This document shows, piece by piece, positions 1 through 26,492 of a DNA stretch of 26,492 nucleotides. Source of the DNA: a virus; IMG/VR virus record IMGVR_UViG_3300034190_004231, positions 1-26,492 of that record; one strand, given 5' to 3'. Positions within the stretch are counted from its first letter, which is position 1, and the number at the start of each line of letters is the position of its first letter. A program made the position numbers and the translations under genes. The notes beneath the pieces were generated by a model. The model saw only the letters and a program-made list of their open reading frames with translations, did not search any database and had not been told where the DNA came from.

Positions 1-11
1 TATGCCTTCAT
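1..11 (-). CDS. 5' end of a leftward gene, truncated by the window edge
   Basis: On the minus strand an ATG at 11-9 follows a GGAGA sequence (complement of 17-21) at good ribosome-binding spacing. Only about three codons (M-K-A) remain in the window, so no product can be named. It lies about 40 nt downstream of the bS21 stop and would continue the same leftward operon. The call rests only on the start and ribosome-binding context. Confidence 0.35.
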
Positions 12-50
12 AATTATCTCCATTTTTGATAATTAATATTAGCAATTTAT

Positions 51-320
51 TTAGGATCTAGCAAATTGATTATTTCTTTTGTTAGTCTTTCTCTTTTTCC
101 TAAACTGATTTCTTTCTTCTCTTTGAAATTTTATTTCAAGTTGTTTTTGCTTTTTAAGCCAACGCGCACGTCCTGCACGAGAAGCTTCTCTACGTTTTTC
201 ACCTTTAGTTTTGTGAAACTGGTTATCACGTAGCTTCTTAAAAAAGCCTTCTTCATGTAATTTTTTATTTAATATGCGATAGGCTTTACCGATATCATTG
301 TTTCGAACGTAAATTCTCAT
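51..320 (-). CDS. rpsU: Ribosomal protein bS21 homologue (phage-encoded)
   Basis: Small, very basic 89-residue protein. The N-terminal MRIYVRNNDIGKAYRILNKK aligns with the start of bacterial bS21 (VxVRxNE, then a helix that places R/K regularly). It is followed by the bS21-type segment with KLRDNQFHKTKGEKRRE (about residues 29-44) and a Lys/Arg-rich tail. bS21 sits on the 30S subunit near the anti-Shine-Dalgarno end of 16S rRNA and helps initiation. An in-frame ATG at 353 would add 11 residues. The ATG at 320 is preferred because homologues begin there and GGA lies just upstream. It is the last complete gene of the leftward operon and its start overlaps the end of the SDR gene by 26 nt, so it is probably translationally coupled. 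Phage bS21 genes are known in aquatic phages. The tail (residues 60-89) is longer than in cellular bS21. Confidence 0.8.
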   Translation of the reverse strand: MRIYVRNNDIGKAYRILNKKLHEEGFFKKLRDNQFHKTKGEKRREASRAGRARWLKKQKQLEIKFQREERNQFRKKRKTNKRNNQFARS

Positions 321-1227
321 ATTTTCCGTAGTAATCTCTAATTGTTTCCTCATAAGTATTATATTTTAATCTCACACTAAAGGTGTCAAATAGTTTTGAA
401 CTATCTAACATACCTCTTGGTTTACCTGTAGGACCAAGTTTATTATTTACTACAAAATCATAAGGATAAATTTTTTGTAGAACCTGTCCATCTCTAATTA
501 AATTAGAACTTATATTATAAGTTCCTGGCACCCACTTAGCAATGATATTTTTAACTATTTCAACAAAATCGTCGATATAAATACAATCAGCGGCCTCAAC
601 ATTAACTGGTTTATTTTTTTCAATTTGTCTTTCAATATTCATCCAAATCGGAAATTTAGAGTCACCAATCCCATAAACATGAATAGGTCTCAAAATTATA
701 TCTTTTTCTGTACAGTATGCCTCACTTCTTTTTTTACACCTACCATAATAATCAACAGGATTTGTTGAGTCGGTTTCTTTAATCGCTCCTTCCCAAGTAC
801 CATAAACCATAGAAGAGCTTAGATGTAATATAGGACACTTATGTCTTATTTTTAATGTAGCAAGTCCTTCTACAATAGAATTAAGACAGAAATCTTCATA
901 AAAACTTGATAAAATAGCTTCAGACAAACTTCCACAATTTAAAATTAAATCATAAGTTTTACTATCAAAATAATCATAAGACCAACTTCTAATAACCTTT
1001 GCCTTAGTTTTTTTAACTAAATTCATTCTATATTTAATATTTAAATCTCTATGATATTGTTCTAATTTAGAAATATTACCAACACCTACTTTTGGTCCTC
1101 TATATATTTTTTTATATCCAGGATAAGAATAGCCAAATTTATCTAATATGGTAATTTCATGATTTTTTAATGCATATACTAAATGAGATCCAATGAATCC
1201 TAATCCGCCTGTTATAAGAATTTTCAT
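295..1227 (-). CDS. NAD(P)-dependent epimerase/dehydratase (extended SDR family)
   Basis: Extended short-chain dehydrogenase/reductase of 310 residues, the usual length for nucleotide-sugar epimerases and dehydratases. The N-terminal TGGLGFIGSHL (residues 6-16) is the GxxGxxG dinucleotide-binding loop. Residues 137-139 (SSS) and Y161xxxK165 form the Ser/Tyr/Lys catalytic set. The family usually acts on UDP-, GDP- or dTDP-sugars (4-epimerisation, 4,6-dehydration, reduction); the substrate cannot be read from sequence. It overlaps the upstream radical SAM gene by 4 nt and the downstream bS21 gene by 26 nt. With the DegT aminotransferase in the same operon, an amino-sugar or related tailoring route is the simplest reading. 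Confidence 0.85.
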   Translation of the reverse strand: MKILITGGLGFIGSHLVYALKNHEITILDKFGYSYPGYKKIYRGPKVGVGNISKLEQYHRDLNIKYRMNLVKKTKAKVIRSWSYDYFDSKTYDLILNCGSLSEAILSSFYEDFCLNSIVEGLATLKIRHKCPILHLSSSMVYGTWEGAIKETDSTNPVDYYGRCKKRSEAYCTEKDIILRPIHVYGIGDSKFPIWMNIERQIEKNKPVNVEAADCIYIDDFVEIVKNIIAKWVPGTYNISSNLIRDGQVLQKIYPYDFVVNNKLGPTGKPRGMLDSSKLFDTFSVRLKYNTYEETIRDYYGKYENLRSKQ

Positions 1228-2153
1228 TTAAATTGCCCAAAATTGCTTATAAGATGAAGTTCTTTATCAGTGTAGCCATTCATTTGTTCATCTGTCCAAA
1301 CACTTCTATCATTAGAAATACCCCATAAAGTATTAAGATGTATATTTATATTTTTAATATTTTGTATTGCACTTAAAAAAGATTTCCATTTAAAAAGACA
1401 CTTAGGTTCAATCATACACTTGACAATAACCCAGTTTTTGCTATCTCTATTTGATAAAGCTTTTAATTTGTCATACATTTTACGAAAATTTACGTCTTGT
1501 CTATGAATAGAAATATTTAAATTACTATAATTAGATAAATTTACTAAATAATCAATACTTCTACTTCCATTTGTATTTGTAGTAACTTTAGAATCATTAT
1601 TATGTAAATATTTACAAATTTCAATATAATTACTAAATAATGTTGGTTCTCCTCCCCAAAATGTAAATTTTGCGTTTTGCCATCCTAACTCATAAAATCT
1701 ATCAATTGCTTTAATGATGTCTTCAAACTTTTGTTTACTTTTTTCTTTACTGTGAACAGACGTTGGACAATACCAACAATCAAAGTTGCACTGCTTAAGT
1801 AAATACCAACTAATATATTTATCTTGTTCTATTCCTTTAATTTCTTGCAAAAAAGAGTTTTTATCATTTGATTTTTTTGGTGTAGGCATATCTAAATAGC
1901 ACTTACACCAATCTAAAGGACAGGATATCCATAAATTTTTAGGAAAAATAATTTTGTCGTAAATGTTACCTAAGTAACCTGCACTCTCACAATCTCCACC
2001 TCTTACGTCACCTTTTTCATCAATACTTAAAACATGCTGTAATGCACTGCATTTCCAACCCTTCCAATTATTTAATTTTTGTGTCCTAATTTCTTGCACA
2101 CTGAAAGCTGTATTTACATTATTTATGTCAGTAGCAATAATATTTTTTACCAT
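1224..2153 (-). CDS. Radical SAM enzyme with an N-terminal auxiliary Cys cluster
   Basis: 309 residues. The radical SAM [4Fe-4S] motif CNFDCWYC is at residues 122-129 and the SAM-binding FWGGEP at 165-170. Ahead of the barrel lies a Cys-rich segment: C35, a strand reading LSIDEKGDV, GGDC (C55), LGNIYD, then C78, C83 and C85. This resembles the SPASM/twitch domains that bind auxiliary Fe-S clusters, but those usually follow the barrel, whereas here the segment precedes it. The protein ends soon after the barrel. It lies next to a second radical SAM gene (7-nt overlap), so the two may act in succession or as a complex. Substrate unknown; peptide, sugar and small-molecule acceptors are all possible. 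Confidence 0.8.
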   Translation of the reverse strand: MVKNIIATDINNVNTAFSVQEIRTQKLNNWKGWKCSALQHVLSIDEKGDVRGGDCESAGYLGNIYDKIIFPKNLWISCPLDWCKCYLDMPTPKKSNDKNSFLQEIKGIEQDKYISWYLLKQCNFDCWYCPTSVHSKEKSKQKFEDIIKAIDRFYELGWQNAKFTFWGGEPTLFSNYIEICKYLHNNDSKVTTNTNGSRSIDYLVNLSNYSNLNISIHRQDVNFRKMYDKLKALSNRDSKNWVIVKCMIEPKCLFKWKSFLSAIQNIKNINIHLNTLWGISNDRSVWTDEQMNGYTDKELHLISNFGQFK

Positions 2154-2983
2154 ATTTTTTTATCATATATAACATCAGTATCTTTTTCTCTACACATTGA
2201 ACAAATTGATTCTGGTTTGTCTTTTGTTCTAAACCAATTATTTTTTACAGTTTCTGAGTCATTAAAAGATAACGAAGTGTACATGTTTTTATATTTATCC
2301 CAATCCTCTGGATTTGTAATAGTGTTTAACAAATCATCGAGATGTGCTGTGGGCATACATTTCCATAATTTACCTTTGTATAGCCTTGTACAGTGAGACC
2401 ACATACAAACATTGTGAGCTTTGATATAATCTGAATTAAAAGGTTTAATGCCCTCATCATACATTTTAGCCCAGTTACTCGACATGTTTCTTAGTTCAAA
2501 AGTAAATTTATCTTTTTTAAAAGTTTTTGCAAAAGACACTGTTGGATATTTTATTTCATAACGGGTGTAATCACCTATAAAACTTTTGATATTATCTTTC
2601 AGTAACTTTTCATATCTTTTATTTTTTGAATGAATACTAATTACCAACATACATTTAGTATCATTTAAAACTTGTGCTAAATGTAAATTTTTTTTCAATA
2701 ATAACCCATTACTAAATAATCTAAGATCAGTTTTTGGAAACATCTCTCTTGCCATATAAATTAAAGATGACAAATCTTTATATAATAAAGGTTCTCCGCC
2801 TATTATTTGTAACCTTAAAGGATTAATAAATGGTTTCCAGTTTAGTAAATCTTTTTCTAAAGATTGTTTGTTTTGTTTTGAGCTTGTTACTTTAAGGTTA
2901 GAATATACATTACAATGATCACAAGATAAATTACAGTCTAAAGAAATAGGTATATCTAATAAACGTATATCATACTGTTTCAT
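2147..2983 (-). CDS. Radical SAM enzyme with a SPASM-like C-terminal Cys cluster
   Basis: 278 residues. CNLSCDHC at residues 17-24 ligates the radical SAM [4Fe-4S] cluster and IIGGEP (60-65) is the SAM-binding motif. The C-terminus carries C193, C198, C209, C261 and C264 in a SPASM-like arrangement (strand KGKLWKC, then CxxC), suggesting one auxiliary cluster. Such enzymes often modify peptides, but also sugars and nucleoside-like substrates. The gene overlaps the DegT aminotransferase upstream by 14 nt and the second radical SAM gene downstream by 7 nt. The two radical SAM proteins are clearly different and not a recent duplication. Confidence 0.8.
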   Translation of the reverse strand: MKQYDIRLLDIPISLDCNLSCDHCNVYSNLKVTSSKQNKQSLEKDLLNWKPFINPLRLQIIGGEPLLYKDLSSLIYMAREMFPKTDLRLFSNGLLLKKNLHLAQVLNDTKCMLVISIHSKNKRYEKLLKDNIKSFIGDYTRYEIKYPTVSFAKTFKKDKFTFELRNMSSNWAKMYDEGIKPFNSDYIKAHNVCMWSHCTRLYKGKLWKCMPTAHLDDLLNTITNPEDWDKYKNMYTSLSFNDSETVKNNWFRTKDKPESICSMCREKDTDVIYDKKIW

Positions 2984-4079
2984 TTAATGCTTCAGCTATT
3001 CTATCTAGTTCTTCTTGCTCCATAAAATGATGAGAAGGTAAGTGAATTAAGTTTTCAGTAAATTCTTTAACTCCTGATAAATCTTCTTGTGCTTCAAAAA
3101 AAGAAAAAGAAGACATAGGTTCTTTAAACATCGTTCTTGCCAAGCATTTAATTGAGTGAAGCTTATTAAGGACAAAGGCAACTTGGTCTGAAGGAACAAA
3201 CATTGAGAATCTTTCCCAAATATAATTTTCTCCGGATATAGATTTAAAGGGAAGATTGTTATTATACCAAGTAGCAATTTGATTTCGACGCTCTCGATAC
3301 TCGAATTGCTCATAAAGCTGAATTTCTTTTAAAAGAACGGCACAAGAGGTATTGTCTAAAAAACTTTTAGTGCCATAACCTACTATTTGTTTTTGTTTTG
3401 ATGTTCCATGCGCTTGTATTTCGTATATTCTCTCATGAATATCAGCATGACGAGTCGCAATTCCTCCTCCAGAACCTAACGTGCCTGGTCCTTTTGTAAA
3501 ATCAAAAGAATAACATACTAAATCAGATAGTTGTCCGGGTTTATATTTAATAGGCGCGCCCATGTAAAATGCAGGAGCAGCATCCTCAATTATCTTTATT
3601 TTAGGAAGATACTTTTTAATAGTACTACATAATTCTGGCACGTTTGCCATTGTGCCAAAATTGTGTATAATTATAAGCGCATTTGCATAATTATTTTTAA
3701 TTTTTGCCCATTTTTTTAATGCCTCTACAGAAATATTACCTGTTTCATCAATGTCAATAAATTTTAAACGCCTATTCATAAATCGAACTGCATTTGCTAC
3801 ACCTCTCCATCCATAGGCAGGAACAAGAATAGTATCACCTTCTTTTGTTAAGGCGTGAACAGCTATTTGTAGTGAATCTGTGCCACAATTTGTAAAATTC
3901 CAATAAGGAATATTAGATAACTCTACGCATTTATTTGTTAATTCTTTCTGTATAGGAGCAATATCACGACCATCTTCTGCTTGATATGGGTAATCCATAG
4001 CATTAGAGATAGCTCGAAGATAATCAACCTTATGTTTTTCTACACGTTGTCGATGAGGTATAAAAGCAATTGATTTCAT
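2970..4079 (-). CDS. DegT/DnrJ/EryC1/StrS-family PLP aminotransferase
   Basis: 369 residues, typical for sugar aminotransferases of fold type I. Visible marks are NCGTDSLQIA (residues 64-73; phosphate-binding GT), VPAYGW (86-91), IEDAAPAF (164-171; D166 pairs with the PLP ring nitrogen) and SFDFTKGPGTLGSGGG (191-206) with the probable PLP lysine K196. The family typically transaminates keto-sugars of nucleotide-sugar pathways, and a few members act as dehydratases without a lysine; here the lysine is present. It sits between the PP-loop gene (1 nt shared at 4079) and the radical SAM gene (14-nt overlap). Confidence 0.85.
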   Translation of the reverse strand: MKSIAFIPHRQRVEKHKVDYLRAISNAMDYPYQAEDGRDIAPIQKELTNKCVELSNIPYWNFTNCGTDSLQIAVHALTKEGDTILVPAYGWRGVANAVRFMNRRLKFIDIDETGNISVEALKKWAKIKNNYANALIIIHNFGTMANVPELCSTIKKYLPKIKIIEDAAPAFYMGAPIKYKPGQLSDLVCYSFDFTKGPGTLGSGGGIATRHADIHERIYEIQAHGTSKQKQIVGYGTKSFLDNTSCAVLLKEIQLYEQFEYRERRNQIATWYNNNLPFKSISGENYIWERFSMFVPSDQVAFVLNKLHSIKCLARTMFKEPMSSFSFFEAQEDLSGVKEFTENLIHLPSHHFMEQEELDRIAEALNETV

Positions 4080-5086
4080 TAACTTAATTCTATGTCTGCA
4101 AACTTAATATACTTATTAGCATAAGAATGAACAAGTTTATTACCAAGAGTAGAATTCTTTAAAAGATCAATATACTTTCTTTTAAGATTAATATTTTTTG
4201 TTTCTTTCAATAGCATTTTTGTTTTAACACTCATTAAAAAATGAGCACTTCCATAGTAAAGTTTACTATTTGCTTGATACGGAGCATCTGGGGCAATTGG
4301 GATATCTCTAATCACACCTATTTTTGCTTTTTCAAATTTTGTTTTATCTGTTATATTATTCATCTTGCAAAAATTTTTGAGCATATAGGTTTGTTTAACA
4401 TCTAGTTTTGGAAGATCAGATGATGAAAAAAATAATTCAATATTTGTTAGGTTTGAATATGGTCTGTATACTCCATCTGTATAAATTGCAAACCATTTAT
4501 TATCCCTAAAATCAAGACTCGGGGTTGTTTCGGCAAATAAATTACAAAAATTATCTTTATTATCTAAAATTTGATAGTCGTGGAAGTATCTTAGAACTGT
4601 TGTACCTCTTTTAGCAAACCACTCATCGTTTAAAATAGGTTCAAAATACTTTCCCCCATAGTCAGCTACAGTAAACTTTGTTTTTGGCAAAATCTTGCGT
4701 AATTCATTATAATAAGGAATAGTATAATTATTTAACTCTATATTACTTGAATTATTAAAATTATCGTCTAAGGCATATCTATAACAATGAATTTCATCTA
4801 CATGAATTTTATTTTTTATAAAGGCATTGAGCATTGTAGTAGAGTCAGCCCCGCCACTATACATTATTCTAATGTAAGAATAAGCATCTCTAAGCTGTTC
4901 ACATCTTAATTTAATAAGGTGTTCTAAAGACTCTGTAGGCTCTTGTTCCCAATATACATCAGAAAAAAACTCGGGAGAATACGCGTTAAAAGAAATTTTA
5001 GACATCTTACCGTTAGCGGCTTGTATTGCTTGAAATTTATTATCATAAGCAATACCGTTTACTTCCCAATGAAATAAATCAGACAT
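4079..5086 (-). CDS. PP-loop ATP pyrophosphatase-like protein
   Basis: 335 residues. IMYSGGADSTTML (about 74-86) is the P-loop-like SGGxDS motif of the N-type ATP pyrophosphatases (asparagine synthetase B, ExsB/QueC, GMP synthetase, TilS and WbpG-type amidotransferases). These enzymes adenylate a carbonyl or carboxyl and replace the AMP with ammonia or another nucleophile. The rest does not match one subfamily by eye, and there is no glutaminase domain, so ammonia would come from a partner or a free pool. The gene overlaps the upstream thioredoxin-like gene by 8 nt and is followed at once by the aminotransferase. Amide or amidine formation on the operon's substrate is a reasonable inference. 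Confidence 0.7.
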   Translation of the reverse strand: MSDLFHWEVNGIAYDNKFQAIQAANGKMSKISFNAYSPEFFSDVYWEQEPTESLEHLIKLRCEQLRDAYSYIRIMYSGGADSTTMLNAFIKNKIHVDEIHCYRYALDDNFNNSSNIELNNYTIPYYNELRKILPKTKFTVADYGGKYFEPILNDEWFAKRGTTVLRYFHDYQILDNKDNFCNLFAETTPSLDFRDNKWFAIYTDGVYRPYSNLTNIELFFSSSDLPKLDVKQTYMLKNFCKMNNITDKTKFEKAKIGVIRDIPIAPDAPYQANSKLYYGSAHFLMSVKTKMLLKETKNINLKRKYIDLLKNSTLGNKLVHSYANKYIKFADIELS

Positions 5087-5360
5087 TTAAAGCAGGAATT
5101 GATTGTAACCACTGAACTACTTCTTCATTAGTCCATTTACCATGTCGATGAGTCAAATAAAATCCATTTTCAAGTATCATATACATTGGTAACCTACCCC
5201 GATACTGTGGATGAATATGTCGCGCAATGAGCTCATTAGTTTGATCACTAAGCTCGGTTTCTAGCGCAGGAAAAAAGTTTTTTATTGCAATAAGCTGATT
5301 TTTAATGTATGATAAATTATCTGAGTCGGAATATGCCATTCCAATTATTTTATGGGCCAT
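5079..5360 (-). CDS. Small protein, possibly thioredoxin-fold
   Basis: 93 residues. The C-terminal half (GRLPMYMILENGF, then HGKWTNEEVVQWL) resembles the end of thioredoxin-fold proteins: a cis-Pro strand, a beta-hairpin with Gly, and a last helix. No CxxC is present, so a redox role is not supported; a glutaredoxin-like scaffold or adaptor role is possible. It overlaps the coiled-coil gene upstream (11 nt) and the PP-loop gene downstream (8 nt). The function is unknown and the fold assignment is tentative. Confidence 0.55.
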   Translation of the reverse strand: MAHKIIGMAYSDSDNLSYIKNQLIAIKNFFPALETELSDQTNELIARHIHPQYRGRLPMYMILENGFYLTHRHGKWTNEEVVQWLQSIPALNV

Positions 5361-5544
5361 TTCGCTCTCTCAAGTCGTTGACAATTTCTTCTAAGTTAGC
5401 TTCCATTAGCTGTATACGTTCACCTAAGTCATGAATTTCTTGTTGGAGATAACGAATATCCCCACCTAAATCATTTGCTAATTCACGGACTTGTTGGTGA
5501 ATTTCTTTCAGCTCAAATCTAACATATTTTTCAGTTGCGTACAT
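5350..5544 (-). CDS. Short coiled-coil protein, first gene of the leftward operon
   Basis: 64 residues from the ATG at 5544, rich in E, L, I and R with heptad-like spacing (LKEIHQQVRELANDLGG, then LQQEIHDLGERIQLMEANL), so a coiled coil. The reading frame stays open upstream to 5694, but that stretch is hydrophobic by chance and crosses the promoter at 5552-5580, so the start at 5544 is preferred. No Shine-Dalgarno sequence precedes it. The predicted transcription start is at or within about 1-2 nt of the ATG, so the message may be leaderless. No family is recognised. Confidence 0.6.
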   Translation of the reverse strand: MYATEKYVRFELKEIHQQVRELANDLGGDIRYLQQEIHDLGERIQLMEANLEEIVNDLRERNGP

Positions 5545-5551
5545 GGTTTCT

Positions 5552-5580
5552 ATATTAAATAAAATTAGAAAGATTGTCAA
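5552..5580 (-). promoter_or_regulatory. Leftward sigma70-type promoter
   Basis: Read on the minus strand: TTGACA (5580-5575, six of six), a 17-nt spacer, then TAATAT (5557-5552, four of six). It is placed to drive the whole leftward operon. The -10 element ends 7 nt before the ATG at 5544, so the transcription start falls essentially at the start codon. Confidence 0.65.
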
Positions 5581-5594
5581 CAAAAAACTCAATG

Positions 5595-5618
5595 TAATGC
5601 AAAATTGATATTGCATTA
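5595..5618. promoter_or_regulatory. Operator-like inverted repeat between divergent promoters
   Basis: Perfect 8-bp inverted repeat TAATGCAA (5595-5602) and TTGCATTA (5611-5618), separated by 8 nt. There is no T-run after it, so it does not look like a terminator. Its right arm covers the candidate -35 of the rightward promoter, and it ends 15 bp from the -35 of the leftward one. Binding by a dimeric regulator could control both directions. No regulator gene is identifiable in the window. Confidence 0.5.
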
Positions 5619-5639
5619 TGACAAAAAAAGGAATATAAT
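5611..5639 (+). promoter_or_regulatory. Rightward promoter with perfect -10
   Basis: TTGCAT (5611-5616, three of six), a 17-nt spacer and TATAAT (5634-5639, perfect). The -10 ends 3 nt before the ATG at 5643, so initiation would be at or just after that ATG unless the start site is unusually close. AT-rich sequence makes chance -10 matches common; the mirrored arrangement with the leftward promoter supports it. Confidence 0.45.
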
Positions 5640-5642
5640 ATA

Positions 5643-5849
5643 ATGAATCGACCAAGATTATCTTTTGTACAAGAGTACTTTCAAGATATTGCAAATAAAG
5701 GTAATGAAGAGGCTCAAGACTTAATGAGCGAGTACTTTGATATAAAAGAAAACCAGGGTGAATTTTTAGCAGGTCGTTTTATAATTGAAGTTTATATTGA
5801 AATGCAAAAGACTTTAGAGGAAAATTACAACAATGAGCGCTCCACTTGA
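5643..5849 (+). CDS. Small protein of unknown function
   Basis: 68 residues, acidic and mostly helical in appearance, no family recognised. It is the first gene of the rightward transcription unit. An AAGGA about 9-10 nt before the ATG gives a weak ribosome-binding site if a longer transcript exists. It overlaps the next small gene by 17 nt. Confidence 0.55.
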   Translation: MNRPRLSFVQEYFQDIANKGNEEAQDLMSEYFDIKENQGEFLAGRFIIEVYIEMQKTLEENYNNERST

Positions 5850-6012
5850 TCAAGCTATTATACAAGAATTTGAGAATGTGTTAAAAAAAGAGTTTACTGT
5901 TTACTATAAAAAGGATAATCAGCTTTACCAAAAAACTACTACTCGAAACTATAATAAAAATGACTTTCTTGATTCAACTACAGTTATAGCGATAGGAAAA
6001 ACAGATGCCTAA
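5833..6012 (+). CDS. Short protein of unknown function (59 residues)
   Basis: Begins MSAPLDQAIIQEFENVLKKE and ends TVIAIGKTDA. GAGGAAAA lies about 11 nt upstream. It overlaps the previous gene by 17 nt and the next by 8 nt (ATGCCTAA shared), the tight packing seen throughout the window, which supports it as a real gene. No domain is recognised. Confidence 0.6.
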   Translation: MSAPLDQAIIQEFENVLKKEFTVYYKKDNQLYQKTTTRNYNKNDFLDSTTVIAIGKTDA

Positions 6013-6337
6013 AAAAACAGAAAAGTCTTCGTTAATTCATGGTTACAATCCTTGGTCACGAAAACGTACTATTGATGAAGCAGTAAATATTGCTAGATGG
6101 TCTCCTTGGACTGCTCATGACTGGATGGCCGAGGCTATTCAAGGTGCTACTATTGCAGATTATGATATATTAGAAAAACACGATAAAGAAGCGGATAAAA
6201 TAAATGCTATGTGGCGTCGTCGTACAAAATATCATTTCTATGATGAAAAGCAGTATTGGGCAGGTATCCCCCCTAAAATGATACCAAAATGTCTTTCAAA
6301 TGATGACTATGACATCATTGGAAATGAAGAAGAGTAA
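6005..6337 (+). CDS. Unknown soluble phage protein
   Basis: 110 residues, rich in Trp and charged residues (for example NPWSRKRT near the N-terminus and MWRRRTKYHFYDEKQYW in the middle). AGGAAAA before the ATG is a good ribosome-binding site. No signal peptide, membrane segment or known motif. The Trp/Arg-rich middle could bind nucleic acid, but that is a guess. Confidence 0.6.
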   Translation: MPKKTEKSSLIHGYNPWSRKRTIDEAVNIARWSPWTAHDWMAEAIQGATIADYDILEKHDKEADKINAMWRRRTKYHFYDEKQYWAGIPPKMIPKCLSNDDYDIIGNEEE

Positions 6338-6397
6338 ATCAATTAATTTTCAACTTGCAGAATTGTTATTTCTGTGCTACTTTTAGGGTGTTAAAAC

Positions 6398-6781
6398 ATG
6401 CGTTTTAAGATGGCGTCAAAAAATCCATTTCGTGATTTTGTTCGCAACCTTCGTCGAATTGTTATTTCAGATAATTCAGACGAAGAAAAAGGAGTTCTAC
6501 TTTATAAACTTTGGGATGAGCTTTCTCCAAAACTTTCTGAAACTGAACTTTATCTTACCTCTTCGCCAGCGTTTTCTTCACGTTGCGAACATTGGAATTA
6601 TCGTGATAGAAATGTTCATTCGATTGTTCCAGTATCTAATTTTAAAAATCCTTATTTACAGCTCAAACGAGAGTTTGAAGATGCTTTGCTTTGTTCATCT
6701 TATAAAGATTTTGTCAGAGCTGTGTCTAAATCACTTATGTGGTTTTATGTTACTCCATATAGAGATGACTGGGCCACGTAG
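6398..6781 (+). CDS. Unknown phage protein
   Basis: 127 residues, no family recognised. An AGGGTG sequence before the ATG supports this start; a second in-frame ATG lies four codons later (MASKNPF). The 60-nt gap before it shows no convincing promoter or terminator. The long ORF in another frame across the same bases (6432-6818) is a shadow. Confidence 0.6.
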   Translation: MRFKMASKNPFRDFVRNLRRIVISDNSDEEKGVLLYKLWDELSPKLSETELYLTSSPAFSSRCEHWNYRDRNVHSIVPVSNFKNPYLQLKREFEDALLCSSYKDFVRAVSKSLMWFYVTPYRDDWAT

Positions 6782-6801
6782 TGGGATAGGAGGTAACCGT
6801 A

Positions 6802-7185
6802 GTGATCTCACACGATAAAGCTAAAAAATTAATCTACAAAGTATTATCCTCTATGCCAATTGATGTCTTTGATGATGATGACGGTAGCGTATGGGAAAGT
6901 AGTAATTTTGAACTATATAGTCCTCGACCAGAGGGAGATTTCGAGGGGTCACGTGAGATAGGTGCTGCTAATATAGTTAGTGCTTTTAATTTGCTTCATC
7001 AGAAACTATTAATTGCTGAACTATCAAAAGAAGATGGTTTTAGTGATTGTGCTGATGAATGTTTTGAGCTATTTACAAACGTCATGGATGAATTACAAAC
7101 AACTAAACTTATTCGTAAACGTCCAGAATCAATTCGTGAAACATTTAAAGTTATAGAGGGATCAAATGTCGCAAAAGAACGATGA
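6802..7185 (+). CDS. Unknown phage protein with GTG start
   Basis: 127 residues, acidic (a DDDDG stretch near residue 23). The start is GTG, set by a near-perfect AGGAGGT at 6788-6794 with 7-nt spacing, the strongest ribosome-binding site in this part. It overlaps the next gene by 20 nt. No domain recognised. Confidence 0.65.
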   Translation: MISHDKAKKLIYKVLSSMPIDVFDDDDGSVWESSNFELYSPRPEGDFEGSREIGAANIVSAFNLLHQKLLIAELSKEDGFSDCADECFELFTNVMDELQTTKLIRKRPESIRETFKVIEGSNVAKER

Positions 7186-7399
7186 GCTGAAGAATGAATT
7201 TGAAAAGGTTGTTGACCTTTTAATTCAAATTGAATCTGCAAGAGAATCTATTTCTTCCTTGCTTAAAGATATAAAAGCTGAATATGATATAGAAATTCCA
7301 GTTGCTCGACGTGTAGCTAATGTTATGCGTAAAAATTCTCGTGCCGAGGAAGAAGAGAAGTGGACAGAATTTAATGAGTTACTCGATAGCGTAACATAA
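7166..7399 (+). CDS. Possible DsbA-like dsDNA-binding late-transcription accessory protein
   Basis: 77 residues, all helical and highly charged. The order of a helix with SISSLLKDIKAEYDIEI, then RRVANVMRKNSRAEEEEKW and a last helix FNELLDSV resembles T4 DsbA (89 residues), a double-stranded DNA-binding protein that helps late transcription. The match is by general pattern, not by invariant residues. GAGGGATC before the ATG is a good ribosome-binding site. It overlaps its neighbour upstream by 20 nt, and its stop shares one base with the next ATG. Confidence 0.4.
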   Translation: MSQKNDELKNEFEKVVDLLIQIESARESISSLLKDIKAEYDIEIPVARRVANVMRKNSRAEEEEKWTEFNELLDSVT

Positions 7400-7524
7400 T
7401 GAAAAAATTAGTATTAGGATTATTTGCTTTTATTTTAGTTCTCTGTTCTATTATCTTAATGCCTTATGTTGCAGATTCTTTGTTTTTACTTTCTATAGAT
7501 TATTATCCTTTATGTGGTTATTAA
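7399..7524 (+). CDS. Small membrane peptide
   Basis: 41 residues starting MKKLVLGLFAFILVLCSIIL, one long hydrophobic stretch (about residues 3-32) with a short polar end LSIDYYPLCGY. The start overlaps the previous stop (TAATG), so translation is probably coupled. It may be a membrane anchor or an uncleaved signal; no family is known. Confidence 0.5.
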   Translation: MKKLVLGLFAFILVLCSIILMPYVADSLFLLSIDYYPLCGY

Positions 7525-7525
7525 A

Positions 7526-7957
7526 ATGTTTACTTTAACTTCTTTATTTCAAGCTGTTCAAGAAGCTATCATTGATGCTAACAGAGTAGTTGAAAAAAAT
7601 GCGTATGATATGCTTTGTAATAGGTATTTCACAGAGAAAGATGGCCAATACATTCCTAAAACCGTCAGTATGGTCTTGCCAAATGTAGAAAAAAATGGTA
7701 AAGTTCAACAACAATCATACAACATTCCAATCTTTTCATTAGTTAAACCCCATGCACTAAGCATAGACAAACTATCAATGGATTTTGAGGTTGATCTTCA
7801 TACAAAAGAAGAGGAACATATTATTGCGTCCTTGCCAAAAGGTTTATTCTCTTCTAAACGTACATCTGCTAAAGTAAAAGTAACATTTAAAGCAACAGAA
7901 CCACAAGAAGGTATAATGTTATTAAATGATAAGGTGTACAAATCTTTTCCGCAATAA
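7526..7957 (+). CDS. DUF2589-type protein, first of a pair
   Basis: 143 residues from the ATG at 7526 (a GTG four codons earlier is less likely). The order matches DUF2589: an N-terminal helix FTLTSLFQAVQEAIIDANR, a strand region with SMVLPN, IPIFSLVKPHALSIDKLSMDFEV (about 70-92), then a beta-rich end with KVKVTFKATEP. The family's function is not established to my knowledge. It starts 1 nt after the stop of the membrane peptide and is followed 17 nt later by a second, longer DUF2589 protein. The fold looks like a beta-sandwich with an N-terminal amphipathic helix. Confidence 0.6.
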   Translation: MFTLTSLFQAVQEAIIDANRVVEKNAYDMLCNRYFTEKDGQYIPKTVSMVLPNVEKNGKVQQQSYNIPIFSLVKPHALSIDKLSMDFEVDLHTKEEEHIIASLPKGLFSSKRTSAKVKVTFKATEPQEGIMLLNDKVYKSFPQ

Positions 7958-7974
7958 AGAAAGGAACTTAACAT

Positions 7975-8598
7975 ATGGCTGATGATGGCCTTGTCAACAT
8001 GAGCAACCAATTCGCAGGACTACCTATGCGAGATTTAATTGGTGGCCCATTACAAGCAGCTTGCGATGCACAAAACATGCTTGCAGCTGCTACTTCAAAT
8101 TTTATTCAGGACGTTGGATTACAAAAAACAGGAGATGGTGCTAATGCAGTAATGACTGCTCGTACTGTTGACTTTTCTTTTGATCGTCCTGCAGCTGCAA
8201 GCGCAAATGCAGCTAATGCTAGTGGAGGAACTGAAAAAGTTGATCTTAAAGTTCCGCTTTTAGCTATTATTAATACTCCTGCGCTCAGTGTAAAAGAAGT
8301 TGATGTCAATTTTACAATGTCTGTCAACTCTTCAACAAGTTCTGAGACAGATTCAGACACGGAAGCGGGGTATGAAGGTTCAGCAAGCGTTCATATTGGA
8401 CCTTTTTCCGCTAAAGTAAGTGTTCACGGTTCTGTGTCTTCTCATAGTAAAGATACTCGTAGTAGCGACAATTCTGCTAAATATGATGTAAAAGTTGTTG
8501 CTAGAGATGATGGACCTCCTGAAGGATTAATGAAAGTATTAGATATGCTTAATACAGCAATAACTCCTCTTCCTTCTTCTTCCGAAACTCCTGCTTAA
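7975..8598 (+). CDS. DUF2589-type protein, second of a pair
   Basis: 207 residues. The N-terminus (NQFAGLPMRDLIGGPLQAAC, residues 11-30) is the signature opening of DUF2589, followed by FIQDVGL. After an Ala-rich linker comes a beta-rich core: VDLKVPLLAIINTPALSV, then VDVNFTMSVNSSTSSE, a Ser-rich loop, and a last strand region KYDVKVVARDDGPPEGLMKVLDML. A good AAAGGAA site precedes the ATG. It is diverged from its neighbour rather than a recent copy. It could be a virion, assembly or membrane-associated protein, but nothing in the sequence decides. Confidence 0.6.
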   Translation: MADDGLVNMSNQFAGLPMRDLIGGPLQAACDAQNMLAAATSNFIQDVGLQKTGDGANAVMTARTVDFSFDRPAAASANAANASGGTEKVDLKVPLLAIINTPALSVKEVDVNFTMSVNSSTSSETDSDTEAGYEGSASVHIGPFSAKVSVHGSVSSHSKDTRSSDNSAKYDVKVVARDDGPPEGLMKVLDMLNTAITPLPSSSETPA

Positions 8599-8602
8599 TT
8601 AT

Positions 8603-8628
8603 AGTCCCACTACTTATGTAGTGGGACT
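8603..8628. terminator. Strong hairpin after the DUF2589 gene (terminator or processing site)
   Basis: Perfect 11-bp stem AGTCCCACTAC (8603-8613) and GTAGTGGGACT (8618-8628) with the four-base loop TTAT, just 5 nt after the stop codon. Only TTC follows the last T of the stem, so it lacks a good U-tract. It may stabilise the 3' end, slow polymerase or be an RNase site rather than a classic terminator. It also lies 20 nt before the uvsE start. Confidence 0.55.
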
Positions 8629-8647
8629 TCTAATCACTGGAAAACCA

Positions 8648-9733
8648 ATGTCTTATTTCAATCAAACATCGACCGACTGGCGATTGTCTCAGTGTTGTCA
8701 ATTTCACGATAAAAAATTAGCGAAACAATTTAATTTTGGAACAACTACAAAAACATATGCACTAAAAGAAGGAGGTAAAAAGCGCGTACAAGAAAAAGCT
8801 TTACATAATGTTAATAGACTTTACCTTATACTTGAACATTATTTTTCGAAACAACCTCGAAATCTTCGTTCTTTTCGTATATCTTCTGAGATGTTTCCTT
8901 GTTATACTTTGGATTTCACTCAAGACTGGTATAAAGAAATTTGGGGAGAAATCTCAGAGACTTTGCATAAGTGTGGAGAGATAGCTAAGTATCATGAGAT
9001 TCGTCTTTCAGTACATCCAGGTCAGTACACTGTTTTAGGTAGTCCAAAAGCTAATGTTGTAGAAAACTCTATCAAAGATTTAGAGTACCACGCCTTATAC
9101 GGTAAACTTATGGGACTACCTGCGGAAGATTTTACTATGAACATTCATTTACAAGGATTATACGGAGGCAAACATATAGATGGAATTAAGAGATTTGCAA
9201 GCAATTTCCAATATCTCTCAGACTACGCACAAAAAACTCTCTCAGTTGAAAACGAAGATAAGCCCAATGGTTATGACATCGAACACACACTCGAACTCGC
9301 AGCAAGAATCCCAACAAGAACATGCCTTGACATACACCATTACGCATGCCACAGGATGCGGCAAAATGAAAAAGTCAAAAACTCACAAGGTAAAGTTGTC
9401 AACAGAAAAATTAGGGACGAAGTTAGACATATTAGTGTAAACGATGACTTTTTTAAAGAAGCAGTAAAAACTTGGAAAGGTGTGCGACCACTCTTTCATA
9501 AATCTCAATCTTTTCCAATTGATAATGAAAATTATTGGATGAAACCTAATGCCCATTCAGATATGTATCACGACGAGGAATTAATGTCTAATGCGATTCC
9601 TATGCTTGAATATGCTGATTTTGAAATAGAAGCTAAACATAAAGAGGTTGCTGTTAATCATTTTTATGATTATATTAATGATGAACAAGATTTAGCGGGT
9701 GAAATGTTACAAACAAAAACGTTTGCTAATTAA
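8648..9733 (+). CDS. uvsE: UV damage endonuclease, UvsE/UVDE type
   Basis: 361 residues from the ATG at 8648; a GTG at 8621 lies inside the hairpin and is less likely. A TIM-barrel metal-dependent endonuclease that nicks DNA 5' of UV photoproducts. Family marks: NVNRLYLILEHY, SFRISSEMFPCYT, LSVHPGQYTVLGS, NIHLQGLYGGK, LSVENEDK and LDIHHYACH (metal-ligand Glu and His). Length is in the family range. Its last 27 nt overlap the convergent SGNH gene. A phage would use it to repair its genome in sunlit water. Confidence 0.9.
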   Translation: MSYFNQTSTDWRLSQCCQFHDKKLAKQFNFGTTTKTYALKEGGKKRVQEKALHNVNRLYLILEHYFSKQPRNLRSFRISSEMFPCYTLDFTQDWYKEIWGEISETLHKCGEIAKYHEIRLSVHPGQYTVLGSPKANVVENSIKDLEYHALYGKLMGLPAEDFTMNIHLQGLYGGKHIDGIKRFASNFQYLSDYAQKTLSVENEDKPNGYDIEHTLELAARIPTRTCLDIHHYACHRMRQNEKVKNSQGKVVNRKIRDEVRHISVNDDFFKEAVKTWKGVRPLFHKSQSFPIDNENYWMKPNAHSDMYHDEELMSNAIPMLEYADFEIEAKHKEVAVNHFYDYINDEQDLAGEMLQTKTFAN

Positions 9734-10360
9734 TTCTGCTGCTTTTAAATGAGAGCTAGGCCCTGCATGAGAACCATCTTTTGCAGGGTCTTTATGCTTT
9801 TCTAAATCAAAATGAATTGGAATGTGGGAATTAGTTAAATTTTTTAAATTAGGGTATAGATGAGGAAAACAGGATAGATGTATCTGCTCTATTCCAGCTC
9901 TTTGGCAAAGTATAATTTGTTTAGCAACTGCTCCTTCCCATAATTCTGTGACTACTTTCTGATCTGAGAAATATAACATTCCTGCTGCGTGCCATGCCGC
10001 TTGATGTTGTTTTTCGTGTTTTCTTTTATTACCTAAAATTTGTTCTGAAAGTATCCAGTTTCTATAATACTTTTCATTTTTTACTATATGATTAGCTATA
10101 ATAAAACCTTGCCACATATTTTTTCTAAAGTCCCAAACTTTCCAACGATATTCACTGGTATGTCCTATGATAATTAAATCAGGTTTTAACTTGACAGCTT
10201 CTTCAACTTGATTTAAAATAAGATATTCTGAAGCACCACTTTGAGCAAGATTTTTAATTTTCGCATCAAATTTTTTTGCTAAAATGTGCGCATAAACTTG
10301 GTCTTGATTATCAAGACCTTCTCCCTGCGTAAATGAGTCACCACAAGATACTATGAGCAT
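9707..10360 (-). CDS. SGNH/GDSL hydrolase, lone minus-strand gene in the plus-strand cluster
   Basis: 217 residues from the ATG at 10360; the frame is open further upstream to 10522, but family homology begins at MLIVSCGDSFTQGEG. Block I GDSFT gives nucleophile S9. NLAQSGASEY is block II, IIIGHTSEY sits where block III usually has GxN, and KDGSHAGPSSH supplies the Asp195/His198 of block V. The family are esterases, lipases or acyltransferases of sugars and lipids. No signal peptide, so it acts in the cytoplasm. The gene overlaps uvsE tail-to-tail (27 bp) and the next SGNH gene head-to-head (8 bp; start codons at the ends of ATGAGCAT). No Shine-Dalgarno is visible. Confidence 0.75.
   Translation of the reverse strand: MLIVSCGDSFTQGEGLDNQDQVYAHILAKKFDAKIKNLAQSGASEYLILNQVEEAVKLKPDLIIIGHTSEYRWKVWDFRKNMWQGFIIANHIVKNEKYYRNWILSEQILGNKRKHEKQHQAAWHAAGMLYFSDQKVVTELWEGAVAKQIILCQRAGIEQIHLSCFPHLYPNLKNLTNSHIPIHFDLEKHKDPAKDGSHAGPSSHLKAAELISKRFCL
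10300..10318. promoter_or_regulatory. 19-bp perfect palindrome upstream of the divergent SGNH starts
   Basis: GGTCTTGATTATCAAGACC is a palindrome with 9-bp arms around one central base at 10309. It ends 34 bp before the ATG at 10353 and lies within the minus-strand SGNH coding region (codons for GLDNQDQ). As DNA it looks like a dimeric operator; as RNA the loop would be only 3 nt. Chance within coding sequence cannot be excluded. Confidence 0.3.
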
Positions 10361-10949
10361 TGCAGAAGATAATATTGTTGTTGTAGGAAATTCTTGGTCA
10401 ATACCAAGTGATGAAGCACCAAAACCTGCATTTTCTTTATTAAACCTTACTAATCGTTGGGAGCATCCAGGCATTACTTTGGATGCACAATCAGAGTATA
10501 TCATAAAAAATAAACTTGTCAAAGCTTTTAAAGTAATTTGGCTGATTGGGCATCATCATCGTGCTGACCCAAAAGGAAACGGAGATTACTTAGTCCCTTA
10601 TGATTGGGGTGAGGGTAATATTTGGGGCAAAATGACTCGTGATATTTGGTTTAAGAAATTTACAAAAATGCCTTGGTATTGGCGAACTAATGCACTTTTC
10701 GTAAAGGCAGCTGTTGAAGGTTTTACTCCTGATAATCTTTTGTTAATTCCTATTTATCGACCAAATATTTTAGAACATAATATGTTACAACACAATTCTT
10801 GTATTTGGTGGGAATATATGCGAGATCTTGCTAAAAATTATTCTGATGGTAGGGGTCATATTAATCAAGTAGGACATACTATTTTTGCTATGAAACTTCG
10901 AGAGGAGATTGAAAACAGGTGGAAGATTTCATTGACAGTAGATGGGTAG
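10353..10949 (+). CDS. SGNH-hydrolase-like protein, divergent from its neighbour
   Basis: 198 residues. Block I is present as VVVGNSWS (residues 9-16, candidate nucleophile S14, with Asn in place of the usual Asp). IGHHHRADP lies in the block III position, and SDGRGHINQVGH (about 164-175) is the block V region with D165/H169. It is therefore a diverged SGNH member, possibly an acyl esterase or acyltransferase. The start overlaps the divergent SGNH start by 8 bp. The 3' end overlaps the oxygenase gene by 31 nt. No ribosome-binding site is visible, so the exact start is less certain than the frame. Confidence 0.65.
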   Translation: MSIAEDNIVVVGNSWSIPSDEAPKPAFSLLNLTNRWEHPGITLDAQSEYIIKNKLVKAFKVIWLIGHHHRADPKGNGDYLVPYDWGEGNIWGKMTRDIWFKKFTKMPWYWRTNALFVKAAVEGFTPDNLLLIPIYRPNILEHNMLQHNSCIWWEYMRDLAKNYSDGRGHINQVGHTIFAMKLREEIENRWKISLTVDG

Positions 10950-11476
10950 ATGCCATCGACGTAGGATTTAATGAATCTATCGCTAAAAATGCTCCTAAAA
11001 TTGTGAAAGAATGTGAGAAAAATTTAAAATTCTTTGGTAATCAATGGTATTCAGATTTTGCAGGTTACAAAGCAATTTTATTAAAACCAGGAGAAGGTTA
11101 TGAATGGCATTTTGATAATATGGATTTTATTAATGGGGTTCTTAGCTGTCCCCGGCCTAATAGATATTGGAGTCAGCTTACTTACTTAACTGATGGACAA
11201 CCTTTTGAAATCGGTGATTGGAATCCTTTAGGAGAGAGGGTTGAACAAACTGAATTTAGTGCACCAATTCCTAATAAAATACTCGCCCGAGTACATCCGA
11301 AACCTGGTGTTACTGTTGTTTTTCCTTGCTTTATGGTTCATAGAATTAGGCCAGTGGTTATTAATAGAAGGTGGGCAATAGTTAGTTTTATTGATAACCC
11401 TAATTATAAAAAAATGAACAAGAAAACTTTAGAATTAATTTTTAAAAGGTATTTTAATGAATATAATGGGTTTTAG
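10919..11476 (+). CDS. 2OG-Fe(II) oxygenase-like hydroxylase
   Basis: 185 residues, GTG start with AGGAG about 11 nt upstream. The double-stranded beta-helix iron site is visible: GYEWHFDNMD (H64, D66), then FPCFMVHRIRPV (H141) and NRRWAIVSF (R150/R151, for 2-oxoglutarate). This is the PKHD/prolyl-4-hydroxylase-like arrangement. It overlaps the SGNH gene upstream (31 nt) and the carbamoyltransferase downstream (20 nt). A hydroxyl group added by such an enzyme could be the acceptor for carbamoylation by the next gene product; that link is inference from adjacency. Confidence 0.75.
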   Translation: MEDFIDSRWVDAIDVGFNESIAKNAPKIVKECEKNLKFFGNQWYSDFAGYKAILLKPGEGYEWHFDNMDFINGVLSCPRPNRYWSQLTYLTDGQPFEIGDWNPLGERVEQTEFSAPIPNKILARVHPKPGVTVVFPCFMVHRIRPVVINRRWAIVSFIDNPNYKKMNKKTLELIFKRYFNEYNGF

Positions 11477-12830
11477 CGCGTATCATCATGATTCAGCAGC
11501 TGTAAATATTTTTAACAATTTAATTGTTGGTGGATCTCAAGAGGAAAGATTTACCCGCAAAAAGTATGATAATAATTTTCCTATTAATACGTTTCGTTGG
11601 TTAAGAAGCCAAAAAGAGCAGACTGATGTTGTTGCTTTTTATGAAAAAAGAGATTTTGTTGAAAGACAAAACATTAAAAGAGAAATTAAAAAAGCACTTC
11701 CAGGCAAATTTGATATTGAATTTTTTGAGCATCATGACTGCCATGCCATGAGTTCTATTTGTACAACTGATTGGGATAGGTGTGCAGTTATGGTTGTTGA
11801 TTCTATGGGAGGTAAATATGCTACTAGTCTTGGTATTTTTGAAGATGATAAAATAACTTGGCTAAAAAGATTTGAATATCCAAACAGTCTAGGATTATTT
11901 TACTCAACCGTAACTCGTTTTTTAGGTTTTAAGCCTTTATCTGATGAAGAAAAGGTCATGTCTGCTGCGGCATATGGCGAGCCAAAGTGGGCTAAATATG
12001 CAAAAGAAAAAATTATTAACACAGAATTAGGAGAATATACTTTACTTCAAGATCTACGTAGAGGTATTGGAGTAGGTGCCTTAGATTGGGATGTTGCTAA
12101 AAGTGCTCAAGATATCTTACAAGAATGCTTAATTAATCTTGCAAGTTGGTTACATTCAGAAACTGGTTCTTCTAAATTAGCATATGCTGGCGGGGTAGCT
12201 TTAAATTGTGTTGCTAACACGGAATTAGCAAGGTATACTGGTTTTAAAGAGATTGCGATTCAACCAGCTGCGGGAGATGCAGGATGTGCTTTAGGAGCGG
12301 CTGCTTTAGTACAAAGACCTCTTTGGGAAGGACCCTACATTGGTTATAATGACTCTTTAAATCAGAACCCAGAAGAAATAGCACACAGAATAATACAAGG
12401 GGAAGTTGTGCCCGTTTTAAATGGTAAAGCTGAATTTGGTCCTCGCGCTCTTGGTAATAGAAGTATTTTATGTTTACCAACTGAACTTAACATTTCAAAA
12501 CTTAACAACATTAAAAAAAGAATTAATGATACTTGGAGACCATATGCTCCTATTTGTCTTGACTCTGTTGCTGAGGATTATTTTGATATCTACATTCCTT
12601 CATACGACATGTTATTTGTTGCTTTTTCAGAGACTGATTTATTTAGAACTCATGACGATACAGCAAGACTTCAACTTGTCAATTCTTCAAAAAATGGATT
12701 TTTAGGAAAAATTCTAGAAATTACTACTGCACATAATCATCCTATTTTAATCAATACAAGTTTAAATGTTAAGGGTAAGCCTATCGTAAATTCTGTTGAT
12801 GATTTCAGAAATGAAATGAAAGTTTTTTAA
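11457..12830 (+). CDS. NodU/CmcH-family carbamoyltransferase
   Basis: 457 residues. Family marks: GFSAYHHDSAAV (about 5-16) and QEERFTRKKYD (28-38), EHHDCHAM with metal-binding His (about 91-98), AYAGGVALNC (about 241-250), KAEFGPRALGNRSIL (about 323-337) and ILINTSLNVKGKPIV near the end. The family transfers a carbamoyl group from carbamoyl phosphate, via carbamoyl-adenylate, to hydroxyls of antibiotics, Nod factors and, in some phages, 5-hydroxymethylcytosine. It is shorter than many members (about 550 or more), but both halves are represented. The acceptor here is unknown. Confidence 0.85.
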   Translation: MNIMGFSAYHHDSAAVNIFNNLIVGGSQEERFTRKKYDNNFPINTFRWLRSQKEQTDVVAFYEKRDFVERQNIKREIKKALPGKFDIEFFEHHDCHAMSSICTTDWDRCAVMVVDSMGGKYATSLGIFEDDKITWLKRFEYPNSLGLFYSTVTRFLGFKPLSDEEKVMSAAAYGEPKWAKYAKEKIINTELGEYTLLQDLRRGIGVGALDWDVAKSAQDILQECLINLASWLHSETGSSKLAYAGGVALNCVANTELARYTGFKEIAIQPAAGDAGCALGAAALVQRPLWEGPYIGYNDSLNQNPEEIAHRIIQGEVVPVLNGKAEFGPRALGNRSILCLPTELNISKLNNIKKRINDTWRPYAPICLDSVAEDYFDIYIPSYDMLFVAFSETDLFRTHDDTARLQLVNSSKNGFLGKILEITTAHNHPILINTSLNVKGKPIVNSVDDFRNEMKVF

Positions 12831-13495
12831 TGTGGGAACATAATAAAAAATACGATTATACATATGATATGCGTGTTGATACGTTACCAACGGGTAGAAC
12901 TTATTTTACTCCTGATGGAGACTATCCAAGTATTACTACTATTTTGGGAAAAACAGCTAATAATGTTTGGTTGCAGGCTTGGAAAGATAAGGTAGGAGAA
13001 GAAGAAGCAGCACGTATTTCAAAAGAAGCGACAGATCGTGGAACTTTAATCCATGAATTTGCAGAACGCCACTTTAATAATGAAGACATTATAAATGATT
13101 TAGTACAGGAATCATCTGATGTAATACAAATGACGCGTGACTTAATTAAAATTACTGAATCAGGTGTTGAAGAAATTTGGGGACAAGAACAGGTTTTGTG
13201 GAGTAACAAGTATAAATACGCTGGTAGATGTGATATGGTGGGTACTTGGAAAGGTAAACCTTCTATTATTGATTTCAAAACATCTAAAAAAACAAAATAC
13301 ATAAAACAAATTAAAGATTATTTTATACAATGTTGCGCATATGCAGTAGCACACAATGAGTTGTATGGAACAGGAATTAAAAACGTTGTTATTCTTATTA
13401 CCGTAGATGGCAAAGAGGCACAATGTTTTGAAACAAGTGCTGTTCCTTTTTTGCCTGAACTTAAAAATAGGCGTAATCAATATGACTTATTGTAA
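12830..13495 (+). CDS. PD-(D/E)XK exonuclease, RecB/Cas4-like nuclease fold
   Basis: 221 residues. RGTLIHEFAERH (70-81; H75), YAGRCDMVG (130-138; D135), SIIDFKTSKK (145-154; D148 and K150) and QCCAYAVAH (167-175; Q and Y) are the ordered motifs of the RecB-type nuclease domain. There is no helicase domain and no Fe-S cysteine set like that of Cas4. Phage relatives act in recombination, DNA end processing or host DNA degradation. Its ATG begins in the last base of the carbamoyltransferase stop (TAATG), so it is co-translated with tailoring enzymes. Confidence 0.8.
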   Translation: MWEHNKKYDYTYDMRVDTLPTGRTYFTPDGDYPSITTILGKTANNVWLQAWKDKVGEEEAARISKEATDRGTLIHEFAERHFNNEDIINDLVQESSDVIQMTRDLIKITESGVEEIWGQEQVLWSNKYKYAGRCDMVGTWKGKPSIIDFKTSKKTKYIKQIKDYFIQCCAYAVAHNELYGTGIKNVVILITVDGKEAQCFETSAVPFLPELKNRRNQYDLL

Positions 13496-13982
13496 ACAAA
13501 TTCCTTTGCCTATTCTTGAAGCTGATATAGAAAAAATTAAATTTTTTTATAAAAATGGTTACAATTTGTTTACTGAAAGACAGTTTAGTAATCCATATTG
13601 GAAATCTTTTGATTTAATTACAAACTCAAAAATTTCTCCTGTTTCTCAAAACCTAAAATGTATTGCTTCTTGGTTAGATTTTATTCAAAATCATACAGGC
13701 ATAAAAAATATAAAAAATTGTTACATTTCCGTTTTAAAACCAAAATGCGCCATTCCTTGGCATACTGATGCTGAAGGAGAAAAATTTACTTCTTCTTTTA
13801 TCACGTCAATTTCTACCGATAAAAGCTTTTTAGAAGTTGATAATATTAAATATACTTATAAGAATGGTTATAGCTATATTTTCAGAGCTGGTTTTAGTCA
13901 TAGGGTGTTAAACTTAAATGATGATTTAAGAATCACTTTATGTACTACGCCCGAAGAAAATCCTTACAGGAAGGAAAAATAA
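13482..13982 (+). CDS. 2OG-Fe(II) oxygenase / Asp-Asn hydroxylase-like protein
   Basis: 166 residues from the ATG at 13482; the frame is open further upstream, but that part lies inside the nuclease gene. IPWHTDAEG (91-99) gives the HxD pair H94/D96, FRAGFSHRVLN (134-144) the distal H140, and DLRITLCTTP (148-157) R150. This is the jelly-roll iron site of 2OG oxygenases, closest in look to aspartyl/asparaginyl beta-hydroxylase-type proteins. Second such protein in the cluster and clearly different from the one at 10919. Confidence 0.65.
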   Translation: MTYCKQIPLPILEADIEKIKFFYKNGYNLFTERQFSNPYWKSFDLITNSKISPVSQNLKCIASWLDFIQNHTGIKNIKNCYISVLKPKCAIPWHTDAEGEKFTSSFITSISTDKSFLEVDNIKYTYKNGYSYIFRAGFSHRVLNLNDDLRITLCTTPEENPYRKEK

Positions 13983-14093
13983 ATGTTAGATTGGTATCAT
14001 GAATTAGTTTTTCACTTTAAATTCTGGCTTAAAAAGAGAAAGTTAAAAAAACTTGATCCTTATATATACGAGGTAAATAAAAATGATGAATGA
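13983..14093 (+). CDS. Very short basic protein (36 residues)
   Basis: MLDWYHELVFHFKFWLKKRK followed by an acidic end NKNDE. It follows the oxygenase stop directly, with AAGGAAAAA as ribosome-binding site, and overlaps the next gene by 11 nt. The aromatic first half and basic second half suggest a peripheral membrane or amphipathic helix. No family known. Confidence 0.45.
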   Translation: MLDWYHELVFHFKFWLKKRKLKKLDPYIYEVNKNDE

Positions 14094-14241
14094 CTATAGG
14101 TTTAGTTTAGAAGGATTAAAAGAAACTGTAGCAAGATTACTAAAAGAAAATGATGAACTTAGAATGAAACTGCGAGTATACGAAGAAAACGTAGGTAAAA
14201 TTGCCCTTAATCCAAAGAGTAAACATGAGCAAAAGAATTAA
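14083..14241 (+). CDS. Short coiled-coil protein (52 residues)
   Basis: A leucine-heptad helix (FSLEGLKETVARLLKENDEL, residues 7-26) and a basic end. GAGGT lies 8 nt before the double ATG. It overlaps genes on both sides (11 and 17 nt). Probably a small oligomeric adaptor; function unknown. Confidence 0.5.
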   Translation: MMNDYRFSLEGLKETVARLLKENDELRMKLRVYEENVGKIALNPKSKHEQKN

Positions 14242-14419
14242 TAAGCATTTAAAGCAGTTCTTTGATGAAAAACCCTTGACTGATTGGGAAAAAAATTTTA
14301 TACTTGGTTGTATAAAAGCTCAAGATAATTCTTGGTACGGGCAACTTACTGTTAAACAGTGGAATAAAATTAAATCAATCAAGGAAAAATATGATGATAA
14401 TAATTTGGGAGACTGTTGA
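14225..14419 (+). CDS. Small unknown protein (64 residues)
   Basis: Starts MSKRINKHLKQFFDEK, basic at the N-terminus and acidic at the end (KYDDNNLGDC). The ATG at 14225 is chosen because no better start exists upstream and the overlap with the previous gene is then 17 nt. No family recognised. Confidence 0.5.
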   Translation: MSKRINKHLKQFFDEKPLTDWEKNFILGCIKAQDNSWYGQLTVKQWNKIKSIKEKYDDNNLGDC

Positions 14420-14422
14420 GTA

Positions 14423-14653
14423 GTGTGGCAAATTATTATTATTATGATGGTTGCTCTAGGAGCTGAAACAGATGCCATTGAAATTTCTCATAATAATGGT
14501 AAGCCTTTACGCTTTGAGTCTCAAGCGATTTGTTATGCGCATGTTGAGGCTAATTTAGAAAAACTTAAATCTTTTGCTTCTTCACAATTCGATGGTGCCC
14601 CTGTTAAGTCAATAACTTGTGTAAAAACCCCGTTTGGAATTAATAATGTATGA
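14423..14653 (+). CDS. Small exported or membrane-anchored protein, GTG start
   Basis: 76 residues. The N-terminal MWQIIIIMMVALGAETDA reads as a short signal or anchor, followed by a mixed domain with two cysteines (C37 and about C68) that could form a disulfide in the periplasm. GTG start with GGGAG about 11 nt upstream. Overlaps the thermonuclease gene by 8 nt. Unknown function. Confidence 0.5.
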   Translation: MWQIIIIMMVALGAETDAIEISHNNGKPLRFESQAICYAHVEANLEKLKSFASSQFDGAPVKSITCVKTPFGINNV

Positions 14654-15074
14654 GTATAAATGTAGAGTTATTAAAGTGGTTGATGGCGATACTATTGATG
14701 TTGACATTGACCTTGGCTTTAATATTACCTTGTCTAATCAACGCATTAGATTACAAGGTGTTGACACTCCAGAATCGCGTACAAGAGACTTGGAAGAAAA
14801 AAAGTTTGGATTACTTGCGAAAGAAGTTGTTGAGTCCTATTGTCCCGTAGATAAATTAATCACTCTTAAAACTACTAAAGACGAAAGAGGTAAGTTTGGT
14901 CGTATCTTAGGAGATTTTATTGTCTATGATGGAACAACAGACTCATGGAAGATGCTTGGTGAAATTTTAATTAATAATCATTTTGCTGTTGCATATCATG
15001 GACAATCAAAAGAAGAGATTAAAGAAGCTCATTTTTTCAATAGAGAAAAAGTTAGAGGACTTCTCAAAGAATGA
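14646..15074 (+). CDS. Thermonuclease / staphylococcal nuclease-like protein
   Basis: 142 residues from the ATG at 14646. SNase fold with VVDGDTIDVDID (11-22; D15 as metal ligand), RIRLQGVDTPE (33-43; R35, D40, E43) and RGKFGRILGD (81-90; R86). All positions equivalent to the catalytic set of staphylococcal nuclease are present, so it is likely active as a calcium-dependent nuclease. There is no signal peptide, unlike secreted SNases. In a lytic phage a role in host DNA breakdown is plausible. It overlaps the next oxygenase gene by 4 nt. Confidence 0.85.
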   Translation: MYEYKCRVIKVVDGDTIDVDIDLGFNITLSNQRIRLQGVDTPESRTRDLEEKKFGLLAKEVVESYCPVDKLITLKTTKDERGKFGRILGDFIVYDGTTDSWKMLGEILINNHFAVAYHGQSKEEIKEAHFFNREKVRGLLKE

Positions 15075-15718
15075 AAACAAAAGTAAATTTTATTTCTCCG
15101 TTTGACGTGTCCATAATGAAAGCGAAGTGCCCTCAAAATTACATTGACATGTTAATTGAGACAAGCGGTCAAATATTTAAAGATGACGATTTGTGTGTAA
15201 GACTCGATGCATCTGATGGTTTAGTAGGTAATGTAACTAATGAGGTGCATGTTCCTCAACTTCCTGCTATTAAGAAAATTAATTACTGGATTGAAGATTT
15301 AGCTATTAAATATGCTCGTAAAGATTTTCTTAAAAAGCAAAAAGAATATTCTGAATTACAGAAAAAACATTTTTCAAAAGATCCCCATGTTCAAATTACA
15401 TCTGAATGGATTGTAAGGATGAACCCAGGAGATTTTAATCCGGCTCATTTTCATACTAATTGTCATCTTTCCGGGTTACTGTATTTAAAAATTCCTGATG
15501 GTTTAGAGCGTGACGCCGGAGGTAACTTGCATTTTTTACACGGTAATCCTGCTACTTTTTACACAAATCAATATCAAATTACTCCAAAAGTAGGTGATAC
15601 TTACTTATGGCCCTCTTGGTTACAACATTTTGTCTATCCTTATAAATGTGAAGGTGAACGATGGGTTATGCCATTTAATTTAATTGTTGCTCATGGGGAT
15701 GAAACAACAGTAATATGA
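15071..15718 (+). CDS. Phage-type 2OG-Fe(II) oxygenase (TIGR02466-like)
   Basis: 215 residues. The pattern SEWIVRMNPGDFNPAHFHTN, then SGLLYLKIPDG (134-144) and a late LWPSWLQHFVYPYKCEGERW matches the 2OG oxygenase family common in marine phages. Candidate iron ligands are H126/H128 and H186, and R197 would bind 2-oxoglutarate. Members have unknown substrates. It overlaps genes on both sides by 4 nt. It is the third oxygenase-fold protein of the cluster and unlike the other two in sequence. Confidence 0.75.
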   Translation: MKTKVNFISPFDVSIMKAKCPQNYIDMLIETSGQIFKDDDLCVRLDASDGLVGNVTNEVHVPQLPAIKKINYWIEDLAIKYARKDFLKKQKEYSELQKKHFSKDPHVQITSEWIVRMNPGDFNPAHFHTNCHLSGLLYLKIPDGLERDAGGNLHFLHGNPATFYTNQYQITPKVGDTYLWPSWLQHFVYPYKCEGERWVMPFNLIVAHGDETTVI

Positions 15719-16551
15719 ATAAAAATCGTTATACTATACATAGAGAAAAAGCATCTCAAGAACAACTTGAGAACATGCAATATTTGATTAAAGAGCATTT
15801 AGATGTAAATAGAGAAGAAGACAAAAAATATAAAATTCAAAGAAAATATGTACTTGTTACAGGAGATTCGTGGGCGCAAGGCGAACTTGATGAAAGTAAA
15901 GAATCTGATTGGTCTGCAACTCATTCTGTTAGTGGATATTTAGCCTCTTTGTTTCCTGAGAGATACGTTGCTGTTGGATTTCCAAATCCTGGATGGGATG
16001 ATTTTGAAAGCATATACGTGATTGAACAAATGCAACATATGTTTGATTACGTTGTATTTTTTAAAACATGTGGATTACGTTCTATTATGTTACAAGACCA
16101 CCCTGGGAGAGAAGACTTTGGTATCACCGAAGAAGAATTTGATGTTAAAAATGTTATCGGCCAAGGCAGAATCATAAATAATATTGTTTATGAGATGTTA
16201 AAAGAATGGGAATCAAAATTAATTTTAATTGGTGGTCTTAATAAAATTACTAACGACGGCTCTAAATTAAATACTATTCTTACTATCCCAAGTGTGCTAG
16301 AAAGATACGATTCTAGTGTTGAAGATGTAGATGTTTTTGGTTGGGAAGATATGTGGGAATTTTATAAACCTAGAGTTAAGGGAAATAAAGATTACCAAAA
16401 TTCACTTTTAGAAGTAATGGACAATTTCGGTAAGAAAAAAGAATATATGGAAGCAAATCCTCATCATTATTTTCCTGATGGAAAACATCCAAATAAAGTA
16501 TTGCATGAAGATTTAGCTAAATACCTTGGAGAGTATTTATGGACGCAATAA
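15715..16551 (+). CDS. SGNH-hydrolase-like protein, third in the cluster
   Basis: 278 residues. After a charged N-terminal helix region, VLVTGDSWAQGE (46-57) is block I with S52; GFPNPGWDDF is a plausible block II, VVFFKTCGLRS is in block III position, and HHYFPDGKHPN supplies D255/H258 as the catalytic Asp-His pair. It has no signal peptide. It overlaps the oxygenase upstream (4 nt) and the next gene (13 nt). Likely an ester hydrolase or acyltransferase; substrate unknown. Confidence 0.7.
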   Translation: MNKNRYTIHREKASQEQLENMQYLIKEHLDVNREEDKKYKIQRKYVLVTGDSWAQGELDESKESDWSATHSVSGYLASLFPERYVAVGFPNPGWDDFESIYVIEQMQHMFDYVVFFKTCGLRSIMLQDHPGREDFGITEEEFDVKNVIGQGRIINNIVYEMLKEWESKLILIGGLNKITNDGSKLNTILTIPSVLERYDSSVEDVDVFGWEDMWEFYKPRVKGNKDYQNSLLEVMDNFGKKKEYMEANPHHYFPDGKHPNKVLHEDLAKYLGEYLWTQ

Positions 16552-17021
16552 TTTTTGGTGGAGGTCCTGAAAGGGACTTAGTTAAAGGAGTTCCTCTATC
16601 TCTATTTACTGTTAGTTGTAACTTATCTCATACAAATGCAAATGTTTATTTTGCACAGGATGACCAAATAATTAATCAGTTAATGCGGAAAAAAGTTAAA
16701 GCGCTTTTTTTGACATTTAGAATGTACGAAAAGTATTCAGATAATCCAAATGCTGGTTTTTTCTTACTTGATGAGGATAAATTGTGGAACAAACCTCAAG
16801 GATTGTCTACGGGATTACTTGCAATTTGCACTATGAACAATTGGGAATTTGATAAAATTTATTTAAGCGGATTTTCTTTTGATAAACCTAATTCAAGTAT
16901 TGATAAACTTGGATCAGTTATGTCTTCAATAGACATGAGAAAACTCTGTGTAATATCTGAAACTTTTGAACATGATATAATTCAATCAGTTACAAAAAAT
17001 GATTTCTATAAACTAACTTAA
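16539..17021 (+). CDS. Sialyltransferase/DUF115-like Rossmann protein
   Basis: 160 residues. The N-terminal IIFGGGPERDL resembles the GxGPS loop of GT42-type sialyltransferases and DUF115 proteins; AQDDQIIN is in the place of the following D-containing motif, and GLSTGLLAIC with FDKIYLSGFSFD corresponds to the conserved STG and strand-loop that close the CMP-binding site. It is short for a full transferase (usually 250 or more residues), so it could be a minimal domain or a relative with another role. The match is to pattern only. Confidence 0.45.
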   Translation: MDAIIFGGGPERDLVKGVPLSLFTVSCNLSHTNANVYFAQDDQIINQLMRKKVKALFLTFRMYEKYSDNPNAGFFLLDEDKLWNKPQGLSTGLLAICTMNNWEFDKIYLSGFSFDKPNSSIDKLGSVMSSIDMRKLCVISETFEHDIIQSVTKNDFYKLT

Positions 17022-17023
17022 CG

Positions 17024-17860
17024 ATGATTGCTGTTATCCTAAATGACACATCTCATTATCATCATGGTTGTAAAAAGGTAATTGAATATTTAATTTCTGA
17101 TCTTCAGAGTTGTGGTTATACAGATATTAAATTAGTTGGTCAAGATATCAAAAAAATACAAGAAGCAAGGTCTTTAGGTTATGAGGCAGACTTAGTTGTT
17201 TTAAATGGTGAAGGAACTATGCATAGCACTGCCATTAAAAATCGAGAGACTCCTATTGCTTTACTTGAAAATCTTTCTGCAGCAAATAACAGAGGTATTA
17301 AAACTGCGCTTATAAACACTGTCTGGCAAAACATGGAGATAGATGATTTTACAGCGTACGCACTTGAAAACTCTTATGTTTCTTGCCGAGAGTCTTATTC
17401 TCATAATGAACTTAAACTAATTAACAAGGACTGTGAAATCCATCTTGACTTAAGTTATTTTGTAAAAGTTCCATTTTTTGAAACAAATCAATCAGATAAA
17501 CTAATAGGTAAATTTTTTGGAAGAACTGATTCTAAACAAAAAAATTTAGATATTTTTGAAGAAGATTGGGACACTATCGTTAATAAACTCCGTAAAGCAA
17601 ATTGGTTTATTACCGGCAGACATCATGAGTTATACGCTGCGTGTAAAGCAAGATGTCCTTTTACTGTCTTGGAGGGTAATACTTGGAAAAATAAAGGTTT
17701 ATTAAATACTGCGGGAGTAACTATCCCATCTTTTCCAACTTTTCTCGATGAAGAATCTTTTGACGCTGCTATTACTGAGTGTCAAAAATTATTATCAGAG
17801 TATGAAAAACTTTTTAATTGGATGGAAAATCAACCAAAATTTTCCTTGAAAGGAAAATAA
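17024..17860 (+). CDS. Polysaccharide pyruvyl transferase-like protein
   Basis: 278 residues. VVLNGEGTMHS (58-68), VSCRESYSHNEL (119-130), WFITGRHHELYAAC (194-207) and TVLEGNTWKNKG (214-225) match the ordered motifs of the PF04230 family, which in cellular members transfers pyruvate from PEP to sugar hydroxyls of exopolysaccharides and cell-wall polymers (CsaB and PssK types). It follows the sialyltransferase-like gene by 2 nt and is followed at once by the methyltransferase. It strongly suggests that the cluster's acceptor is a glycan. Confidence 0.7.
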   Translation: MIAVILNDTSHYHHGCKKVIEYLISDLQSCGYTDIKLVGQDIKKIQEARSLGYEADLVVLNGEGTMHSTAIKNRETPIALLENLSAANNRGIKTALINTVWQNMEIDDFTAYALENSYVSCRESYSHNELKLINKDCEIHLDLSYFVKVPFFETNQSDKLIGKFFGRTDSKQKNLDIFEEDWDTIVNKLRKANWFITGRHHELYAACKARCPFTVLEGNTWKNKGLLNTAGVTIPSFPTFLDEESFDAAITECQKLLSEYEKLFNWMENQPKFSLKGK

Positions 17861-18520
17861 ATGAATCGAGAGTTAGATTTATATAATGCTGTTTTATCAT
17901 TAGAACTAGGCCCACAACCTTATTATCTTCATTATGGTTTATTATATGACAATAATTCTATAATCCAAAATCAACAACGCTCAACTGATTTACTAATAGA
18001 ACACCTTATTAAAGGACAAAAATTATTAGAGATAGGCGGAGGATCAGGATATACTGCTAAACAATTAAGAGATATTGGTTATGATGTTACTAGTATTGAT
18101 AAAAAAGAATATCCTAATTCTTTAGGAGTAACTATAGCAGATTTTAATACTATGATACTTGAATCCGAATTTTATGATATAATTTTATTTCAAGAATCTG
18201 CACAATATTTTAATTTTAATACAACTTTTCATAAATGTTATACAGCGTTAAAATCAGGAGGACAATTATTAGTTTTAGATGAGTTTTCTACTGACTTTTT
18301 AAATACTTGCCCTATACCTTTTTATCATTCAATAGATTTAACAAAAGAAGCATCTCCTTCTGTTGTACTATTACTTAATACGATTAAAAAACATAAACAA
18401 ACATTATTAAAAAATTTTTCTAATTCTGAATTAGAGCAGATGATTTATGAATTAAATTTTCGTAAATTAGAATATGATACTAATAAATATAAATATATGT
18501 TAATAGATATAAGAAAATAA
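17861..18520 (+). CDS. Class I SAM-dependent methyltransferase
   Basis: 219 residues. LLEIGGGSGYTAKQL (55-69) is motif I and VTSID (residues 76-80) motif II; a later SGGQLLVLDEF strand-loop corresponds to the post-motif region. There is no DNA target domain or catalytic NPPY/PC motif, so DNA N6-adenine or C5-cytosine methylation is unlikely. O-, C- or N-methylation of a small molecule or glycan fits better. It follows the pyruvyl transferase without a gap and closes the tailoring cluster; a short gap with AAGGAAAAG then leads to the endolysin. Confidence 0.75.
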   Translation: MNRELDLYNAVLSLELGPQPYYLHYGLLYDNNSIIQNQQRSTDLLIEHLIKGQKLLEIGGGSGYTAKQLRDIGYDVTSIDKKEYPNSLGVTIADFNTMILESEFYDIILFQESAQYFNFNTTFHKCYTALKSGGQLLVLDEFSTDFLNTCPIPFYHSIDLTKEASPSVVLLLNTIKKHKQTLLKNFSNSELEQMIYELNFRKLEYDTNKYKYMLIDIRK

Positions 18521-18540
18521 CATTATAAAGGAAAAGATAA

Positions 18541-18984
18541 ATGGACACAAAAAAACTTAGAAAACAACTTGAAATTGACGAAGGGGTAGTACATGAAATT
18601 TATTTGGACCATCTCGGTTATCCTACTTTTGGTATTGGTCATCTTGTTACGGAATCTGACTCAGAATACGGACTTGAGGTGGGCACCGCCATTTCTGCTG
18701 AGCGATGCGCTCAAGCCTTCGAATCAGATATCCAAGGAGTCTTGCGAGACTGCAACATCCTTTACCCAAACTTTCCCTATTTGCCAGAAGAAGCTCAACA
18801 AATAATTGCAAACATGATGTTTAATCTTGGTCGTCCAAGACTGTCTAACTTTGTTGGAATGAAACGCGGTGTAGATGCAAAAGATTGGAATGCTGCTGCA
18901 GATGAGATGGTAGACAGTCGTTGGTATCGTCAAGTTGGCGCGAGGGCTGAAAGACTCGTTGATAGGATGAGAAATATCAGCTAA
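18541..18984 (+). CDS. Endolysin, T4 lysozyme type (GH24)
   Basis: 147 residues. DEGVVHEIYLDHLGYPTFGIGHL (split over residues 13-35) aligns with the T4 lysozyme start; the catalytic Glu is E14, Asp D23 and Thr T29, equal to E11, D20 and T26 of T4 lysozyme. It cuts the MurNAc-GlcNAc bond of peptidoglycan. There is no signal peptide or SAR anchor, so it needs a holin to reach the periplasm. AAGGAAAAG gives a good ribosome-binding site. The Na/phosphate-transporter-like gene and spanins follow. Confidence 0.92.
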   Translation: MDTKKLRKQLEIDEGVVHEIYLDHLGYPTFGIGHLVTESDSEYGLEVGTAISAERCAQAFESDIQGVLRDCNILYPNFPYLPEEAQQIIANMMFNLGRPRLSNFVGMKRGVDAKDWNAAADEMVDSRWYRQVGARAERLVDRMRNIS

Positions 18985-19017
18985 TAATTTTGTAAACTAC
19001 AATGTATAGAAATCTTA

Positions 19018-19494
19018 ATGGAACAAACAAAAAAATTAATTAAAAAGGTTAAAAAAATGGAATTAGGGAACCCTTTAATTACTACAATCGTTGGATTAGT
19101 AGTTTTTTATATTGGTCTTAAAATGTTCTCTAGTGGGATGAAATCAATGGGTAATATGGATCATATGAATTTCTTTATTCATAATCCGTATTGGATGTTC
19201 CTCGGTGGTATCGTAATGACTCTACTGTGGCAATCATCCTCGCTTTCGACTACTGCTATCATAGCACTCGTTGCATCAGGAGCAGTACCTCTACCCGCAG
19301 CAGTTGCAGCTGTACTTGGCGCGAACATAGGAACCACCGGCACCATTTGGTTAGCCGGTGTTTTAGTATCTGACGGTATGCCAAAGGGCGATACGTTACG
19401 AATAGCAATGGCTCACACAGGGGTAAACTTAATGATGGCTGTTGCGTTACTACCTTGGGTTCATCATATAGCTAGGTTTCTTGGAAGATTTTAA
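19018..19494 (+). CDS. Half-length Na+/phosphate cotransporter (NptA/PF02690) homologue
   Basis: 158 residues with about four hydrophobic segments. WQSSSLSTTAIIALVASGAV (71-90) is the QSSS signature, followed by VLGANIGTTGT (99-109) and a closing RIAMAHTGVNLMM (128-140) like the RxAxxHxxFN of the family. Full-length members have two inverted QSSS repeats in about 300 or more residues; here there is one, so a dimer would be needed for a transporter. An ATG at 19057 with AAGG upstream would drop 13 residues of basic leader. It sits between endolysin and spanins, where a holin would be expected. Confidence 0.75.
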   Translation: MEQTKKLIKKVKKMELGNPLITTIVGLVVFYIGLKMFSSGMKSMGNMDHMNFFIHNPYWMFLGGIVMTLLWQSSSLSTTAIIALVASGAVPLPAAVAAVLGANIGTTGTIWLAGVLVSDGMPKGDTLRIAMAHTGVNLMMAVALLPWVHHIARFLGRF

Positions 19495-19502
19495 TTAAAA
19501 AT

Positions 19503-19531
19503 TTGACGGCTAACTTTAAATCTTGTAGAAT
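19503..19531 (+). promoter_or_regulatory. Strong sigma70-type promoter before the spanin genes
   Basis: TTGACG (19503-19508, five of six), 17-nt spacer, TAGAAT (19526-19531, five of six). The -10 ends 6 nt before the ATG at 19538, putting the expected transcription start on the A of the start codon. No Shine-Dalgarno is present, so the transcript should be leaderless. Confidence 0.7.
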
Positions 19532-19537
19532 GTCTCT

Positions 19538-19933
19538 ATGGGATTTAAAGTAGCTTTTATGTCTTTTGTTATTATGGCAGTAATGGCAGGAGGTTTTTAT
19601 TTTTATTATAAGGATACTCAAAAAACAATAGCAACTCTACAGCAGAACAACGCTAAGTTGGAAGTCGCAGTAGAGTCTCAAAAGGTTGCCATTGAATCAA
19701 TGAATGAAAATTTTGATAAACAAGCAAAATTAGTAGGTAATTTACAAAATAAATTAAGTGAGGCGGAAGAAGGTTATAAAAAACTTTCTTCAAAACTTCG
19801 TAGGCACGATTTAGAAGAGTTAAGTAGGGCAAAACCGGGATTAATGCAAAAAAGAATTAATAAAGGGACTGCAAAACTAATCTTAGAATTGGAGGAGATT
19901 TCTGGTGTTAAAAAACCTGCTCCTGATAAGTAG
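19538..19933 (+). CDS. Inner-membrane spanin subunit (i-spanin)
   Basis: 131 residues. One N-terminal transmembrane helix (about 5-24, VAFMSFVIMAVMAGGFYFYY) with a short cytoplasmic end, then a long coiled coil (about 25-90) in the periplasm. This is the Rz-like topology. Its last 29 nt overlap the lipoprotein gene, as expected for an overlapping spanin pair. With the o-spanin it would bridge and fuse the inner and outer membranes in the last lysis step. The assignment rests on topology and neighbour, not on a sequence family. Confidence 0.65.
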   Translation: MGFKVAFMSFVIMAVMAGGFYFYYKDTQKTIATLQQNNAKLEVAVESQKVAIESMNENFDKQAKLVGNLQNKLSEAEEGYKKLSSKLRRHDLEELSRAKPGLMQKRINKGTAKLILELEEISGVKKPAPDK

Positions 19934-20285
19934 TTTTGTGCTTTTTTTATCGGCATGTAGTTCTGTTGATAAGCTTACCGTTTTTTCTGAACCTGTAGAG
20001 AATAAGATTATTGCCCCCTCCGATCCTAAACCTCTACTTTTAGATAAACTTCATTTTGATGTTGTAAATAAAGATAATTTACAAAAGTTTTTAAAAGAGT
20101 TACAAAAACAACAAAATACGGAAGAATTTGTTTTTTACGCAATTACCCCAAAAACGTATGAGTTGTTAGCGTTAAACATGCAAGAAATTAAAAGATTTAT
20201 TTTACAACAAAAAGATATTATAATTTTTTACAAAGAGGCAACACAACCAAAAAAGGAGGGAAATCAGACTAAAAAGGAGAAGTAG
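19905..20285 (+). CDS. Outer-membrane lipoprotein, probable o-spanin
   Basis: 126 residues, GTG start at 19905 inside the i-spanin gene. The signal peptide ends in the lipobox LFLSAC with acylated C18 and SS at +2/+3, favouring the outer membrane. The mature protein is larger than lambda Rz1 and has a folded-looking core (YAITPKTYELLALNMQEIKR) with a Lys-rich tail. GAGGAG precedes the start. Together with the i-spanin it forms the Rz/Rz1-like set; the host is therefore probably Gram-negative. Confidence 0.6.
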   Translation: MLKNLLLISSFVLFLSACSSVDKLTVFSEPVENKIIAPSDPKPLLLDKLHFDVVNKDNLQKFLKELQKQQNTEEFVFYAITPKTYELLALNMQEIKRFILQQKDIIIFYKEATQPKKEGNQTKKEK

Positions 20286-20795
20286 ATGCTTCGCCTATTT
20301 ACGATTCTTTTTCTTTTATTTTTTAGTGCAACAGCACTAGCACAAACAAATACAGTAAGTACTGTCTCAAGCGGAACTGTTACTGTCGACAAAACTCCTC
20401 CGACAGCTTCCGCTCCATCTGTTGTTGTAAATAATTCAGACGTATGTAAAACAGCATATAGTGCAGGAGTTCAAACTCAAATTTTAGGTATTGCTTCAGG
20501 CGTAACCGTCACAGATAAAAATTGTGAACGGCTTAAACTCGCTCGTTCTTTATTTGGAATGGGGATGAAAGTAGCTGCTGTGTCTACTCTTTGTCAAGAT
20601 GCCCGTATTTTTGATGCTATGATTATGGCAGGAACACCCTGTCCATATAAAGGTAAAATTGGTACTAAGGCTTTAACTGCTTGGGAAAAAAATCTTCAAG
20701 ATGTCCCTGCTGGTTCCAGGTTTTTAGTGGACAAGAACAAGAAAGAGGGGATTGAGAATGATCTCGATGACCCTTTTACGAATCTGGAGGAGTAG
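20286..20795 (+). CDS. Exported protein of unknown function
   Basis: 169 residues. A classic Sec signal peptide (MLRLFTILFLLFFSATALAQ, cleavage after ALA at residue 19 or nearby) is followed by a Thr/Pro-rich linker and a domain with four cysteines (VCKTAYSAGVQTQILGIASG, NCERLKLARSLFGMGMKVAA, LCQDARIF, PCPYKG). The cysteines probably form two disulfides in the periplasm. AAGGAGAAG precedes the ATG. Similar sequences are familiar from marine T4-like phages, but with no function. Confidence 0.65.
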   Translation: MLRLFTILFLLFFSATALAQTNTVSTVSSGTVTVDKTPPTASAPSVVVNNSDVCKTAYSAGVQTQILGIASGVTVTDKNCERLKLARSLFGMGMKVAAVSTLCQDARIFDAMIMAGTPCPYKGKIGTKALTAWEKNLQDVPAGSRFLVDKNKKEGIENDLDDPFTNLEE

Positions 20796-20801
20796 AAGAT
20801 A

Positions 20802-22316
20802 ATGCTTTGGAGAATGATACACGTTTGCCTCTCGCAATACTCGGTGGTTTGGTTGTGGGCGTTAGCTGTTACTTTACTGGGGGTCTTACTTGCGTCCTTA
20901 TTCCTGTCTTCTTCATCTAACGCACAAACAATAGTTTCAGAAACAACAGAGGTTGAAAACTTAGGAGGCGGGTTAGAATTACACACAACTACGACTGTTG
21001 AAGAAACGGTTACAAAAGGAGAAACCGAAACTACAAATAATTACATTAAAAACCCTGGATTTCAAGACGGAACTACAAACAATTGGACTACGACTGGCAG
21101 CGTAAACGTTTGTAATACTTGTGGACCCTTCGGGGGTAAAGCTTTACAAACGAATGGAGAAGAGTCACAAGGAGGGACCATATCTCAAACAGTTGATTTG
21201 TTTACTCAAATGAATCAAAAAGAAATTAATGAAGGATTTCAACTTAATTATGGTTCTCACGTTTTCAGTGATCAATCTAACGCAACGGTTCCCGTGTGTG
21301 ATGCAAATCCATCTAATGGTCCTGACTGCCGTGATTCATTTAGTATTACACTTGATATAAAAGATTCAACAGGTGCTTTACTTCATAAATTTGAACATGA
21401 GTTTAACGAAATTACATTTACCGGATGGGATACAACCAGCTTTTTCTTTGAACAAACTATTCCCCAGAATAACTACACAAGTGGGTTTGCGACGATAGAG
21501 TTATTTGGCATTGATTCTGGTTTTCCTAATGGTTTTTTTGGTCCGCATTTTGATAATATATCTCTTACTGCAACTCATACCAATTTTATTATTCAGCAAA
21601 TTACAACTATAACGGAAGAATTAATACAAACAGCTGTTAGTACAATTGAAGATACTCCTACTTTTGAAATTACAGAAGTGGCTGAGGTACAAATTCAAGA
21701 GCCTGAAGTTGCTGAATCTTTTGAAATTACAATTTCAGATAACTTTGGTGAAACGATTGAGTCTTTTGAAGTATCAATTGAAAGTACAGAAATGACAATA
21801 GAACCTATTCAAGCAGATACTTCTTCATCAGAAATTTCTGTAGAGACAACCGTTGAAGAAGTTCAAAATGAAGTCGAAACTCAAGTGGCAGAAGTTACTG
21901 AATCGGAAGTAGAAAATGATATCTCTAGCGATGTAGAGTCCGATTCAGATTCTGAATCATCAAATGAGTCAACAGCCGAAAAATCAGAAAACTCATCAAG
22001 CACTAAAACAAAGTCAAACGAAAAACCTAAATCAAAAGAACAAATGAAAAAAGAAATTGCAACGCGTGTTGTTACTAAGATAATACAAAAATTAGGCCAA
22101 GATGCTGCATCACAAGCAACTCAGTTAGCACTTATGAATGTTATTGGTGCAAATATAAATATTGGTGCTCCTGTTTTACAAGATAGAATTGATTTTTTTA
22201 CTACTACCACTTTACCTGATTCAACAATCGGTAATAATAATTATGCACAATATATTATGTTCGGGGGCAGTGATGCTACTATGAATTCCTTAATAGATTC
22301 ACAATGGGCACAATAA
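20802..22316 (+). CDS. Large exported/membrane-anchored protein with jelly-roll-like and acidic low-complexity parts
   Basis: 504 residues. A hydrophobic segment (about 17-36) ends at SSSNAQ, consistent with a signal peptide or anchor. Residues about 80-265 begin NPGFQDGTTNNWTTTGSV and end FDNISLTATH, a pattern seen in carbohydrate-binding jelly-roll (CBM/PEP-CTERM-like) domains. Residues about 270-425 are low-complexity, rich in Glu, Thr, Ser and Val (EVxEVQxQEPEVAES and similar), then a basic helix KSKEQMKKEIATRVVTKIIQK and an Asn-rich end. Probably envelope- or surface-located. Function unknown. Confidence 0.6.
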   Translation: MLWRMIHVCLSQYSVVWLWALAVTLLGVLLASLFLSSSSNAQTIVSETTEVENLGGGLELHTTTTVEETVTKGETETTNNYIKNPGFQDGTTNNWTTTGSVNVCNTCGPFGGKALQTNGEESQGGTISQTVDLFTQMNQKEINEGFQLNYGSHVFSDQSNATVPVCDANPSNGPDCRDSFSITLDIKDSTGALLHKFEHEFNEITFTGWDTTSFFFEQTIPQNNYTSGFATIELFGIDSGFPNGFFGPHFDNISLTATHTNFIIQQITTITEELIQTAVSTIEDTPTFEITEVAEVQIQEPEVAESFEITISDNFGETIESFEVSIESTEMTIEPIQADTSSSEISVETTVEEVQNEVETQVAEVTESEVENDISSDVESDSDSESSNESTAEKSENSSSTKTKSNEKPKSKEQMKKEIATRVVTKIIQKLGQDAASQATQLALMNVIGANINIGAPVLQDRIDFFTTTTLPDSTIGNNNYAQYIMFGGSDATMNSLIDSQWAQ

Positions 22317-22340
22317 TATGGAAATTTTTCAAGGATACTC

Positions 22341-22466
22341 ATGAGCACGTTAGGAATATTTTGGATTTGTTCTGTAATAGTATCTTACGGTGTTGGTCTT
22401 TTTATTGGGGCTAAATTATTTAAGAAGAAACGAATTAAAAAAAGTAAAAAACCAAGATTTAACTAA
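22341..22466 (+). CDS. Short single-span membrane protein with basic tail
   Basis: 41 residues: a hydrophobic span (about 3-26, LGIFWICSVIVSYGVGLFIG) and a Lys/Arg-rich tail (KLFKKKRIKKSKKPRFN). AAGGAT lies 6 nt before the ATG. The strongly basic end should stay cytoplasmic. No family known. Confidence 0.55.
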   Translation: MSTLGIFWICSVIVSYGVGLFIGAKLFKKKRIKKSKKPRFN

Positions 22467-22476
22467 TAAACTTTAA

Positions 22477-22506
22477 TTGGCACTAAAATTTAGTTTATAC
22501 TATACT
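22477..22506 (+). promoter_or_regulatory. Promoter upstream of the Cys-rich peptide
   Basis: TTGGCA (22477-22482, five of six), 18-nt spacer, TATACT (22501-22506, five of six); an overlapping TATACT at 22496 has a poorer spacing. Transcription would begin about 22513, just upstream of the AAGGAGGT ribosome-binding site at 22511-22518. It begins only 10 nt after the previous stop codon. Confidence 0.6.
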
Positions 22507-22522
22507 TTAGAAGGAGGTTATT

Positions 22523-22636
22523 ATGGTTAGTATTGATTGTAATAATGAAGAATGTAAAAATCCCTTTTGTACATGTGATCCTTGCGAATGCACAGAAAAA
22601 GATCCATGTCCTTGTTGTGTAAGTGAGTCTCAATAA
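22523..22636 (+). CDS. Cys-rich metallothionein-like peptide (37 residues)
   Basis: Nine cysteines in 37 residues: C6, C11, C16, C18, C21, C23, C29, C31 and C32, in CxC, CxxC and CC arrangements (key part CTCDPCEC and CPCC). No hydrophobic segment or signal peptide, so cytoplasmic and reduced. The density and spacing suggest binding of Zn, Cu or Cd, as in metallothioneins. It has its own promoter and the best Shine-Dalgarno in the window (AAGGAGGT, 4-nt spacing), so expression should be high. Its stop shares a base with the next ATG. It may be a metal buffer, a chaperone or a structural zinc knot. Confidence 0.7.
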   Translation: MVSIDCNNEECKNPFCTCDPCECTEKDPCPCCVSESQ

Positions 22637-23100
22637 TGCCTGAGGTCGAAATAGGTGGTGCAACCATAAGGGGAGGAAAACTTTTACTAGTTTTGCCTTT
22701 GCTTGGTTCTTTAATAGGGGCATTATGGGGCGGCTTTGAGTTCTATAAAGATTACATGGATATGAAAGAAAAAATTGAAACATATGTTGCTCCTGATTTA
22801 TCAGGTTTTGATAAAAGAATAGCGATCATGGAATCTAGAATGAATGAAGAAATAGACTTATTCAAAGAAGAAATGAACGTTCTTAAAGACGAGGTCAAAT
22901 TAATTGCAGGTATTAACAGAGACATGAAAGTTGATATGAAAACTGATATTCGTCGTATTGAGAAAATTGTTGAAGATACGGAGTCCCGTGTCAAAGAGGA
23001 TAGTCGTGAATTTACAAGAGACATGAAAGATCTTAGAATTAATTTATCTAAAAAAATTAAACAAGCTCTTCAAAATCCTTTGGCAAACATGGGAAATTAA
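22636..23100 (+). CDS. Membrane-anchored coiled-coil protein
   Basis: 154 residues. A hydrophobic span (about 14-33, KLLLVLPLLGSLIGALWGGF) is followed by a long, charged heptad-like helix (about 45-145). This is the shape of a spanin-like or membrane tethering protein, but no family is recognised. It is coupled to the Cys-rich peptide by a TAATG overlap, so is transcribed with it. Confidence 0.6.
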   Translation: MPEVEIGGATIRGGKLLLVLPLLGSLIGALWGGFEFYKDYMDMKEKIETYVAPDLSGFDKRIAIMESRMNEEIDLFKEEMNVLKDEVKLIAGINRDMKVDMKTDIRRIEKIVEDTESRVKEDSREFTRDMKDLRINLSKKIKQALQNPLANMGN

Positions 23101-23129
23101 CAAAAAGTATAAAAAAGAGAGAATCAAAA

Positions 23130-23498
23130 ATGATCAAAACATTTCTTATATCAGCAGTAGTTTTAGGACTGTCTGCTACTACATTAGCGGCAGAAGTTAA
23201 AACATCGTCAATGGAAAAAATTGATTTTGCACTTATATCTGAAACAGAACATAATATTGATGCAGAGACAACTTTAACAGAATTTGGTATTGAAGCCAGT
23301 AAAAAAGGATTTACAGTTTCTTTTCTACCAAATTGGGATTGGGACGACAAAGAAATTGATAATATTCAATTAGGATTAAATTATGATTATGCATTAACTA
23401 AATCTTTTACCCTTTCGCCTTATGGTGAATACAATGTCGATAATGATTTAAAAGAAAAAGATAAAATTATCGGCTTGAGAACTAAACTTAATTTCTAA
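23130..23498 (+). CDS. Secreted beta-rich protein, outer-membrane-like
   Basis: 122 residues. A Sec signal peptide (MIKTFLISAVVLGLSATTLA, cleavage after TLA or TLAA) precedes alternating polar and aromatic strands (FTVSFLPNWDWDD, IQLGLNYDYALTKSFTLSPY, IIGLRTKLNF). The C-terminal Phe and the strand pattern recall outer-membrane beta-barrel proteins, but it is short for a barrel and might be a fragment or a periplasmic sandwich. AGAGAGAA lies upstream of the ATG. Confidence 0.6.
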   Translation: MIKTFLISAVVLGLSATTLAAEVKTSSMEKIDFALISETEHNIDAETTLTEFGIEASKKGFTVSFLPNWDWDDKEIDNIQLGLNYDYALTKSFTLSPYGEYNVDNDLKEKDKIIGLRTKLNF

Positions 23499-23523
23499 AT
23501 TTAAGTTAATAAAGGAGACTACT

Positions 23524-23682
23524 ATGGATTGGATTAAAAATAGAGTGAAAGAGATGTCTTCATGGTCTGGTGCTAGTTTAATAGCATTAGGTCTTTTAGT
23601 ACTTTTAGGAGGTCCTTTTGTAAAAATTGCAGCTTATGCTGCTGTTGTTTGGGGCGTCATCTCAATTATCAAGAAAGACTAA
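23524..23682 (+). CDS. Small two-span membrane protein, holin candidate
   Basis: 52 residues. A charged N-terminus (MDWIKNRVKEMSSW) leads to two short hydrophobic stretches separated by GGPF (SLIALGLLVLLGG and VKIAAYAAVVWGVISII) and ends KKD. A small protein with two spans and charged tails fits class II holins, and no other clear holin is visible. AAGGAG lies 6 nt before the ATG. It is 4.5 kb downstream of the endolysin, which weakens the case. Confidence 0.5.
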   Translation: MDWIKNRVKEMSSWSGASLIALGLLVLLGGPFVKIAAYAAVVWGVISIIKKD

Positions 23683-23684
23683 GC

Positions 23685-23713
23685 TTGCTTTCTGATTATT
23701 AAAATAGTATAAT
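23685..23713 (+). promoter_or_regulatory. Promoter with perfect -10 abutting a start codon
   Basis: TTGCTT (23685-23690, three of six), 17-nt spacer, TATAAT (23708-23713, perfect). The -10 ends 5 nt before the ATG at 23719, which has no Shine-Dalgarno, so the transcript is likely leaderless. The -35 is weak. Confidence 0.5.
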
Positions 23714-23718
23714 TACTT

Positions 23719-23925
23719 ATGAATACTAAAGAACGAGAATTCATATCAAATTATGAAGCCGTGCTGAGTTCAGAAATGATGCTGATTAAACATGCTCAGC
23801 ACGGTCTTCAAGATAGTAAACATCCTGAGGCTGTTCGCCAATTGTGGCAGCTTCAAGTTGTGTACGACTATATGAGAGATAGACTTCTCACTACAAATTT
23901 AAAAAATGAAAAGAAGTTAAACTAA
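23719..23925 (+). CDS. Small helical protein of unknown function
   Basis: 68 residues, predicted all-helical (YEAVLSSEMMLIKHAQHGLQ, then EAVRQLWQLQVVYDYMRDRL) with a basic end. No known family. Its message contains a 10-bp perfect stem early in the coding region. The final base is shared with the next ATG. Confidence 0.55.
   Translation: MNTKEREFISNYEAVLSSEMMLIKHAQHGLQDSKHPEAVRQLWQLQVVYDYMRDRLLTTNLKNEKKLN
23759..23804. repeat. Inverted repeat inside a coding region
   Basis: CCGTGCTGAG (23759-23768) and CTCAGCACGG (23795-23804) form a perfect 10-bp stem with a 26-nt loop, flanked by possible G-U pairs. The GC-rich arms stand out from the AT-rich surroundings. It could be a structural element in the message about 40 nt from the 5' end, or an operator. 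Confidence 0.4.
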
Positions 23926-24122
23926 TGTCTTGGAAAGAATCAGGAGATAGTGTATCTTATGGTAGAGGAATACCATATTATGATCTTCAAGAGATGAAAA
24001 AGTCTGTTCATAGGTGTCATGTTTTATGGAAGAAGAGATTACCCATGTATGATACAATGTATTATCTGGGTATCATGCCTTATGGGCATTTGCAAAGGAA
24101 ATATAAATGTGGTTCTGGTTAA
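23925..24122 (+). CDS. Small basic protein of unknown function
   Basis: 65 residues, rich in Tyr, Arg and Lys (ESGDSVSYGRGIPYYDLQEM, then HRCHVLWKKRLPMYDTMYYL), ending KYKCGSG. No motif recognised. It overlaps the next gene by 16 nt and shares a base with the previous stop. Confidence 0.5.
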   Translation: MSWKESGDSVSYGRGIPYYDLQEMKKSVHRCHVLWKKRLPMYDTMYYLGIMPYGHLQRKYKCGSG

Positions 24123-24370
24123 TATCCTCAATAGTCGGTAGTATTATTGGTTCTGCTACCGAATCTTGGTTTAGAGATACTAAATTAGGTATTTGGTTTT
24201 ATAATAAATTAGATCAATTGTATACTTGGGCAAGTATGCGATATGGAATTAAACTTTTAACGGATGAGGAAAACCGTATGAAAAAATTTCCTCAACTATC
24301 TAAGAGACTTGAAATACTTGAAGCACAAATAAAAGAAATCCAGCGGGTGCGCTATGATGAATGGAAATAA
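24107..24370 (+). CDS. Membrane-anchored helical protein
   Basis: 87 residues. An N-terminal hydrophobic, Gly/Ser-zipper-like span (WFWLISSIVGSIIGSATESW) followed by an aromatic amphipathic helix and a coiled-coil end (LSKRLEILEAQIKEIQRV). AAGGAAA lies about 9 nt before the ATG. Likely an inner-membrane protein with a cytoplasmic or periplasmic coiled coil. Unknown function. Confidence 0.55.
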   Translation: MWFWLISSIVGSIIGSATESWFRDTKLGIWFYNKLDQLYTWASMRYGIKLLTDEENRMKKFPQLSKRLEILEAQIKEIQRVRYDEWK

Positions 24371-24373
24371 AAA

Positions 24374-24724
24374 ATGGCTCAGAAAAAACTTCAGGCAGGA
24401 AGTCAATATGAAAAATATGATTTAGATGGTGATGGTATAGTAACAGATGATGAGTTTGAAATGGATCAAAAATTAGTTAGGTTAGAAAATGAAGATAAAA
24501 AAGAAGACGCTCAAAGACATATGGCGTGGTTTGCTCTTTTTGGTATGCTGTTATATCCTGCTTTGGTTGTTGCTTCCGTATTTACTGGACTTGACAAGGC
24601 TGCTGGGGTCTTAGGTGATATGGCACCGACTTACTTTGTTTCCGTTGCAGCAATTGTTGCAGCATTTTTTGGTAAAGAAGCTTATGTTAAGAGCAAAGGA
24701 TCTGAGGTTAGTATTAAGAAATGA
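24374..24724 (+). CDS. EF-hand membrane protein
   Basis: 116 residues. DLDGDGIVTDDE (residues 16-27) is a complete 12-residue EF-hand loop with Asp at positions 1, 3, 5, Gly at 6, Ile at 8 and Glu at 12, so calcium binding is likely. After a charged helix there are two membrane spans (about 50-70, WFALFGMLLYPALVVASVF, and 83-101, YFVSVAAIVAAFFG). A single EF-hand usually pairs with another, so dimerisation is expected. It resembles a holin in size and span number. It overlaps the lipoprotein gene by 4 nt. Confidence 0.7.
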   Translation: MAQKKLQAGSQYEKYDLDGDGIVTDDEFEMDQKLVRLENEDKKEDAQRHMAWFALFGMLLYPALVVASVFTGLDKAAGVLGDMAPTYFVSVAAIVAAFFGKEAYVKSKGSEVSIKK

Positions 24725-24921
24725 GATTAATAATTCTTTTAGTTTTTATGATGCTTAATGGTTGTTTAGGTGTATCCGTATTAACAGGTGCTATAGGTGT
24801 TGGGGATTCGTACTTAAAAGAGAAAAAACTTGAAGAACTTGATGAAAAAATTAAACAACTAGAGAAAAAACAAGAAAATCGAGAAGAGAGACAGATAGAC
24901 TCTATGTTGCAAATAAAATAA
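24721..24921 (+). CDS. Small lipoprotein with coiled-coil tail
   Basis: 66 residues. Signal peptide with lipobox LNGC (acylation at C15), then GVSVLTGAIGVGDSYLKEKK and a charged coiled coil (LEELDEKIKQLEKKQENREE). The architecture recalls small outer-membrane lipoproteins such as Lpp or o-spanins. It is coupled to the EF-hand gene by the 4-nt overlap. Confidence 0.6.
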   Translation: MRLIILLVFMMLNGCLGVSVLTGAIGVGDSYLKEKKLEELDEKIKQLEKKQENREERQIDSMLQIK

Positions 24922-24928
24922 AATAAAA

Positions 24929-24956
24929 TTGACAATAAATTTAAGTTTGTTACAAT
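24929..24956 (+). promoter_or_regulatory. Strong sigma70-type promoter for the nitroreductase gene
   Basis: TTGACA (24929-24934, six of six), 16-nt spacer, TACAAT (24951-24956, five of six). A TATAAATC at 24962-24969 also resembles a T4-type late promoter, 20 nt before the ATG. GAAAGG at 24978-24983 is the ribosome-binding site, 6 nt before the start, so this message has a proper leader. Confidence 0.65.
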
Positions 24957-24989
24957 TATACTATAAATCTTTACTACGAAAGGTATATT

Positions 24990-25760
24990 ATGACAGCCTT
25001 AGCACATAATGTTTCTACTTTTGAACACGCTCACCCTTTTCCCACTGAAGTTAAAAACTCGTGGACAAATTCTAGTTTAGTTAAGGCTATTCATAGAAGT
25101 CAACACACACAGAGAAATTTTGATAGAAAAAAGGTAATGCCGATTGAGGATATAAAAACAATTATCACTGCGGCTACTCAGTGCCCAAGTAAACAAAATT
25201 TAGCATTTTATGATTTACACATTATTCAAAATCACGACGTGATTGACGAAATTTATAAAACGACTACCAATATGGATATGCCGCTAGAAGAACGAGTAGG
25301 AAATGAATTTTTATCTAATCCACAAGTTCTTGCAAATCTTCTTTTAGTTTTTACTCAAAGCGATTTTATGAAGTCTTCTCAAAATCATAAAAATCTTAGA
25401 GACCTTAGAGACATAATAGAAGGCAGAAGTACTGAAAAAAGAGATCATAGAAAAATTTTAGAGGCAGATATGTACCAAGCTGCAGGTATTGCTGCTGGAT
25501 ATGTAAATATTGTTTCAACTCTTTTAGGATATGAAACTGGTTGTTGTCGTTGTGTGATGGATCACCAAAAACTACTTTCTCTTTTAGGGATTAATAAAAA
25601 AACTTCTATTTTGTTACTTATGGGAGTAGGATTTAAAAATGATGGAATTAACAGGCGTATTCACCCACTTAAAGGATCAAAAGAACATGAATCTAATAAA
25701 TGGCAAAGGGTCTTTCCTACCTTAAAAAAAGAACCTATTAAGATCAAATATATTAAATAA
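24990..25760 (+). CDS. Nitroreductase-family FMN oxidoreductase
   Basis: 256 residues. SLVKAIHRSQHTQRNFDRKK (about 29-48), ITAATQCPSKQNLAFYDLHI (59-78) and AAGIAAGYVNIVSTLLGYETGCC (split over 165-188) match the FMN-binding and dimer motifs of the nitroreductase superfamily. The insert NHKNLRDLRDIIEGRS with a charged stretch is unusual. It would use NAD(P)H to reduce nitro, quinone or flavin substrates; the real phage substrate is unknown. It is expressed from its own strong promoter with a normal leader. Confidence 0.75.
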   Translation: MTALAHNVSTFEHAHPFPTEVKNSWTNSSLVKAIHRSQHTQRNFDRKKVMPIEDIKTIITAATQCPSKQNLAFYDLHIIQNHDVIDEIYKTTTNMDMPLEERVGNEFLSNPQVLANLLLVFTQSDFMKSSQNHKNLRDLRDIIEGRSTEKRDHRKILEADMYQAAGIAAGYVNIVSTLLGYETGCCRCVMDHQKLLSLLGINKKTSILLLMGVGFKNDGINRRIHPLKGSKEHESNKWQRVFPTLKKEPIKIKYIK

Positions 25761-25776
25761 GTAATTGGAGATTGTT

Positions 25777-25998
25777 TTGGCAGTAAGAAAATTTACTAAA
25801 TCATCTAACGGTCAGAAGATGTGGAAGTCGATGAGTTCATCTGTAAAACGTCGTCCTCAACAAGAATGGTGTGCCTTTTACACTCCTGCCGGTCGTATGG
25901 TTTCTAAACCAGCAGGTAAGCGACCGAACCACATGCACCCAGAAGAATGGTGTGCCGCCAAGACTCCCTTTCGAGGAAAGGTTATTAGGAGTTTTTAA
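25777..25998 (+). CDS. Basic small protein, TTG start
   Basis: 73 residues beginning AVRKFTKSSNGQKMWKSMSS after the initiator. GGAG at 25767-25770, 6 nt before TTG, decides the start; a TTG four codons earlier lacks this. Two similar segments, QEWCAFYTPAGR and EEWCAAKTPFRG, suggest an internal duplication (EWCAxxTPxxG). Very basic; possible DNA or virion binding. No known function. Confidence 0.55.
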   Translation: MAVRKFTKSSNGQKMWKSMSSSVKRRPQQEWCAFYTPAGRMVSKPAGKRPNHMHPEEWCAAKTPFRGKVIRSF

Positions 25999-26337
25999 AT
26001 GTCTTTAACAGATGCTGAGAAAAATAGATTAAAAAGAGTAGGTCTTTCGGGATTAAATAAACCTAAAAGAACTCCTAGTCATCCTACAAAAAAAGCTGTA
26101 GTAGCTGTTAGAGAGGGTTCTAAAATTAAGGTAATTCGTTTTGGTGATCAAAAGATGGGACACAACTACTCTCCCGAAGCACGTAAATCATTTAAAGCTC
26201 GTCATGCAAAGAATATTGCAAGAGGTAAGACCAGTGCCGCTTTTTGGGCAAATAAAGTATTTTGGTCTGGTCCTGGTGGATCTAAAAAATCACCTCCTAA
26301 ATCTCAAAAACATACTAAAGGACTCAAGCGACGATGA
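25999..26337 (+). CDS. DUF6321-like basic phage protein
   Basis: 112 residues. SLTDAEKNRLKRVGLSGLNK, KRTPSHPTKKAVVAVREG, VIRFGDQKMGHNYSPE and SFKARHAKNIARGKTSAAFW follow the order I recognise from a family of small basic proteins in marine phages (DUF6321). AGGAG precedes the ATG. The stop codon overlaps the next ATG (ATGA). Function unknown; its charge suggests nucleic-acid contact. Confidence 0.6.
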   Translation: MSLTDAEKNRLKRVGLSGLNKPKRTPSHPTKKAVVAVREGSKIKVIRFGDQKMGHNYSPEARKSFKARHAKNIARGKTSAAFWANKVFWSGPGGSKKSPPKSQKHTKGLKRR

Positions 26338-26438
26338 GAGCTAAAAATTGTAAAAATCCTCGTGGTTTTACACAAATTGCCTCTTGTAAAGCTCAGGGTA
26401 AGGTTAAAAGAACTGGTGGTAAATATAAGGGTCTTTAA
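26334..26438 (+). CDS. Very short basic protein (34 residues)
   Basis: MRAKNCKNPRGFTQIASCKA followed by a Lys/Gly-rich end (GKVKRTGGKYKGL). It has two cysteines (C6 and C18). It is coupled to the previous gene by the ATGA overlap, and its KNPRGFTQIASCKAQG core is of a kind seen beside DUF6321 genes in marine phages. Function unknown. Confidence 0.5.
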   Translation: MRAKNCKNPRGFTQIASCKAQGKVKRTGGKYKGL

Positions 26439-26452
26439 GACAGGTAAGTCAA

Positions 26453-26492
26453 ATGCCTGTACGTTGTGACCGCCTATTACACCAGCCTCATC
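26453..26492 (+). CDS. 5' end of a rightward gene, truncated by the window edge
   Basis: ATG preceded by AGGT at good spacing opens the frame MPVRCDRLLHQPH, which runs off the end. It uses more C and G in third positions than its neighbours. Too short for any assignment. Confidence 0.3.
   Translation, partial: MPVRCDRLLHQPH

Follow-up and report, generated by a model that had tools for sequence, protein, structure and literature searches.

A variable DegT aminotransferase cassette of environmental viruses with a probable role in amino-sugar biosynthesis

In the 2-deoxystreptamine pathways, the step at the carbinol carbon is performed either by an NAD-dependent dehydrogenase or by the twitch radical SAM enzyme BtrN, a 2-deoxy-scyllo-inosamine dehydrogenase. 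For aminoglycosides, dehydrogenase and aminotransferase pairs as well as the AprD4/AprD3 radical SAM/reductase pair have been documented (PMC5461906). In the cyanophage S-SCSM2R (PQ898602), a radical SAM gene related to one of those described below (rSAM2) adjoins an ORF annotated as 3-amino-5-hydroxybenzoic acid synthase, and this gene pair is part of a glycan island, among glycosyltransferases and an amidinotransferase. LPS- or capsule-type modification genes are also often annotated in cyanophages. Here, we describe an operon in a stretch of viral DNA of 26,492 nt (IMG/VR record IMGVR_UViG_3300034190_004231; "the window") that combines a DegT-family aminotransferase with an SDR, two radical SAM proteins and a PP-loop ligase. 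We interpret it, with modest confidence, as a version of a modular cassette for amino-sugar (or amino-cyclitol) biosynthesis that occupies a fixed site in a group of marine phages. A literature search, with subscription journals largely outside its scope, found no paper on such a cassette.

Gene order and composition of the cassette

The five genes are located on the minus strand between positions 295 and 5086, in the leftward, overlapping arrangement that a sequence-only reading had described, with Pfam matches to Epimerase, Radical_SAM and DegT. From left to right, they encode the SDR (295-1227), rSAM1 (1224-2153), rSAM2 (2147-2983), DegT (2970-4079) and the PP-loop ligase (4079-5086), and neighboring genes overlap by 1 to 14 bases. 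All five are under purifying selection, with dN/dS values of 0.09–0.25 between the window and L004, a contig that is 90% identical. The identical gene order is present in L004 and in L286, a distant contig of 117 kb whose DegT is 59% identical to that of the window. The same genes in the same order in both contigs indicate that the five-gene set is beyond chance.

The operon has additional members on both sides, also on the minus strand. Upstream are S93, a 93-aa ORF that is the first gene of the cassette (5079-5360; present at 63 of 74 DegT loci), and an ORF of about 64 aa (5350-5544; 51 of 74 loci). For the latter, the ORF listing gives 5350-5694 with a TTG start; the proteins of the relatives begin at MYATE, and we place the start at the internal ATG at 5544. 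Downstream is a ribosomal protein S21-like gene (51-353; PF01165, E 7.5e-10; 47 of 74 loci), which overlaps the 3′ end of the SDR gene. These three genes constitute its fixed flanks. A promoter-like sequence, TTGACA-17-TAATAT (5552-5580, minus strand), immediately precedes the first small ORF. It is only suggestive because such sites are about as frequent as by chance (43 versus 34.5 expected); a terminator scan was likewise near chance.

For comparison, complete cassettes, 50 in total, were collected from viral contigs of IMG/VR. DegT was used to find them and is therefore present in 50 of 50. Its position is constant, with the same small ORFs upstream and the same genes, in most cases the S21-like gene, downstream. 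The five-gene order was found in three cassettes, and 16 contain DegT and the SDR alone. Thus, a fixed joint pathway of the five enzymes, as the sequence-only reading had proposed, is not supported: that reading had named relatives without the full gene set as evidence against it, and such relatives do occur, with 47 of the 50 cassettes lacking the five-gene order. The cassette is variable, and the operon of the window is among its most elaborate versions. The conserved part is a core of DegT plus either the SDR or a second radical SAM protein, rSAM2b; other genes, among them those for rSAM2a (the clade of the window's rSAM2), rSAM1 and the PP-loop ligase, are optional and probably have tailoring roles.

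Of the 50 cassettes, 37 encode the SDR and the other 13 encode rSAM2b; none has both genes, and none lacks both. The two were exchanged at least five times on the DegT tree, and all five independent contrasts were opposite in sign (with five contrasts, the p value of a sign test cannot fall below 0.0625). Mechanical replacement by recombination could contribute to this exclusivity. An initial version of the swap, in which the window's rSAM2 replaces the SDR, was dropped, as the replacing enzyme belongs to the sister clade 2b; the tree and the cassette contents show that clade 2a occurs together with the SDR or with rSAM2b. Among the cassettes, rSAM1 was seen only with rSAM2a. The SDR and rSAM2b genes share one slot, which adjoins the S21-like gene.

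These patterns bear on two other explanations. The first is ordinary modification of the host surface (LPS or capsule), for instance against superinfection, with a gene content that results from random exchange and has no required core. We regard it as a serious though doubtful alternative. Phage genes for LPS-type nucleotide sugars are known (PMC9602691), the gene content is highly variable, and the flanking modules include glycosyltransferase (GT)-like, NeuD-like and WbqC-like ORFs. However, the presence of DegT at a fixed site in all cassettes and the strict exclusivity of the SDR and rSAM2b, one of which is never absent, argue for a required core. The second explanation, that genes without a joint function were collected at a cargo site, is in our opinion the least probable of all. 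The great variation in gene content would be expected in that case, as would the lack of correlation, on the tree, of the PP-loop gene with rSAM2, rSAM1 or the SDR. It is made less likely by the SDR/rSAM2b exclusivity across five switches, by the restriction of rSAM1 to cassettes with rSAM2a, by the gene overlaps, and by the gene order kept over the large distance to L286.

Enzymes encoded in the cassette

The DegT protein is a DegT/DnrJ/EryC1/StrS PLP aminotransferase (PF01041, E 4e-36; 125 bits versus a cut-off of 19.8) and the invariant core of the cassette. The Schiff-base Lys196 and the PLP-binding Asp166 are kept in 49 of 49 full-length relatives. Among solved structures, scyllo-inositol transaminase, WbpE and QdtB are nearest by sequence; the protein falls far short of all curated NCBIfam cut-offs for PseC, WecE, DesI and LegC (for PseC, 74 versus 424 bits). 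The subfamily was absent from 274 gammaproteobacterial genomes at E 1e-40, in a search without a positive control, which counts against the host-surface alternative. The gene set had been called unusual in a phage. This holds for GenBank phages, in which tblastn found no match to the PP-loop protein or rSAM1 and only distant matches to the other enzymes of the window, but not for environmental viruses, in which the DegT subfamily is represented at 68 loci.

The SDR belongs to the NAD-dependent epimerase/dehydratase family (PF01370, E 3e-14; 53 bits versus a cut-off of 20.9). Its motifs GGxGFIG (GxxGxxG) and YGxxK (YxxxK) are invariant in A9, and the protein is classified, from its sequence, as an extended SDR of the nucleotide-sugar type.

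The two radical SAM proteins match the Radical_SAM family with E values of 3e-12 and 2e-7 (PF04055; 47.5 bits for rSAM1 and 31.7 bits for rSAM2, versus 29.5), and both contain CX3CX2C. In rSAM2, this motif is at residues 17/21/24, followed by CX10GX4C at 193-209 and CX2C at 261-264, and the motif cysteines are invariant in 30 aligned relatives. The latter two make up a twitch-type auxiliary cluster motif, which in enzymes of the BtrN kind has the form CX9-15GX4C ... CX2C after the core. It is complete in 31 of 38 rSAM2 relatives, and the other seven lack the CX9-15GX4C pattern only. The match to BtrN itself (E 2e-6) covers the core only; the best sequence match, PDB 7wzv, covers part of the twitch motif. 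The motif is also compatible with epimerases and other reactions.

In rSAM1, a SPASM-like five-cysteine domain lies N-terminal to the core, as indicated by alignments and an AlphaFold2 model (pLDDT 92.2, pTM 0.88). The five conserved cysteines, CX12GX6C ... CX4CXC, are present in 12 of 12 aligned cassette members, in none of which this part conforms to the seven-cysteine SPASM motif CX9-15GX4C-CX2CX5CX3C-C. An auxiliary-cluster domain also precedes the core in the twitch-domain radical SAM proteins of NF033640. This family (cut-off 170 bits) was not among the best 25 of the 27 NCBIfam matches listed for rSAM1, and the score of an rSAM1 relative (L111) was only 34.8 bits, from the core. True NF033640 members are encoded elsewhere in related phages, e.g., beside minor tail genes (L320:422-1597). 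A scan of genome contigs with rSAM1 gave two near-full-length matches, on the MAG contigs L205 and L206; the rest were mostly core-only. Structural matches of the model include BlsE, SkfB, QueE and viperin; identity with viperin was rejected (NF038283, 55.5 and 44.1 bits versus a cut-off of 180).

Radical SAM/SPASM enzymes are frequently peptide maturases, and SkfB, EpeE and SuiB are among the structural matches of rSAM1. Together with the small ORFs flanking the cassette, this could point to RiPP-like modification of a small phage protein, e.g., S93 or the S21-like protein. We consider this very unlikely: both small proteins are encoded with or without radical SAM genes, as in the 16 DegT-SDR cassettes, the twitch domain is not peptide-specific, and we know of no role for DegT and SDR enzymes in RiPP-like systems.

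The PP-loop protein, a predicted ATP-dependent ligase, had no match in Pfam, NCBIfam or PHROG, and no Pfam similarity was detectable in any of the 50 family members. Its assignment in the sequence-only reading is nevertheless borne out by the SGGxDS motif, almost invariant among 50 relatives and also found in AsnB-type synthetases, and by the predicted fold. Confidence in the AlphaFold2 model is moderate (pLDDT 72.6), and the C-terminal part is poor. The best structural match of the model is AsnB (1ct9; VIA-align Z 11.0, 279 aligned residues, rmsd 5.5). The synthetase-half fold of AsnB and of beta-lactam and carbapenam synthetases matches nearly the whole protein (Z 9.2–11.0). Residues 1-328 align to AsnB residues 122-515 only; the N-terminal glutaminase domain is absent. 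Thus, unlike asparagine synthetase B, the protein lacks both a glutaminase domain and detectable Pfam similarity.

The clusters with which other phages modify their DNA likewise include PP-loop, radical SAM, PLP, glycosyltransferase and carbamoyl enzymes. Phage DNA with sugar modifications has been described (PMC12838424). Hypermodification of phage DNA, with the sugar or amino group ending on the bases, is highly improbable here: the PP-loop fold is closer to asparagine synthetase than to QueC-type enzymes, and no thymidylate-synthase-type hydroxymethylase (PF00303) was found in 10 related records, a result that is not decisive because these are fragments, of up to 117 kb.

Phage context and proposed pathway

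The sequence-only reading had linked the operon to a right-hand cluster, and this link stands as co-occurrence only. Genes for an SGNH hydrolase, orf198, a 2OG-Fe(II) oxygenase and a carbamoyltransferase are located at 9707-12830 of the window; in 27 loci that were long enough, they were present upstream in 20, 20, 25 and 22 cases, respectively. This co-occurrence may partly reflect shared gene order. No dedicated glycosyltransferase is encoded inside the cassette itself, but GT-like and NeuD-like ORFs form part of a second module, located downstream of the S21-like gene, in 23–24 of 26 loci. Sugar genes are also found in related cassettes and genomes: an HldE-type (heptose-type) nucleotidyltransferase with a cupin in L286, a dTDP-ketoisomerase-like ORF and glycosyltransferase-like genes. 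Together with the kinship of DegT to sugar/scyllo-inositol aminotransferases and the SDR type, they uphold the sugar-type chemistry proposed from the sequence. A link to the tail comes from L271, where a tail-collar gene precedes the cassette. An A-type carrier, for Fe-S supply, is encoded in 6 of 10 records, in line with a report on marine phages that are rich in radical SAM genes (PMC5332604). The largest related contig, L286, has a T5-like terminase large subunit (42–43% identity to My1, AAS21 and KEY); the window itself has no T5-lineage marker. A T4-like phage was dropped on the basis of this terminase and of the missing gp23/gp20 matches, which alone are uninformative.

Altogether, the cassette probably builds an unusual amino sugar. 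The best reading is an amino-sugar diversification cassette that feeds virion or host glycans, for which we infer product, acceptor and reaction order as follows. DegT is the constant PLP aminotransferase, and the SDR or rSAM2b would act at the carbinol carbon, either by oxidation to a ketone that DegT aminates or by epimerization. In the window, the SDR would perform this step, rSAM2a would modify the sugar a second time, by radical chemistry, and rSAM1 would introduce another change, dependent on that of rSAM2a. The glutaminase-less ligase would then activate a carboxylate as adenylate and couple it with an amine, plausibly that introduced by DegT. The probable destination of the product would be a glycan, either of the virion (tail) or of the surface of the infected cell, and the carbamoyl and oxygenase enzymes of the neighboring cluster may add to it.

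A more far-reaching version seems unlikely to us, namely that the phages encode an aminoglycoside-like pathway, self-sufficient and recombining, with radical SAM and NAD-dependent SDR enzymes interchangeable for one step, and that this pathway yields new amino-sugar or amino-cyclitol virion glycans (or a small molecule). In the amino-sugar cassette, an NAD-dependent enzyme and a radical SAM enzyme have been exchanged repeatedly in nature next to a single aminotransferase. The long-standing difficulty of assigning functions to radical SAM proteins could thus be approached by pairing: what the SDR does in one phage, rSAM2b would do in its sister phage. If the reading is true, uncultured marine phages build rare sugars by radical chemistry, which bears on host recognition and defense evasion, and the cassettes offer a family of free-standing asparagine-synthetase-type ligases for amide bonds on sugars.

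Comparison with known systems

The radical SAM protein of the cyanophage S-SCSM2R is only 26% identical to rSAM2 and belongs to a different phage type, in which no counterpart of rSAM1, the PP-loop protein or the SDR was found. With the O-antigen amino-sugar pathways (WbpE, QdtB/FdtA, perosamine synthetase), the cassette shares DegT and an extended SDR, and related loci add FdtA-like and RmlB-like ORFs (L011) and a CMP-sugar-type nucleotidyltransferase (CTP_transf_3, between S93 and the SDR gene in L283). However, those pathways have neither radical SAM steps nor an asparagine-synthetase-type ligase. The logic of aminoglycoside/2-deoxystreptamine biosynthesis is similar in other respects. The similarity is at the family level only, no 2-deoxy-scyllo-inosose synthase was seen, and the setting is that of a phage, with S21 and tail genes. 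Nevertheless, in both, a DegT-family aminotransferase is paired with an oxidoreductase of the NAD type or, alternatively, a twitch radical SAM enzyme, and both have further radical SAM tailoring and a carbamoyltransferase nearby. What the cassettes do support is a DegT core combined with exchangeable chemistry at the carbinol carbon and with tailoring steps.

The leftward operon and its enzymes

All five ORFs that the sequence-only reading had assigned to a leftward operon are found on the minus strand, namely SDR (295–1227), rSAM1 (1224–2153), rSAM2 (2147–2983), DegT (2970–4079) and PP-loop (4079–5086), with overlaps of 1 to 14 bases. The window is a fragment, a virus record of 26,492 bases whose left end stops just past the S21-like gene (51–353). 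Pfam matches were obtained for Epimerase, Radical_SAM (twice) and DegT, and the fifth gene, the PP-loop ORF, was matched by no Pfam, NCBIfam or PHROG entry. Compared with L004, a near twin of the window, the five genes have dN/dS values of 0.09 to 0.25 and are therefore maintained. In these otherwise about 90% identical phages, the N-terminal half of SDR (L004 11987–12931) is about 50–65% identical and the C-terminal half 93–97%, and residues ~120–170 of rSAM2 (L004 10231–11067) are just 37–47% identical. This local divergence suggests recombination or a change of substrate specificity.

In DegT, the catalytic Lys196 and Asp166 are kept in all 49 of 49 full-length relatives; among solved structures, those nearest in sequence are glutamine-scyllo-inositol transaminase, WbpE and QdtB. 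SDR retains both its nucleotide-binding motif and YGxxK across the aligned set. rSAM2 has CX3CX2C followed by CX10GX4C and CX2C, the twitch arrangement known from BtrN, and shares part of this motif with its best PDB sequence match, 7wzv. A five-Cys SPASM-like domain precedes the rSAM1 core in 12/12 cassette members, and the very confident rSAM1 model (pLDDT 92.2) matches BlsE, SkfB, QueE, viperin and PFL-activase. In a distant relative (L136:7947–8894) this domain is C-terminal, the reverse of the rest of the family, a natural domain-order switch. For the PP-loop model (pLDDT 72.6), the best structural alignments are to asparagine synthetase B, over its synthetase half and without the glutaminase domain, and to beta-lactam and carbapenam synthetases (Z 9.2 to 11.0). 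Because enzymes of this type activate a carboxylate as its adenylate and then make an amide, the PP-loop protein might plausibly acylate the amine installed by DegT.

A fixed site with variable content

ORF clustering of 74 loci yielded a constant order around DegT: a 64-aa ORF (5350–5544 in the window), a 93-aa ORF (5079–5360), variable genes with DegT, the S21-like gene and further small ORFs. The 50 complete cassettes, all with DegT because the loci were chosen by it, contain SDR (37), rSAM2-type (19), PP-loop (9), B12-type radical SAM (7) and rSAM1 (4) genes; some of these rows are near-duplicates, which the tree takes into account. The full five-gene order of the window occurs in 3 of the 50, while 16 consist of DegT and SDR alone and 8 of DegT and rSAM2 alone. 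Judged by the refuting condition that the sequence-only reading set itself, these counts do not support one fixed, joint five-gene pathway.

Among 50,697 GenBank phage records, no match to the PP-loop protein or rSAM1 was detected, and rSAM2 had two distant matches, DegT five and SDR five. IMG/VR, by contrast, contains 68 loci with the DegT subfamily, as well as 78 rSAM2-like, 80 rSAM1-like and 40 PP-loop-related loci; these latter three sets take in distant relatives outside DegT cassettes. The 117-kb contig of the related locus L286 encodes an NAD-dependent DNA ligase and a terminase that shares 42 to 43% identity with those of T5-like phages; judging from shared flanks, the window itself may be of this phage type.

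Several other genes were observed. A NifU-like Fe-S scaffold gene (L012:10619–10909) lies close to a cassette that holds DegT, a twitch rSAM and a B12-type radical SAM. The surroundings of the cassette repeatedly contain SGNH-hydrolase-like genes of several unrelated families (window 9707–10522 and 15715–16551; L260:4897–5466), and one such family sits inside it in three phages. The viral contig IMGVR_UViG_3300033388_003070 has at least seven radical SAM-type ORFs, one with a C-terminal SPASM-like motif next to one with the motif N-terminal, glycosyltransferase-like genes and a pair of PP-loop ORFs, of which one seems to be a fusion with a GNAT acetyltransferase. The window also encodes a 158-aa single-repeat Na+/Pi-cotransporter homologue directly after the lysozyme gene (19018–19494; PF02690, E 6.5e-16), a nitroreductase-family protein (24990–25760; PF00881) and a strong DUF2589 match (7975–8598; E 4e-41) present in only four of the DegT loci.

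Mutual exclusion of SDR and rSAM2b

In the rSAM2-type tree, cassette members fall mainly into two supported clades. Clade b (13 rows) is restricted to cassettes without SDR, and all cassettes without SDR carry it; thus, SDR is present in 37 and rSAM2b in 13 of the 50 complete cassettes, with none containing both and none neither. Mapped onto the DegT tree, both show at least five changes, and one replaces the other in 5/5 independent contrasts (sign test 0.0625, the minimum attainable with five). Possibly, the exclusivity is positional, reflecting a single slot before S21, but this alone would not account for the slot never being empty.

The rSAM2 of the window belongs to clade a, which accompanies SDR or, in two loci (L267 and L268), clade b. 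rSAM1 is found only alongside clade a (4/4 complete cassettes, plus L008, L009, L011 and L086). This nested presence suggests that a core step might be followed by rSAM2a and then by rSAM1.

Sugar, tail and pathway context

Sugar-related genes occur in related cassettes and contigs: a cytidylyltransferase of the CMP-sugar type, placed after the 93-aa ORF and before SDR (L283), FdtA-like and RmlB-like ORFs downstream, read from sequence (L011), and an HldE-type nucleotidyltransferase fused to a cupin (L286 contig). A second module after S21 includes NeuD-like (23/26 loci), GT-like (24/26), second DegT (18/26) and second SDR (19/26) genes. Genes of the right-hand cluster (9707–12830), which the sequence-only reading suggested may decorate the product of the operon, co-occur with the cassette (2OG oxygenase 25/27, carbamoyltransferase 22/27, SGNH and orf198 20/27 each). 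At locus L271, the cassette lies outside the usual site, where it immediately follows tail-collar and structural-protein genes, which favours the virion as the target. In a 117-kb relative of L286 (L320:422–1597, G001), a complete twitch-domain radical SAM protein of family NF033640 adjoins minor tail protein genes, a hint at modification of a tail protein or of its glycan. An A-type Fe-S carrier is present in 6 of 10 related records, consistent with the many radical SAM and Fe-S assembly genes reported from marine phage genomes (PMC5332604).

Both the enzyme families and the gene context support amino-sugar-like chemistry, as proposed initially. The analysis establishes gene content, motifs, folds, distribution and the exclusivity of SDR and rSAM2b, whereas we infer the substrates, reaction order, product and acceptor. 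In aminoglycoside biosynthesis, successive steps are catalysed by a dehydrogenase and an aminotransferase, and AprD4, a radical SAM dehydratase, is paired with a reductase (PMC5461906); the butirosin pathway has a radical SAM 2-DOIA dehydrogenase, BtrN (PMC10991966). At one genomic site, the phage cassettes would repeat this exchange of dehydrogenase and radical SAM enzyme, an analogy rather than membership in these pathways.

Follow-up and report, generated by a model that had tools for sequence, protein, structure and literature searches.

The stretch of viral DNA analysed here (the window; 26,492 nt) is a 26 kb phage fragment without structural genes. The original prediction placed ten tailoring enzyme genes tightly together in it, and all ten were confirmed as ORFs. 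In a Pfam scan of the ten proteins, Carb, OG1, OG2, OG3 and the methyltransferase were over the cut-offs, SGNH1 and PyrT fell below them, and SGNH2, SGNH3 and a DUF115/sialyltransferase-like ORF had no Pfam match. Profile or structural evidence backs the assignments of SGNH1 and SGNH2, whereas those of SGNH3, PyrT and the sialyltransferase-like protein are weak. Nor are the genes contiguous: a PD-(D/E)XK exonuclease (phrog_298; 12830..13495, plus strand), small ORFs (13983-14653, between OG2 and the SNase region) and an SNase-like nuclease (phrog_452; 14634..15074, plus strand) sit between them, and SGNH1 is encoded by the minus strand. The exonuclease, a phage DNA-metabolism gene within the block, is probably a synteny marker with no tailoring role. 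The tailoring genes are located upstream of a lysozyme gene.

SGNH1 (9707..10363, minus strand) is a GDSL/SGNH-fold protein with the catalytic block I Ser of the GDS(L) motif in GDSF and the DxxH of block V reading DGSH. Its ORF as called starts with TTG at 10522; this start is taken to be over-extended, the ATG at 10363 agreeing with the relatives. The match to PF13472 (E about 2.4e-6 to 3.5e-6) is under the Pfam cut-off; in profile searches against the PDB the family matches GDSL structures (4rsh, 1.1e-6; TesA, ~1e-3), and Ser10, Arg73 and His199 are unchanged across 34 relatives. Head-to-head with SGNH1, with an 11 bp overlap of the start codons, lies SGNH2 (10353..10949, plus strand), carrying GNSW and GRGHIN motifs. 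Its AlphaFold model (pLDDT 90.9) aligns with TesA over 148 residues (Z 12.2, rmsd 3.2) and finds OatA as the best Foldseek match (E 4.8e-3). Ser14 and His169 are unchanged across 30 relatives; together with the modelled fold, the catalytic Ser and His make SGNH2 a predicted SGNH protein. The accessory SGNH3 (15715..16551, plus strand) is SGNH-like, and its GDSW and D..HPN motifs (DGKHPN in the window) are present in all relatives aligned. Only 7 of 14 family members match Lipase_GDSL in Pfam, weakly (best 0.0081), and the profile had no PDB match. Searches of an annotated phage collection with SGNH1 and SGNH3 by tblastn found none, family-level relatives being reached through profiles only. 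Of the three SGNH hydrolases claimed, two are thus carried by profile or structure and the third by motifs and a weak Pfam signal. In alignments the canonical block III Asn of the oxyanion hole is absent from all three, a Thr/His...Arg (T..R) pattern standing at its position; they are therefore better described as SGNH-like with an altered oxyanion region, and their catalytic activity is not assured.

Carb (11457..12830, plus strand; phrog_1601) belongs to the NodU/TobZ/GdmN-type O-carbamoyltransferases, as had been predicted, with both domains far over the Pfam cut-off (PF02543, Carbam_trans_N, 5e-40; PF16861, Carbam_trans_C, 6e-32). HHxxHA (H92/H93/H96), D115, D274 and K36 are almost unchanged over 56 Carb proteins, and the metal/active-site residues of the Kae1-like domain (HHxxH and two Asp) and the GxxEFGPRALGxRS motif are kept in 51-56 of the 56 aligned. 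Judged from sequence, this is a NodU/TobZ-type enzyme predicted to transfer carbamoyl to an acceptor hydroxyl. It shares family and conserved residues with TobZ, GdmN and the novobiocin O-carbamoyltransferases, which act on sugars and natural products, but is approximately 100-250 residues shorter. Its nearest solved structures are antibiotic carbamoyltransferases.

The three predicted 2OG-Fe(II) oxygenases were likewise recovered, each with a family profile over cut-off and metal ligands. OG1 (PF13640; 10919..11476, plus strand), the core partner of Carb, has its HxD (H64/D66), H141 and R151 unchanged in 55/55 proteins. OG2 (PF05118; 13482..13982, plus strand) is of the aspartyl/asparaginyl beta-hydroxylase type; the ATG at 13482 is the more likely start than the ORF start at 13407, from which the residues kept in relatives (H119, D121, H165 and R175) are numbered. 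OG3 (PF13759, phrog_81; 15071..15718, plus strand) belongs to an accessory cassette, and its metal-ligand motif reads HxH.

Three accessory transferases follow on the plus strand. The short DUF115/GT42 sialyltransferase-like protein (16539..17021) matches a GT42 LOS alpha-2,3-sialyltransferase with a DUF115-like profile at E 0.0071; its AlphaFold model was set aside as unusable (pLDDT 37.5). PyrT (17024..17860), polysaccharide pyruvyl transferase-like and previously placed in PF04230, scored 19.1 bits against that family (E 1.4e-3), short of the 25.3 cut-off, and is at most a distant relative of it. The class I SAM methyltransferase (17861..18520) was confirmed by PF08241 (2.3e-7).

The left arm of the window encodes, all on the minus strand, an NDP-sugar epimerase/dehydratase-like protein (PF01370 3.3e-14, phrog_540; 295..1227), a probable substrate supplier, two radical SAM proteins (PF04055; 3e-12 at 1224..2153 and 2.1e-7 at 2147..2983), a DegT/DnrJ/EryC1 sugar aminotransferase (PF01041 4e-36; 2970..4079) resembling WbpE, perosamine synthetase and similar structures, and a PP-loop ATPase-like protein (4079..5086). 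The last was recognised by its SGGADST motif only, with no match in Pfam, NCBIfam or PDB, and has homologues in four relatives (L023, L068, L072 and L073). A deazaguanine DNA modification with a QueE/QueC-like left arm was considered and rejected, as the radical SAM proteins are far under the QueE cut-offs and the PP-loop protein matched no family. WbqC, DegT, epimerase, GT2-like, hexapeptide transferase and other sugar genes occur on contigs of the relatives, so the tailoring enzymes do lie in a sugar-related neighbourhood. Sugar-nucleotide and tailoring genes are grouped in the phage variable region, as expected of a phage LPS-modification (serotype/superinfection exclusion) cluster. On the window no gene scored over cut-off as a glycosyltransferase, and among 43 related records a GT2 profile did so in only 1; the connection with polysaccharide assembly thus rests on the other sugar genes.

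Conserved core and exchangeable cassettes

Comparison of the relatives revealed a conserved order, SGNH1(-)/SGNH2/OG1/Carb/exonuclease/OG2, and the core is kept in viral loci spanning 48-96% Carb identity. Among the 41 loci with sufficient upstream DNA, OG1 precedes Carb in 40, SGNH1 lies upstream in 32 and SGNH2 in 33; the exonuclease follows Carb in 28/29. Of 58 clade loci, 48 have OG1 immediately next to Carb, against 11.4 expected from shuffling; of 25 distant viral loci, 12 have an SGNH gene in that position, against an expectation of 2.78. The latter count was reached in 0 of 5000 shuffles, the loci being partly related. The cluster genes are under purifying selection (dN/dS 0.02-0.17 in close pairs).

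The genes for OG3, SGNH3, the sialyltransferase-like protein, PyrT and the methyltransferase are patchy cassettes. OG3 is found at the matching place only in L005 among the close relatives, PyrT has a counterpart in one relative (L010, 93% identical) and the methyltransferase has none at the matching place in any relative. SGNH3 is swapped: in 14 of the 41 clade loci a homologue lies on the upstream side of SGNH1 or OG1. The neighbourhood comparison proposed with the original prediction gave a divided answer, SGNH, OG1 and Carb co-occurring far above chance and the accessory genes patchily. Since only SGNH1, SGNH2, OG1, Carb and OG2 are conserved, a single fixed and dedicated ten-enzyme pathway is rejected.

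SGNH-Carb adjacency is present in some bacteria too. The pairs, some of them in actinomycetes, have mixed contexts, one lying beside AMP-binding/ACP/thioesterase genes, so the combination does not belong to polysaccharide modules alone. The conserved block, OG1 and Carb usually with two SGNH proteins, appears to be undescribed so far, and none of the phage papers searched joins SGNH with a carbamoyltransferase. Tentatively, and with somewhat more doubt than belief, we suggest that one or more SGNH proteins and a short NodU-type Carb, sometimes joined by a PF13640 2OG oxygenase, make up a functional unit of two or three enzymes that has not been described, recurs in unrelated phages and in some bacteria, and carries out a specific coupled modification. 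O-carbamoylation after deacylation or hydroxylation would be an example. If coupled, the unit would be small enough to serve as a testable target within the extensive, uncharacterised sugar clusters that ocean phages carry, raising the questions of which glycan is carbamoylated and whether that glycan excludes competing phages.

Sugar clusters of other marine phages

According to the original prediction, this combination of genes matched no system described before. This holds for the exact set; carbamoyltransferase/2OG oxygenase/LPS clusters are, however, found in the marine T4-like phages P-SSM2, S-SCSM1, HTVC008M and Mosig. LPS genes of marine T4-like phages have been discussed before (PMC3037559; PMC7029224), including the LPS/sugar clusters of the cyanophages P-SSM2, S-SSM7 and S-SM2 (PMC3037559). 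In P-SSM2 a carbamoyltransferase is directly followed by nucleotidyltransferases, a sugar kinase, phosphoheptose isomerase, an epimerase and a phytanoyl-CoA (2OG) dioxygenase. Unlike the window, these three phages are T4-like, their Carb falls in another branch of the tree and the SGNH1/SGNH2/OG1/Carb block was not seen in them. The cell-wall cluster of S-SCSM1 (PMC9602691) brings a carbamoyltransferase together with GDP-sugar genes, glycosyltransferases and more than one 2OG-Fe(II) oxygenase within a single region. It has the PF13640 and PF13759 oxygenase families in common with the window, but S-SCSM1 is T4-like, has a fucose/mannose pathway and no SGNH among its annotated products. Pelagibacter phage Mosig EXVC030M carries DegT, radical SAMs, Carb, a methyltransferase and two Asp/Arg hydroxylases together with an epimerase, a nitroreductase and an SGNH1-like protein; its genome announcement does not discuss the sugar/tailoring genes. 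Pelagibacter phage HTVC008M has a glycosyltransferase, a methyltransferase, Carb, UDP-glucose dehydrogenase and a 2OG oxygenase. Both differ from the window in Carb lineage and gene order.

Acceptor and proposed mechanism

With belief and doubt about equal, we read the locus as a glycan-tailoring region with a modular make-up, carried by a marine tailed phage and acting on the surface polysaccharide of the infected cell. This reading is favoured by core conservation and cassette variation, by catalytic residues that are intact in the SGNH proteins, Carb, OG1 and OG2, by the kinship of Carb and by the sugar genes. It is also favoured by SGNH-Carb adjacency in distant phages and some bacteria, the similar logic of marine T4-like phages with a carbamoyltransferase inside LPS clusters and the joint presence of DegT, radical SAM, SGNH, Carb and methyltransferase genes in the cultured pelagiphage Mosig. 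In the core, carbamoylation would come after hydroxylation or trimming: OG1 would hydroxylate the acceptor, and Carb would move carbamoyl from carbamoyl phosphate/ATP onto an acceptor hydroxyl via a carbamoyl-adenylate, as in TobZ. SGNH1 and SGNH2 may act on acyl groups of that acceptor, by removal or transfer, and the left-arm amino-sugar genes (DegT, epimerase, radical SAMs) would probably help to build it. OG2, OG3, SGNH3 and the sialyltransferase-like, pyruvyl- and methyltransferases could make the decoration differ from one related phage to another, the accessory enzymes being inserted mostly through cassette exchange. The acceptor would most likely be the surface polysaccharide of the infected cell, whose decoration may alter phage receptors and lead to superinfection exclusion. 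A surface change against superinfection has already been proposed (PMC7029224).

Beyond the OG1-Carb core, the region could also be a patchwork of independent auxiliary genes in a hypervariable region, with different acceptors and no joint pathway. Most second-half genes are indeed patchy and exchanged between near-identical relatives, and DNA-metabolism genes are interspersed among them, but this is unlikely given that the SGNH1/SGNH2/OG1/Carb order survives large divergence, that distant phages and bacteria also have SGNH and Carb side by side and that the second-half genes swapped are mostly of tailoring types. A small molecule or an NDP-sugar/lipid-like metabolite as the acceptor, in a natural-product-like cluster instead of one for a surface polymer, seems rather improbable: the antibiotic carbamoyltransferases nearest to Carb and the actinomycete pairs speak for it, yet neither the window nor the relatives examined showed recognisable NRPS, PKS or export genes, and the surroundings consist mainly of sugar genes. 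Proteins can be hydroxylated by 2OG oxygenases of the Asp/Asn and prolyl types, and the position upstream of lysozyme is compatible with middle/late expression, both of which would suit decoration of virion proteins or glycans (tail/capsid) rather than the host surface. With no linked structural gene and polysaccharide-type neighbouring enzymes, we give this little credence.

Most strongly disfavoured is hypermodification of DNA bases, in which a 2OG oxygenase would supply the hydroxyl and Carb would carbamoylate hydroxymethylated bases. A phage 5-hydroxymethylcytosine carbamoyltransferase of the same family exists (PMC8670742), and the Carb of Bacteroides phage BF494P1 is encoded near dCMP hydroxymethylases. 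In the tree this BF494P1 Carb is placed beside the window clade, but its branch is very long and the support weak (86/63), and for its branch length the placement was set aside as evidence either way. Thymidylate synthase/dCMP hydroxymethylase (PF00303) occurs in 0/21 window-clade records, all fragments, and only in two distant large records. OG1-OG3 match families other than Tet/JBP and the surroundings consist of sugar genes; in unmodified contigs, moreover, carbamoyltransferases are neighboured by glycosyltransferases and not thymidylate synthases (PMC8670742).

Phage affiliation

The window cluster extends the known carriage of cell-surface sugar genes by marine phages. Such clusters reach beyond T4-like cyanophages and pelagiphages, and in their evolution the core stays fixed while the decoration enzymes are exchanged. 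A T4-like affiliation was rejected: of twelve records only two, both large and distant, contained gp23, and T4 late-promoter motifs were no more frequent than chance. The DnaB-like helicase and NAD-dependent ligase of the relatives best matched (30-34%) Vibrio phages, which we take to be T5-like.

Conserved core and variable neighbourhood of Carb

The neighbourhood of the NodU/TobZ-type carbamoyltransferase (Carb) was compared, using iterated profiles, with 11 near-relative loci and with 80 loci that came out of an alignment-based scan. The block of two SGNH/GDSL-type proteins (SGNH1, on the minus strand, and SGNH2), a 2OG-Fe(II) oxygenase (OG1), Carb, an exonuclease and a second oxygenase (OG2) is kept down to approximately 48-52% Carb identity. 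Among the loci with enough upstream DNA, OG1 precedes Carb in 40 of 41, SGNH1 in 32 and SGNH2 in 33; where enough downstream DNA was available, the exonuclease follows in 28 of 29 loci and OG2 in 17. The SGNH pair is lost with OG1 and Carb retained in L028, L031, L034, L045 and others, and the remaining cluster members are rare among the compared loci. In close pairs dN/dS is 0.02-0.17. A second carbamoyltransferase gene lies 3' of the block at two loci (L043:13362 and L050:9938).

Between the SNase and lysozyme genes, near relatives and the window form a nested series of gene sets: SGNH3-DUF115 in L002 and L003, OG3-DUF115 in L005, SGNH3-DUF115-PyrT (pyruvyl transferase-like) in L010 and OG3-SGNH3-DUF115-PyrT-MTase (methyltransferase) in the window. 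This variation is cassette exchange adjoining a fixed core.

Enzyme assignments

All ten tailoring enzyme genes of the original prediction were found as ORFs in the record, which is linear and was taken whole from IMG/VR (26,492 bp); a PD-(D/E)XK exonuclease, an SNase and small ORFs also lie among them. The Pfam cut-offs are exceeded by the methyltransferase, by Carb and by all three 2OG oxygenases; SGNH1 and the pyruvyl transferase fell below them, and Pfam searches with SGNH2, SGNH3 and the DUF115-like ORF gave no match.

Further comparisons cover several of these. The SGNH1 profile (34 relatives) matched GDSL enzymes in the PDB (4rsh, 1.1e-6; also TesA), and 18 of the 34 family members matched Lipase_GDSL_2. 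A model of SGNH2 built from 30 relatives (pLDDT 90.9) aligned with TesA over 148 residues (VIA-align, Z 12.2, rmsd 3.2), its top Foldseek match in the PDB being the SGNH domain of the O-acetyltransferase OatA (E 4.8e-3). Within the alignments of both families the catalytic Ser and His never vary. In SGNH3, GDSW and D..HPN are invariant and profile support is weak. All three proteins lack the block III Asn and have a Thr/His...Arg pattern in its place. Carb resembles antibiotic O-carbamoyltransferases and retains the residues conserved in 56 aligned relatives, OG1 keeps HxD...H...R in 55/55 sequences, and the DUF115-like profile matched a GT42 sialyltransferase weakly (E 0.0071).

SGNH1 and SGNH2 are head-to-head (9707-10949) with an 11-bp start-codon overlap and therefore no room for an intergenic promoter; this arrangement, in which a gene on the minus strand sits inside an operon on the plus strand, is seen in most relatives. 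Judging from alignments, the upstream TTG extension of SGNH1 is probably an annotation artefact, as is probably that of OG2, which would start at the ATG at 13482. A UvdE-type UV-damage endonuclease gene (8621-9733) immediately precedes SGNH1 in the window; it is found in the closest relatives and not in the wider clade.

SGNH-Carb adjacency outside the clade

The Carb tree gives full support to the window clade and sets it apart from the LPS-type carbamoyltransferases of cyanophages and pelagiphages. An SGNH gene directly adjoins Carb in 12 of 25 distant viral loci (2.78 expected from position shuffling; 0/5000 shuffles reach the observed value), a statistic that is indicative because the loci are partly related. 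The same adjacency occurs in nine of the best 80 bacterial and archaeal-bin loci (L114-L117, L119-L121, L137 and L153), some of which may lie on contigs of viral origin; in the Carb tree there is next to no difference between L119 and viral L094. Three to five consecutive radical SAM genes lie 5' of Carb in L081 (part of a 523,836-bp record), L082, L090 and L091, accompanied in the first three by an SGNH gene; in L082 and L090 these arrays accompany SGNH-Carb adjacency.

Sugar context, phage type and known systems

The minus-strand left arm (295-5086) encodes an epimerase, two radical SAM proteins, a DegT sugar aminotransferase and a PP-loop protein, members of which are also swapped among relatives. 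The contigs of relatives add DegT, WbqC, hexapeptide transferase, GT2-like proteins, serine hydroxymethyltransferase and more SGNH-like proteins. The serine hydroxymethyltransferase gene (PF00464, E 4e-145; L109:18330-19469) lies within such sugar clusters and has homologous ORFs in contigs G001 and G002. On a surface glycan, OG1 would perform a hydroxylation step, Carb would add carbamoyl groups and the SGNH proteins would deacylate or transacylate.

The phage type of the window is inferred from synteny, the ligase being present in contigs G002, G004, G005 and G006. The DnaB-like helicase and NAD-dependent ligase of relatives are nearest to those of approximately 115-kb Vibrio phages, which we take to be T5-like; the T4-like precedent is thus an analogy of content and not of phage kinship.

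P-SSM2 shares with the window a carbamoyltransferase, which in P-SSM2 lies within an LPS cluster, and a 2OG dioxygenase alongside (PMC3037559). In S-SCSM1 a carbamoyltransferase occurs together with several 2OG oxygenases and with GDP-sugar genes, and HTVC008M and Mosig have comparable gene sets. Given these precedents, the kind of cluster is already known. What appears to be undescribed in the literature searched is the conserved OG1-Carb-SGNH core, together with its recurrence. O-chain change has been proposed as protection against coinfection (PMC7029224). A phage carbamoyltransferase with 5hmC DNA as substrate has also been described (PMC8670742); the PF00303 companion of that route was searched for in 21 records of the window clade, all of them fragments, and not found.

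Further genes were observed in the window. Two DUF2589 proteins (PF11655) without PHROG match are encoded side by side at 7514-8598; the pair is present in L001/L020 and missing from other close relatives, e.g., L003 and L004. A short Na/Pi-cotransporter-like protein (PF02690) is encoded at 19018-19494; in L010 (4519-5511) and L011 (1691-2683) that position holds the gene for another membrane protein, of 330 aa. After the lysozyme gene, overlapping genes for a small membrane protein and a lipoprotein (19538-20285) resemble an Rz/Rz1 spanin pair. A nitroreductase-family protein (PF00881; 24990-25760) is also encoded in L009, L010 and the cluster of pelagiphage Mosig.

Follow-up and report, generated by a model that had tools for sequence, protein, structure and literature searches.

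The window analysed here (the whole of a 26,492-base IMG/VR virus record) encodes a 37-residue peptide with nine cysteines, which is probably a virus-encoded, cytoplasmic, metallothionein-like metal-thiolate buffer produced from its own small expression cassette, as judged by sequence comparison (Table 1). It belongs to a large family without a previous name that many marine phages carry, and the copy in the window is an ordinary one; the family is new and the functional kind (metallothionein) is already known. A broader proposal, given about even confidence, is that these peptides are virus-encoded metallothioneins spread across marine tailed phages as mobile promoter-SD-ORF cassettes in variable slots, selected for nine thiolates (one M3Cys9-type cluster) over exact positions and coupled in some lineages to viral Fe-S assembly genes.

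Table 1. Features of the peptide gene and its surroundings in the window (SD, Shine-Dalgarno; L124 and L130, the closest orthologues)
Feature	Position	Strand	Remarks
Nine-Cys metallothionein-like peptide, 37 aa	22523..22636	+	ATG...TAA; Cys framework and homologues
Cassette: ORF with its SD and conserved promoter-like block	22470..22636	+	kept in L124 and L130; absent from related loci
Upstream block TTTAATTGG-N4-AAAATTTA	22472..22492	+	identical in both orthologues; spans the -35-like TTGGCA
-35-like TTGGCA	22477-22482	+	inside conserved upstream block
-10-like TATACT	22501..22506	+	18 nt from TTGGCA; TATAAT in both orthologues
SD AAGGAGGT	22511..22518	+	4 nt upstream of ATG
41-aa ORF with hydrophobic segment, upstream neighbour	22341..22466	+	found without the peptide in L123 and L129 (empty slots)
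154-aa ORF, downstream neighbour marking the slot	22636..23100	+	start overlaps peptide stop (TAATG)

The peptide (MVSIDCNNEECKNPFCTCDPCECTEKDPCPCCVSESQ) has cysteine at 9 of its 37 positions, one phenylalanine, and no histidine. Its cysteines are spaced C-x4-C-x4-C-x-C-x2-C-x-C-x5-C-x-C-C and the chain ends after CxCC, which bears out the number and spacing given in an earlier note on this DNA. The CxC and CxxC pairs described there were also found, but a single CC is present rather than several, and the feature placed at 22477 begins there with the promoter-like hexamer, whereas the gene itself starts at 22523. No signal peptide was seen in the peptide, and an AlphaFold2 model (pLDDT 72.7, pTM 0.33) was without secondary structure and too poor to inform on the fold. 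Chance occurrence was assessed by generating 200 copies of the window from a first-order Markov model; across all 200, a Cys-rich ORF (≥ 9 Cys, ≥ 20% Cys) arose once, versus once in the real window. The sequence has the marks of the metallothionein class, namely a short chain, at least about 20% Cys in CxC/CxxC motifs, few aromatic residues, and a number and spacing of Cys that are conserved across homologues.

The family was gathered by using degenerate DNA patterns, a wide one back-translated from CTCDPCxC and a stricter one for the subfamily of the window peptide. In IMG/VR, these patterns revealed a large family: at least 119 stretches matched the wide pattern, at least 99 hold a short, ATG-started, Cys-rich ORF, and the stricter pattern was found in 30 viral contigs. 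Across an alignment of 26 diverse members, the core C...C-x-C-D-P-C-x-C was invariant, cysteines were the most conserved residues, and the residues between them varied freely except for T, D, P, and N. The earlier note had named loss of cysteines among homologues as one finding that would speak against it; this was checked, and the homologues did not bear it out: besides the invariant core, nine cysteines were kept in 70 of the 91 distinct viral peptides among the matches listed (eight in 13, seven in 7, and ten in 1). Aromatic residues were absent from 67 of these 91 peptides, and the family is strongly acidic, with a median net charge of -7.

Two cysteine arrangements are predominant. Members of subfamily A, including the window peptide, end in CxCC, and those of subfamily B (e.g., MCNNEECKCENCTCDPCECTTENPCGCDENI) have an additional Cys three residues upstream of the core and a CxC tail. 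Three or more tail cysteines occurred in 1 of 50 peptides with the extra Cys of C-x-x-C-T-C-D-P-C versus 22 of 41 without it (Fisher 6e-9, relatedness being ignored; the swap may trace back to a small number of events), and differing arrangements were found in one and the same Hsp20/M15-peptidase slot. Because one cysteine occupies either of two places and almost never both, it is the number of thiolates that is kept rather than their position, and a fixed number with shifting position would fit the expectation for a single metal-thiolate cluster. Conserved tails (such as DEDLVAAV, DDEELVAAI, and EFDDEQVAPV) were observed in 24 of the 91 peptides, all of subfamily B (e.g., L037, L041, L044, and L069), and resemble C-terminal signals for recognition or degradation.

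The peptide gene is coding and under purifying selection. All nine cysteines are kept in L124 and L130 at dN of 0.14-0.26 and dS of 0.49-1.38, and dN/dS among the three close orthologues was ~0.2-0.3, with synonymous changes within conserved Cys codons. A spurious ORF, to which a length of only 37 codons and the lack of a database family might point, is scarcely credible and is refuted by the homologues, given that dN is below dS, the SD is conserved, and the framework is kept in 91 distinct viral peptides.

The earlier note had assigned the gene its own promoter and the best ribosome-binding site; conservation supports the former, and the latter was confirmed. TTGGCA-N18-TATACT is present with a score of 10/12, within a promoter-like block conserved in the three orthologues, and the anti-SD duplex of AAGGAGGT (-12.4 kcal/mol) was the strongest of 44 starts compared (runner-up -11.5), at 4-nt spacing. 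Promoter-like sites in the region were in mild excess over chance (28 found vs 19 expected). Since the -10 element ends 16 nt upstream of the ATG, the predicted transcript start lies inside the SD; transcription would begin near 22513 and yield an unusual leader of ~10 nt that starts with GGAGG. The peptide is predicted to be abundant.

The window, L124, and L130 all conserve TTTAATTGG-N4-AAAATTTA...TATAMT...AAGGAGR followed by the peptide ORF and the TAATG overlap with the 154-aa ORF, though the genes upstream of the cassette differ (a 41-aa ORF, an 84-aa ORF, and a 511-aa ORF). The 154-aa ORF, which by eye has an N-terminal hydrophobic segment and then a coiled coil, has 506 relatives in IMG/VR, and the Cys peptide was upstream in 2 of 32 loci inspected. 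Where the peptide is missing, the 154-aa homologue follows a structural ORF by ~10 nt (L121, L122, and L140) or is preceded by the 41-aa ORF only (L123 and L129); a different CxxC small ORF occupies the slot in L125-L128, and a different, basic ORF fills it in the cultured phage HTVC115P, which has a relative of the 154-aa ORF. As block, SD, and ORF are shared by orthologues despite differing upstream genes, and related phages have empty slots, these elements form a self-contained cassette. The upstream block was rejected as a general promoter of the phage on account of its single full match in the window. Its matches in IMG/VR comprised both orthologue contigs and 58 others, and a 17-base AT-rich pattern could reach about that many by chance. 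Cys-rich small ORFs of other, unrelated kinds (MNSCESCGHECHCSAGECGRCGCDICDCG..., MSCNHEPHCATACDESGCTCIHCACDDCSGD) were observed at relatives of the 154-aa ORF (L165:8032, L166, L173, and L140:387).

The stop-start overlap in the window, L124, and L130 could also be that of a regulatory leader peptide, whose Cys codons would gauge the supply of Cys-tRNA and govern how the overlapping 154-aa ORF is translated. This is highly improbable, as family members occur in many unrelated contexts with downstream gaps of tens to hundreds of nucleotides, and it is the amino acid framework, beyond a run of Cys codons, that is under selection. Alternatively, a small effector held together by zinc in the manner of a zinc knuckle might bind a host protein and, for example, block host transcription or defence; a strong SD and a promoter-like block of its own point to such a stand-alone product, and the gene is present in only some of the otherwise conserved slots. 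An effector seems decidedly unlikely, given that the inter-Cys residues vary freely except for T, D, P, and N, unlike a protein-binding surface, and that cellular relatives adjoin metal regulators.

Viral contexts were read around ~125 viral members. The peptide was found between a DUF1353 gene with a CxxC small ORF and an ‘MWFW’ ORF (by eye, a similar ORF lies at 24107 in the window), between Hsp20 and an M15 peptidase followed by what by eye is a DNA polymerase-like ORF, between a nicotinamide/cytidylyltransferase-like ORF (by eye) and SNase and IscU, and directly after IscA and IscU in that order (L036, L044, L049, and L106). In a fifth context, the surroundings were a T4 gp15-type tail sheath stabiliser and the ORFs next to it. 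Pfam profiles identified IscU (NifU_N, 6e-55) and IscA (Fe-S_biosyn). Directly upstream of the peptide, the slot in L004, L024, L047, L100, L324, L326, L329, and L334 contains another small Cys-rich protein, encoded by an ORF of 48-64 aa that reads CKNCGHESHCG...EVCKxCRCxxC...DWG and has no Pfam match.

The peptide lies within the fetched flanks of 28 of 76 viral IscU loci, at differing positions; the other 48 show none, many of them being short contigs, and most members, the window peptide included, have no isc gene nearby. The tie to Fe-S assembly is therefore real in some viral lineages and not general. The support for nearby iron-sulfur and iron enzymes envisaged in the earlier note thus has a counterpart in the IscU/IscA adjacency of other viral lineages, but not in the window, where the Fe and Fe-S enzymes lie 7-21 kb from the peptide gene. 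That the peptide is itself an iron-sulphur scaffold or carrier partnering viral IscU/IscA is suggested by its place directly after IscA-IscU or before SNase-IscU and by the 28 loci. It is quite unlikely in view of the 48 loci without it and the many members without isc genes, and short CxC-rich peptides typically bind Zn or Cu. An IscU match in ‘Acinetobacter phage MD-2021a’ was rejected as viral evidence, its surroundings reading as a bacterial isc operon.

Cellular genomes (84,980 species) were scanned by using the CTCDPCxC pattern, and 33 of 112 matches lay inside an ORF that is short and Cys-rich and starts with ATG; by name, none of the matching records belonged to Pelagibacterales, Prochlorococcus, or Synechococcus. 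The fullest cellular matches share the full framework (e.g., MSKDNGCSNPHCKCVNCTCDPCLCTPDNPCACE). Because look-alikes were chosen by the CTCDPC pattern, the more divergent ones could be convergent, and shorter repeats such as CDPCECDPCEC may be so. L242 looks like a viral contig binned with cells, and L287 is probably another. The cellular contexts point to metals. A ZntR-like MerR regulator overlaps or directly precedes the look-alike in L263 (above the NCBIfam cut-off) and L282, a CsoR/RicR-like copper repressor gene lies 21-60 nt downstream in L245 and L291, and ArsR/SmtB genes (regulators above cut-off) overlap it in L258 and L232. Look-alikes also occur near a copper-resistance-type multicopper oxidase in L283 and near an arsenate reductase-like gene in L265. 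BlaI/CopY-like repressors bear the array as an N-terminal extension in L244, L296, and, by eye, L274; all three belong to Acidimicrobiaceae and are probably metal-responsive. In an uncultured Tenericutes bin (L289:6103-6438), a ferredoxin was observed whose C-terminal tail is a metallothionein-like Cys array.

By eye, HxlR-type regulators lie near three cellular relatives (L265, L277, and L286) and another relative (L207) is just upstream of a superoxide dismutase gene. These neighbours would suit a thiol redox buffer or oxidant sink, with cysteines cycling as disulphides and shielding phage enzymes from oxidative or electrophile stress without metal storage. We consider this unlikely, since dedicated metal sensors (ZntR, CsoR, ArsR) are commoner among the cellular neighbours and the strict keeping of nine thiols, an odd number, in CxC spacing suits a metal cluster better than paired disulphides.

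The window also encodes a phage lysozyme, a spanin-like ORF, a carbamoyltransferase, and radical SAM and 2OG-Fe(II) enzymes, and the closest cultured relatives of individual genes are found in Pelagibacter phages. This one phage fragment encodes two radical SAM proteins together with three 2OG-Fe(II)/Asp-Arg hydroxylase-type enzymes (1227-2983, minus strand, and 10919-15715, plus strand), and a phage-encoded Na/Pi-cotransporter domain (PF02690; 19018-19494) is flanked by the lysozyme and spanin-like genes. Eight phage records scanned by DNA pattern (HTVC008M, HTVC115P, four cyanophages, C48C1, and MaAM05) were without the nine-Cys peptide; a pattern match in P-SSM4 was rejected as a chance hit lacking the family framework. 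An SmtA-like metallothionein (44% identity) was observed at 111778-111936 of MW495066.1, a record named Microcystis phage MaAM05 that also encodes isc-type genes and may be non-phage.

Metal buffering is the best-supported reading of the peptide. It draws on the nine cysteines in CxC/CxxC/CC spacing, the invariant core, the constancy of nine, and dN below dS, together with cellular look-alikes beside metal sensors and viral relatives beside IscU/IscA. Nine-Cys beta domains of animal metallothioneins form M3Cys9 clusters, and by analogy this stoichiometry is plausible for the phage peptide: its nine thiolates would most likely enclose either some three divalent d10 ions (Zn and possibly Cd) or several Cu(I) ions in one metal-sulfur cluster. 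During infection, such a high-affinity buffer could take up Zn or Cu freed by the breakdown of host proteins and nucleic acids, pass metal to new phage enzymes, or lower the free soft metal that attacks Fe-S proteins. Metal binding, its stoichiometry, the identity of the metal, and the benefit are what we infer here, and none of the three roles named in the earlier note (countering metal release, supplying zinc, and supporting iron-sulfur and iron enzymes) is singled out. In classical metallothioneins Lys adjoins Cys, whereas these peptides are strongly acidic (median -7); this speaks against the metal buffer, as does the fact that no known metallothionein is significantly similar. Should the family bind metal, ocean phages would bring their own metal buffer, the metal economy of infection would become directly testable, and a viral player would be added to marine Zn, Cu, and Fe cycling. 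With their constant nine thiolates, peptides of 28-38 residues would offer a minimal system from nature in which to study M3S9 clusters.

Known families were compared by using profile and sequence searches. The window peptide had no match in Pfam (PF02069 absent at E up to 1), PHROGs v4, or NCBIfam (E up to 10). None of 26 family members matched PF02069 at E up to 10, and two of them reached phrog_1178 (PHROGs v4) only at E 0.45 or worse. Without a profile in these three libraries, the family is probably missed by annotation pipelines. The best PDB profile match was a fish metallothionein (E 0.19, non-significant), and two family members had no tblastn match among 50,697 phage records, a search in which low-complexity masking may hide such peptides. 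No viral or phage metallothioneins were found in open-library literature searches; an SmtA-type metallothionein has reportedly been described in a cyanophage.

The peptide resembles SmtA/BmtA proteins (PF02069) in being small, cytoplasmic, and Cys-rich with C-x-C-x2-C-x-C spacing, and its cellular look-alikes likewise abut ArsR/SmtB-type and other metal sensors. Despite the common spacing, it was placed outside that family because there is no PF02069 match. The second half of SmtA/BmtA is a zinc-finger with a GATA-type fold and His ligands (PMC10612145); the phage peptide lacks this half, and the order of, and residues around, its cysteines differ (C-T-C-D-P-C). With the beta domain of animal metallothioneins it shares an equal number of thiolates in a short, CxC-rich chain, but it is very acidic rather than Lys-rich, has a single domain, and shows no significant similarity. 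The same CTCDPC array is borne by some BlaI/CopY-like relatives of CopY/TcrY-type copper repressors (L244, L274, and L296), where it is N-terminal in a DNA-binding regulator, whereas the phage peptide stands alone. Viral nifU/iscU Fe-S assembly auxiliary genes have been reported in marine viromes (PMC8940887); the peptide is a different protein and is not adjacent to them in the window, but the likeness is one of place, as some members of its family directly adjoin such genes.
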